Positions 1 to 64,000 of a DNA stretch of 64,000 nucleotides are shown piece by piece. The notes under the pieces are model-generated. The model saw only the letters and a program-made list of their open reading frames with translations. It did no database searches and had not been told where the DNA came from. The translations under genes and the position numbers were made by a program. The stretch's first letter is position 1, and each line of letters starts with the position of its first letter. Source of the stretch: Melastoma dodecandrum (Eukaryota; Streptophyta; Magnoliopsida; Myrtales; Melastomataceae); NCBI GenBank assembly GCA_029817715.1, contig JARUPY010000397.1:4092001-4156000 (forward strand). The letters run 5' to 3'.

Positions 1-128
1 GACCGCTTGAATGAGAAAATGAGTTTCATTGTTACATTTATTTAGTAGACAACCTTTTCTAGCAAACACCTGTTAGGAATCCTTTCTTTGGGCATCTGTT
101 TGCATTCTGATCTACCATTTGTTAACAG

Positions 129-3100
129 CAACCTCAGCTGCTAAAGTTGAAAGAGGAAACGTCTCGCATTCAATCTAAAATTGAAAATGCTCGAAAAGAA
201 ATTGGCCGAAGAAAAAAAGAAGCTCGAAAGCATACGGATGAGATCAAAGTATTGCAGAAAGGCATTCAGGATGTTCAAGCAAAGCTGAAAGAACTGCGTG
301 AAAATGGTAGAGATGGTGCACAGAAACTTCAGTTAAATGACGACGAGCTTCAGCATTATTTTAAAATGTAAGCTTATTTAATCTCTCCCCAAGTATAATC
401 AACCAGGATGTTTGTTCTTATTACATTGGTCCTGCTGGATTTATTCTGTCTTTTTTGTGGAATTAATCATGTCAGAGTGTTGAGTACCCCTGTGCTGGAG
501 TACTCGATAGTTTGGTTCATGGAGTATAGGGTAGTTTGAGTTGTTATTTGCACTGCATTATCAAAGCAACTCTTCTTGTCAGATTATAAGAAAATCTTGA
601 ATCTGAACATAAGTAAATTGGCTTTTGTTTGAGTCGCCTGTAGATAAAATCCTAAGAACGAATCGGCCACACATGCAGTTATCTTTGTGCATCTGAACTT
701 ATCGAAAGATGCTCATATGCATCCCGTGACTTGCTTGCCTGATCGATATCATGTATCGACTCCTTTGATATTGCTGAAAACCTATATGTGGCTTAGTAAT
801 CATTTTCTTTATTGCTGGGAACCTTTTTCAATAGTCTGTGGATTTTAGCACTCCTAGGTGGCTGGAATAAAGTTATTCTTTCTTCATTGTATCCACAGAA
901 TAAGTTTGGCAAATTTTTATATGTTCGCCTTGATGTTAGTTCTCTCTGTTATGCATGCTATGACACTACCTTTATACTTTCCATCACAACTTTATGTTTA
1001 CTTAAAACAACTGCATATATGACCTTTTATAATCCAACATTTCCATTTCAGAAAGGAGGATGCTGGTATGAAAACTGCGAAGCTAAGAGATGAAAAAGAT
1101 GTATGGGACAGGCAACAGCTTACCAATATTGAAGCCCAGAAAAACCTTGATGAAAATCTTCAGCAGTTGCACAATCGAGAGCGTGAATTGGAGTCCCAAG
1201 ATAAACAAATGCGCCAGAGGCTGGACAAAATTAGGGAATCTTCGGATAAGTACAAAAACGAAATCAAGGAGTTGAAGGAGGAACTGAAAGTTATGAAGGA
1301 TAAGAACCAAAATGCAAGGTATTTCAGTTTCTTGCGATTCTTGAAACTAGAACTGGTTTTTCTTTTACGTGTTTAACTCCGGCAATTATGAAGTCCTGCT
1401 GTGGCAACTATATACCCTATAGTTTGAAGCTTTCGGCTTATATGTAGGATAATATATGCTGCTGATATGCCAGCGTCTCCTTCTTACATTCCTTTTTATT
1501 GAGCTACCGTTGTTTGTTTTATGCAGGAGTAAGCATGAAAATCTGAAATTGCGGCTCAGTGAAGTGGAGGATAAGTTGAGTGAATCCAGAGCTGATAGAT
1601 ATGAGAACGAGAGGGATGCTAGATTATCTCAAGCAGTTGATAGTCTGAAACGCCTGTTTCGTGGGGTTCACGGACGAGTGACTGATGTCTGCAAGCCAAC
1701 ACAGAAAAAGTATAATCTTGCAGTTACTGTTGCTATGGGTAAATTTATGGATGCGGTTGTTGTTGAGGATGAGCAAACTGGGAAGGAATGCATTAAGGTA
1801 TGACCCAGTTTTTTTCACTTAGAAGAGCTGTCCTAATTGGTTTTTTTGTTCTCTTTCAAACTTCCTACCAGCATCAATTACCTTATCATCGCAACCCCAC
1901 CGCATCCTCTCTAAGCTAGCTTAATTACATACTATAGTTTGAACATTATGAAGAAAAACTATTTAGATAGCAATATGCTAGAACTAGTAGTTAAATGGCA
2001 ACTGAAGGTTTTCCTATCGGTTGGACAATGTAGAAATATGGGATCAATTTGTATCAGTAAATTGTTTGTGCTAACCTCACGGATATTGTACAACTAATCA
2101 GACACATACATACATATACGGAGAACTTTGTCAATATATTTACGGAATTTTTCAATTTTTGCAAAATATTGTAGAAGGTTTAGAAATTTGTTAAATATCG
2201 TCTCCATTTTCGATTTAACTGAGAAAGAAGTCGTGGTTACAAATATTGACTTTATGCCTAAAAAAGGAAACCCTGACTTTAATTCGAAATTCCCAAAATA
2301 CCTCTCTTGAAAAGGTATGTTTCCAGGCATTAAAGTCGAGGTTATGAATGTCTAATTCCTTCTCACTTAAACCTTGGTTTTTTCAGTGCGATTTATGGGC
2401 AATTATTTGAAGAATTTTGGTACCTTCTGTCAAATTTGTAAATTTTCCTTTTCTCTCTCTCTTTTTGTTGTAATACCGTACATAGGATCAAAACTCCACA
2501 AACAGATGTATTCTGATAAATAAGTAGCCTGTCATATTTAAGGGAATGCTTAGCAATATCTGGACTTGATGCTTTGATGGCATTTGATTGATTTATCGTG
2601 AAATTCAAATAGTTAATTGAATTCATTAGGATCATTGATAAGACAAACTAAAAGACCTTTTGAGTTACTTATATAAAAAAGGAGCTTTTGAGTTACTTAT
2701 ATAAAAGAGGACCTTTTGGGTTCTTACAAGGAATCCATAAAAAGTAGTTGTTGCCTTGAGAAGTGATTTAAATTTATGCGTCTTTACACCATCCAAGATG
2801 CATTTCACTTATTGTGTTTTTCTGTGTATTTATCTATATTTCGTGACAGTACTTAAAGGATCAGAGGCTTCCTCCTCAGACATTTATACCACTTCAATCT
2901 GTCCGGGTAAAGCCTATTATTGAGAGATTAAGGACTTCAGGGGGAACATCAAGGCTTGTGTTTGACGTCATCCAATATCCTTCCACAATCCATTCGTTGT
3001 CTGTATACTTTTGAAATCTAGGAATACTTTTGCTTTTGTACTCAGTAAGTCTTACTCTTCTTTTAAGAACTTCCCCGTGCGGGTGATTACCTGTGGACTT

Positions 3101-6100
3101 ATTTTCTTGTGTTTGTGATATTTACGCCAAGGTGCTTTATGTGTCTTGATTCTTAGTACAGTATCGAACGCACAATTGGAATGGAACATTAACTTATTGC
3201 TGTAATCTTAATTGTCTTCTTAACAAGTATCACATTTGATTCGGCATTGGAGAAGGCAGTGCTTTTTGCTGTTGGGAACACTCTAGTCTGTGATAATCTT
3301 GATGAAGCAAAAAGACTTAGCTGGAGTGGAGATAGGTGCAAAGGTATTGCTTATCTTTCTGAATTATTTCCATGCTTCTGACAAGGAATGTTGCTTACTG
3401 CCTTTCTGTCGAATTTCAGTTGTGACTATTGATGGGACCCTGCTTACAAAGTCTGGTACCATGACTGGTGGTACTACAGGTGGAATGGAAGCCAGGTCCA
3501 AAAAGTGGAACGACGCTGAGATTGAAAGTTAGAATCCCTTTAATTCTGTAGACTTTTGGTTATTTGTATATTCATTTGTATGGGCCTGAGGTATATTCGG
3601 TTTATCAGTGCTAAATTTTCTCTCTCTAGAGCTTAAAAAATCAAAAGAGCAACTTGAGGCAGAGCTTGAGGAGTTAGGTTCAATACGGGAGATGCAGCTA
3701 AAAGAGTCTGAAGTATCAGGGAAAATTAGTGGTCTTGAAAAGAAGATGCAGTATGCTGAGATTGAGAAGGTGCTTTAATTTACAGGATGTGGCTCTTCAT
3801 TGTTTGTGGATTTCTTATACAATCTTTTGGATGTGTTGTTTCTTAGATTTCATATTTGGCAATAAGGTTAATGACTGTTGCTTCACAGCCTTGTTCTGAG
3901 ATTGGAAAGAAAATAGTAGAGTTTTAAAGGCATGATAGCCATTGCATTGGTTTAATGTTAAGTAGCTGGTCTTCTGATTTATTACATTTTAGACTATAGA
4001 TGATAAAGTTGAACTTTTTAGATGTTAAGCTATAGCCATGTTGTTTCAATGAGCATTTCTAGGGCGCATTAATTAATAAAAGCAAGTGTTGAGTTTTGCT
4101 CGTGAACTTTCCTGTTTTGTTTGAAAGTTCTGATTTTGAAGCATCATTATATTGAACTTCATTAAATCCTGATTTGTTTTATGTTTTTATCAAGTCTTGC
4201 ATTGATTGGCGTAACTAGTTGACAGGTTCTGAAGTTGTGGAGCCGGAAATATAGCATTCCTATTAATATGTGTGACTGCCTATTCATTCTGTCGTTTGTT
4301 ACACCTTATTAAGTGGAACTAACTATTGATTTGATACAGCAAAGTATCAAGGATAAACTTGGTAATCTGAAGCAAGAGAGACAGAATATTAAAGCAGAAA
4401 TAGATCGACTAAATCCTGAATTAGTGAAGGTGATGCGTAGTTCCCACTTATCAGCAAAAACTATGCTTGTTAAGCATTCTAAGGTTGCTTAAACTGTCTG
4501 CAGTTGAAAGATGCTGTTGAAAAAAGGGGCGGTGATATTTTGAAGCTTGAGAAAAGGATAAATGAGATTGTCGACCGAATCTATAAAAACTTCAGTGAGT
4601 CTGTTGGCGTAGCTAATATCCGCGAGTATGAAGAAAACCAGCTGAAGGTTACACAACAAATGGCTCAAGAGAGGTTTAATCTCAGCGAACAGCTGGCAAA
4701 GCTGACCCAACAGTATGGTTCTCTTTTTCCTTATATCTCCGTGGAAATTATGCATGTAGCTGACTACATGTGTTGTATATTGCTGTCCAACAATACAAGT
4801 ATATACTAGTATAGATACATCTAATTTGCGGTGAGATCGGGGGGGTGTGTGTAAGTTATAATCCATTAGAACCCTATTTCAGAAAATTTTGGGTCCAGAG
4901 CAGATCTTGCATTCTTTTTACTTTAATTCTCCTGTAAGAGATTTATTGACTTTTTAGTTCTGTCAACATATTCTCTTTTTCATGTTCACTTTGTTCTCAA
5001 GGATGCATAATCTTGGAGTGAAATATGTCAAAGTTGCAGTGCTGTGCCCTTGATTCCTGGTTGTCGTAATCATTGTTAGGTTGGAATTTGAGAAGAAGCG
5101 TGACGTGGATTTGCGGAACAGACTTCACCATCTAGAATCTGATGTCAGTGATATGGAGAATAATCTAAAAAACATCCAGAAAAGAGAAGCTGAGGCCAAG
5201 TTGGTAGATGAAAGAGCTGGTGATGATATTGACCAGTTGAAGGAAGAAGTTCATGGTATTTTCACATTTATTGTGCTTTGGCAGTTAACGTGAGCTCATA
5301 TATTCTCCCAATTAGTGGAGAACCGTTTTCTGCCCTTGGCCTCTAAGAAATATATTTTCACCCTTGTTAGACATTCTATTGAAGTAATGTTCTTTGTTCC
5401 AAAGTTATTCTGATTGCTTTGCATGCTTGGAATTTTGAGCTGTACTGTCTGGTGTTGTTAAGAGTTCCTGTGATTTTAATAATGTTGCAGAGTGGAAAGC
5501 AAAGTACGATGAATGTGAAAAGGAGATCCAAGAATGGAAGAAGCAAGCATCTAATTCTACAACTAGCATATCCAAGCTTAATCGTCAGATAAATACAAAG
5601 GTGGCCCATATGGATAGTTTTCTTCCTAAGTTTGTAATGTCTCTTGGATACTGTCAAGAACCATGATCACATTTTAACAAGCCCAGATACGGAAGATATT
5701 GGATTACTTCATTGTGCTACTCTAATAAATGGCACATCGTGTCGTTCTTTATGCAGGAGTCACAGATGGAGCAACTGATTGCCAGGAAACAGGAACTTCT
5801 TGAGAAGTGTGAACTCGAGCAGATCATCCTTCCAACTATCGAACCTATGGATACGGAACAGGAACCTGCATCAGCAAGCCCTGCATTTGATTTTGGCCAG
5901 CTAAATCGATCTCTTTTACAAGATAAACGGTCTTCTGATAGAGAAAAACATGAGACCGAGTTTAAACAGAAAATCGATGGCTTAGCATCAGAAATTGAAA
6001 AAACTGCCCCCAACTTGAAGGCTTTGGACCAATATGAAGTGCTATTAGAGAAGGAAAGGGGTCTTACTGAAGAGTACGACAGAACGAGGAGAGAAGAGAA

Positions 6101-7860
6101 GGAGATAGCGGACAGATATAATGCCGTTAAGCAGAAGAGGTACCTGTTTCTTTAGTTCTGTTTGACCTACTTTCGCATCAGAGGAGATTTGTATTTCAAG
6201 CTATTCCTTTTGACCTCAGAGATCTTGAGTATTGTGATATCTTCCATTGGAGAGCAGTGATGTTTTTTTTCCATTCTCCTCTTTTTTTCTCATAGCTCTT
6301 CACCATCCATGCATTTGCTTGTACTGGATAACTATTTGTGCTTTACGTCTTTGTGCTTTCTGTTGTTTTTTTTATGCCAATTGTTTGCATGCTGTTGAAG
6401 TTCACCTTTTGGGGAGGCAAATGTGTATATAATGTTCGGAGAAGACTTCAGTTTATTCTAGCAGAAGATTGCCTGATCTGTTTCCACATTTAAAACTACA
6501 TCAAAACTACATTGACCTACATACTGTGCCCCTTTTCTTTTTTAATTCACTCTGGATACTAGCGAAATGTGTCTGTTGGAATCTTAGGAAGGGGCATGAG
6601 CTTTTACTTTGTAACTGAATTCCGTTTTTGTGTTCTCTCTTTGCTTATCGTCTTGCATCAAGATTTAGGAAATATAAAAAGTATATAGTCATGTATCTCA
6701 TGCGCACACGAATTATAGATCCACACAGATTAATTTTTTTTTGGCTTTTGTCCTCTCAAACAATAGGTATGAGTTCTTTATGGAAGCCTTTCGCCACATC
6801 TCGGGCAATATTGACAAGATCTATAAGCAGTTGACAAAGAGCAGCACACATCCTTTGGGTGGAACTGCGTATCTGAATTTAGAGAATGATGATGATCCAT
6901 TTCTTCATGGAATTAAATATACCGCCATGCCCCCGACAAAACGCTTCCGGGATATGGAACAGCTTTCTGGTGGAGAAAAGACAGTTGCCGCCCTTGCTTT
7001 ATTGTTCTCCATTCACAGGTCAGCGTTAGTACACTCAGTAACTTGGTTTTTATTGTGAAAATATGAAGACTTGTTTCTCAGATAATTGAATGATTCACTT
7101 GCACAAGCATTTTTCACCTCGTGCCATGGACTTAAGTTTCTCTTGATGTGCTTGGATGGTTACATTTTGCAATTTCACCTGACCTAGGTGGGGCTGTTAA
7201 GGATGGAAAATGCCTTTTACTGACTTGAAATCTACAATTCTGCATCTTCTTCCCATTTTTAACTGATTTTATAATTGGGGATTTCTTTAATCGGAATTTT
7301 CTTAAATATTTCACTCTGTTTTGAAAGAATTGGTTGGCTTTACTTTGTTGCATCTCTGGAAATTCTTTCCTTAGAAACCAAAGGTTGGGTCTGCTTAAAC
7401 GTAGTCATCTCCAATTGAGTAATAGTTGCCTTCCCATACTATGTAGTCATAGAGCTTATAAACTAATTCCTTCAACGGACGATTTCAGCTATCGGCCTTC
7501 GCCCTTCTTCATACTGGACGAGGTCGATGCGGCTCTGGACAATCTAAACGTCTCAAAAGTTGCCGGGTTCATCCGGTCGAAGTCGTGTGAGGGAAGTCGG
7601 GCTGCGCAGGATGCAGATGGAGGGTCCGGCTTCCAGAGCATTGTTATTTCCCTCAAGGACAGCTTCTACGACAAGGCTGAAGCTCTGGTGGGTGTATACA
7701 GGGATTCTGAAAGGAGGTCAGTATTAGACAAGCGGTTTTGAATAACCTTTTATGACGACCTAACCTAATCATTCCAACTCTCAAGCTCCTTGTCGTTGAT
7801 CTCTTCTTCAGCTGCTCAAGGACGCTGACCTTTGACCTGACCAAGTACCAGGAATCATGA
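129..7860 (+). CDS. SMC1: SMC1, cohesin core subunit (3' part, 5' end outside window)
   Basis: SMC1 is an ATPase of the cohesin ring that, paired with SMC3, holds sister chromatids together in the nucleus. I read these exons: 129-367, 1052-1318, 1527-1797, 2850-2974, 3234-3343, 3420-3527, 3630-3769, 4340-4429, 4504-4712, 5080-5255, 5491-5600, 5757-6139, 6767-7018, 7489-7716 and 7812-7860, ending in TGA. The first exons are coiled coil. The hinge spans roughly 1600-3530, including [19 protein letters not shown] and the glycine-rich [15 protein letters not shown] second coiled coil follows. The C-terminal head holds the ABC signature [11 protein letters not shown] (exon 13) and Walker [13 protein letters not shown] (exon 14). 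The Walker A end lies left of the window. One intron (2975-3233) is AT-AC. All junctions keep frame, so the gene looks functional. Identity is very likely; SMC3 is excluded by the SMC1-like hinge and C-terminus. Confidence 0.95.
2652..2722. repeat. Short tandem repeat in an SMC1 intron
   Basis: About two and a half copies of a roughly 29-bp unit containing CTTTTGAGTTACTTATATAAAA stand in the intron between the 1527-1797 and 2850-2974 exons. The copies differ at a few bases. Confidence 0.7.
2975..3233 (+). other. U12-type AT-AC intron in SMC1
   Basis: No GT donor exists where the reading frame of SMC1 breaks. The intron starts ATATCCTT right after GTCATCCA and ends in TATCAC right before ATTTGATTC. 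Joining them gives codon CAA (Q) and the expected [12 protein letters not shown] of plant SMC1. ATATCCTT is the textbook minor-spliceosome 5' site. A branch-site-like TTCTTAAC sits at 3217-3224, with its branch adenosine about 10 nt from the AC end. The intron is 259 nt and in phase 2. Confidence 0.9.
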
Positions 7861-8435
7861 CTTTACTACGGGCAGAAGCAACACTGTACATGGTAGGATT
7901 GGGTAATGAACCGGCAATTGTAAGTATTGTTTTTAACTGGGTTCTAATCTTGGGGCGGTATGTACTGATAAGTTAGCGGGACGGAATGGTGTTTTATGGA
8001 TCTCTTTCTAAGTTTGCTAAGCTCGCAGAGAACAGCACGCCACAGTTTTTCCCAGATTGTCTTTGTAAAAATGCTGTAGTTTGTTTGAGAGTTCTTCTTC
8101 CTATTTTTAGCAATGTAGACTTTGCGAGATTTTTCATAGTTCAGAAGAGAGTGAAATTTTTATTATCAGACTTCCGCATGCACGTGTGTGGTAAGGATTG
8201 TGGGATTCTGAGAAGCTAGATTGCATCCAAAATGGTTTCTCAAAATGGTAAGGAAATAACGTGATTGTTCTAACAACAGCTATAGCCAAAGCAAAAGATA
8301 CTATACAAGTCTCATTTCTAAGTCACATTACAATAGCAGTGGCAGCAGCAGACAATGTTTACTGCAAGAACACTTCTAATTGCAGCTCTGGGAAAACCCA
8401 GCTTCAGCTCATGCTTGGGTGGAATCCGGCAGGAA
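7861..8435. other. Convergent 3' ends of SMC1 and NRPB7
   Basis: This is non-coding. SMC1 ends at 7860 on the plus strand and NRPB7 ends at 8436 on the minus strand. The stretch must hold both 3' untranslated regions and poly(A) sites. I see no further gene or repeat in it. Confidence 0.6.
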
Positions 8436-9515
8436 TTATATGGTAGCAGGATCATTTATAACGCCCAAGAAATCGTCCTTGATGGTTCCGATGCAAAACT
8501 GCGAAGCAGGGATCAGAACGCACATAAGGCATACGTCTTTAATCTATAGACATCGTATCCTTTGACAAGATTTAGGGGCAAGCACAATTTCGAGTTTTCA
8601 AGTCCTTGTAACAAAGAGTAGATCTGCAAGTGTGGGTGCAGAGGACATACGATTTCTGTCGCATCTACACGTGTTCCGATTATCTTTAGTCTCACTTCAC
8701 TGTCCTTTTGGATTTTCACCTGTACGAATCCAAATAGTTTTTTTAAGACCTAACCATCGCTGGAAACAATTTCAATCTCGTTATCACGGAAACTTACTGA
8801 TCCATCCGAAGTCGTGTAGTTAGGCACATCTCCAGATTGAAACTCCATATCATCTGGTATCAACTGACATACATACAAGAACAAAATGGATCATCGCTTA
8901 AATAAACAACAGCATAGGAGCTATATGTATCAAAAGACTAAAGAGACGACAAGGCCCGATAATTACATGATTCGAAACAAACATTTGAACAGGACCAGCT
9001 TCAGCGAAAAACCCCATCTGCACAAAAAAACATAAGAAAAACCCTAATCTGAATAGCTACAACAAGAATGCGTGAGATCAAGGGCATACAACAGAATCTC
9101 ATACCTTATTCACCATAGTCACAACAGCTTCCAAGATCTCCCCTTTGAATGGCCTGAACACTATACACTGATACTTGACAGGAAAAGTGACGAACCCTGT
9201 CCCATCTCGAATCAACCCCTTCCCAACACTCTCAATTCCAGTGATCGCCACGACGAACCCATGGCGACCGCTGCATAAGAATAAACCTTCTTTTCTCAGA
9301 CAGTAGCTAAAGATGGAGGTCTCAGGACTCTACAATCATCAAACATAGTTCATAAGAAGAATAACAGAAAACACAAGCCAATCTCAGACCAAAAGAAACC
9401 TGCAAGTGCCTTCGACGTCCTTCATGAGTTTGGTGACGAGATGGTCACGGAGGTTCCGGCCAAAGTAACGCGGGTGCAGCTGCATGTTCCTCTCCAGCAC
9501 TATATGGAAAAACAT
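8436..9515 (-). CDS. NRPB7: RNA polymerase II subunit 7 (RPB7/NRPB7)
   Basis: RPB7 pairs with RPB4 to form the stalk of nuclear RNA polymerase II, which binds emerging RNA and helps initiation. Six coding exons, read on the minus strand: 9515-9400, 9270-9105, 9017-8967, the exons around 8888-8823 and 8727-8659, and 8498-8436. They join in frame to 176 codons plus stop, the usual plant length. The N-terminal half ([19 protein letters not shown], then the [13 protein letters not shown] region) is the SHS2-type tip-associated domain. The C-terminal half, including [20 protein letters not shown] and GTIKDDFLG, is the OB-fold (S1-like) RNA-binding domain. The start is the only Met that gives the family N-terminus. 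The paralogs NRPD7 and NRPE7 are more diverged, so the Pol II form is preferred. Confidence 0.95.
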
Positions 9516-9989
9516 CCTTTTTTCCTCCAATTCCTTCTGCTAACAGATCATAATCAAACAAAATACGTCAAAAGAAGCATCTTCCTCTGCAAAAACCCTT
9601 TGCCCTAATCCCTTAATCAGCTCGAACAATCTCCCTTCCCACAATAACGACCCTTGGATCATCCAACAAGCGAGTACCTCCTCAATCGGAGATGCCGAGG
9701 GAGAGGGAAGCCGAGGATGTCAACTCACTCCGACGACGAAGGGGCGGAGGACGCGCCGGCGTCGCGTCGTCGTAAGAAGAACTCGGAGTTGGTGGATATG
9801 TAAAAAACGAGCCTTTGAATCGTCATGGGCTTTCAGAGGAAGTAATAATTGGGCAGAATTCTAGTAATGGGCTTTATGTTGGTTAGGCCCATGGGCCTTG
9901 ATCCGTTCACCAAGCCCCCCGCGAGGCACGCGAATATAGCGTTAGAATGAGGGCCTGAACACTTGAAACTTTTAACATCAATCTCACTA
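9516..9989 (-). promoter_or_regulatory. NRPB7 5' leader and promoter with TGGGCY (site II-like) motifs
   Basis: This region lies upstream of NRPB7 on the minus strand. Between 9825 and 9897 there are ATGGGCT (9825), ATTGGGC (9847), ATGGGCT (9867) and the palindrome GGCCCATGGGCC (9886-9897). TGGGCC/T motifs are site II elements bound by TCP factors and are common upstream of plant housekeeping and ribosomal genes. That they drive NRPB7 is inference. The MULE target duplication (9981-9989) ends this region. Confidence 0.55.
9981..9989. repeat. MULE target-site duplication, left copy
   Basis: The sequence ATCTCACTA abuts the left MULE end and is identical to 28596-28604 at the right end. Confidence 0.93.
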
Positions 9990-10242
9990 GGCGAATTATC
10001 GATATATGGCCCAATCAATAAGCCAACTTTACGCTTCGACGTATTTCAAAAGTTTTGAATTTGGCCTTATTTCAATTTTATTTTTGAATTTGGCACTATT
10101 CCTAACGGCCGTTTCTCTTTCGCCGTTAGACCTTTAGATTATCCGACGTGTCTTTAAACGTTTTATTTGTTTTTCTTACGTGGGCTACAACAACGAAATA
10201 AATCAAGAAGGGGGGTTAGGGTTCTTCTACGGAGGTGATTTA
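9990..10242 (+). repeat. MULE left terminal inverted repeat
   Basis: This starts GGCGAATT and is similar, with gaps, to the reverse complement of 28363-28595. The best-conserved blocks are around 10031-10082 (TTCGACGTAT, AAGTTTTGAATTTGGCCTTATTT) and 10215-10242. Confidence 0.88.
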
Positions 10243-10499
10243 GGATTAATCGATTGTTGTTCGATTCCGGGCCGACTGGGTTGTTGTTCCTCGATTCCGA
10301 CATCGTTCTTCCTCCCGGTTAAGTGGATCGTGTCTATTTCTTCATTTTGTAATGGTTGTTGTTTGTGTGGTTCTTACCTGGGTTTGCTTGGGTTGTTATA
10401 AGGGCTTGTTTCGCACACCTGATTATTCTTGATTGTTGACAGGTCAGAATGAAGAGCCTTTCAATGGACATGCATGTAGGTGGTGTAGTGTCGTAGGGG

Positions 10500-11597
10500 G
10501 GACAGATTTGAGTACGTTGGTGGTAGGGTGTTTAAATATGGCAACGTAGATTGCGATCTGATGGGCTATTTCACCTTGGTAGCATTTTTCCAAGATTTTG
10601 GTTGCAGTGTTAGGAAGATGTGGTATACTCTTACAGATGATAGTGTGAAGGAAATTTGTAGTGACAAGGATGTTTTAGAGATGTGTGATGCATATCCCGA
10701 TGGTTCAACTGCTAGTATTTATTGTGAAGGTACGATGATAGAGACGAGGTCTGACCATGAATTATTGGATGAGGACACTAGTCTTGATATTAAGTTTTAC
10801 TGACAGTGATGAGGATATTAGTCTTAGGCGTTCTGACAATGATGACAATGATGAAGGAGATGTGGGTATGTCAGAGACACAACAGGACTTAGGTATGCAT
10901 GATGTAGATGTACAGGAGAGGGTGGCTGGAATTTATCCTGAAATTGAAGATATAGAAGGTGCTGTTAATGTGGATATAAAAGGTTATGTAACTAATGAGG
11001 TTGAAGCTGATGAGGTTGAAGAATCTGAGTATGAGAAGTCAGATGAAGAAATGCTTCCAGACGACGGCACATCCACAATAGGGTCCATGAGGAAGAACTT
11101 GAATCTCAACTGAGTAACTATGATCCACATTGTGATCATAAGCAGATAAAGTTCAAGCTTGGAATGTGTTTTGAGACACCAAGGCAGATGCATAATGATA
11201 TACAGAGGTATGCCATTGCTAATGGATTCAATTTACATTGGAGGCGAAGTTCCAAAATGAAGTAGAAGGCTGTATGTGAACCTAGCTGTCCCTAGAGAGT
11301 TTATAGATCTTGGTTGAAGAAAGATGGGTCATTTGCGATTAAAAACGTGTTGAACAGTCACACATGTACACGTAACATGCAAAATAGGCAAGCTACTACA
11401 AAATGGTTAGCTGAACAGTTCGTGGAAGGCAATATAAGAAGAGTTGGTGCCATGGCGAAAGAAATTCACGATGTGGTAATGGAGAAGTACACCATTGAAG
11501 TTGGACTGATGAAGTGTTACAAGGCATGCTGGATTGCAGATGGATTGATGGTTGGTTCAGTGGATAATCACTTCAAGAAGCTTCGACCATATTTAGC
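10500..11597 (+). pseudogene. MULE transposase, N-terminal part (broken)
   Basis: Several frames together encode the front half of a MuDR-type transposase. First comes a small N-terminal domain (GGRVFKYGNVDCDLMGYF, about 10520-10800). An acidic linker follows (about 10800-11110). Then comes the MuDR DNA-binding region, with MCFETPRQMHNDIQRYAIAN, W-R-R-S and N-S-H-T-C (11150-11400) and a C-terminal RPYLA at the break. In-frame stops occur at 10801, near 11111 and around 11263-11295, so no full protein can be made. The reading is cut at 11597 by the hAT insertion and resumes at 25617. The family assignment rests on order and motif resemblance. Confidence 0.82.
11590..11597. repeat. hAT target-site duplication, left copy
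   Basis: TATTTAGC is identical to 25617-25624. It lies inside the MULE transposase reading frame, which is interrupted exactly here. Confidence 0.93.
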
Positions 11598-11852
11598 TAG
11601 GGCTGTTAATGAGCTGGTTCGGCTCACGAATTACCCGGCCCAGCTCGTCTCTTGGCCCGAGCCCGGATCGACATAATTCAAACTTTGACGGGCTCAAGCT
11701 CGGGTCTTATTTTTTGAAAGTCAAGCCGCGCTCGGGCTTATTTACTTATCCGACAAATTATCCGGCCCGGCTCGACAATTTTTATAATAAATATATAATT
11801 TAAATAAATATTAAGAAAATTAATTAAAAAAGTTTTAAACATTTCTTCTTCT

Positions 11853-13219
11853 TCATCGTTCTCCATCCATACTCTGAATCTTGAATTTGAGCGCGATGCA
11901 ATCCTTGGTGTCGTGCCCCAGTGCTCCAGAGTGATATTGACAACTCGCCTTGGGGTTGTAGCCAAAAGAGGAAGGGTTGGTCGGTTTGGGGTCCACGGGT
12001 GAGATGAAGCCCATGTCTCTCAGGCGGGTGAACATGACATCTAATGGATCGGGAGTCGGAACCAGGTCCTCCAATCTGCATCGGGGACGCTCTTGTCGTG
12101 CAGGCCTTGGCTGCTGGTGCATCATCACGGGAGCGGACGGTCTAGGATTGGCCGTCACAGGCACGGGGGCTCTACTGGTAACTGCGGCGTATGACCTCGG
12201 CGCATATGAAGTCGGCGGTGCCGCTGCTTTATTGTGCTCCGCAGCTGCGACGAGCACCTTGGGCTTTGGTTTGACGGCTGGCTTTACTGCAGGGGAGGGA
12301 ATAAGTCCTTCTCGATTGACTCCATCAAGTTTATCGGCATTAATGACTGCTTGGGCGAAGGTTGTGATGGTCTCACCAATCATATAAGGTAAGTACTCAC
12401 GCGGGAGAAGTTGGAAGAACTCATCTATCAGCTCCTTTTGTTTCAAAGATGGCTTAATCCGTGAAGCCAGCTCCCTGAACCGATAGGCAAATTGTTTTAT
12501 GTCCTCGGAGCAGTACCTTTTCAGTTTCCGCAAGTCTGATATCGTGGGTGCTATTTCTACATTGAAACTGTAGTAATTAAGAAAGTCGAGAGCCAACTCC
12601 CTGAATGTTGCGTACTGGCTCACATCATTGGTGTAATACCAGTGCAGTGCCGATTCCGCCAAGCTCTCTTGAAACATGGCAATGCGAAGCTTGTCATCTG
12701 CCGGGTACACAGCCATCTTGTGACAAAAGTGCTTGAAATGTAGCTCTGGACATCCGTTCCCTCGAAACTTCTCAAATTCAGGCATTTTGAACTTTGGTGG
12801 GATCTGAATCTGGGGAATCTGGTAGTCGGCGTACTCCCAGTTGTAAGCTCGGTGTCCCTGAATGGCGTTGAGATGCTCTTCCATTCTCGCCATACGACGC
12901 GCCTCTTCTTCTTGCATAGAGGCGATCTTAGCTTAGAGTCTTGTCTCGAAAACGTCGGCCTGCTGCTGTTCGCCAAACAGTTCATTCACGATAGCCGCGT
13001 TTCGGTTTCTTAGGTTTGCATGGCTGGTCCCGCCGAGGGCGTTGTGGACGGTATGGGGATCCCAAAGTCGGCAGTTGTAGGGGTGACAGGAAAATAGGGT
13101 GATGGCCCAAGTGGTGCTGATTGATAGGGAGTTGGCCCTGGTACGGTTGGTTGAGGGTAGTATGGTGGAGCAAATGGTCGTGTTACGGTGGACAATCCGG
13201 TCATGGTCGATTTCTGCAT
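11853..13219 (-). pseudogene. LTR-retrotransposon gag remnant (Ty3-like)
   Basis: The main ORF (12917-11853, 354 codons) has a gag core (LRIAMFQESLAESALHWYY, then a DLRKLKRYCSEDIKQFAYRF region) and ends with a zinc-knuckle-like CQYHSGALGHDTKDC. This layout matches the gag of plant Ty3-type (Tat-like) elements. A proline-rich N-terminal extension (13219-13010) lies in another frame, so a frameshift or stop separates the two around 12920-13010. No protease, reverse transcriptase or integrase follows; the coding sequence stops about 250 bp from the hAT end. It is a dead fragment. Confidence 0.75.
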
Positions 13220-13575
13220 AACTTTCTGCTCAATTCATGAAAATGTGCATATTTATACTTGGAAGAAAGCTCTTCAAGTCAGTAATCCAATAGTGTCAAG
13301 TTTCAAGTCAATCTAAGGTCTGTAACGAAAGTTATGAACGAAAGAGTAAGATGTCCACATGCAGATCCGAGCTCCGACAGTTTTGCTGCCTCTCATAAAA
13401 ACGTGTATAACTTTTAGCTTAGTTCACTAAAATAGGCTTACTTATACTCAAAACAAATCTCTTGAAGTCAGGCATCTAATGGCACAAGTTTTAGGTCAAT
13501 ACGATTTCTAGAAAGAAAGTTATGAATAAAAGAGAGAACTGTCGACATGCAGATCTGAGCCTATAAGTCTTCGGA
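13220..13575. repeat. Two imperfect tandem copies of a ~190-bp unit
   Basis: The block starting AACTTTCTGCTCAATTCATG at 13220 recurs from 13409. Shared segments include TATACT, CTCTT(C/G)AAGTCAG, AAAGTTATGAA and CATGCAGATC(C/T)GAGC. It abuts the putative gag start on its upstream side, so it may be the retroelement's leader or LTR-proximal region. Confidence 0.65.
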
Positions 13576-15072
13576 TTCTTCGAAAACACTCCATTCATAT
13601 GTAAATGCCATGTCATTTTAAAACCACTAAACATTTGTACATGAAACATCATATATAGCTAGTGTGACATGTTTAGAGTATATTTGAAGTTCGACATATG
13701 ACAAAAATGCAAATGGTGATGTCCAAACGTGCGAAACTCGGTCTTTTATAACCAGTACAATGTTTTGTTCGAAACTTCTAGGTTAAGAACTCAAATTTAG
13801 CTTAGATGGTGTCCTTAGAACCATATTTAAGTTAGGAATCAAATGCAAGTGGTTTCGCGCGATTCCGATAAGTACACAAAAAGATATACAGTAAAAACCG
13901 AAGATTGCGCAAACTGATCCGAAACATGCTTGGACTTACCGAGCTATTTTGGCTCGATGGGAGGGCTGCAACACATCCCAACATGCTAGGACGTATGAAG
14001 GGAAGGGGATGTGAGAGTCTTGGCCTGTTTTGGCGACCATAGGATGTTTCCGAGAGTTGGTTTTTGGCTGTCCAATCCTTGCGGCTGCGCAGACAAGAAA
14101 ACGTCAAAGCAAAAGGGGCCCCGCGAAGCTACGAGGTTACGAAAGGTGGTAGTTGAGTCCTCCTCTTCTTTGGACGAGGGAGGGCAGATCCTAGATGCCG
14201 GAGAGAAGGCCTCGAGCATGGAGACGGCGAGGGGAGGATGTCGGAGATTGTCCGGGGTTGCCGTTGTTTCTTCTTGCCGCAGCCGTCGACTTGTGAAACC
14301 GGAACGTGTCCTCCGCGGTTAGGCTGGTCGGGGGGTCTCCATTGCTCCATGAGCTTACCTTGGTCAAGAGGCTCGTCGGGAAAAAGGGGAGGCTCGAAAA
14401 ACGCTTAGAGGGGGGAGCTTTTTTTTTGTGTACGTCTGTCTTTCTTTTTTTTTTGTGTGTGCATCTCTTCTATATAGGAAAGTAACATTTGAAAGTCATA
14501 AAGTTTGCAAGTTGAAATGGGGGGAGCGTTTCCATCTATCCCTGCGTCTTCTGTAACGTGTGGATGTGCTCCCGTTTAGGAAGTAAATTTTATTTAATGC
14601 AATTACGGGAATCAAATGAAATATTTCTGAATAGGAAATGATATTTGAGGTATTACACATACGAAGCCCTCGAGAAGCTCATCGGATCACACTTAGGTTT
14701 TCTTTCTTTCTTTCAATCTCATGTTTGTGCATCGTAGTAAATCCGATCATGGACTAGATGCAACCTGCTGCAAGTGTGGTGAGTCTGGTTATTTTGTCGA
14801 GTGTCCCTGAATTTTTAGATGTCACAACTAGATGTCCCTTGCCCTCCAATCTCCCACCATCCCCGTCTCGTATGTTTCACCCGTTCTCCCCTATCTCCTT
14901 CACCTGGTCTACCCCTCCATTTTGTCTCATTCCCCCTCCCCTCCCACATCCATCCATGTCTCTCCCTCGTCCACCTCCCCTCCCCCATCCGTTCCGTCTC
15001 TCCGTTTTTTTAATGAATTTAATTTTTTTTATGTTATGTTTTCTTGGCTGTTATATATATATATTTTCCTAA
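13576..15072. other. No gene recognised
   Basis: This stretch contains short ORFs without family resemblance and a pyrimidine-rich tract (about 14840-15005). It may include part of the retroelement's LTR, but I could not define ends. Confidence 0.5.
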
Positions 15073-15289
15073 TTATGTGAATAGAATTGTGAAGATATAA
15101 TCTAGAAACAGAATAGAACATATAACTGTCACGGAACACAGAAGAAAGAAAATATTTTCTTTAAAAAACACTAGCCCAGAATGTGAAAGTAAAGCAGACA
15201 ATGAAGATGTTGAATGAATCTGATAAGTAGCACTCAAAGCCGAGAATTTATCCTTACATTTGTGCTTTTGGAAGGTTCCCCTTGAAACA

Positions 15290-15800
15290 CACCAGAAGGT
15301 CGTGAGGAATACAAGGAGAGCCAACACGGTCGAGACCAAGACCACCACAACCATTTTATGTCTCTTTCCTTTGGTATTTGCAGCCCAAGATCCAGAAAAT
15401 CTTCAAATGACCTAGGATATCAGAACCAGAACAGACACCTTATAGACACTTGGGACATTAAGGAAGAGTTTTGTCCATCGTCCTAGGTTCAATATGCTAA
15501 TTGTTGCAACGAACTTAGTTGTGGTGCTTCAGAGCTTAAGCATAATGCAGGCACATACCTAGTGTAGAAGCCGGATATCGCATGAACAACTCCTGCCCTT
15601 CTTTAACCTCTCTGAGATTAAATAGGCTTCCATACCAGACACTGCAACCATTAATTTTGGTTACCGCATAAGCTGAACACAGACAGTTACTCAAGCGCGC
15701 TCTTGCACATTCCCCCGTACCCATGATGTTCGTGTTCGTCAGAAACTGTGACCTGTCCAGCAACTTCAGACCTGAAAGTTTCTTAAACACATCTTCTCAT
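15290..15800 (-). pseudogene. S-domain receptor-kinase fragment: PAN domain and transmembrane exon
   Basis: The segment about 15785-15562 encodes a PAN/apple-like piece (FKKLSGLKLLDRSQF, GECARARLSNCLCSAYA, then CSVWYGSLFNL) ending at a GT donor after TLG. A second segment at 15354-15290 encodes a hydrophobic helix (VVVVLVSTVLALLVFLTTFW) followed by basic residues. These match the end of exon 1 and exon 2 of the intact copy at 18231-21412. The lectin domain and the whole kinase are missing, so it is a relic. Just upstream (15800-15935) is a block resembling the 3' untranslated region of the intact gene. Confidence 0.75.
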
Positions 15801-16660
15801 GATGTTTTACTACACAAACGAGCCCCACTCTCACTGCAGTGTTTCGCATGGCATCCCCCCGAGAATGCCATCGCTGGGATTTGTCCCTGCGTCTTCTTTG
15901 ATTTACCTAAAGACCTTCGACTATCCAAATGCGTTTACACTGTATAATTTTGGTCGTGGTATTCATTCGAATAGAATATAATCGACAAGTGAAATAGAAT
16001 CTAGTCGACTATATCTACAGAAGCAAGTGGACGGTCAACTGGGTTTACAGATGCTAGTCGACCTTGCCTGCAAAAACCAGTTGACCATGCCTACAAAATC
16101 CAGTCGACTATGTACAGAAACCAATTGAAGAATAAACCAATCTCCAGAGAGTCCGAATTAATGTGCACATGTTCATTTGTAATGGATATAATGGCTCCCT
16201 TTAGAATTCAAGCACGTGGAAGCACTTGCCATGACAGTTATCGTTGGTAAGTAATAATATTATTAGCATATAAGATTACGATATAGTATAAATAGTTTAA
16301 TATTCTTTGTAATAAAACAGACAATCACTTGTTCACATATCACGACATTTTGGTTGTCTTTGTTTGCTCTCATCTCCTTCTTCGTTTTTATGTCTTTAAA
16401 TTTGTGTTGTAACTCAAGTTTAAAATCAATAGAAATATGTTCTTCGTTTAATTTGTTCAATCTTTGCCATTATTTCCTTTTCTTGAACCCGATGAGTTCG
16501 TCACATTACAACATGTTACGGTTTCCTTCGTCAACAAAATGATCGCTTGGTTAACAGAAGTGGCGCCATCACTGGACGAATGGTCGGTGGTCCCCATGTT
16601 GTTCTTCTTCTTGATTGTGTAGGCGGGCTGCCGCAGCGACGCAAGGATCATGTCATTTCC
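15795..16660 (-). pseudogene. S-domain receptor-kinase fragment: kinase C-terminal tail and 3' UTR
   Basis: The stretch about 16655-16530 encodes a tail ([19 protein letters not shown]) nearly the same as the last residues of the intact receptor kinase ([16 protein letters not shown]). The following 3' untranslated sequence continues at 15935-15795 (CGAGAATG, TCTTTGA motifs shared with 18130-18240). An unrelated block of about 590 bp, with a short tandem array, separates the two pieces. The copy is truncated. Confidence 0.7.
16003..16135. repeat. Degenerate ~23-bp tandem array with GTCGAC cores
   Basis: About five units of the form AGTCGACYWTGCCTACARAAACC stand in a row, some changed to AGTTGACC or AGTGGACGGTCAAC. 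They lie inside the block that splits a receptor-kinase 3' untranslated region. Confidence 0.65.
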
Positions 16661-17210
16661 ATTGCATATTCCGGTGACCTACCAAAGAAGAGGTTCCGGC
16701 CATTACCCATTTTTGCAGATTGACTTCGGGGAATCATAATCAAGGTCATTCATGCATGCAGATGAGGTGGGAGTTGGAATTTAATGCGCATAAGATGTGG
16801 TTGAGCCTCTTCATGATACACCAGCTCCATGGACCAGATAAATATCTCAAGTTACCAACAACAGGGGAGAAAACAACCTGTCGGATGCGTCGATATCATT
16901 ATTTTGGCTTGGCCTAGTCGCGAGATGCAAATAGACGTGCATCGGTCGTTGCGAGTGTTACGGTCACAAAACGTCGATAGGATGTTTATAGCTATTTCAT
17001 GTCGAAGAGGGATATCCCGGTGTTATGATCGAAATTGATTCATTGTGCCGTCCTATCATTTCTCATTGACACCTCCTCTGGAATGCATTCACTCTTATAA
17101 CAGACTTTGATTGGCTTCGAAAAAAAAAAAACAAATGCTGATGTCGATGCATTTCGTACCAGGCATTCAACTAAAATCGTAAATAATATCATACTACTTG
17201 GGTCAAATTA

Positions 17211-17702
17211 TCAAATATCAACTAACGGCAGCCTACGTGTCATCCTACGTGTGACGTTGATGGCGTTCGCCGTCATCCTTAAAATTCGCAAGACAAGGTT
17301 CCCTGAATCCAAAAGCTGAATTACTGGGCTAGAACTACTCGCAACCAAAGTCGAGGAAACGTTGGTGGACCAGAGAAGGGCACTTCCGTTTTGTCTGCGG
17401 AGGACTAAATCATCCCGAACATCAATCGATAGAGCTCCAGAGGTGTCGCAGAGGGGATTTTCCCTATTGGCGACCCAAACGACAGTTTGAACAGGAAGTG
17501 CTGCGTACCATATCCCCACAAAACGTCGTCCGGAGTCACCGGGGCTGAAGAAACCAAACGCGAACTTACCCCCATGGGACACCAACAGGTCTCCATCTTT
17601 GAAGCTCTGGGAAGCTCTCAACGTATCCGATGACGAAGAACACGTCCAAAACAGGGCTAGGAAAAGGAGAACGGAGAGGGACATGTTCAGATCACGTAGC
17701 AT
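17211..17702 (-). pseudogene. S-domain receptor-kinase fragment: signal peptide and bulb lectin
   Basis: This encodes a signal peptide (MSLSVLLFLALFWTCSSS) and a B-type lectin domain with GKFAFGFFSPGDSG, VGIWYA and [11 protein letters not shown], then LLDSGNLVL. Homology stops at about 17300, where the sequence becomes unrelated and a stop follows. No S-locus, PAN or kinase part follows in order. It is closely related to the intact neighbour at 18231-21412 and is a truncated duplicate. A secreted lectin-only protein is conceivable but there is no evidence for it. Confidence 0.78.
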
Positions 17703-18230
17703 AATTTAGGAGATGATGGATAGAGACAAGAAAGTTAAAAAGGAGTGAACCTCGGCGTTTCATCCTCTCCGCCCAGAAAATTCGAAACTAGTTCCAGGTA
17801 GTTTTCGTAGTGATTCGAGTTAGACCGGCCATCTGAAGACGACCGATTGAGTGAAGAGGTCGTGAGTTCAATATTAAACCGTGATTTAGGTAGGATCTGG
17901 AAACTGCTGGAGAAAATGTTGTTTTTCTTTCTTACTAATTCAAAGAACCCTACAATTCACAAGCATGTCGTTGTCGAGTAATCCCAGGACGAAAGTAAGG
18001 CGTAGACGACGTAGGAGTAACGCCAGGCATTAAGGCTCACAAGTCTAAACGATTAGGCTGCCCCATTTTGGTCATCAAATCATTCCTGAATAAAATAGTT
18101 GGCCATAAAATGTCCTGCATCAAGTTTTCATGGCATGGTGTTTTACTACGCTAACGAGCACCACTCTCACCGTAGTGTTTTGCCCGAGAATGTCATTGCT
18201 GGGGACTGTTCCTGTGCCTTCTTTGAGTGC

Positions 18231-21200
18231 CTAACGACCTTCGACGATGGAAATGGTCGCTTGGTTGACAGAAGCGGCGCTATCACTGGACGAATTGTTG
18301 GTGGTCCCCATGTTATTCTTCTTCCTGATTGTGTATGCGGGCTGCTGCGGCGATGCGAGGCCCGTGTCATTTCCCAGCATGAATACGACAGTGGACATGG
18401 TTGGCCGGTCTGTCGGAAGCTCTTGCACGCACAGCAGACCGATCTGGATGCATTTCAGCACCTCTTTCCATGAATGTGGTTCATCAACTGCAATCGACTC
18501 ATCAATGATTTCCATGCATCGTCCTCCCTTCCATAGCTCCCAAAACTGCCGAAGAAGATGAAAGGTTGATTTGGTTTTGGTATCGTGCTAGATAGTATCA
18601 AACGGGATGAACCATGATGCAATCAATCATCCTAGTCCTTCAGCCAGATCAAGATTCGCACGACTGTTGTTTTAGCATAAGGGAAGTGGAAACTCACATG
18701 GCCGACTAAATTTGTGGAGGAACCCTCGTCGTAGTATGAGCTGATTTTCTTCCCCGAGATGATCTCTAGCAGTAAGATCCCAAAGCTATAAGCATCCGAC
18801 TTAACTGAAAACACCCCCTCCATCGCATATTCCGGAGACATATAACCACTACACGAAAAGAAAGAGCAACCAAAGGATATCACCGTCAATGGCTTTTGGC
18901 CAATGTTCGGACAACAACATAAATTCACACTTACAATGTCCCAACCACTCTGTTTGTAGTTCCTTCGGACTGGTCACCCCCACACATTCTAGCCATCCCA
19001 AAATCAGATATCTTTGGCTGCATTTCAGTGTCCAGCAAAACATTGCTTGCCTTCAAATCTCTGTGTATAACCCTAAGCCTGGAATCTTGATGCAAGTACA
19101 TCAGCCCTCGAGCGACCCCGGTCAGTATGTCAAAGCGTATTCTCCAGTCTAAAAGAGATTTCTTTGATTTGTCTAAGCAAATAGGTCCAACCCAATTTGA
19201 CAATATCAGCTAGCCTATAGAGAAATGCGGCACAGATATCAATCAGTTATGCAAGTCTTACCAACTGAAAACTTACCGAAGAGGAATGCATCAAGGCTTT
19301 TGTTTGGCAAATATTCATAGACGAGTATCTTCTCATTATCCTTGAGGCAGAATCCTAACATCCTAACGAGGTTCCTATGCTGGAGCCTGGCAATCAAGTT
19401 CACCTCATTCTTGAACTCTTCATCTCCTTGTCTGGAAAACTCGGACAATCTTTTTACAGCAACTTCGGTTCCGTCACTCATCACTCCCTTCATGCCAAGA
19501 AAATATCTCTTTGTTAAGCTGTTAATATCATCCTGATCTGAGCCTGAGAAGGCCAAAGAAGAAAACAGATTCAAAAAATTACCTTGTAAACAGTTCCGAA
19601 GCCGCCAACGCCAAGCCTGTTTGATAAGGAGAAATTGTCCGTGAAAGCAGCGACTGAGCTTAGTTTGAAGGATGGCAGCCCTGCATCTGATTTGCTTGTT
19701 CGATCGAGTTCCTTGGTGTCCAGAGGTTTGGCGACACTTGAAGGATTTTTGGGAGTTCTAGGCCACAGAGCAGGCAGCCTCCTACCGCCTGTTGCAATGC
19801 TAGAGTTAACGGTTTTGCACGTGCAGAAATGCCTTCTGATTAAACTGTCATCGAAATCACTACCCTTCATCGGGAAAAGTTCAGGCCAGCATATGTACCT
19901 CTTCTGTGCCTTATAATTAGTAAGACAAAGACTAATACTAGCAAAACTGCAGCGGCCAATACCGGCAGCATTATCTCCGGTATGACTTTCTTGTTCCCAT
20001 TCCGGCTGTTCATCTTCGTGTCCCGAGCTTGATATCAGAAGGAAAATATTTCAAATAAGTAGAAGATCTCTGGCTGAAGGGAAAGTAGTGAGTTTGCTAC
20101 ATGCACAGAAGTAAATGGCTGAAATACCTAACTCAGCGGCGTCCACGCGGATATATATCTGTTGACCGTTGTTAAATGTTCTAGTGTCATTCAACTCCCC
20201 ATACCACATGAGGCACCCAGAACCTCCTCCGCTTTCAGTCGCACTGGCATATGCCGTACAAGAGCAGTTCCTCAGGCACGCCGACTCACACTCCCTTAAA
20301 GTCATGGTCATGTTGACTTGTGCAATGGAAGTATCGGGCAACTTTGTGTTATTTATGCCGACGAAACCTTCTCCACTTTGACAGATTGAAGCCCCCGTGT
20401 TTCTTACACACCCACCGGTCGTGTCCTTCAATAACCAGTTGTTCGGATACCTAGGTTGGAATCCGGGAAAACATGAACACGTATATAGGTCGGCCTTGTA
20501 TGGATCGCACAGGCCATTTGGTCCGCATTGGTTATAATAGTCACAAGGTTCTCCCGGAGCAGAATACATTGGCACCCACCGATGTTCTTGCTCTATCCAG
20601 TTCATCCGGTCAATAGTACCTGTTTCATTCACCACAATTGTTGATAGAATCGAGGTGTTGATCATGATGTATGTGATCGAGAATTCATCTCCATCATTCA
20701 CAAAAAAAATGTTGAAGACGTAATTATTTCTCATCTCGGGTATACCACTCCACCGTGACCCGGTCCAAGGCCCTGTTCGCCAATGGGGTGCCCCGTCCTT
20801 GTATAAGAACAACTGAGGGTACCCGGTTGGATTGGCCATGAAAGTGCAATTTCCTGGCCGTGGATCGTCATAGGACCTCCATGATGTTATAGACCACGTA
20901 CGACTGCTCGTCTTTTTATAGCCAATTTTCATATTAGGAAGCATGGTGTCCGTAGGATGATCGAAGCTCTGCCAAAGTATGACCTTTTTGTCAACATCCT
21001 GGTACAAAACCAGGTTGCCAGAATCCAGAAGCTGAACCACAGGACTAGAGTTGACTTCAGCAGGCAGCAAGGAATTGTTGGTCGACCACACTAGGGATGC
21101 ACTGTTATTGCTGCTGATTATGAGATTCCCCAACGAATCTACAGACAGAGCTCCCGAGCTGTCGTTGAGGGGATTCTCTCTGTTGGCGACCCAAACAACA

Positions 21201-21412
21201 GTTGGCACGGAAACTCTGGCATACCATATACCCAAAAAGCGTTGCCCTGAGTCACTCGGGCTGAAGAAGCCCAAGACAAAAGTCCCCCCGACAGAGACCA
21301 ACACATCTGCATCTCTGAAACTTTGGGTAGCATCAAATGTGTCCGACGACGAACCTGACCAAAGCAGAGCTGATAAAAGGAGGATTAAGAGGAGCACAGT
21401 CTCGTTTCTCAT
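18231..21412 (-). CDS. S-domain (G-type lectin) receptor-like kinase, apparently intact, inside the hAT element
   Basis: This is a plasma-membrane receptor kinase of the SD-1 class; the family includes SRK and immune receptors such as LORE. Seven exons (21412-20128, 20027-19899, 19788-19583, 19487-19277, 19172-18935, 18848-18698, 18545-18231) join in frame to 844 codons plus stop, the canonical seven-exon SD-1 structure. Residues 1 to about 25 are a signal peptide. A bulb lectin ([11 protein letters not shown]), S-locus glycoprotein region, EGF-like cysteines ([13 protein letters not shown]) and PAN domain follow. A transmembrane helix lies near 440-465. The kinase has GVGGFG, Lys552 in [12 protein letters not shown] (Asp649), DFG (Asp667) and SPE. 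A tail like that of other SD-RLKs ends the protein. All catalytic residues are present. The exon 3 acceptor is the least certain boundary. The ligand is unknown. Confidence 0.88.
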
Positions 21413-21985
21413 GTTTTCACCCCTCAAAAATGAATCCTGAAAGCTGGGAATAAAAAATCTGGCGGAAGACCTGGTCAATATGAATAATCCATGCTGCTTA
21501 AAGGATGGGATCAATGGGACCTTCAAGGTAGATAGGACTGGGATTAAGATCAGGGAGGATGTGCAAGACCCGGGAGGTATAAAAGAAAAGAGCATAGAGG
21601 GCGAATGGACGACTTTTAGGAGGATGGACGCAATCTTGACCTCGCATATAATCAATTGGAATACAAGTGATAAAAGTCTTAGCGGGTCATCCGGCATCAG
21701 GGAAAAAAACCAAAATTGACAAGCAAAGCACTTGCCTCTGGATCAAGTTTCCTCCAGAAGATGTCCTTTCCGCTATTGCAACATTAACTAGTAAATAAGT
21801 CGCTGTTTCTCCTGCCACTTTCGCAAATAGTCGTCCTACCAGGAAGAGCAGGCGAGGCACGTCCGTTTTCTTCCATGCCCTCGATGTAGAAAAGTCCAAA
21901 CTATGGAATGTTTGAATGAACTGTCTTGCTATGTGCACGCGTTTTGTGCGATTAAAATCTTACTACGACTGAAATTTCATGCCTT

Positions 21986-23126
21986 TCAATATAACATTTC
22001 AAGTTGCATCACGTTTGAAATGTGTAATGGACTCTCGACAAATAAGGAAGAAGAAGAAGAATAAACGAAAGAACACTCTGAAATCTCGACTACTCTCTTC
22101 GTTCTTCCATCGAACTGGTCGCCCCTGCATATTCTACCCATACCAAAATCTGATATCTTCGTGATCATCGCATCGTCCAGCAAAATATTGCCTGCCTTCA
22201 AATTTCTATGCGTAACCCTAAGCCTGGAATCATGATGCAGGCACATAAGTCCCCTGAGCCACCACAGTGATTATGTTGAAGCGTAGTCTCCAATCTAAGA
22301 CATATTTCTTCGACTCATCTGAGCACAATTGCAGAATCCAATTCGTTATTGTCAGACAAGACAACAAAACCAATTCCAAAAATTTGACGAGATGGAAATT
22401 TACCAAAGAGGAACGTGTCGTGGCTCTTGTTTGGCAAGTACTCACATGTGAGGATCTTCTCAATATCTTCAAGGCAGAATCCCAACATCCTAATGAGGTT
22501 TTTATGCTGGAGCTTGGTGATCAAGATCGCCTCATTCTTCATCTCCTTGTCTGAAAGCTTCAGACAATCTGTCCACAGCTACTTTAGTTCTGTCGCTCAT
22601 CCCTACCTTCATGAAAAGAACTAATCTCATTGCTACACCGTTCATGTTGTCTATCCTTGACTCAGGAACGGAGAAAGAAAAGATATTCCATAATTACCTT
22701 ACTGACAACTCCAAAGCCTCCAGCGCCAAGCCTACCGTAAATGGAGAAATTGTCCATGGCAGCGACTAGTGAGCTTAGATTAAAGAAAGGCAGCTCTGCA
22801 TCAGATTTGCCTTTTCGATCGAGCTCCTTCATCTGTGAAGAATCAGCAACATGCAAAGAATCGTTGGGAGCGCTGGGCCACAGAGACAGGTGCCTCCACT
22901 ACCTGGTGCAGTGCTGGCAGTTAGCAATATGCTCACACCACAGATCACCCCAACAAGCCTTCTGATCGGATCGCTGTTCGGCATTCTTACCTCTTGTATG
23001 CCTTATAAAACTAGTAACACGGAAACTAAGCCCCCTGATGCTGCAGTGGCTAAGCCCAACAGTATTGTCCAAGGCTGGTTTTTCTTGTTTTGTTTCCAGC
23101 TGTTTGTCTTTGTATGGCGAGCTTAA
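21986..23126 (-). pseudogene. S-domain receptor-kinase fragment: transmembrane to mid-kinase, broken
   Basis: Reading from 23126 downwards there is a decayed transmembrane exon (about 23110-22990). A juxtamembrane and glycine-loop exon follows (22940-22700; KELDRKGKSDAELPFFNLSS, GAGGFGVV). Then comes an N-lobe exon ([16 protein letters not shown]) and an exon with [10 protein letters not shown] and [14 protein letters not shown]. The catalytic HRD is changed to HRN, and one base is missing or extra near 22245, so the exon shifts frame. No lectin part and no C-lobe exons are present. It is a sister of the intact gene at 18231-21412. Confidence 0.8.
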
Positions 23127-23520
23127 GAACAGCAGGAAAGGTCAGTAGGAGACTTTGCATATAGATCGGAAAATTCTCAGCCTGACAGGCAACCCAAGAT
23201 TAGTGTACCAGGTCACCCACTTTGGATGGCACCAACAGAGGCCGTTAAGTTAAGTGGTCCATGGCGATGATATTCCCAAAGCCTAGATGCATGAACAGCC
23301 TCGGTTTAGATTACAACTCTGACGCCTGTTGGTTAAGAATCAGGACATGCGAGGTCCAAAGATTAGAACGAACTACGTGTCAAAAAACATTTTACAGTCA
23401 AGCTTCACATGAATGGAGGGACATTTCTCAAGGAAATCGAAGGTTTCAATCCAAAGGCTCCTCTAAATAGTACCAAAAATGGAAGATGTCCTTGATTACA
23501 GATAGCTTTCGGGAGGGTGC

Positions 23521-23727
23521 CCTTCCGACCTTATATGCACACCACAGCCCAGTCTTAGGGATACCACGTGTAACATATAGGCCGCCCATCGCGTCAACGA
23601 TATTGTCCCGCATCCCCACGCACGGGCGGCTACGGTCGGGTTTTGTTCTTCAACCCCGGGCTTAGGGCGAAAACGCGTCGTTGATAGAAGGGCACCCCTT
23701 CCGACCTTATATGCACACCACAGCCCA
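23521..23727. repeat. 31-bp direct repeat flanking a short repetitive block
   Basis: CCTTCCGACCTTATATGCAC plus eleven further bases occurs at 23521-23551 and again, identical, at 23697-23727. The interior is GC-rich and looks like a dispersed plant repeat. It lies between two receptor-kinase relics. Confidence 0.6.
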
Positions 23728-23869
23728 TTCTCCCTTCCGATGTGGGACTCTCGAGACTCACCCTTCTATTGGGTTGGGTGATGGAACCCACCTTCAAAGG
23801 CTTCTCCCTTCTCTTGGGCTGGGGATATTACAGATCATTACAACCATCAAACTCAGGCCTGATGACCTG

Positions 23870-25277
23870 CTACCTGCCCTGCAACATGGAAATGGTCATG
23901 TCATTTGAAGCACAAGTTCGACCACTGGTGGAAGAGGATTCCTCTCCAGTGGGAGATCCCCCGTTGTAATATCCGGGTTGCTTGGGCTTGGGAAGCATAG
24001 GGTTCTCGGTGTCCGGCATCACCAGCACCGATGACATGGATGGCCTGTCCTCCACCTTCTGTTGGACACAAAGCAGGCTAACCTAAATACATCTCCGTAC
24101 TTCGGCTAATTCTGATGCTGATTTCAGTGTTGCTTGTAACGATTGATCCAGAAGCTGTGTCGGCTTCCCTTCATTCCACAAGATCCATCCCTGCAGGGCC
24201 CGAAAACACCACAAATGCTAGAACTGTTAATGGTTCAGAAAAGCTTCTACTGGGATTGAATGAGAAAGCTCCTCAAAAATGCATACGTGTGCGAGTATAT
24301 TCATGTCGTGGAAATCCGGATGATAAAATTCCCTATTTCTCTTGCCGCTTATGATCTCCATGACCAGCACACCAAAGCTGAATACATCGGATTTCATAGA
24401 GAACCACCCCTTGACAGCATACTCGGGTGCCATATATCCACTGAATGAAGCAAAAAAATGGTGAACAATGGGTTGTATAAGAAAAACTTCCATAACATTC
24501 CATAATTGTCTGAAACGATAAATCGGGAAGAAGCTAGCTAACTAAGTGCCCATGATCCTGTTTGTTTTTTCGGTCGTCCGGTTGCCATGAAAACTTCTTG
24601 CCAGGCCAAAATCGGATATTTTCGAATTCATTTCTCCATCCAGGAGAATGTTCCCTGCCTTAAGATCCCTATGTATGATCCTCAACCTCGAATCCCGGTA
24701 GAGATACAGAAGCCCTCTTGCAATCCCGATTATAATCTCAAAGCGCTCCTTCCACTTGGGGGAAGTCCCTCTTGTTTGATCTGTCAAAATTTTGTGGAAT
24801 GATTTTCCAGGTAGCAAGGAATATGTTGTCAAAACTATAGCTTATTTGATATCTTTCGCTACTGACTAACCGAAGAAATAGAGATTGAGACTAAGGTTGC
24901 ACATGTACTTGTATACAAGCATCCTCTCTCCCCCATGGATGCAACAACCCAACAACCAGACGAGATTCAGTGCTGAAGCTTAGATATCAGAATAACTTCA
25001 TTCTTGAACTCCTTCAGCCCTTGTCCTGATTCCGGGGACAGCCTCTTCACTGCAATGTCTTGTCCGGTTGACAGCTTACCCTGAACACCAGACTTACCAT
25101 TAAAAAGTAATTTCCTGAAGTTAAATTTAAGTGATTCGGCAAGATTACCTTATACACTAGGCTAAAACCACCTTCCCCGAGCTTATTGGAAAGGGAGAAA
25201 TCGTGGGTGGCTTCGCTCAGTGTTGCCAGATCAAATAGGGGAAGCTCTACATCATCTCCCTCAAGGCTAAAACCCAA
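23870..25277 (-). pseudogene. S-domain receptor-kinase fragment of a second subtype: kinase only, broken
   Basis: Exons encode a glycine loop ([30 protein letters not shown]; 25260-25150), [20 protein letters not shown] (about 25090-24990), [20 protein letters not shown] with DFGLAR (24740-24560), [18 protein letters not shown] (24450-24300), and a C-terminal tail ending at TAG 23870-23872. The HRD and DFG motifs are kept. However, the frame shifts after LQH near 24975, and an in-frame TAG stands at 24083-24085 where the family has RCIHVGLLCVQ. The extracellular part is absent. Its sequence differs more from the intact gene than the other relics do, so it comes from another SD-RLK lineage. 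Confidence 0.8.
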
Positions 25278-25616
25278 GTCTCATTCTGGTTGAGTCCATT
25301 TGGGACCTGGAAAATTGTTGATTAGAATTTGCTTGGACAACCACGTCTTGTGAGGAATTTTTTTAGAAGATTCTACGATTTTCAATATTTATCAAATGTT
25401 AAGAATGATTAAATTTAGAAAAAAATTGAGGAGATTCGGGCTAAGATCATCCTCAGACTCGGACTCGGCCTAAAATTTTTTTGACGGGCTCAGGCTTGAG
25501 CTTGACTTAACAGAACCCGATCAAGCTCGGACTCAGGCTCAAGCCTGATAAAATTTTACTCGGGCAGAACTCAGATAGGAGGTGTCCGAGCCCGACCCGG
25601 CTCATTAACACCCCTA

Positions 25617-25624
25617 TATTTAGC
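25617..25624. repeat. hAT target-site duplication, right copy
   Basis: TATTTAGC, identical to 11590-11597, follows the right hAT end ...AACACCCCTA. Confidence 0.93.
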
Positions 25625-27018
25625 TGCTTTGAAGAACAAATATTCGGGAAGTTGTTTTGAGCTGTCTTGCGATTAACACTATCCACAGGACTACACACAA
25701 CTTTTAAAAGATTATCCATAGGATTTGTGGCTTTGATTAAGGGATTCCTTATAGGCTGCAGACATGTTGTTGGATTATATGGAACTTTCATAAAAAACAA
25801 GGTTGGACGACTCTTATTGTCTGCTGTAGGACACAACGAGAACGATGGCATATACCCAATTGCATGGGTTGTGGTGGAAGGAGAAAACCAGAATTCATGG
25901 CGGTGGTTCCTTGAAATACTTTTCAGAGAATTACATGTTGGAAGTGGGCATGGTTGAACTTTCATTAGCGACCAACAAAAGGTCTGTTCTTGCAGTGTTA
26001 TTACTATGTTTTTGAAATAGCCCGTTCTAATAATTTATTATTGTCTTTTAGGGTCTGGTAAACGCCATTAGCACTCTTGCACCTAATGCCGAGTTAAGGA
26101 ATTGTTCAAGACACATATACCAAAATTGGAAAGTGAAACACAGAGGTTTATTCCTCAAGAGTTGTTTCTATAAAGCCGTAAAATATACAAACGAAGTTGA
26201 CTTCAACATTACCAGGAAGAAAATGAAATTTGGAAGAGATGGTGGCCCGAGTCCCTTCAAGTTGTTGACAATTTCCAGAACAAGGTCCTCATCATTTCTG
26301 TAAGGTTTTTTTCAATTGTTCTTGCAAGTGCGGTACACATAGTAACAACGTGTGCAAAACATTCAACTCATATATTGTTGCCGCTAGAAGATTACCTTTA
26401 ATTGACATGTTAGAGCGCATTAGACGTCTTTTACTGGTGAGACAATTAGAGAAGAAGAAGGCTGCTGCTAGGAGAGCTGATGTAGTCACACAACATGTCA
26501 GGAAAGAAATAGAGAGTATGAAAAAACATGCAGCAAAACATGTGGTGAAACCATCCATTACTGAAAAATTTGAAGTTTCTATGTCTTTGGCCTGATCAGA
26601 TAGGTTCTTAGTTGACCTAAATGCCAGAAGTTTTAGTTGTAGATTTTGGAATTACATGGAATTCTGTGTATACATGCATTGTCCCTGTTTCAAGATGGAA
26701 ACATATCGACAAGCATACATGCATGTTCTGGAACCACTAGAAGGCAACAAATTCTGGCCAGAGATAGAGGGCAATCCAATTAGGCTACCTCCTTTTAAGA
26801 AGTTGCCTGGAAGACCTAGGAAAGATAACAGAAAGAAAAGTAAAGAGGAGGACCCAAAGACAAATTCAGGTCAGTTGAGTAGAAAGGGACTTGGCATGAA
26901 ATGCAAACTGTGTGGCAACTGGGGACACAACAGGAGAACCTGCAGAAGACAACCATCATCTCAACCATCGACACAGCCAGTCAATTCTCAGTCATCCCCA
27001 TGTGAACAGTCCACATAA
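25625..27018 (+). pseudogene. MULE transposase, catalytic and C-terminal part (broken)
   Basis: This continues the transposase interrupted at 11597. The MULE core reads KGFLIGCRHVVGLYGTF and then LLLSAVGHNENDGIYPIAW with VVEGENQNSWRWFL (25720-25925). In active MULEs the first motif is GLDG with a catalytic Asp; here it is GLYG. A stop follows HVGSGHG, and later parts shift frame: HIYQNWKVKHRG (about 26110-26145), a helical stretch (26350-26595) and a decayed SWIM-type finger (VDLNARSFSCRFW near 26610-26655). The C-terminus (26656-27018) has a PGRPRK motif and a zinc knuckle, CKLCGNWGHNRRTC. The gene is dead. Confidence 0.85.
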
Positions 27019-27551
27019 GCTGTAGAAGCAGAGTTCATTTATCGGGATTATGGTATGTATTAACAGCCCTTATTATATGTTTTTACATTCTTCTAAACAT
27101 TATATATATTTTGTACTATAGGTTCCGGTCATTACTGAAGAGTGAAGGGTAAGTTGTGTGGCAAAAAATGGCATAATAGGAAGACTTGCAGCAAGAGAAG
27201 GGGTGTAGGTCCCTGTCAAGCAACTGAAACTGGTGAATTGATCCCTAAGCTTGGACAACCCTGAATGGATGAGATTGGACAACCCTTTTTTTGATAATAC
27301 ATTCTGATTGTATGGACAGGTATGGCTGATCTTTTGAATTAATGTATGGACATGTATGCCTGAACTTCTGCATTAATTCTGTTGAATTAATGTATGCAGA
27401 GATTTAATGTATTAATGTATGGACATATTTATATATTAATTATGGTTAGACAGCTTGATGGATTAATTCTGCTGATCTTATGGTGAATCAATCCATTACT
27501 GAAAACTTCATTAGAGTACAATCTGATGTAATAATAACACAACAACTATAT

Positions 27552-28030
27552 CAGATTAAAACCACTACAACAAAACTCATCAACTTTAAATCTTTATCTA
27601 ATTTTTTCATCTGCAACATCTTATACTTGATCACCTCAGTCTCTTGATGCTTAATTACATCTTCAGATTGCCTCTTTTGCATCATCTCAAGCTTACCTTC
27701 TAACATCTTTTTCGTCTCAACAAGGTGCGATATTATTTCTTTCTGGCGAGGGGGTATAAGTTTGTCAAACTGGGTGAAAAAGCCACAATCATCGTACTAT
27801 TGCAAACAAAAAAAAAATGCACCATCACATAAATCGGAACATCAGGTACATTTAACCATAAACAGATAAAGAAACAACAAGTACAGAACTTTCCCCATTG
27901 GACAACGAAAGAATCGTCTCCCTGGATTACTTCTACTCCAGGAGGCGCAGCCCATGTTTGCACCTTCTTTCACTAGTAACAGAGCTGGAATTTGCCGAGA
28001 CAGCACCTGTTTCAAAGCTCTCGCTACGAC
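27552..28030 (-). pseudogene. Reverse-strand GRF zinc-finger/coiled-coil ORF of the MULE (decayed)
   Basis: On the minus strand, about 28000-27905 reads CKHGLRLLE and, one frame over, NPGRRFFRCPMGK, a GRF-type zinc-finger core. After a likely intron, a clean exon (27800-27552, TGA at 27554-27552) encodes YDDCGFFTQFDKLIPP and then a lysine/glutamate-rich coiled coil. The downstream exon keeps its frame, but the first has stops or a frameshift. Small antisense GRF proteins of this type are often found next to plant MULE transposases, whose partner role is not well known. Confidence 0.6.
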
Positions 28031-28362
28031 TCATAATTATCAACCTGTATATTTAACAATAACAATGAATAACACATATACATACGAGCGTAACATTTTG
28101 GAATCATAAACCCAAAACCTCCAAACAACCCATTTAGAAAACCCGACTTAAAAACCCTTACGTAATCAAGAAACTGACACAAACCAGACAAACTACCTAT
28201 TCAGATAACCCTACCCAAGAACCCTTACAAAATCAACAAACAAACAATGAAGGAATCGAGGAACATGAACCAAAAACCAAGGAAAAGAGGAATTCGAGGA
28301 ACCCTAACCCTAACCGAAATACCCGAAATCGAGGAATCGAGGAATCGAGGTCCTCTGTCCCA

Positions 28363-28595
28363 GATCACCTCCGTAGAAAAACCCTAATCAAGTAGGAAAA
28401 AAAAGAGCCGTTAATTTATTTCGTTGATTATATTCTATGTAGGAAAAAAAAGACCACTTAGGAAAGAGAAAAGAGACCTTAGAAACACGTCAGATAAACA
28501 AAAAAGCTAAAATAAGGCCAAATTCAAAACTTTTAAAACGATACGTCGAAACATAAAGTTAACATATTTATTAGGCCAAATATCAAACATTTGCC
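28363..28595 (-). repeat. MULE right terminal inverted repeat
   Basis: This is the counterpart of 9990-10242. It ends ...AAATATTTGGCC / GCC and is followed by the 9-bp target duplication at 28596-28604. Just inside it (28290-28350) stand CCCTAACCCTAACC and repeated GAATCGAG units. Confidence 0.88.
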
Positions 28596-28604
28596 ATCTC
28601 ACTA
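28596..28604. repeat. MULE target-site duplication, right copy
   Basis: ATCTCACTA, identical to 9981-9989. It lies 133 bp past the SLU7 stop codon. Confidence 0.93.
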
Positions 28605-28736
28605 TTAAGAGAAACCTGGAAGAACCCCTGTATTTGTTTGTTACATTTCATTCAAATGCCAGCTTTCTTCATCATTCCACACGAACAAGAGAAGGTCTTT
28701 GGTATTTTACTCCCTGCCACCCCCTTCTTAAGGTTT

Positions 28737-31372
28737 TTAGCTGAGGAAATCCTTCATGGGATCATCATGGTGAATCTTCTTCATCCTATAAGCCTCCATG
28801 TCCTCCGGCGTTACCTCGTCGTTCCATCTCACGTTGTATTTCCTCTTCCTTTCGTCTCGCTCCTCTCTCTTCTTCTCGTCCTCCTGCAGCAACAGGATGT
28901 AGGAAACCGGTTAGATAAGTCTGCTTTTCAAGTATGTTGATTCCACTGATTATCCTGTCAATGTGTCGACGGGTATAAGGTCACTACGAACATACCTTCT
29001 TAAGGGCTTCTGCGAGTTTTGCCTGGTCAAGTACCAAGTCGTCGGGGATATCGGTTCCCCAGGTAGCCATCCTTCTCTCTTCCGACGGTGTATCAGTTTC
29101 TGCATCATTTGCTGCACCCTTCCGGGCCATATTAGCCTTCATCAGATCTGTTGCCGCCTCGGCAGCCTCAATTCCAGCAGTGCCAGTACAGTAGCTGTTT
29201 CTGATCGTCTGCCGGCAACACTTGTAACCCCACTGGTGATCTTTCCACCACGAACCCCACACGGTGGTGTGGTTATTGATGTACACGTCTTCCTCATACT
29301 TGCTCTTAGGAAGTGAAAACTCCTGAAAAAGTGAAATAATAAGAAACCATAACATAAAAGCACAGACTCGAAAAATAAAACCTCCATTAATTGCCACAAT
29401 TAGCCAAGTTTCAGCAATGTTCCCAACTTTACCTGCCCCTTCACGATCCTCCCAGCACGGTCATACTCTACTTCTCTCTCAGTTTGTCCCAGCAGGAGCT
29501 CGGGAGGGAGCTCTTCTTTTGCAGCAGCATTACCATACTTTTCTAATATTGTATCTTTCGTCTGAGACTTTAGCTTCTCCTTTATAACTTTGAAGTTCTT
29601 GTAAAGGAGTTCAGCTTGAGAAGGGGCTGCTTGCATGTGTATATCTTGCCCTTTGTCAAATGCTTCCCAGGCATGGATATTCAGCTGCTTAAACTCCAAT
29701 GCTTGGCCACTATTCCTATGTTGGTTGTCGCCCTGAAGAAGCAACAAAAAGAACAGATTTAGCAAGTATGACTAGAAAAAGTGTAAGACCATAGAACAGA
29801 TTATCAGTCTCAAATAATTCCAAGAATACTTACACCATAGAACTTCTCATTCGGATCGGCATCTGGGAGAGGATCCTCGCGCATGGACCGTGTCTTGGGG
29901 TCATAATGGGCAGAATTGACATCAAGATTTAAGAGATACTTTGCCGTGTCCTCACGAATACGTAGATTCCTGACTGTTCCAGTACTTCCACCACCAGTTG
30001 TGCGAACACGCTTCTCAACTTTTGCGAAGTCCATCTGCTTGCTCTCATCCACCTTAGCTTCATCTACCCTCAGATCATCATCGTCATCTTCCTCTTCGTC
30101 GCTAGGTCCACCTTCACCATCCGGAAGATTATTCTTCTCCTCTAACTTTTTCAGCTGTTGCTCCTTTAGAAAGGTCCTTCTAGCACCATCTCTGGCCTCA
30201 TATCTCTCAATGATAAGAGCATAACTTGAGGCATCATATCCATTCCACCGATCCCTTTTCCCATCATAGTCAAGCTCGAAAGATTCTATCTTCTCATCAG
30301 GGGCGATGTGCTTGTTTGTGAACTTGGCACCGATTTTTCTTGGTCTCTCCATGCAGGACTTAGAATTGTGAGTCATGGCACCACAGCTGCAGAAAAAGAA
30401 AAGTAATCACATCATGTAGTTCAAAAGTTGTCGTTAATCACCAGGGCATTAAAAATCCAAGAAATTTTAATTGGTGAAACTATACCCCTAAGTTTTAAGG
30501 GCCTCACAGGATTGTCATATATGTAGATTAATCATAAAAATAGTATACACAACCGAGGGAAACATTCAAAGATGTCTAATTCCCAGGCCATTGGGAGACT
30601 CCCAGATCAATTAGATAAAGGTGCTTTATTAAAATAAAAAACAAGTTCTATCTTTTAGCAAGCCACCAAACCAATGAAAGATCGAGTTCTTACTTCTCGC
30701 ATGCACCCTTCCTATACTTGTCGGCCTGGAAGATCTTCGCACCACGATCATACCATGACTTCGTATAGTTAGGGTCGGACTTCCACTTCCTTTGATGTTT
30801 CAAGCTCTGAAGTTCAATTCACGAATTGTGGTTTATGCCAAAATGAAGATAAAAACAATAAAAATTCAATAAATTAGGACAAAAAGAAGCAGCAACTCAC
30901 GGGTCTCTCGGCATTAAGATACCAAGGAGCGGAGGACATATACTGAGGTATATGGGGATTGATTTCCTTCCCATCTTCGTCGACTTCGGCCGGAGCGAGC
31001 CCCGCTTTACGTGCCTCCTCCAACTCAATCTGCTTCCTATGATCCTCCCTCGACTTAAACGTCCCTAAACACAAAAAAACCCCACACATGAATCGAACCC
31101 GACCGCTGATACTAATTCATCCCATACCTCTCAAACCCTAATTCAATCTTCCAGCCAATAACAACCCCCCGGATTGGGGAACTAACACGCCAATCCCGTC
31201 ACCAAGATCAAAACCCATAACTTAAAACGAAAAAATTCAACATACACACATGGCGAATTCAGGCGGCGAACTCATGGGACTAACAAAAGCTAGCATTTTT
31301 ATCTACCAGAGACCCAAACTCCGACAGAGGACTATGACAAAATCGGCGAATCGTACCTGCAGCCGTCGCCAT
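28737..31372 (-). CDS. SLU7: Pre-mRNA splicing factor SLU7
   Basis: SLU7 acts at the second catalytic step of nuclear pre-mRNA splicing, helping 3' splice-site choice together with Prp18. Seven coding exons, read on the minus strand: 31372-31357, 31064-30901, 30806-30694, 30386-29834, 29732-29433, 29322-28996 and 28883-28737. They join in frame to 539 codons plus stop, close to the usual plant length. The CCHC zinc knuckle spans exons 3 and 4 ([14 protein letters not shown]). Other family blocks are [52 protein letters not shown] and the [15 protein letters not shown] region. The MULE inserted 133 bp past the stop, so the native 3' untranslated region or terminator may be altered. The coding sequence is intact. 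Confidence 0.95.
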
Positions 31373-31721
31373 CTGCGATCTCTCCCTGGAGAAGCTCGAT
31401 CGAAACAGGGAATTTATCTGGGGAATTAGGTTTTAGTACAAGCCGCTATGATTTGTGCGATTGGGATTGGGAATTTATATATTTTCTACTTAATATTAAA
31501 AAATATTTTCAGATTTGATTATAATAAAATAACAATCTGATGCGAATCAAACCTGAATTTCCTTCTCTTCTTCTTCTTCTTACTATATGATTAAAAAAAA
31601 GGGGTAACAAAATACATTTTGCAATTTGCAATTACAATTCCCAAAATTGGAAAAGAAATTACGCGACGCTAAAATAATAATAATAATAATAAACTAAAAA
31701 TTAAATAGTTTATTATAATCT
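31373..31721 (-). promoter_or_regulatory. SLU7 5' flank, AT-rich
   Basis: This lies between the SLU7 start and the end of the upstream transporter pseudogene. It is AT-rich, with an (ATA) run near 31670-31692. I see no gene and cannot name a specific motif. Confidence 0.4.
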
Positions 31722-33290
31722 TCAATATTCGTCTACTTCAGTTTCACCGGACATCTCCTCCAAGGACTCTTGCCCTTTGATTCCGGCATCAGGAACGTGA
31801 ACAACATCCCCAGCAAGTTTATCATGCCCAACACGATGAGCGAGTTCTTCACCCCAATCCCGGCCAGGTATCCCGCGTCCGTCTTGGCAGGATCCTTGTT
31901 CTGTGCAAGGTATAGGAAACCGAATGCCCCAACTATGGCCCCGAGCTTGCCCGATGCGGCCGATATTCCGTGGCACGTTGACCTCATGGGAAGATCTCGG
32001 CCGGGACCACGAATGTGGTCGCATTGGGACCGAAGTTGGCGAAGAAGAAAGTGAGCGAGTACATGATCACGAACCCGATCCTGTTTCCCTTGAGAATCCA
32101 GAGTCCGTAAAAGGGAATGCCAAGGAGAACATGAACACGGTCATGCAGAAGAAACCCATGAGCTGGATGGCGAACCGGCCCATCCTGTCGATCAACGCGA
32201 CGGTGAACCGGTAACCCTGCACGGTGCTGCATAGGGCGATGAGGGTCTGGGCGCGGGCGATTCTGAAAACCTCCTCAATGGCGTTCATGGTCTTAGCTGC
32301 GGGGATCCACCCAATGGTGTCCTTTTGGAAGAGGTTCTGGCTGTAGAAAGCGACGTCGAGCAGGAACCAGGTGGATGTGGTTCCGAGGAGGTGGAGCCCA
32401 TGCCGCTTCACCAATTCGGAGGAGAAGAGACCAAACGAGTTCTTCTTGTCCTGAGCCAACTTCTGGACCTCTGGGTCTCTGCCTCGATGTCCACTTGCAA
32501 GACTGGACATGTCGGAAGCTGCCTGCTCTGCGATCTTTGTGACAAGGGCCGTGAACCGAGCGGTCTCGGGCATCTTTATGCGCCAATAGTAGGTGAGAGC
32601 GGCAGGCAGTGCTCCAACCATGAGGATTATACACCAGACGTAATCCGCCTCGGGGATGGTTGAACCGATGGGGTCGACCTGGTAGGCCGGGACAGGGAAC
32701 CTCGCTTGGAAGGCGGACGAAATGATGATGGCAAAGACACTGCCAGCCAGGATACCGAAACCCTGCATGGCGAACACAGCCGCGATGAAAGCCCCACGAG
32801 TCTTCTTATTAGCGTACTCGGACATGATGGTGGCCGACAAAGGGTAGTCACCGCCGATGCCGAACCGAAGCCAGAACCGGAAGAAGCAGAGGGTCGCCAT
32901 CGCCGACTTAGCACTGTGCCCAAAACGAAAGACCCGACGCCACTGAGCAAACAACCATGAGGATCAAAGTCAACCCGTAAACCCTCTTCCTCCAAAGCTT
33001 GTCCCCGAGCCAGCCAAAGAACAGCTGACCAGTGAGTGTCCCGCAGAGGGTAACACCATTGACGGCAGCAGAAACACTGGGAGGGGCGTCCCGGGCTTAG
33101 GCGACCCGTCGACATGGTAGTAAATGCGGCCAAGAAGCTCCGTGACGAGGGAAATGCAGAAGAGATAGTAGGCGTCAGTGAAGAAGCCCATTCCGGCGAT
33201 GATGATGGCGGTGAAGTGATACCATTGCGTCTGGGCTACATCAATACTACATTCTTTCTTTCTTTCTTTCTTTCTTGTTGATCTTGGAGG
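31722..33290 (-). pseudogene. PHT1-type phosphate/H+ symporter pseudogene
   Basis: PHT1 proteins take up phosphate across the root plasma membrane with 12 membrane helices. Nearly the whole protein is recognisable from one end to the other: [74 protein letters not shown] and the C-terminal SGETEVDEY. The frame shifts about five times, near 33085, 32924, 32108, 31988 and 31768. TDAYDLFC of the family reads TDAYYLFC. No in-frame ATG remains; a (CTTT)n run at 33252-33275 stands where the start should be. It has no introns, like many PHT1 genes. Sequencing error is less likely, since neighbouring genes read cleanly. Confidence 0.88.
33252..33275. repeat. (CTTT)n microsatellite
   Basis: Six copies of CTTT sit at the expected start of the transporter pseudogene. 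Confidence 0.85.
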
Positions 33291-34657
33291 AGACACCCGA
33301 GTAATTTATATATACGTACTTGCCTTGGGGACGAGGTTCAAAATGGACAAATACCACTGTCGGAATCTACTGCAAGCATAATCCCATCCACCCTGTCTTC
33401 CTAAACGGCCTGTTACCTCTTTTTAAGTTACTGTCCGTTTTTGTTTAATTTTTAGAATTTCGAAATTATTTTCTTCACGACAAATACTAATCACATGATA
33501 ATAAATTAAATATCTTCCTAAGAATAACTCTAAATGTAAAACCTCCCTTTATTTTAATTCCAAAAAGTTTCAAAAGTTCAGCTTAAAAAGATTTTGAAGA
33601 CTAAAAATTATTTGATGTAAGAAAACTATTCAGATTGCCTCCGACACAACGTACGCCTATCTAATTTCTTAGACGATTTTTGAATTTGACGATGACTGTG
33701 ATTGAGATTATTTTCGTTAAGGACAGGAAAAATTGAGAAAATCAAAATCGTAATCTTTCGTGATGGTACGAGAAACCGATAAGCTGACTATAAGTGAAAA
33801 ATGTCTGCTTAAAGAACGACACAAGTACGACATAGCACGAATTTGGAAAAGATTTTCTTCTCTACCACACGGAGGAACAAAGCTCGTTGTCATGTCTAGA
33901 AAGTCTCCGACTCAATGGCATCAAAGGCATTCACCCAAATGAGACAAACGTAGACCCGAATGGAAGAAGATTCTCGGATGACTTCACAACCCAACTTACA
34001 AACCCGGATGGTTTGAAAAATACATCATATATCTATTACATAGAGGGCCTACACGCAGAACCAGAGACAAGTGTTAGTGCTTGGACGACAAGTTGCTTTC
34101 GTGGCTTTGATTCTTTCGTGTGCTCCTCCCGCAATGTAATAATGTCGACAATGTAATAATGTTGATGCGAAACTAGTAATTACGGCTAGGGTTGAGAAGT
34201 TGTCGGTAGAAATTATAAAGTTGGATTTCTAAACATTACTTGGGGAGTTTTGATACGAAAAAATATTTTACTCTGTCGTCGAGTTATATAGTTAATGTGG
34301 CCAGTTATAAGCTTTTGCAGACAGTAGTCCTTCCTTAAATAATATTTCAGTTGGGACCATTTAGGGATAACAAAGCATTAACTTTTTCTTGACTAGGGGT
34401 GTCATATACTATCAAATTCTCATTTATCTAAAACATCGTTCTCGTGCCCGTTAAAATAAACGGAAGAAAGAGTCAGTCAACTTTCCACCGAAATAATATT
34501 TTTCTCGTCCAAATACATTTGAAAGTCGTGATTTCAGTCCCCCCCTTCATCTCAAGTCATGACCGACCACCACGACTCATCCAACTCTCGAATTTAAGGA
34601 AAAAAAAACACAAAACAGCATGACAACATACGAAATTACACGTTCACACTTCATCCT
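33291..34657. other. Intergenic, no gene recognised
   Basis: The sequence is AT-rich with short unsupported ORFs on both strands. It holds the 3' flank of the ERF gene near 34560-34657 and the former 5' flank of the transporter pseudogene. Confidence 0.5.
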
Positions 34658-35086
34658 TTACGTGCACTTCTTGCCGGATTTGTCCTCGAAGTCCAGCATG
34701 TCCTCCAGCACCTCGTCGTCCAGGCACTCGATCTCGAACACCCCCGACCCTTCTTCCCTTCCACTTCCCCTGCCAGCCTCGCTTGTCGAGGACGGAGGCT
34801 CTCCTCCACGAGCGTACTCCTCGGGGAAGTTCAGGACGGCGAGCGAACCCCTCATCGCGTAAGCCGACCTGTCGTAGGCCCTGGCGGCCTCCTCAGGGGT
34901 GTCGAACGTCCCCAGCCAGACTCGGGTCCCGTGCCTGGCGGAGTCCCTGATCTCGGCCGCGTACTTCCCCCAAGGCCTCTTCCTAACTCCCCTGTACTTC
35001 TTCTCCCCCTCTCCCTTCTCCTGCTGGCCTTTCCCTTTACGACGACGGTCGCCGCCTCCTCCTCGGCTCCCCTCCCCCTCCTCCAT
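34658..35086 (-). CDS. Small ethylene-response factor (AP2/ERF, group IX-like)
   Basis: A single-exon nuclear transcription factor of 142 residues. The AP2/ERF domain (about residues 30-90) has [27 protein letters not shown] and the [19 protein letters not shown] helix. The Ala and Asp positions of the beta-sheet are ERF-type, which bind GCC boxes (AGCCGCC). The acidic C-terminus with [19 protein letters not shown] resembles the EDLL-type activation motif of the short ERF95-98 (group IXc) proteins, which act in ethylene, jasmonate and defence responses. The N-terminus is glycine- and lysine-rich. A likely TATA box stands near 35162-35168 and a cluster of TGACG motifs further upstream. Subgroup placement is inference; ERF class is firm. 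Confidence 0.92.
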
Positions 35087-35161
35087 GGGGGGAAGCCTCT
35101 TGCTTCAAAGCCAGGCTGGCGTGTGTCTGCGGGGAGTCACTTGGGGATGCTGAGAACGGGC

Positions 35162-35700
35162 ATTTATAAGGGTACCTCGAGGGGGCGTTCTGATTGGGGT
35201 CGGACACCAACATCATTGTCCTAGAATCAATAAATCAATCCTTTTTTTTTAAAAAAAAAAAACACACTTTTATAAGATTTTGTGGCAACAATCCCAAATA
35301 AAAAATCAGTGGCCAATATTGAGAGGCTCTTCGGATAAACTTGTGGTGGCGGTGATGGGGAGAGATGGTACGGAAACAATAAATAAAAAACTTAAATGAA
35401 ATTTAACGACCCACTAAAACTTTGGTGGCAAAAATATTTGGTGGGGGGCGGGGGGGTCAAACTTTGCATGGGCATGAGAGATCCACCCAGGCGGGACTGA
35501 CGTCATCATGACGTGCGCACAGTGCGTCATCATATTATTTATAAAATCCAAAAAAGATTGCCGGCTGGGCTGCGTTAATGTTGAGATTCATTAACCATGT
35601 GGTTTATATAAACTTCCTGATCCGACGTCAGGCAGACCCACGACGCCTCGTGTCATAACGCTAATGCAACGCACCTGCGCGCGTCATCCTGAAGTGGGAA
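35162..35700 (-). promoter_or_regulatory. ERF promoter with TATA box and TGACG (as-1-like) cluster
   Basis: On the minus strand TTATAAATG (35162-35168 region) is a good TATA box, about 75 bp before the ERF start. Further upstream, TGACGTCA (35498-35505) and TGACGT (35509-35514) stand 11 bp apart. GCGTCA is at 35524, GACGTCA near 35622 and GCGTCA near 35680. Paired TGACG motifs are the as-1 element bound by TGA-class bZIP factors in salicylate and oxidative stress responses. Use here is inferred. Confidence 0.55.
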
Positions 35701-36299
35701 AAAGCCGCCGGACATTGTCGTCCTTTTGTCCCTGTCCCACGTTCCCCGCTTGCTTCTTATTTTATATCCAACCCCACGCACGCACGCACAGTCTCTATGG
35801 TTCTGTGGGCCCCGAGGAGTAAGCCCAGCCATTCCTCTTGGCCCAATTGAACATGAGCATAAGCATTACATATATGTATAGAGATATAATTAGTAAAAAT
35901 AATAATAATTAATATTATTAGGTGTGATTTTATAATTTTAATACGTTTTAGAATAACAAAAAACACTGTATATTAAATACAAAAAATACAACTTATTAAA
36001 ATGTTAAGAGCATATTTATTATATCCTCATTCCGTCTTGCGGTCGGTCACCCATTGGTGAATGCAAGAGGATGGAGGATGCGTATGCTTGGCGCAGGTGG
36101 TGGCTTCTCCCTCTTCAAGCTACGGCTTTCGAAACATCCTTGGAGAGCTTATTATCACGGGAGGAGCAGGCGAAAGAACACCTTCGAAAATATTTACAAA
36201 AAAAAAAAAAAACAGTTTTACATTAAGGAAATAAACCAGACTTGTCCTAACCTCTTCGCTAGAAACAGAAATTTATATGGAATTCTTCGTCCGTCTCTC

Positions 36300-36433
36300 C
36301 GCTTCATCATCCTCTCCAAGAGAATAAGTGTCTCCTTCTTCCTCCGGCGACGTGCTCTCGTCCCACCGCTTCATCATCCTCTGCAAGAGAATAAGCGTCG
36401 CCTTCTTCCTCTGCCGACGTGCTCTCGTCCCAT
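36300..36433. repeat. 67-bp tandem duplication
   Basis: Two adjacent copies starting CGCTTCATCATCCTCT (period 67-68 bp) and ending CGACGTGCTCTCGTCCCA. They differ at a few bases. They lie inside an open reading frame (36054-36653) that has no family resemblance. Confidence 0.8.
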
Positions 36434-36679
36434 CCCTCCCCCATTTCTTTGTAGGATTGGGATCAAGACACAAACCCAAAGTATTCCTCTGAAGTCTGCA
36501 AGAACAAGGAGTTGCCGCTATCGGCCTCCATATGGTCCCGTCATCCGACGCAGATTCACTAAGCCACTCTCCTTGGAGATCACCAAGTTGAGTGTGTTTG
36601 CGGCCGAAGCACGTCGCGATATAACGGGGACTAACACAGAGTTAAAAACATGAGGTCGCTAAGACTTTTAGACAAATAG

Positions 36680-37200
36680 TTATATAAAGCACGTGAACAA
36701 GATCGCATGAACAATAACACTTGCTTCAATTTCTAAAGAACAAGTTACAAGAAGTCAACCAGGCAGCCTTTCGAGGTCTTTGAATAATTGTCGTGTGTTT
36801 ATTACAAATGACTGTCCGCATATTTATACTAACATTTGATCCTATTTGGACAATAACCGCTAATAAAACTGCTAACATAATTGCTAACACAACAGCTATA
36901 CATATTTTGCACATATTTTATTAAAACTAACTGTACACTATCTACTTTGATTAGGTCCTGATGAAGTCTCCATCGAAAATTGGCTAAGTCTTAAAACCTC
37001 AACTGGGACTCTTCCTTCGAGTGCTACTTCCTCCGACGAGGTCTTGATCGAACTTCGCTTCGTCCGTACTTCGTCATGTCCTGCTTCAACGCCTCTGAAC
37101 TTCGATTGAGTGCTTCGTCGACCGTATCTACTATCATAATGGTGGGTTTTGCCATCATTGCAGCCCAAAATGGCTTTACTGTGTAAACAGAGTGTTATGT
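36680..37200 (-). mobile_element. Probable solo or truncated LTR, minus orientation
   Basis: Read on the minus strand, the block contains GTTAGCAATTATGTTAGCAG-type repeats, a TATA box (AGTATAAATATGC, about 36818-36830), and downstream a possible poly(A) signal (AATAAA, about 36798-36803). This layout is typical of the LTR of Copia-type elements. No gag or pol coding sequence adjoins, and I could not fix the ends or a target duplication. Confidence 0.45.
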
Positions 37201-38460
37201 CATCGATGCGGGTGTCGATGATGACGTAAACTCCCGTCTTCGGGGGGGTCGCTTTCTCTCAAGAACTCGAGCAGCAAATGATAAGTCTTATCCATCTTTA
37301 ACATGGTAATCTAAGTGCTATTCCTTACAAATTTCACAATATACGCTTGTGTCAGGGTCGGACGGGGACCCTTTAACATCAACTAGCGAGGCTTGAGCAA
37401 GGCTGCTTAGACGGCAGTCCATGAAGGAGGCACGGGCTTGAGCATTGGGTGGCGCTCATCGGTGCTTGGGAGAGGCTCGGGCATCGAATCTGGGCACGAG
37501 ACGAGGCGTGTCCAGAATGCAGAGGGCTCTTGTGCGAGTGCTAGAACAGTGTTCGTGAGGGAGGCACGAGCACATGACCCGAATCCCTTGGTGTGGGGAT
37601 CAGCTTAGTTGCGGAGCCTTGGCTACACTCGTTGGCGGACTAGCGGGTGGCGGGAAGCACGACGATGGACGTGCACCGGAGGCAATCGTACAATGACGCG
37701 AGCGTCCGAGTACACACTGTGGGCAGACTCACAGAAAAGGGAAAGCTGGCAAAAGCACGAAGAGATACGTGCCGGACAACGGACAATACGATACGGATAC
37801 GATGAGATGCACGGGTCGGGGATGAATCTGGCTGTTGGGCGTTCCTGGTGTGTGAAGCTGTAGAGGTGGCGTGCCGCAGGAAGCAACGGAGATTCCCTAG
37901 AGGTTGCTTATGGGTGGTTGCTGACGGAAGAGTCCTGACGCAAGCTGTAGGTGACCCTTCGGATGGGTGCTACAAGAGCCGACAATCCCCTGACGAGAGT
38001 GCAGACGACCCATGGTGTTCCTTGCTGCAGACAACCGTTGGTGTTCCGGGACTATTGAGATGCTCGTGGCCGCATGGTGTCCAAGTGTCAATTGTCTTAT
38101 AATTAGATGTAACTCCCCTTGGCCCCCATAAATGAGTGAGTGTGGACTTGGGCGAGAGAGGAGCATGTGAGTGTGCTTAAAGGAAGAGAAAGTTGGGGCG
38201 AGATACCCATACTCGAGAGCCTGTTGTACACACGAGAGTCTTGTAGTTCCCTTTGTATTTTATTGTGAGTGATAATACGGTGATTGCCACCATCTTGTTG
38301 GGTTGGATGCGTTCTTGGTCGAGGTCATTGTGTCACTGAGGATAGTGAGAAAAGGCTGGTCGTGCTTGGGTGGGCACGACGTCGGGCGAGTAGCGTTGTT
38401 TGGTTGAGTTGGCCATAAGCATCTCGGGCAGGTCACACACTTTTATAGAGGTATCAAAAT
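37201..38460. other. GC-rich intergenic block, possibly retroelement-derived
   Basis: It is richer in G and C than its surroundings and contains only short ORFs without resemblance. The part at about 38180-38290 (a TTGTAGTTCCCTTTGTATTTTA tract) resembles the R-U5 end of an LTR, but I see no paired LTR. Function is unknown. Confidence 0.35.
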
Positions 38461-40564
38461 ACTTTCAAATGAATCTAGTTTCCTAAAAACCACCCGATCT
38501 CATCTATCAATAAGAAATATAATATATTCCAAAGAATCATTAGAGTGAGTTTAGGGTGTTTTTGCGTAATTTTCTCTCTTTGAAGAAAAACATCTAATCT
38601 TTTGTAAGCAAAGATTTTCCATATAAAAAAGAAGAAGAAACAATCACCTATAATCATCAAAATGCTTGCTTTGAAAGTTTGGGAGGTTGGTTTATACGAG
38701 AGATAATTAAGAAAAAGATCAAATATTATGTTTTAAAAGATGAAGAAAAACCACCCCTTTCTATCCAAGTCTTTCCATTAAATTAGCTCTAGAAAATATC
38801 AATATGATTTAAACAATTCTTACTATTTTAGAAAATCAAACTACAAACATGGGGAAACTTTAAAACTTGTTAACTTTGATTCTTAAATCCTAAATTTACT
38901 ATTTTTCTTTAATTGAATGATGGGAATTAAATAATCTGGAATTTAGTAACTTAAGACACGCCAGAATTATATGATATGTGATTTCATAGGATCGGACTAT
39001 CATTAAATAATTGAAATATTGTGATACTTTTGACTTCATTTATTCTATAGATCTTTGTTTATATTTATACCATAATGATTTAGATGAATAATAAATACAT
39101 GTAAATATAAGTATATCTAATATATTTCTTGTCCTAGTTGTTTTCCTTTATTTATTTAAAGAATAATAATTAATTGTAAGGGTAATTGGAATACTTTTAC
39201 TTTCAAAACTGTTGATAATCTCTATAGTATATCCTTTGAGATCTCGTTATTTATATAACATTTTAAACGCCTCCACTTATATTATTCGGTTGTTAGTTAT
39301 AATCCAGTTTTGATTTCATTAATCAAATTTGCGAATTGTAATGAAGAAAATACTATTAATAGAACGAGATCGTAATCTTATTTGTGACGTAATATTGCCC
39401 AACTCGATATGATATTGTTCGTTGCTTATTTATCTGCGCCTTCGCATATATATATATATATCTGTGGATGCATGCGCTCTGTTTCCAAACATCCTGTTGA
39501 GAATGTAGAACTTCAGACGCCGCGGTCGTAGCTGTCTTTCTTCCTCTTCTTCTTCCAGGATACAAGGCTCCCACGTGAATAACTCGGAGTGCCTATTGAC
39601 ATGGGAGAAGAAGAGGAAGGAAAACGATTACGACCATCGGCGATTTTCGAAGAAGAAGAAGAAGAAGATCCCGAAAACAAAAGATTCGGTCGAAGCTCAA
39701 GATTGGCGGAGTCATGGATACGCAAAGTGGTGACACAACGCAGGAGGTTAGGCTGCGTTTTTCTTCTTGCTGAGGTTGGGAATTCACCAAGACGGTCTGT
39801 GGCTGTGTTTGTACTTGTCCAGTCTTCCAAGAAAGTGTCCCATTTTTGGGACGAATTTGATAACTTTGTTCTTAATTATATTAAAGATTTTGCGCCAACA
39901 AGATATTTATATTTCACCACCTAATGTTGAATGAGTATGGATATCTTATAATGGAGTAGTTTAAAGAAATATCTGTTTATATATTTCATGAATCAAACTT
40001 GTAGTTAACAAATAAATGTGACATTGTTCATTTCATAATTATATATTACGTAAATGCATAAATGTGTTTCCAACTTACGTTTCTTTTAATTTAGAAGGTT
40101 AGATTGTCCGCAAAGCACGTCCCCGAAATTCCTGCATAAATGTTGAATAAACGAAGTAAATTGTTCTGTATAATATTGTAAGAGTTATTTTAACTAAAGA
40201 TATCTCGCAGTAGACCCCATGAACTCTTAATAGGAAACGATTAAAAATCACCGTATTTTATAAGGCAATTGAAAAGAAATAAACTTAAAAAGTTTTTAAA
40301 AATGTTTTTTTTAAGAAAATAAATTTTAAAATATTGTAAAATACAAAACTTTGAAAGTTTGAAATAAATAATTAAAATGATTTTTTAAAAAATGTCATAC
40401 CATGAACACCCATGTGATTAAGTTAAAATTTAAAAAATAATCGGCCAAATTAAAAAACTGAAAAGAATTCTTTTAATTGCAAAAAAATAACATCTTCGTC
40501 TTAACGCTGGGGTAAAATGCAAAACAAAAGGACAAAAGTTAAAAATAGGAAAAAAAAACATTAC
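38461..40564. other. AT-rich intergenic, no gene recognised
   Basis: The stretch is AT-rich with a short (TA)n run at about 39446-39461. A Glu-rich ORF at 39589-39924 is driven by GAA repeats and matches no family I know. Confidence 0.5.
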
Positions 40565-42545
40565 CTTGGAGTCTGAGACAGTCCTGGGACCGGACTTGTC
40601 GGAGGTGTCGAGGAGCTCCTTGACGGGGATGGTAACCTTGCCGATGTGCTTGTCACCCAGCTTGCGGTCAGAGACAAGACGGACGGAGAGGTAGAGGCGG
40701 CCGACCTGGAGGGAGGGCTCATCGAGGGAGAACTTGACGGGGAAGTTCCAGCGGGGGCGCTGGTTCGCAGGGGAGGAACGTCGGTTGCGAAACTCCGTTG
40801 CGTGGGACGCCGTCCAGTAGTTGATGGCTTGGATTTCGCCGGTCAGAGCAAGGCTTGTATCTGGGAGGCATCGAGAGGACGGGGATCCGCAGCCGCTGGA
40901 TCTGGAGACGCCGGGGGAAGACGGATTTATCGCTGCCGCGCTGGATCTGGAGACGTTCTCCTTGGAATGACCAAGATGAGGTTGTCGGCGAAGACGAAGC
41001 TGGAGACGGTGAAGAAAACGTCGCTCCACCACTACTGGCCGTGGTTCGCCACCGCCGGACTGAGTGACGCCCTAGGTGACGGGCTCGGCGAGGGCGCTGT
41101 GGTTCCAGGCGAAGGCGGCACGGACGTTGACGCCCCAAGAGGAAGAGTCGAGTTAGGCGAGGAGGGCGCGGGAGTGGCAGAACAGAACTTCGGTTCGGGA
41201 AGAACATCTGGGGTTGGGAGGCCGCTGGTCATGGGCGGCTTGGAGTGTGGCACCCTTGGCGATCGAGAGCGTCGAGGCGGAGATCGGGGCTTAATCGATG
41301 GTGGCCGCTGGGAATGCCGAGCGCGGGTTGCCCAGGTCCGAGGAGAACAGAGGCCTGGCGGCAGAGGAGACTACGGAGACCTTGGCCTGACGGTTCTGAA
41401 CGGTGAGCTTGACGGTGACACGGAGCCCCTTCCAGTCATCAGCTATCTCCTTGGCGATGTCCTCCCCAATCTTCTTGGGGGAGAGGCCGAGGGGGCAAAT
41501 CAATCTCTGTTGTTTGTAATTTACATGGAAGACCGCCATATCCTCCCTTGTGATTAATACGTCGTCGTGGTACCTCCTCCGTTCTCCCTGCGGTATCTCC
41601 AGAAGCTCGTGGAAGTCCATCCCGGCTTGCTTGGCTGCTCGGAACAGTACTTCCTCGACGAGGTGCTGAGTAGGATCCCCTTCCGGGAATGAGGTAAGGA
41701 AGGACGCGACTTTTGAGACCTCTTCCTCGTTGCTGAAATATTGGTTCAGCCCGTCCGACGAGAGGATCAGGAAGCGGTCCCTCGGGTTGAGCCTGTGGTG
41801 GACGAGAGAGGGAGTGCAGTTGATGTACGGCGAGTTGCCGATGTAGTCGATCCTGAACATCTTCAGGAGCGTCGTTCCATTTCGGCTGCTTGAGAAAACC
41901 GGCACCGAATGCTCGAGTAACCTTCAAATAGCCCTTCACCCGTTCATTCACGATCGCAGATGCACCGTCCATATGTTCCTTCTTGATTCTCTCTACTTCC
42001 TCGTCGACATGTGTGCTGTGATCCCAGGTGAGTGGAATCGACTTTAGATCACAGATCGGATTCTCGTCGCCCTTATGCCTCGTGTATTGACTCGATTTTG
42101 CGGTCCCGTTCGCGGTCGCAGCACTTTGAGCTAAGATGGCTCGATTGTCCCCGACGTTCATCAGGTAAATGTCCTCACCCCTCATCAACATTACCAACAC
42201 ACAGGAGGAGCCCATGAGAGCAAGCTCCGAATTCTCCGTTGCCATCTGATCTGATATCTCCAAGAAAGCTTCCTCGGCCTTTTTCAAAGCGGACTCAAGT
42301 GCTTTCAATACATCCGAATGATCAATGGCCCCAGCCTTGGAGGATTTTGATCCGCACTTTTCCCCAGCTTTTCCATCCTGCAATGTATTCCTTGAGATCC
42401 TCGAGGAAGATGACGTCGTTCTTCTTCTTCTTCCTGCACGACGGGATGGGGGGCGGCGGAGCAGCGTCCGTTGAAGCCGACTTGTGCGATTCCATCTCAG
42501 CGGATCACAAATCACTCCTCCCACGCCGGATACTACGGAGGGCTT
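40565..42545 (-). pseudogene. Chimeric pseudogene: PP2C (POL/PLL-type) + ribosomal protein L12 + C2 domain
   Basis: From 42524 down, the frame encodes a PP2C phosphatase of the POLTERGEIST/PLL group: GSSCVLVMLMRGEDIYLMNVGDNRA, a long insert, [20 protein letters not shown]. The frame shifts near 41869 and continues [40 protein letters not shown] and YHDDV. The N-terminal metal-binding block (YDGFNGPDA of the family) is missing. Right after DDV the frame runs into a piece of ribosomal protein L12 (41500-41355: [36 protein letters not shown]), then a stop near 41297. Further on, 40800-40565 encodes the second half of a C2 domain (RPRWNFPVKFSLDEP, DRKLGDKHIGKVTIPVKELLD) ending at a GT donor. Such a mix suggests serial insertion or gene scrambling. 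Confidence 0.82.
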
Positions 42546-43695
42546 GAAATCCTCTCGTATAGCTTTGAACCTTGTCTCGGGGAATGTGCATCGCCCTTTA
42601 AAAAAACAATCTTGTAACGATTTTTAATTAAATTTTTTATGATTCTTTGTTATTATTTTGAATTGGGTTACAACAAAATTCAATAATTTCGTCACGACGA
42701 CGTGATGGCGAAGTGCGGCGGTTTCTGCCACAAACAGACGCATACATTCATTTTGTACTAACAACGCCTCTTTACAAGAATGCTCGTTAGAACTAAACCA
42801 ACTTCCCCCCGAGAACACTCTCCTAAAAGCACTTCCTGTGATAACGCCCGACTAGAGGATTTTCACCACAACAGTTGAGACCGTTGCCTGAATCCACGAC
42901 TGAATTTTTGTGATAATGCTTGCCTGAAAGATTTTCATTTCATGTTGGGCAAGCAACCACATTAACGTCGTACAAATGCACCAAGACTTAACCCTTTTCT
43001 CTGTTTAGTTATTTATTTATTATAAGGGAATCCCATTCTTGGTATTATAAATGTTACCTTTGGTTGTTTAAATATTTACTTTTTGTTTTATTTAACCAAG
43101 GAAGATTTTCTAATCTGGTTACGGTTTCTATTTGCTGTGATTAATGAAAACCATCTAACTCGAGATGCTGCTGGCTCGATGAGCGATTCCGGTCTCAAAG
43201 AGTGAGTCAACTGAGGAACAGGGAGGGAACGAGTATAATTTAGAAGACGGAATGTTGACCTTGTTTGTCCGTCCGGTGAAGATGATCGGAGACAAAGTAA
43301 CTGCCACACTAATCAGGACATAGCAGCAACCTAACAAGAATCGCGACGACGATCGGGGGGGTTCCATAGCTCATGGCCTCAATGCCGGACCCCCCATGGA
43401 GGCCGGACCATCGACAACGATCCTCGATATCACTTAAGATTATATTAACAAACGTAATATACACGTGAATGAAATGTACCTGTTATGGACAGATTAACCT
43501 GAATAAATGTTTTGAATCTATACAAATTTTGGGATTTTTCGTTCTTTCTCCTTTTCCTTTTAGCGAGTTCTAATCATTTGGATGGGCAAAATCCAATTTA
43601 GAACTTCTTTTTATCTACGTCAAAGAATTTTAAGCCTTAACCTATTCCCCACCAACCTACCTTCCGAGAGTCTCCCCGCGAGACCCGAGTATCTG
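42546..43695. other. Intergenic, 3' flank of ATG9
   Basis: I see no recognisable gene. A 70-codon minus-strand ORF (43367-43155) starts with a hydrophobic segment, but it has no family resemblance. The 3' untranslated region of ATG9 should lie next to 43695. Confidence 0.5.
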
Positions 43696-46600
43696 TTACG
43701 TGAATCTCGTGTGCTCGAGATCTGACGGCAGGGTCTCCATTGGCCGACTATAGTAGACATTGTCGAAGTGGAGGCTAACATCTCCTGCTTCGTCGAGTCC
43801 GTACATGTGTGTTGTCTGATCCGGCTGCCTATTTATCCTCCAGTCCAGCACTTGGTCCTCCTCCGTGCTTCTCTCCGAATTATCATCCCGGTAGTTGTGA
43901 TTCCAAGGTTGATAGGCGAAATCAGGAGGCTCCCTGAAGCTTGCCTGACTTTGAGTGTTATCGCCGCGAGGCGCACTCCTTGCCCACCAGTGTGACTTCG
44001 TGTTACTCCGTATCCAGGTGCTATCGGTTTCATGGTGACGGAACATGCTCTCTCGAAACAGAGGGGCTGAAGACGATGCCCCAAGTTGGGAGAACAACCG
44101 GCTGCCATACTGCGGATCCTCCCAGTTTTCATCATCATTTCTTTCTTCCGCTATTCCGAATAGAGAGGGTGGTCTCCCGTAATCACCGAGTTGGGGCTCA
44201 AGTGAGGGGAGCAGACCAGATTCAACGTCGACAGGCGCTCTGGTCGCGCTTGTTCCTTCTCTTTGATATATGTAGTACCAATCCAGGATGTAGCGATCAT
44301 TCCACCGTTCTTGATCCGTCGTCCAAAGCAGAGAAAGGTTATGCCAAGTTCCAGGAACATGGCGAGGGAATGGAGATTCCCTAAAACCTACACTGTTTTG
44401 GTCCACATGCTCCCCGATGTGGCGGATGCCATGGACAATCCTATTCGTCGAATCAGTGCAACGCCTCATCTCGTATTTACGTAACATCTGGTCCGTAAAA
44501 GTCCGGAGATTGGACATAAACTGCTTGCCATTGGAATCGGGTTCCCAAGAAGGATAACTGCTCTGGAAGCTGCATAAGAAACATTAATCAATCAGCATGG
44601 CAAACAAAAGCAGAAGATGGACCTAGAGTTTGAACCAAGGGAAATGCAGAAGAAACAAACCTCAAAAATGATTTTTCCATCTTCCCCTGAGAGCTCCTCT
44701 TATTCCGTGATGCATTAAGCGGAGAACCATAGTTGATGTTTCCATGGTTTTGAAAATCAAAGGCGCTAAAGCTACAGGTAAAACGAGAAGCATAGATCAG
44801 ACAAGTTTAAGGGTGCTAAAAGGCTCAATGTCATTAGACTCTTGGGTAACTATGATAAAAAAAGGGACCTGCAAACATGACCGACACCCTCCACATGCAC
44901 TGTAAAATCAGCAATAAATTGCAAGATGTCCTCTACACGCTGCAACAATTAAGCAAAAACAGACTTTCAGTCTCGAGATATCAAAAGGACAGCATTGTAG
45001 CGAGAGAGACAAAAATTACAGCAGTTAACGATGAGGACAGTACCTTTGGAACAACAAACACGAGCAAATAGGGAGTGAGGAAAATCGATGTCATTTCTTC
45101 CAGCAACATCATTCCGGTGTACTACAAAGCCGAAATAAAGGGAACAAATGTCAGTATCGACACTTGTAACGATTGGCAAATCAACATTAAAAAGAAAAGA
45201 ACCCAATCAGCAATCCTCTCTATTGTTTGTTACTTCAACAAGAGCGCTACTTTTTCTTAAATGCTTAAGTCAAGCCATCATATGCACGGCTATAGGATAA
45301 GGATAAGAAGTTCAAATTTTTAAATTTTTTAAAGCAATACAGCTAAGAAAAGAAAAATTAAGCGATTAAATGATGCCTTGTCTTGGATTCAACCACATGA
45401 ACCAATCACGTGAGCATCATTATATTGCTAATTTGAAAAACACAAAAAAGGTTAGACTTCCACCCACCATATACTATATTATTAGCCAGAGGATTACCTG
45501 AAACATAGTTTCAAACTCTAGACGAACTGCCTCTTTATTTTCCTTTCCTCGCCATCTCTTGGGCATGTAGTGCGTATGTTGAACCACCAAGGTTAATGTT
45601 CCCTCGGGATTGAGCACAAGGACCTCATCCACGATTGCTGCACGGCTAATGGCCGTGATTGTTCCAAACACAGCAGCGTACCACAATAAGTTGCGCCCAA
45701 ATATCTGCACAAAGTTAGAATAATCTAAACACGTAATAGTGATAAGATCTAGAAAAAAAAGTTTCCACTGAGACTAAGTTTGCATTACATGTCCTTCGAG
45801 TAGAGACTCCTCGAGAAATGCAATGATGAGAAGAACAGCGACAAAGCCACCAGATACGAAAGAGATAAACTTTGCGATGACAGAAACTATGGGAGATGGG
45901 AACTGCTTTAGGTACTCCGAGGAATGGGCTATGCTGCTAATTATTCGGTGCTTGAACAAATGATCAACCTGAAATAGTAAAAGATTGAATAAATGACTCC
46001 CTACAGGCTGAAAAACAAAATACTAATAGTTAAAGTTCATTGTTATGGCAGCAGCAAAAGCTAGAACATCGAATAAAGGGCATGAAACAACTAGCTCCAG
46101 TCAAATAATTTATGAAAGATCACGGGCAATATCGAATTTATGCGACCGATGCATTCCGGGTTTTAAGGACAAAATATTCCCTAATGAGACATATACTATA
46201 ATACCTCATTATACTCCCTGAAAATCCATTTGGACAGGTTGGACCACCTTCGCGAAGAGGCCGTGCTTGGATGATGATAGAACTGTTCCGCATGCCTTAG
46301 GAAGAGGTAAACCAGCATAAATATGACAAGAAAGGGAGATAGGAGAAGCATTGAAAGTCCCACAAACATGAGCCTCCTCTTCAATATCTTAGGGCTGGAG
46401 ATGAAGTCTCTCTTAACGCAGTAATTCCTGTTAAGTTTTTCATTCACAAGTTAAACAAGGGATATTTGCTGAATTGATGAAGAAAGATAATCCCAAATGG
46501 CCGTCATCCACAAGAAGATGATCAAGCTCACTTGAGTTGTAATATCACCATCCATCATCATGGTGGAGGAAATTCAATTTAGATGACAGTGCCTCCTTAA

Positions 46601-47621
46601 CGATAAAAAATTACATAGAGCATCTGGTCGGATGCACACATCACGTACCTATCAAACATGCTCTGAAGAATGCACCAGTTCAAGGTCCACTCGAGGGTTT
46701 TTGTAAGCATGAGTCGGTGTTCAGTTCTATGGGAATGCACTTTGGCTACAGGACCGGCTCCTGGGAGCCATTGACAGATTGGGAAGGCAAGAACTCCTTT
46801 GTTGAGCATTCCAATCAAGTAGTTCTCTTTCCGCATCAATCGCATGATGATATCATGAGCAGAAAGATATTTCACAATGCACAGTTTCTGGGTGCTCTGC
46901 ACTCGGACAACCTTATCGAGAATGGTTGCCCATGGCATGGACTGTAGTTCATTATCTGTGACATGAAGACTGCAAGAAAGATTTTCTCATGATAAGTCTG
47001 GATATACAAAATACCAAGCAGACATTAACAAGAAACAAGATGGTACCTGTTGTAATAAAAATGCCGGATCTTAAGAGTGTCTTTAAGTTGAGCAAAGAAC
47101 CTTAAGAAGCAGAATACCCAGTAAGTTGAGAAAATCCCAAGATACCCCACAATTATAACTTTTGAGACAGTTAAAGGCGTCAATGGGTGCTGATTGAAAG
47201 CTTCCTTGGCAAGATCACAGGACTTGAGTCCCGACTCCACAGCATCCATTCCACACTTTGCATTTCTGAGTCCATTCCAATCAACATATAACAAGAAGAA
47301 CCCAGAGAAACATATGGTAAAGCCCAAGCTCAGAAGCTCAACAACCCACTTTGTAATTATGCACCAAAGGCCTTTTTCACAGTAGTAGCTATAAAGCCTC
47401 TCAAAGAACAGGTCTAAATCACTGATTGGCTCTAAACTTAAACTTTCCCCATTAAGAAGAGCAGAAGGACTCTCACTCCCTGGACTGGGTATTCTTCCAT
47501 ATCCTGACAGTTCAATCTCAGGAGGGACATCGTTGAGCAATCCAGTAGTGAGGGTAGATTCACGCTGCCATCTCGACTTCAGTGTGTTGAAAGCATTTGC
47601 ACCTCTGAAAATATTTAACAT
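43696..47621 (-). CDS. ATG9: Autophagy protein 9 (ATG9), lipid scramblase
   Basis: ATG9 is the only multispanning membrane protein of the core autophagy machinery. It travels in Golgi-derived vesicles and scrambles lipids while autophagosomes grow. Nine coding exons, read on the minus strand: 47621-47047, 46969-46649, 46427-46205, 45968-45789, 45704-45498, 45121-45044, 44939-44869, 44771-44661 and 44569-43696. They join in frame to 879 codons plus stop, as in other plants. Membrane segments are clear (ELLSLGFTICFSGFFLLYV; KVIIVGYLGIFSTYWVFCFL; VGLSMLLLSPFLVIFMLVYL; FVSGGFVAVLLIIAFL). Family blocks include LKIRHFYYNS, MPWATILDKVV, SRRWSNLSKWIFREYNEVDH and VDEVLVLNPEGTL. The long C-terminal cytosolic tail (last exon) is hydrophilic and variable, as in the family. 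No breaks seen. Confidence 0.96.
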
Positions 47622-49230
47622 CGTGGACGCACACTAGCAGTGGACGATTTCAGCCAATCCATCCCTTAGAAGCTCATATCAGCCCAACAAGGTCCTACAA
47701 AAAGAAATTGGAAGTTATATGCTGATGTTTTATGCTTTCTGCTTAGAAACAGAAAGAGACACCATTTCTAGCTTACATATTAGCTCTCACCGGTTTTTAA
47801 TGATGAACGTCACTGTTAACATGATGATCATCTCACATTAAACATGATATGGGAAAAGAAAGTTCCTTATGTAGGAGGCAAATTAAAAAAAATATATATG
47901 TGCTTGAGATATGCTTTCTATGGCAAGGTTTGTCAGGAGCAACCCATACAGAGAAAATATTATGCCTGCTTCTTCAATGACTACAACTAATATAGGGTAC
48001 CCCATCCAGAAACAGCACCACAAACAGTTATGCTTCCTCCGTCCTCCTTCCAATGAGGACAATCCTCAGTATCCAAACAATCCACTACCAAGCTTGTATA
48101 CCTAAATACAACTTATCCAGAAAACATCTCAGAGGTAAGCCAATTTGGAAGAGGTGAGAGGCCACATGGGCATTTGGCTTCAAGATTCCTCCGTGACAAT
48201 TGAATTTAGTTCTATGATTGCAATAAGTACTTGAAAATCATTTCTGACTAATTTCTAAACCTAACTACCCAAAATCTATTCCATTCAAGCTAATTCGGAG
48301 TGCGTATCGGGGCTACACAAGCAATCAGTATGTGTAAGGTGAGATCTTCTTTTCACTTCTCAAAGACAAGAAGATATTCAGTAAGAATGAAGGGCTAACC
48401 AGGAAGAAAAATTGGATGTAAAACAGAAACTTCTCTGAAAAGAACTGAATCACATTACAACAACAATTACCTTAGCTACCACTGCACTGATGAGTCCAAT
48501 TAAATATTCAATGAGCGATGAGTTATTGCGTGCCCTGTTTCAAGATACTAATGGCAATTCCATTAACTAAACTAAACCATCGCTAATTAAAATAACAAGA
48601 GCCTGACAAATTATCAATCCATGAGTACCTAAACGCCTCGATCAATATCTAAAGAATCCGCCAATGTCCCTCAAATTAACACGAAATATCCTCAAGAAAC
48701 GATCCGTACAACCACAGAAACTACAAACACTTGCCCACACAGCCACCAGCCCATCTCAGACAAAACTCCGACAATCCCCAAAACGAACAAACTACTTCTC
48801 GCCAGCTACAAAAACCAACCAACCATCCCAATACTAAAAAAATAAAAAAACCATAACAGCAAGCAATTCCAATCATCCGAGTTACCTGCTCACCGAATGG
48901 GAAAGCAAAGCCCAGGCCTTTATTCGCCCAAAACCCGAGGAAACGAAGAGCCGGACCAGCCGCCGCAACCGAATCACCGGCCGACGGAATCGCAGACGAC
49001 AATTTATTTGCAGAAAGGTCCGGACTTCACGGGAGAAAAGGGGAAGGTGGGGAATAGTTGGGGAAGAAGGGATTGATGAAGGGGTTTGTGGGGTTGGGGG
49101 GGGAATTGGAGGAAGGGTTGTCGATGAAGTGGGAAGAAGAGGAAGAGACGGATGAAGGGAGAAGGAGATGGATGAAGTGGAAGAAAAGAGGTCTTCGTGT
49201 TTTGGTTGCGTGTAAGAAAATTGGGCGAAG
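47622..49230 (-). promoter_or_regulatory. ATG9 5' untranslated region with a leader intron
   Basis: Upstream of the ATG9 start, a good acceptor (TTTTTGTAG/GACC, at about 47695) lies before the start codon. A matching donor (GAGCAG/GTAACT) lies at about 48886. A leader intron of about 1.2 kb is therefore likely, with a first non-coding exon at about 48887-49200. An open frame there starts with TTG rather than ATG, so I do not call it coding. Confidence 0.5.
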
Positions 49231-51240
49231 TTCAAAAAATACACTTTTATTTCCTTTCTTATTTTTATAAGTTTTATTTGAAGATTTCATATGAGTAAAA
49301 ATTACTCCTCGAAGAGACACGTGTCAACTTTAGAAGCAAAAGAATATTATATTGAGATTTATTTAGGATTTTTTTTTGTGAGAATTCGATTTTTACGATC
49401 AGAGGCAATCGTCGGGAATTCCGTCGAGGTCCTTAAAAAGGAAGTTATCGGAATAGATTTCTAATTAAGTATTTTGATTTGGTTTCGTGTTCATCTTTTC
49501 AGGAGCAAACTTACGTGCTATCCATAACAGTACTAATAGCTTTTTAAAAAATTAAATGTTAATCGGAAAATAAAATAATATAAATAATTTCAAAATTAGT
49601 TAATGGTGGTATGTTAATTAACTTTTAAAGAGGATAGGAAATCGGCTTCGTAGGACGATTTCCATCTCTCCTTAGTCGATTTTCCCTAAATTAGCTCCAA
49701 AAATAAATTTCAATTCGATAAATTTAAAATTATATACTTTATTTTGAAAAATATTTTCTCGACTAACGAACAAAATTTGAAGTCCGACTAAGGAGAGATG
49801 GCATCGTGATTTAGGGGGTTGTTGTTGGGCTATTCTCTCTTATATGTACGAGAGCGCCTTAAGCCCGTATTTTTTTATACGGATGAAGCCCGAAGCCCAT
49901 CATGTCCTCAATGGATCATCTAGTGTTGATTCAAATGACAAGTTAAGAGAAAAACGCGGCCAAGGTGAGGAGGGGGATACAACCGAAGAAGGAGATTCCC
50001 AGACTTCCAACATAGCTCCGTTTCATCCTGCGCGATGTCACTAAATCGGGAGCTAACCTATATCGCACCGTGTAATTTCATGAAATTTTGAGGGAATATT
50101 CCCGACTTGATATTCTTTATTTTGAAGGAGGACTTATGGGAGTCTTCTAGCCAGTGATTTTGCGGTATTTTCGATACTGCCGAATTTGGCGTCATCGATT
50201 TCGACTTCTCTTCGTGTATTAAGCGTAGTGATTTGGTTATCCTTGCGTGAGAAGAACACTTGTGTACCCACTTTATTAGTGACTTTGTGGAAGTTTTGGT
50301 GGTGCCTTGTGCCATAATTTTACTCCTCACATTAGAAAGGTTTTCATGTTAAATTACGAGGTTGTTATTTGCTGTCATTTATTAGTTTCCGTTACGAGTA
50401 TTATGCTCTAGCCTTGAAAAAGACATTCGATGAATTCCGAGGTTTGGTTAGTCAATCATTTTCAAGGAGGCTGGTGATGATGGCCACCAGGAGGAAGAGG
50501 AGGGCATAAAGAGTGGGGCGACTCGGGTTGAGGTCGCGGGGGAGGCTCCCCTGGTTCGAGTTCGAAAGAAGAAGGGTATAAACCTCACCAAATTACCTTT
50601 ATTTGTACAAATCACTGCCGTCGCCACCACCCTTAACACCAGAACGCATTCCATTGACACTCTCCAAACATTAATTAATCCCAGTTTAATTATTAGTTTA
50701 GACACTTGATAATTCAATTCACCCCCTGAATAATTAGAAAAACCAACTTGCTTCGACTAAATTAACTCCACTGTAATTAATTACGCTTGATACTCGACTC
50801 AAACTATAATTTACACATGAAATCAAAATGTATGACGATGCCTTCAAAGTGGAACTGTCTTAAAGGAGGGACATTAGTGAGTCCATTAAAATTCCTATCC
50901 AGCAAAAACTATGGGTTTGTTGTAAATGTCAGTCAGTCGTAATCACGTTATCAATTAGGGGCGTGCAGTTCCGGGTCAGGGCGGATATCGCCTAGAGTAC
51001 CTAAGAACGTACCCCAAGGATTGTTGGTTCCAAATTAATTCTTCACACTTACGTAATCGGAATTTATATCAATTATTAAAGGTGAAATTATATTCCTCCT
51101 TTTTTTTCTTTTCTTTTTGCTTTACTTTCTGATTCCCAAATTTCGTTATCCTGCAACATTGAACAAAATAGGCTTCTTAGGAAATTTGTCCCAGATAGAT
51201 TCCGAGAGGGGTATTTTATTATTAAAAAAAAAAAAGAGGA
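49231..51240. other. Intergenic, no gene recognised
   Basis: AT-rich sequence with a small inverted-repeat element at 49662-49801. Short ORFs at 50058-50330 and 50448-50717 (both minus) have no family resemblance. Confidence 0.5.
49662..49801. mobile_element. Small inverted-repeat element (MITE-like)
   Basis: CCATCTCTCCTTAGTCG at 49662-49678 is the exact reverse complement of 49785-49801. The 140-bp unit has an AT-rich interior. No target duplication is evident, so a MITE is possible but unproven. Confidence 0.5.
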
Positions 51241-51760
51241 GGGATAATTATGGAATTTCGCATGGGGAGTTCTTCCGCCACGTGTAAGTCCCAGATGCAG
51301 GAAAACCAGTCCCATCTTCCCGAAACGTGTCGAGTCCACGTACAGTGTTATCAGCTAATTCCATTTCGCAAGAGGCTATAAATACGACCCTCCCTTTAAT
51401 TTCTGGCCCTCTCGCCTAACTCTCGACTGTCCCTTTGCTCAACCCACACTCAAACCTCCCCTTTCACGGAAGCCCTGCCCCCCAAGGGCGGGATCGGCTC
51501 CGGAGGAAGCCGTCCGTTGTCATCGCCGGCGATCGGTTTTGGCTCCGGTTCCTGCTGCGACTCGGTCCCCACGGAGACCCGAATGAGTTGATGATGGCTC
51601 GCGAGCGCTTTGATCATCTCTGCTGAAGTGGCTTTCTGGAATTTTGATCGCATTTGTCGACGTGGACCTGGTGGCTTCCTTTTTGAAGTTTTGGAAGTAC
51701 GTTGGTGGTTTTGTGGAGGTAAAACGGTTAGTTTTTTCTTGCTTCGAGGAGGTTTTGGGG
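51241..51760 (+). promoter_or_regulatory. Promoter and leader of the DUF506 gene, with G-box and TATA
   Basis: CCACGTGT (G-box/ABRE core at 51279-51284) lies about 95 bp before a TATA box, CTATAAATA (51376-51384). Transcription should start near 51410. An upstream in-frame start in the leader (51644) would add residues unlike the family, so the later ATG is preferred. Confidence 0.55.
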
Positions 51761-53025
51761 ATGAAGATCCAGCCGGTTGATTTCGAGGCCGGAGACGGGG
51801 AGACGAAGCCAGCGGCAGCAAAATCTAGGCTGAAGCGGATCCTCGAGAGGCAGTTCACAAGCATGCTGAGGATTCCCTCCCTGGATAGATTGCCTTCCGT
51901 CGAGAAGGTCTCCTGTGGCGAGGGCGAGGATATGGTCAACCTCGAACCGAGCTGGGTGTTTCTGAGGAAGATGGTCCGGAATTACCTCGAGGAGTGTAAC
52001 TGCGATAAGAATCCCATGCCGGCCAGGTGCGGCGGGAGGAACCGCTGCAACTGCTTTAATGGAAACGGTTCGTTGCTTCTGCGGGTATGGTAACAAGAAC
52101 AGTGAGCGCAAGTGTGACCTCGGGATCCTCAAGGTAAATGATGTCTATTAGACCTGACAAACTTAGAATAACGTGGACACTGAACACCGGTTGTGACGAG
52201 GATAAGCATTTGGTACAAATAGGATCTGGTGCGTTGTTCGTCTGCCGATGAGAGGAATCTGTTGGAGGATGTGGCTCGAACCGTGGAGAAACAGAGGGCA
52301 TGCAAGTTGAAGGATCTCTTTCAGGCATCTCGTCTCCTGGGTATCGTCGATGAATTGGTCGCCATAGGCTATGACGCCTCTGGGCACAAGTGCTGCTGGG
52401 AGAAGTCACTCTCGACCCCTGCTGGTACACTTAACTGATACAACTTTAAAATGGCTCGCCGTATATTGATTGCCAGTCTTTTTCTTAATGTATGCAACAA
52501 TTGAATATCATCATCCTTGATGTACATAGCATGTTGCACTCGCATCGGCTGGTTTTCTAGGAATAGGATAGCAATTTTACGCCAATAAAGTTGGTGACTG
52601 CGTGTCCAATGTTGGCAGGGGAATACAAGTCCATTAGTATTGTGATCCAAGGGGAGCAGATCGTGGTGGACGTTGACTTCCGTTCGCAGTTCAAAATAGC
52701 CAGGCCTACCAAGAAGTACAAATCCATCCTGAGTTCCCAGCCAGCGATCTTCATGGGAAAAGAAGAGCGGCTGGGGAAGATCATCGCCATCGTGTCGGGG
52801 GCGACCAAGCAGAGTCTCAAGAAGAGGGGGTTGTCCATTCCCCCATGGAGGAAAATCGAGTACATTCGGGCTAAATGGCTTTTCAACCCTCTTTCCCGCC
52901 TGTTTCCTTCAGAGGAAAAAACCTGCGAGGTAACCGAACGAGGTCACGGCGAGTTTTCCGACCGTCCCCTGCTTATTTTCCCAGAAGCGAAGCCCAAGGT
53001 GTGCAGATGGGGGTGGGGAGGGTGA
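51761..53025 (+). CDS. DUF506 family protein (PDDEXK-like, function unknown)
   Basis: Plant-specific family with a predicted nuclease-like fold; biochemical role unknown, some members respond to stress and calmodulin. Exons 51761-52084, 52223-52424 and 52619-53025 join in frame to 310 codons plus stop. Family blocks are MKIQPVDFEAG, RNRCNCFNGN, SSADERNLLEDVARTVEK, GEYKSISIVIQGEQIVVDVD with FRSQFKIARPTKKYK, and GLSIPPWRKIEYIRAKWLF near the C-terminus. The start matches the family MKIQP N-terminus. Between NCFNGN and the SSADERN block, most relatives have an acidic serine-rich linker; here only a few residues remain, if the donor at 52085 (GG/GTATGG) is right. If another donor is used, a stop would follow, so this junction is the weak point of the model. 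Confidence 0.85.
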
Positions 53026-53691
53026 GTGGCCTGACCTCTGTGATCGAGGCCTAAGCACACATATACATCAAAACTAATGAAGTAGTAGTAGTGGTGGTAA
53101 AGAGTAATACGACGGAGTTTGGGGAGCTCTGCTTTTTGAATATGACTTCCCCCACCTCGTTTTTTCTGGTGTACAGTGGAGTATCAAGGCGGGAGGATCG
53201 GTTGCTTTGCAAAGGTCCTTCTGGGTGGACGACTCCCATTTGGGTGAAATGGGTCCTTTGCCTTCCTTTTTGTACTAATGTTAGTGTATAAAAAAAATGC
53301 CATCTTTGATACGGCGTTTTCGGGTGAATGCTGTTATGGATTAGTTAGGTGTGGTTAGCTCCCAAACGCGTGTCGAGATGCCCACCCTTTTTGGACTGAT
53401 TAGCTTTTTCGCTCTGACACGAGTGAACAAGCTGATTTGGGTCTCTAGCGTGACTGTGAGACAATGGTGGGCACTGGGCTCCCTATTTCAATTTGGTCTG
53501 GAGTGACCTCTTCTATTTGTCCCAATCGCAATTAAGGACTAAGCATTGTTCTGCCATTGTTAATTTAAAACAAACACGGCCGATAATCCACACATTAGCC
53601 TTTAAGAAACAAAGGACCCCAACAAGAAAATCTTTGTTGGGCAATAATGTTACACACCGGATGGGGCAAGAAGATGCACGAAGCCGGAACC
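53026..53691. other. Convergent 3' ends of DUF506 gene and bZIP gene
   Basis: No gene is seen here. It should hold the 3' untranslated regions of the plus-strand DUF506 gene and the minus-strand bZIP gene. Confidence 0.5.
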
Positions 53692-56510
53692 TCACTTGTG
53701 TTCAGGATCTGCATCTGCATAGGGTCGAGGGCAGCCCGAGTTCCACCCGGTAAGTGTCCCTGCACCGCTGTTGTGATTATTACCGGCTGCCTGCGTCGGA
53801 TCATTACTCAGGAAGGTGTCACTGAGTCCGGGATGATGTGAGTTCATGCCGTTGCTCATGTTTGGATCCACAGGGTGGAAGAAGTGGTTGCTGTTGATGT
53901 TGGCCGACATGGCTGGAGCTCTATCAGCAAACGAGTCGATAGGAGGACTGATGAATGGGACGTCTGCGCTTGATAAATTGGACATGGCCAGCAGAAGCGG
54001 GTTTATTCCAGTCGCGTGCTTGACGGTTTCCTCAGCCATTTTTACCTGGAAAAGAGAGGTTGATTTTACGAAATGTGGGATAAATATCAGAGAAGAATTT
54101 TGGCTTAAACAACTCATTGCTTTCCATATTCTGGACTCAACCATCTAGTTTCCTAACTCTGGGAGGAAAGGTAAAAAAGATATGCAGGGAACCTTGGCTC
54201 GCAGGGTTTCAATGTCAGCTTTTAAAATCCGATTGTCAACGGATGCTTCATCATACTTATGGTTCATTTCTGTTAGTCGTTTCAGTAAGGTTGTATGCTC
54301 CGTCTTCAGCTGACCAACCTGTACAAGTAGCAACTAAAATGTCACACCCAATGATCTTCACCTGGAGTATCTGAAGATATGACCCAGAGAAACTATGCAC
54401 CTGCGTTTCTAGTTCATTCATGTGGTCCTGTTTTCTCCTTCTAGAACGTCTCGCCGACTCCCGGTTCGACTGCATTCTGTGGAACCATCAAGAAATCAAT
54501 CGACTAAAATAACATCTATTTTGGCTTGAGTCCTCTTTGTTTATGAGATTTGGCTGATTAACCGGACACAACGATTGAAGCATATATGTGTTTCTAGACC
54601 CTATTCCTTAAGGAAATATCCCAGGAAGTATGGAGGAGACAGGCCAAACTTTGAACATGTATCCTAAAACAAATCTAGCCAGATGAAGCATCTAGTTCAG
54701 GATACAATGTTAGGCTAAATAAGAGAATTATGATGTTACCTTCTAATTCGCCTCTCTTCAGCAGGATCCTTGTTTGTTGTTGTTCCCGTGTCACCTTCAA
54801 GCTCATCATCATCTGAATCTTCCCTCGAAGAATCACTTGTTGCTTGCTTGACTTGTATGCTGGGATTCTTTTGTATTATAGGTGCCACCATGGGGACGGG
54901 GGGTCCACTGCTAGCTGAATGTTGTGTCACGGAAGCACCAAGCATGGAATCTGCAATTTCTTCCACAATTGATAAACAAGAGGCAAATATGCCTCAATTA
55001 AGGATTTTTTGAACAAATAGATCACATGTATCTAAACAAGTTTATTAGAGCTCAATTTGATAGAAAATTTTCCAAATATAAGAACCTGTATTGTCCATAT
55101 CGTTTTGATAAAGTTAAAAAGATTCAGACGATGTTTCATTTTGAATGCTTATGGATTTACGTCAATATGACATTCCACTGCTCTAATAGCCCATGTTTGC
55201 TGCATTTCAGGTCAATGTACATGAGCATGAACCTTGATGTAACTATAAAGCTCCACCAAATTCAAGCATATTTTTCTTTTTTTGGAAGGATAAATTTGCA
55301 TACGCGAACCCTGATCCTTCCTTCTCCTCAACTGTACTAGTCTACTAGCTCTGACCAACAAGAACATGTACTTTCCATAAGATTCTATCAGCTAAGCTAG
55401 CATGATTTCTTGGTACTATGCACAGGTTTGGATGCCAAGCAGGAAAAAAAAAGCCAATGGTAACAGCTCTCTAAATTATTTGATTGCACATAGGAATGCA
55501 CAAAATCTCTGGAACCCTGTCCATAAAGTTAGGGAAAGATTTGCATATCTCATAACCCACAGCTTCAGGAGGTGACAACACATGATTAAACAGTTCGAAT
55601 TCAACAACTAAGTATGCCGTGAGTCCAACTTGCAATCAAGCTTGTTATCATCAAGGAAGTCCCCAGAAAGTTTCGGTTACCATCCTCAAAAATTTTGCAG
55701 CACAAAAATCACCATCAGTTGGGGGTATTAATCATAAGAATTACCACTAGCTGCAATAGTCAGGGGTGAAGGCACCAAAACTTGTGGTCGGCTCTCAGAG
55801 AAACAAACCGAATTTCCAGCATTTACAGCTGATTCCTGTAAAGGAACAAAGAAGTAGTCAATGAAATTCAAACAAATTTCGTCCAAGACTAGTGGACCAA
55901 AGCTACCAACGCAAATGATGAGAAAACACAAAACTCGATCTCATAAAAAACAGAGAGAAGGATCAATCGCGATATCTGATATCCGATTATTGTCAGGTGG
56001 CACAGCATATTATGAAAAAAACGTCGAACACTCGAAGTGAACTGAAAAACCCCAAAATCAAAGCCAATCAGCTCAATTTTCCCAATACATCAACAATCTT
56101 CTATAGCGCCCGTGAAAGAATCCAATTTCACCACAAACAAAAACCAAAACAGAATCTCGACATCAGAAATCCAACCGCCAGTGAAGCGAGATGCATACCC
56201 TAGAACGCGCGAAGGCGGCGCAGGCAAGATCAAGCCGGTTCTTGAGGTAGGCATGGCGCTCCTCCGGGTCGATCGGAGGAGCAACGGCGGCCAACGATGG
56301 ATCCGAGCTGCGGTCCCCGAACACCTGGCCGGCGACCTCCTCGAGCCGCTTCGGAGTGGGCGAGGACGACGATACCTCCTCCAACAACTTGTGCAGTGCC
56401 CACTCCGACTGGCTCCGCCCAAGTAGCACCTCTCCCGACTCATCCGCAGCAGCCGCCGCTGCGACGAAGAACGAATCGTCGATCTCGTCGGCAGAGAACA
56501 CCGAGTTCAT
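53692..56510 (-). CDS. Group C bZIP transcription factor (CPRF2/Opaque2-like)
   Basis: Nuclear factor that binds ACGT-core DNA, often as a heterodimer with group S1 bZIPs in energy and amino-acid signalling. Six exons, read on the minus strand: 56510-56199, 55835-55745, 54950-54740, 54476-54401, 54318-54193 and 54045-53692. They join in frame to 389 codons plus stop. The basic region [20 protein letters not shown] runs over the exon 3/4 junction. A long leucine zipper follows ([17 protein letters not shown] and onward), ending with [10 protein letters not shown], typical of group C. The N-terminus has [12 protein letters not shown], a conserved block of the group, and an acidic [16 protein letters not shown] lies before the basic region. 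Head-to-head with the bHLH gene at 56888, 377 bp between the starts. Confidence 0.93.
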
Positions 56511-56887
56511 CGCTCCGGGCAGCCGGCGAGCTCAGCTTCAGTACCTCTGGGGTGGGGTTGGGGGCTTGGGGGAGCAGTTGGGGCTTGGGCTTTAATCAAG
56601 TGCGATAAGGCCTTTGGGATCTTCCAACGAGGACGCGATTGGACACGTGTACGGTTAGATTCCTCTATAAAGGAACAACAACGAAAAGCAAATTACCCCT
56701 GGCTTTCCCCTTCCTCCTCTTCCTACTCTTTCCTCTCCTTCCACAGTTTCCCTCCATTTCTACCCGAAAAGCTCCCGCCTTTACCTTCTCCTCGTCTTCT
56801 CCCAATCCTTTCCAACAAACCCACTTCGCCTCGCTTCCCCTTTTCTTTCACCGTCGTCTGTCCCCGACGCATGCCCTTACACCCGGC
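56511..56887. promoter_or_regulatory. Bidirectional promoter between bZIP and bHLH genes, with a G-box
   Basis: The two starts are 377 bp apart and face away from each other. ACACGTGT, a palindromic G-box (core 56644-56649), lies inside. Both bZIP and bHLH proteins bind G-boxes. A TATA box for the bHLH side, CTATAAAG, is at 56664-56671. It lies downstream of the ATG at 56639, so that ATG is not likely to be transcribed and translated. Confidence 0.6.
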
Positions 56888-59507
56888 ATGTCGGGCGCGA
56901 ACCCTGGTGAAAACCCTGGCGACGAGTTCTTCGAGCAGATTCTCGGCCTCCCAAACTTCCCCGGTGATCCCTCAGTTGAAGCTGGAGGCGGTGGAGGAAC
57001 TGGTTCTGGCGGGGGGATGGCTCCGCCGCCTCCGCCCATGATGCTTCAGCTTGGTTCTGGGGATGCGTTCGGGATGGGGGTTGGGGGAGGAGGAGGGTAT
57101 CATACCGGTACGGTTTTCCCTTTGGGATTGAGCTTGGAGTTAGAGGGGAGGGGCGGCGGAGGTGGTGGCAGTGGTGGCGGGTACTTGAAGGTCGAGGATG
57201 GTGGGTCAGGGAGCGCAGCGGCCACTGCTGCTGTGGCCAAGAGATTTCATGATGACGTTGTCGTTGATGGAAGAGGTTCTGTTGTTAAGAATGTAAGCGA
57301 AACGGTGATAGTGTTAACCGTCTTCTTGATGTCATAATGTTTTTTCATAGCCAATCTTGATAGTTGTCTTCTGGGTGACTGGGAGCTGCAAACTGCAGAT
57401 TGGGGTGACTGGTCTTGAGGAATCAACTGTTTTGGTGTCTGATGCTAGATCCTTTTTGGTTTTGGTGTCTGATGCTAGATCCTTTTTGGTTTTGGTGATG
57501 CCAAGGAGTATGTGGACGCTGTCAATTGTAGGGTAGCAGATTCCCCTTCTTGATGAGGACGAACAGAAAAGAAAATGACATTTGATGTTAGACGTGTGAA
57601 TTGGCTGCATATAGCTTTTCAGCTTTACTGCTCGTCCTGATTTCAATATTTTTTTGATATGGTATCTTCTTATTTTAAGAGCCATAACTGGTATAGTCTT
57701 AAATTTGGTTTTCTCACATATTCCTTCCTGGAACAGGTTTTTCATGGTCAACCAGTGCCCGCCACCATTCCTGTGGCACCACATCCGCCTGCTATACGCC
57801 CAAGGGTAAGGGCTAGGCGAGGTCAAGCTACTGATCCACACAGCATTGCAGAACGGGTAATTGTGGTGCCCTATAATTAACTTCATCATCACACAGTTAC
57901 TGGTATTACCACGGATTACAGTGTCAAATCTGAGCTGTGGAGGATTCCCCATAAAACCCTTGATGCTTTTTCGTGCAGCTACGAAGGGAAAGAATAGCTG
58001 AGAGAATCAGGCAGCTGCAGGATCTGGTTCCAAGTGTTAACAAGGTAGATTATCATCTTTCAGTATCCTTTTATGCTTCTAGTTGGGTTTCGACTGCCCC
58101 TTTGCTGTCCTCGAATCCTATTCAGATTTCCTTCTAAATTCTGTGCCTTGAGATAAAATTGTAGGAAATCAATTTTTTAGGAAATATTCAAAAGAATGCG
58201 GTGAGTGCATTCTTAGAAAAATACCTCCTTTGGTATTAGAAATGTTTCAAAAGTTTATAAAAAAAATCTTTATCTGGGTATTTCTTGTACTGCAAGTACT
58301 GCTGCTGACCTCATGAAATTACCAAATGGTAACTGTGTTGTGGTTGTATGTCTTGTAACTTTTCGGAAATCTTAATCTGTAGCAGATTGTTATTAATAAT
58401 AATCAGCCTTGCGATGTAAAGGTTTATCTCGTACTGTGGTATTGTCAAGTTTTGTGAAATCTTCTCGCTGTTCTATGCTGTCTTCTGCAAAATTACCAAG
58501 ATCCTTTTCCCTGGTAATAATTTTTGCATTGGAGCATTTTTTGGGTGAAAAATCTCAGAAAGTTAGATTCTTTTTATGATACTCGGTGGTTTGAATTTCT
58601 TCAGACTGACAGAGCTGCAATGCTTGATGAAATTGTGGATTACGTGAAGTTCCTGAGGCTTCAAGTGAAGGTACTTCATCCCTTTTTTTTTCTTTTGCTG
58701 TTCTTAAAGTTGCTTATATGGCTGCCCCTGTCCAAACAAGATTGTGATAATTTCTAACATGATTAGTAGAACTGATTGCTACAAATAAGTTTGAAATATT
58801 CACCTGTTGCGAAATTCGGCTTCAAGTACATGGCTGCCATGGACTTTGGAAATGCTTGCTTTGCTTGAGCGGTGATTGCCCTTTTTTCGCCCTCATATGA
58901 GGATCCCTATCATAATGGAGAATGTTACAAAGCTACATTCATAGAGTATATACTACAAAAGTGCTGCCAGATTGAAAATAATGTTGCTGTCATCATCCTA
59001 CGCTATAAAAGAATGCAGTTAGTGTTATACCAATGTGTCTGGGCTGCAGTTAAGCTTAATTAACATCATTACTTCAGGTTCCTCTTTTTCTTATTGTCTA
59101 AGCAGGTTCTGAGCATGAGTCGTTTGGGCGGAGCAGGTGCTGTCGCCCCTCTTGTTACCGACATTCCACTGCCATCAGTTGAGGTGATCTCTTACCGACA
59201 TTTCATCTCTATGTGGTAACCATTTGATCTCATGACATGATTCCATATTTTGTGTTTGTGGAACTTAAATTTTTAGGAAGAAGGCGGTGAAGGCGGAAGG
59301 AACCAGCCAGCATGGGAGAAATGGTCGAATGACGGGACTGAGCGACAGGTTGCAAAGCTCATGGAAGAGAATGTTGGTGCAGCGATGCAGTTTCTCCAGT
59401 CAAAGGCCCTCTGCATCATGCCCATCTCTCTAGCCACTGCCATATACCAGTCGCAACCTCCAGATACTTCCTCCCTGGTAAAGTCCGAAAGCAACCCACC
59501 CTCATAA
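56888..59507 (+). CDS. bHLH transcription factor, UNE12/LRL-like
   Basis: Nuclear bHLH of the group that holds UNE12 and the LRL root-hair regulators. Six exons (56888-57292, 57737-57856, 57979-58044, 58605-58670, 59106-59183, 59277-59507) join in frame to 321 codons plus stop. The N-terminus has [15 protein letters not shown] and [14 protein letters not shown], and then [10 protein letters not shown], family blocks. A glycine-rich stretch is longer than in Arabidopsis. The basic and first helix are [30 protein letters not shown]; the loop and second helix [20 protein letters not shown]. The C-terminal part has [39 protein letters not shown] and [16 protein letters not shown] place the start at 56888 because it matches family N-termini. 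Confidence 0.94.
57431..57490. repeat. Exact 30-bp tandem duplication in bHLH intron 1
   Basis: TTTGGTGTCTGATGCTAGAT plus CCTTTTTGGT occurs twice in a row with no mismatch, followed by a partial third copy. Confidence 0.9.
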
Positions 59508-62109
59508 GATCAACGACCTAAGTACCCACCATGATGATCTCGGTAGTAGTGCTCCCCCCACTTTATGTCCCATGTCACAATCCTGATGAAAATTGCCCCT
59601 CCACATATTGCAAATCAAAGTCAGATGCCACGATCCCCCACCTTGCTTTTTGCCCTTCTTTCACTTTCTTTCCCTCTCCCTTGTTTTCTGCTGCTGGCCT
59701 TTTGTCAAACTCCAAAAGGATCAATGCCAATAGCTAAATAAAAGATATAACCGAGGTGGGCCCATGGATGGATGATCAATTCTCAAAGCTGTAATCGTAT
59801 TTTTTAGCATGCAATCCCTTGCTGAGGTGTAACAGTGGTGGGATGAATGGTCAGTCGGTGTAGTGGGAAGTGATGGATGCAAAAATCCTTTTTTTTCTTG
59901 AGTGGGGTTGTGGGGACCTTGTTGTGTTTGTGAAAAGAGATTGTAAAGGTGGGAGAGAGGATTTGATGCTTGCTTTTATGTGATGGTGGGTGGTGGGGAT
60001 GATGTGTCTTGTAAGAAAATGGGGAATGAATGGTTAGAAAATTTGGGGCAAAAGGAGGATTGGGATCCCATTCTCTTATCCCTAGTAAGATTTGTTTATA
60101 GTTTCTGTGCTAGCAATGATGTCTCCTTTTTGTTTTGTCAAAAGGGCTTAATGGTTGGTTCTCCGCCATTGCTTTACTTCCAACCTAAGTGATGTTCAAC
60201 TTTGTTACAATGTTGAATCTGGCTTTCTATGTTATGAAGATGCTGAATTTGTAAGGCATGCATGATAAGTAGGAAGCAGCTGAACATGTTACAGTTGGTC
60301 CGTGCGCTTTCCTTATAGTAATGATGTTGACGTCGGACAGAAGGCAGGTCGTGTCGTGCAATGGGGTAATAACCATCATTCATCCGGAAGTATGCAGTGC
60401 CTTCTTTTGCCCTCTCGCTATCTGGTTGTCATTAAGCTCCTGTGATAACAGGAGAGAAAGGGTCTGAAATCTGTAGAAAGAGCTGCAATGAAGAAATGGC
60501 CATGTTATGATAGAATCATGAGACTGTTAGGCTGAGTTTTGGCCAAAAAGAACCTTAGAGTCCGCCTTTCTATCAATTAGATAGAAAAAGAAGTTACTAG
60601 GCTAGAGTTGATGAACCAAGAAGGTGCAGATTCTCAGATGCGGACTATAAAAATACTCTGAGACGTGAAGTCGAGGGTTGGTTTGTCTTTCCTAGGCATC
60701 TTGGCATTTGATCTCGCTTCGATATCTAGGTGTAATATTCGTGAGTGTGAGAGTCGCTTAGTCCAAAGGTGCAGAGTGGATATCTGTCAAAGCTAATCAG
60801 AGGTTGTTTGTACAGCATAATTAATGACAATGACAAATCCTTTTAACACCACCATCCCTTGCAAGAGCATCAGGGGGACAAGCCTGAATCTCCGTCCTCG
60901 TCAACAGAGGAAGCATAAGTCACATAGAATGCCCGAATGAGACCGAACACAAAACAGGAGGATCCATGCTAGGAGGTTGTTGCTGAGTCCACAGGGGAGC
61001 CTCGTCCCTTTCGTGTTCATTCTCTCATCCACCAGAACTATGGCTGGCCCAGATACCATAGAGGCTTATCCGTGCAAACGGCTGCAAGGTGCGATCTGCT
61101 CTTGGCCATGGCTTTCTCCTCTGCCACACTTCACTCTCCACTTCATTGATATTGCAGGAAAACCTACAGATTGGAAAAGATCCCTGTAACAAAGGAAACA
61201 CATGTTCACTGTCCGTGTGCAAACCAGAGGAGGCACTTAAAAGTACCATGAACAGAGGAAGCTCCCCGATGGCCGATTCGTGAGTACATTTCTCTTGCTG
61301 CCAGCAACCGAGGTCGCTGAGCTGGTGGCGGCAGCGGTAGCAGCCATGGTTTCCATCCTCCCCTCTAATGAATGACCTCCAGAAGAGGAAACTGGTTTCC
61401 TAGGAGAAGTGGGACTCCAAAGCCTCGTTCATGTCGGGGAGCAAATCCTGTTATCCTCCCAGGACCAACAACATTTGTCCACCTGTCTGTCTCAAAAACC
61501 TTCCCTTGGAAGTCTTAGTCCACCTGTGCGGGAACCGAAAAAGTAGCCGGATAGATTCGATTCATCAGTTGCGTTGCGTCGAAGTCCCCGGCATCTCAAC
61601 ATAGAGGCATGTCTCGGATCTTTGTCCTGGAAAGCCAGATGCTCTAAACTGCGGCAGCAATTATCCTAGAAAACCACAGAATGAACATTCCCCAGTAGGT
61701 CAAGAGCATTAATCAGGCGAGATTGATCGCAATGCTGCTCCGACAATGATTTATCTACCTGCTGCGGATACTTACTAACAGAGACCCGCTAAGTCTTGCA
61801 GTCTCCCAAGTCGAAACGGGTTCGTTCCGGACACTGCACGAATCACGCTCGAACGCTCAGCCGGAACGAACGGATCTGACGGAATTGCATATCTACTGAA
61901 GCAGACACCTCTCTTCCATAAAGATCAACGTCCGTATGACCTCAGTGGAGAAAAGATGATCTTTTCCGCTGTATATTTTAAGTTACATAACATAACAAAA
62001 TCTTTTAAGGTGTATATTCATTTCATCGATCAATCCGCGAATTTCCCTCGCAAAGATGCGTGTTATCCATGGCTAGGGATAGGATAGGATAATATGGTTA
62101 GTTTTTAAT
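59508..62109. other. Intergenic, no gene recognised
   Basis: This includes the bHLH 3' untranslated region near its left edge. Short ORFs on both strands show no family resemblance, and I see no tRNA or rRNA. Confidence 0.5.
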
Positions 62110-62595
62110 GTAGTTACTGGGGATGATTTAACCCGTACGAAAATACGGTTGGTCCGAATTTCGTAAAATACGGTTTTACCGTCGAACGCGTCCCTTAAAA
62201 TGCAAAGAGGGACGGGTTTTGAAAACTCGTCCTGACCCGCCCCTCAATAATTAGTAAAAATATTTATTCGTCAGGTGAAGGAGAGGTGTCTAACAGGAAA
62301 CGTATTTTCAAAACTCGCCCCTTTAATAAATGAATAAGGGGAGGGTTTAACCCACCCCACTAGCCGAGTTGATAAAACTAGAATCCTAATGGCATTAAAA
62401 TACTTTTGAAAAAAAGGGCGAATTTTAAAAACGTTGCCTATTTACATGAAGGACGAGTACCCGTCCTTTTCTCTTTACATTTTAAGGGACGTATTTTCAA
62501 AACGTCTCTTCGACTATAAAATCGTATTTTACGAAACTTGAACCGTATTTCACGAACTTTTATTAAATTAACTGTAATTTTCGTACAAAACTACG
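62110..62595. mobile_element. Fold-back (long inverted repeat) element, MITE-like
   Basis: The left arm contains GTACGAAAATACGG, TTTCGTAAAATACGGTTTTA, GTCGAACG and CGTCCCTTAAAATGCAAAGAG. The right arm, reverse-complemented, gives the same order with small changes (GTACGAAAATTAC, TTTCGTAAAATACGATTTTA, GTCGAAGAG, CGTCCCTTAAAATGTAAAGAG). The arms are roughly 120-150 bp each around a core that is itself partly repeated (GGACGGGT/ACGAGTACCCGTCC). No target duplication was fixed. It ends just upstream of the cullin leader. Confidence 0.7.
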
Positions 62596-63364
62596 TCCAG
62601 CGAGCCCTTTTGTTTTAACCGTCTCCATCGGAGGAGGGAGGATTCGGTCCAAACCAAATTCTGGGTGCCCCCCCTCGAATTAGGGGCTCTAGGGTTTTAG
62701 AGTAAGTCTTCCTTTTTCGAACTGGGCATCTCGAATTCTTCTTGTTGATCGATCCCTTGGGTTAGTAATTGGATGAAGTCTTCATCTTTGGCGAAGTAGA
62801 TCGTAGGGGGGTTGATCATTACCCGCGTTTTCTGAGCTTGGGTTGTGTTCTTGGAAAGTTTTTTATGAACGAAAATGTGTGATCTTCAATGTCTTCGCCT
62901 GAACGGGGTTTCTCTGTTTCACGACTGATTAATCCTCGTTGTTACAATTCGAGAAATTTGTTTGATGAGTGTCTTGATCCTTCCTCTAGTTTGACTTGTC
63001 TTGGTACTTCCCTGAGCTGGGGTTTCTGGGACTCCTATTGTTTGGTGAAAATTTTCCCCTGTTATTGGGTCATGTGGGCGGCTCAGCACAATGGCAAAGT
63101 TGCATCGGATTCCTCTGCCCCATGCGGACGGGTGTGCTCTTCGTGATGGAGATGCTTGTTATAAATTAGGGTGTCAGTTATCTGTTTTACCCGAAAGGGG
63201 AGTTCGTCGGTGCTTTCCTGTAGATTGCGTGACTGGTGTTTATGTTTTGGAACTGGTTTCTTGAAGTTTCTTGATGATTGTTCTTTTCGGGAGCTTGTTC
63301 ACCAGGGTTTTGATTTTTACTGTTGATTAGGTGCAGGTGTTGGTTTTCTGTCTGTATCTCCGTG
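62596..63364 (+). promoter_or_regulatory. Cullin gene promoter and leader, probably with an intron
   Basis: The stretch has a telo-box-like CTAGGGTTTTAG (62688-62699), common near plant housekeeping transcription starts. A possible acceptor (GGTGCAG) lies at about 63337. No coding frame with family resemblance precedes the ATG at 63365. Confidence 0.45.
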
Positions 63365-64000
63365 ATGTATGGGAATGGCGTCATCAAATTTGAGGATGGA
63401 TGGGAGATTGTGAAGAAGGGGTTGACGAAGCTGGAGAACATTCTTGAAGGGATTCCCGAACTACCTTTTACAGGGGAGGATTACATGAGGATTTATGCGT
63501 ATGCCTCTAGCTTTCTCCTTTTGACAGTCTGTTTTTTTTTTTGTTTGCAAAAATTACTTGGCGCATGCTAATGTGGATCTCCCATTGCCTTTTCAATTGC
63601 AGTACCATCTACGATATGTGCACTCGGAAACCGCCTCATGATTATTCACAGAAGATCTATGATAAGTTCAAGGAAGCAATAGGAGAATACCTCGCTTTGA
63701 AAGTGAGGATCAATTCCTCTCTGTTCACATAGGGAGATATGGGATTTTTTCGGTTCACATTCTATTAATTGACTTGTGGATGGTTATACAATAGTGTGTT
63801 CATCTGAGCTCCTTGTTGTTCTAAAAAAATCTCTGTGAGCATGCATTTCGAGCATGATTGTGATCATGCAGAAAATTGACATTTCTGTTCCAAGACACAT
63901 TAGAAAAATTTTAGATTTTTACTGCTTATATTAATTATTTTGTGGTGGAATATTGATGAATCTCGTCTATTTCTTCCCTGATAGTGCTCTGGTAGAGCCT
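63365..64000 (+). CDS. Cullin, CUL1-like (5' part, continues beyond window)
   Basis: Cullin 1 is the scaffold of SCF ubiquitin ligases; its N-terminus binds SKP1 and the F-box protein. Exons 63365-63498 and 63603-63702 encode 78 residues. [21 protein letters not shown], then [20 protein letters not shown] and [18 protein letters not shown] match the N-terminal cullin repeat. The GT donor at 63703 opens an intron that runs towards the window end; no third exon is recognised before 64000. The very N-terminus ([11 protein letters not shown]) and PFTGEDY differ somewhat from typical CUL1 (where PAFDSEQY-like residues stand). It may be a diverged CUL1 or a CUL1-like paralog. The cullin call is firm; the subfamily less so. 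Confidence 0.85.

Follow-up and report, generated by a model that had tools for sequence, protein, structure and literature searches.

The window, by which we mean the whole 64-kb stretch of DNA analysed, contains a 14-kb block that is probably (at a probability of about 0.78) a single slice of a receptor-kinase cluster, brought in by hAT mobilisation from what would have been another chromosome. Transport of the slice is considered likely because the block has hAT ends and an insertion footprint, lies within the gene of a Mutator-like element (MULE), and holds one intact receptor-kinase gene together with the remains of its relatives. Coordinates of all features are given in Table 1.

Table 1. 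Features of the hAT-ended block, its cargo and the surrounding sequence in the window
Feature	Position	Strand	Details
Block with hAT-type ends	11598..25616	.	14,019 bp; TIRs, TSD, motif-rich ends
Left TIR	11598..11622	+	22/25 bases identical to right TIR
Right TIR	25592..25616	-	Pairs with left TIR
8-bp TSD TATTTAGC, left copy	11590..11597	.	Exact
8-bp TSD TATTTAGC, right copy	25617..25624	.	Exact
MULE (Mutator-like element)	9990..28595	+	Inverted ends; 4,579 bp without insert; split by block
MULE 9-bp TSD ATCTCACTA	9981..9989 (left), 28596-28604 (right)	.	Exact, beside MULE ends
Retrotransposon gag ORF	11853..12917	-	PF03732, E 5.4e-6
Receptor-kinase remnant A, PAN domain region	15539..15862	-	tblastn E 2e-7; PAN_2 E 7.7e-11
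Receptor-kinase remnant B, 3' end fragment	16538..16660	-	tblastn 76% over 41 aa; direct repeat D3
Receptor-kinase remnant B, 5' end (lectin part)	17289..17699	-	Protein matches
S-domain receptor kinase gene	18231..21412	-	7 exons, 844 codons, intact; Pfam domains, homologs
Exons 1-4 of intact kinase gene	21412-20128, 20027-19899, 19788-19583, 19487-19277	-	
Exons 5-7 of intact kinase gene	19172-18935, 18848-18698, 18545-18231	-	
Receptor-kinase remnant C	22088..23122	-	Frames broken
Receptor-kinase remnant D	23873..25253	-	Begins at third exon
ERF gene, synteny anchor	34658..35086	-	Matches MLD38_025050 of M. candidum at 97%, next-best M. candidum protein at 75%

The terminal inverted repeats (TIRs) start with TAGGG and could be aligned over 25 bp, 22 of which were identical; the hAT end sequence of the block is TAGGGSTGTTAATGAGC. 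With up to three mismatches allowed, the TIR core was matched twice in the whole window, by TAGGGCTGTTAATGAGC at 11598-11614 (plus strand) and TAGGGGTGTTAATGAGC at 25600-25616 (minus strand), both of which are block ends. The expected number of matches was 0.13 from 100 shuffles, one of which likewise reached two. Target-site duplication (TSD) lengths of 3 to 11 were tried at the block edges, and a match was obtained at 8 only. An exact 8-bp TSD was present in one of 17,132 AGGG/CCCT-type end pairs lying 0.1-30 kb apart, and this was the pair of the block; approximately 0.3 were expected from base composition, and shifted flanks gave a mean of 0.37 and a maximum of 2. Pairs having both the TIR match and the TSD of the block were expected approximately 1e-6 times. 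The TAGGG inverted ends and perfect 8-bp duplication around 14,019 bp reported in the earlier note were thus recovered, with an exact TSD.

GGCTCG-type hexamers were most frequent in the two 125-bp bins at the ends of the block (8 and 5), with 3 in the next-best bin of the window and a mean of 0.16. These motif-rich subterminal regions lie inside the TIRs, on the left before the gag ORF at 11853 and on the right before exon 3 of remnant D. Short (C/T)AGGG-type TIRs and repeated subterminal motifs at both ends are hallmarks of hAT elements; a transposase is a feature of autonomous members only, and non-autonomous members need none. In the available text of the sources, the hAT TSD is given as 8 nt (PMC8903248) and repeated subterminal motifs are named for Ds (PMC3260210). 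The block has the 8-bp TSD, (C/T)AGGG-type TIRs and subterminal motifs of a non-autonomous hAT element. Since inverted similarity between its two ends extends over only 25 bp, their assignment to the same family is based on TIR, TSD and motif richness. No hAT transposase was detected among 65 stop-free segments of at least 55 aa in 12918-16540 and 21700-25616. Inner TIRs were not found in the window, and no further copy of the two ends was found there (nucleotide search with both ends, and a by-eye check of a motif-bearing stretch at approximately 37.4 kb). Rfam returned nothing at gathering scores for 9000-29000.

The element that received the block was classified as a MULE from its inverted ends, 9-bp TSD and MULE transposase domain. 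The domain (PF10551) was detected by Pfam on the right flank of the block; no MULE domain was detected by Pfam in the left piece. When the block was taken out together with one TSD copy, the MULE transposase frame became continuous, reading LRPYLA followed by ALKNKYSGSCFELSC across the site. Of 30 MULE protein homologs, 27 were without a gap within 15 columns of the insertion site; P0247 and P0269 are partial at the site, and P0258 has 5 gapped columns. Both edges of the block cut through unrelated genes. The locus as a whole is flanked by an SMC-like gene and SLU7.

The middle gene of the block has six GT..AG introns (6/6) and an open frame of 844 codons plus stop. Pfam domains B_lectin, S_locus_glycop, PAN_2 and kinase were detected in its product, with DUF3403 under the Pfam cut-off. 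The kinase motifs, including SPEYA, are present, and the ectodomain matches SRK8 and SRK9 structures 6kyw and 5gyy. Lectin, S-locus glycoprotein, PAN and kinase parts in one protein identify an S-domain receptor kinase, and the earlier description of an unbroken, seven-exon SD-RLK with its catalytic residues was upheld by the introns, domains and motifs. The "immune-type" label previously attached to it would derive from family resemblance, and both expression of the gene and its use as a receptor are predictions.

The remainder of the cargo comprises remnants of at least four relatives, on the same strand as the intact gene. At E 1e-3, every receptor-kinase match that tblastn gave across the 64-kb window fell within the block. 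In remnant C, the catalytic Lys is replaced by Asp and HRD by HRN, and the last two exons are unmatched; remnant D contains a frame change and an in-frame stop, and its DUF3403 tail is intact. Only 255 bp separate the end of the gag ORF from the left outer end of the block, which leaves no room for a pol part. For the 3' fragment of remnant B, the best matches are the intact gene and that gene's sisters in M. candidum. The 5' end of remnant B has the highest identity to MLD38_016779 (85% over 40 aa) and the highest bit score to MLD38_012125 on a third contig (76% over 116 aa). Because the two parts differ in their nearest relatives, co-linearity of the block with its source cluster is weak. 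The position of the block inside a MULE, the gag ORF and the additional remnants were absent from the earlier note.

Proteins encoded in the window very closely resemble their Melastoma candidum counterparts. The protein sister of the intact kinase is M. candidum MLD38_025044 (tree support 100/98), and MLD38_016778 stands next to this pair (100/100), agreeing with the window gene at 800/844. MLD38_025044 agrees at 424/428 in exon 1, 8/43 in exon 2 and 366/373 in exons 3-7. That it is a different protein was ruled out, since its deviating stretch results from a different frame being read through intron 2 of the same DNA. MLD38_016778, 016779, 016787 and 016789 are clustered on one M. candidum contig, apart from that of MLD38_025044. 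Placement of the receptor in a family tree, proposed earlier as a way to a donor locus, led to close relatives (MLD38_016778 to 016789) clustered on another contig, and these point, at the protein level, to a donor elsewhere in the genome. The ERF orthologue MLD38_025050 is six tags from MLD38_025044, apparently on the same contig. The proposal that a receptor travelled as transposon cargo is favoured by the exact TSD, the TIRs, the motif-rich ends, the target gene that reads on and the relatives clustered elsewhere. An intact receptor gene was indeed among the cargo, but the single gene then envisaged is replaced by a cluster slice.

Loading of the cargo would have preceded the hAT insertion. 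The slice would have come to be flanked by two hAT ends, located in or next to intron 2 of gene D on one side and in or next to the gag gene on the other; these positions are suggested because gene D and gag are both cut approximately 250-300 bp from the outer ends. The inner hAT ends would then have been lost, as the failure to find an inner TIR suggests, so that a hAT transposase acting in trans would take the outer pair as one element. Supply in trans is proposed, no transposase having been found inside the block in the segments scanned. For mobilisation by an outer pair, precedents are described in maize macrotransposons and in the Pack-TYPE model (excerpts of PMC8903248, PMC3260210). The element would next have inserted into the MULE, where the duplicated TATTTAGC is seen. 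The middle gene has stayed readable and its companions are broken; use as a receptor would be a further, predicted step.

Rather unlikely is a course of events in which a short non-autonomous hAT element (approximately 500-600 bp) had inserted into the MULE and later suffered an internal double-strand break, repair of which brought in approximately 13.5 kb of filler copied from the kinase cluster, the genes never having been moved by hAT. Break repair with gene-bearing filler is described as a known route of gene movement (PMC3445842), the two ends joined would make a short hAT of normal size, and entry of the cargo carries no date relative to the hAT insertion. Two independent events would, however, be required, and both borders of the filler would have to fall inside hAT sequence only some hundreds of bases long, whereas with hAT carriage a single step accounts for the cargo as well as for the TSD and TIRs. 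It is improbable that one hAT copied the slice by post-excision gap repair (transduplication) and then inserted into the MULE; transport would be the same and loading alone would differ. Maize Ds gene fragments with donors on other chromosomes have been discussed as products of such repair (PMC3260210), and no inner TIRs are present, but the captured pieces described in that text are fragments, and a 13-kb multi-gene slice suits two flanking insertions better.

The earlier note had named a chance TIR/TSD match as a refutation. An accidental match at a locus where the kinase cluster is old has a very small probability and was rejected on the end-pair counts and the MULE reading frame, which resumes exactly at the TSD; confinement of receptor-kinase matches to the block likewise stands against it. 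In its favour, the same ERF gene has MLD38_025044 nearby in M. candidum, so the window's genome is not alone in having the receptor gene at this locus.

If the block was carried by hAT, the move of the receptor gene was probably not recent, because the gene found near that ERF gene in M. candidum is near-identical; it would predate the split from M. candidum if the window's species is a different one. The gene has undergone 11 changes since diverging from MLD38_025044, and these show no significant avoidance of conserved sites (P 0.14; 79/118 homologs); the 36 changes setting off the paralogue MLD38_016778 avoid conserved sites at P 0.0001. V709A occurs in the window gene alone, at a valine 99% conserved in outgroups. 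It is a doubtful extension that the hAT ends carried a working cluster slice, with introns and flanks, to a new chromosome and that the middle gene retained a receptor role as Melastoma radiated. If true, transposon carriage would be a natural way of founding new receptor loci.

Receptor-kinase clusters vary in place among related plants, and how whole genes leave them is hard to see afterwards. Here the ends of the vehicle, its footprint, the interrupted target and a likely source cluster are all readable, which makes the route open to testing in living Melastoma species. Where plant DNA transposons have captured genes, these are described as usually fragments or pseudogenes (PMC13317346; PMC3260210, in part), and among the matches listed in the literature searched, none was a plant hAT carrying an intact receptor gene. 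The known range of captured genes would be broader if it included a seven-exon gene preserved whole between hAT ends.

In maize Ac/Ds macrotransposons, which are hAT elements, the outer ends of two elements move the intervening DNA, as proposed here; up to 100 kb is reported, mostly nested retrotransposons (excerpts of PMC3260210). Unlike in these, no inner ends were found in the block, its cargo is a kinase-cluster slice with one intact gene, and a near-identical gene is at the same M. candidum locus. Pack-hAT/Pack-TYPE elements of rice and maize resemble the block in being non-autonomous, with an 8-bp TSD and host DNA between hAT ends, and their loading model invokes fused neighbouring insertions. 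Pieces in the worked examples (PIF, Mariner) measure 58 to 280 bp (PMC8903248, passages available), whereas the block carries approximately 13 kb, in which several remnants accompany one seven-exon gene that is complete with its introns. In fungal wheat pathogens, ToxhAT is likewise approximately 14 kb and has an intact cargo gene enclosed by terminal inverted repeats, but it is fungal, has a hAT-like transposase gene and 74-bp TIRs, had no TSD identified by its authors, and was transferred horizontally (PMC6737239); the block is from a plant and has an exact TSD, with no transposase found in the segments scanned. The hAT-amplified histone H3 of Pseudocercospora fijiensis is also a host gene between hAT TIRs with an 8-bp TSD, and its copies are described as intronless, inactivated and numbering hundreds (PMC6710886, in part), whereas one block with introns kept is found here. 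The domain order lectin, S-locus glycoprotein, PAN, kinase is that of S-domain (G-type lectin) kinases of the RKS1 or At1g11410-like group, and Myrtales proteins so named (P0036, P0039, P0059, P0060, P0077, P0119) match the intact kinase at 52-56%. Compared with S-domain receptor kinases generally, the protein is ordinary and its location alone is unusual.

The TIR pattern, sought across the whole window with three or fewer mismatches allowed, was matched twice, precisely at the two ends of the 14,019-bp block; shuffled sequences gave an expectation of 0.13. The 8-bp flank TATTTAGC is identical on both sides, and this is the only pair with an exact 8-bp duplication among 17,132 AGGG/CCCT-type end pairs 0.1 to 30 kb apart. 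Before any TIR match was required, chance predicted approximately 0.3 such pairs from composition and a mean of 0.37 from the shifted-flank control. Both ends are also the window's peaks of GGCTCG-type hexamers. The 14-kb hAT element proposed in the earlier note was thus borne out. No hAT transposase was found in the 65 stop-free segments of at least 55 aa from 12918-16540 and 21700-25616, where matches over Pfam cut-offs were receptor-kinase pieces. Transposase would have been supplied in trans.

The block is flanked by the two halves of one MULE. Excision of the 14,019 bp plus one duplication copy left a 4,579-bp sequence in which the transposase frame was continuous over the insertion site. 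Homologous MULE proteins (n = 30) were gap-free within 15 columns of the site in 27 cases, partial there in two, and had five gapped columns in one. Together, the halves, the continuous frame and the gap-free homologs argue strongly for insertion of the block; the MULE came first, then the hAT block. In the right flank Pfam recognised a MULE domain; it named none in the left piece. The transposase gene has stops and frame changes at several places besides the hAT site, and therefore was or became a pseudogene. The MULE itself is complete: its inverted ends have diverged (496 columns in a gapped alignment), and its 9-bp duplication is perfect. The neighbouring genes resemble SMC (weak Pfam match) and SLU7 (Pfam), placing the nested transposons between two housekeeping-type genes. 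Further right, several ORFs share out a sequence that we take to be phosphate-transporter-like, perhaps a pseudogene.

Coordinates of features in the window
Feature	Position	Strand	Basis or remark
SMC-like gene	1-7741		weak Pfam match
MULE	9981-28604		9-bp duplication ATCTCACTA, exact, beside inverted ends
MULE inverted ends	start 9990 and 28595		
hAT block	11598-25616		TIRs, 8-bp duplication
Remnant A	15862-15560	-	tblastn
Remnant B, two pieces	16660-16538 and 17699-17289	-	tblastn
Receptor gene	18231-21412	-	intact
Codon 709	18791-18793	-	V709A
Remnant C	22895-22088	-	tblastn; to 23122 by weaker match
Repeated stretch	23500-23790	-	TGGTGTGCATATAAGGTCGGAAGG, two copies
Remnant D	25253-23873	-	tblastn
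SLU7-like gene	29810-30376		Pfam
Transporter-like ORFs	32067-33296	-	
ERF gene	34658-35086		synteny anchor

An intact S-domain receptor kinase had also been claimed inside the element, and the gene held up: 844 codons in seven exons, introns with GT..AG borders, lectin, S-locus glycoprotein, PAN and kinase domains (Pfam), and the kinase motifs. Its first exon matched the ectodomains of SRK8 and SRK9, for which structures are solved. Immune receptors are known among the S-domain kinases, RDA2 being one. Eleven changes were counted in the gene since its split from Melastoma candidum MLD38_025044; judged on 79 of 118 homologs, they did not significantly avoid conserved sites (P 0.14) and so gave no clear sign of selection since the move. 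In the kinase SDVYSFG motif, V709A is confined to the window gene; valine stands there in 99% of the compared outgroup proteins (79 in the alignment).

Relatives of the receptor protein, sought by tblastn (E 1e-3) over the whole window, were confined to the interval between the hAT ends, all on the minus strand. There are at least four remnants if the two B pieces are read as one internally deleted gene. Remnant C no longer has the catalytic lysine or the HRD aspartate, and remnant D has one frame change and one in-frame stop. On the left a gag ORF stops 255 bp short of the outer end; on the right remnant D, by reading of the sequence, starts at its third exon approximately 300 bp before the outer end. 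Both block edges therefore run through unrelated genes. The repeated stretch lies near a GAGTCCCACATCGG motif and may be what is left of an LTR or TRIM inside the cargo.

Among the best 120 of 3,422 matches, the closest proteins were Melastoma candidum MLD38_016778 (800/844 identical) and MLD38_025044 (exon 1, 424/428; exons 3-7, 366/373). The public 025044 model (P0002; compare window 19789-20027) reads exon 2 in another frame, in which the translated window DNA is identical, and retains intron 2; consequently, a transmembrane stretch within the coding capacity of this DNA is missing from the annotated protein. A tree was built from 26 proteins (the window gene and 25 of the 120 matches listed); in it the window gene paired with 025044 (100/98), 016778 joined next (100/100) and other Melastoma genes stood apart. 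Synteny and donor were assigned from protein names, tags and contig sizes, not from DNA comparison. 025044 and MLD38_025050, to which the ERF gene of the window is 97% identical, were assigned to one contig (size 24,490,725); with tags six apart, this puts receptor and ERF genes close together in M. candidum too. The receptor gene thus appears syntenic there, a point against hAT carriage. If the window, probably from a Melastoma, represents a species other than M. candidum, relocation would predate their split; M. candidum and M. dodecandrum are dated 1-2 or 4.6 million years apart in PMC9911893. This age argument would fail if the window were a second M. candidum haplotype. 016778, 016779, 016787 and 016789 were assigned to another contig (size 20,127,000), a candidate for the source chromosome. 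By identity, the 5' fragment of B was closest to 016779, which neighbours 016778 (85% over 40 aa, the annotation's whole overlap); by bit score, it was closest to MLD38_012125 (76% over 116 aa), which lies on a third contig. The 3' fragment was most like the intact gene and its sister genes. Co-linearity with the 016778 cluster is therefore suggested at most.

In the most likely route, a slice of the cluster came to lie between two hAT ends, and the outer pair would then have been mobilised as a single element, with the cargo probably loaded before insertion. Such loading by two flanking ends is proposed for Pack-TYPE elements in PMC8903248, and PMC3260210 cites a Ds/Ac macrotransposon moving up to 100 kb. 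Gap repair within one hAT element is a near alternative. The main rival is a short hAT that inserted first and was filled later, since no feature here dates the cargo; filler repair is treated in PMC3445842.

According to PMC3260210, filler derived from genes is rare in hAT elements, and what it describes are fragments; captured fragments are usually non-functional according to PMC13317346. The literature searched yielded no case of a plant hAT that carries an intact receptor gene. Nearest to the block in size and logic is the fungal element ToxhAT, 14 kb (PMC6737239).
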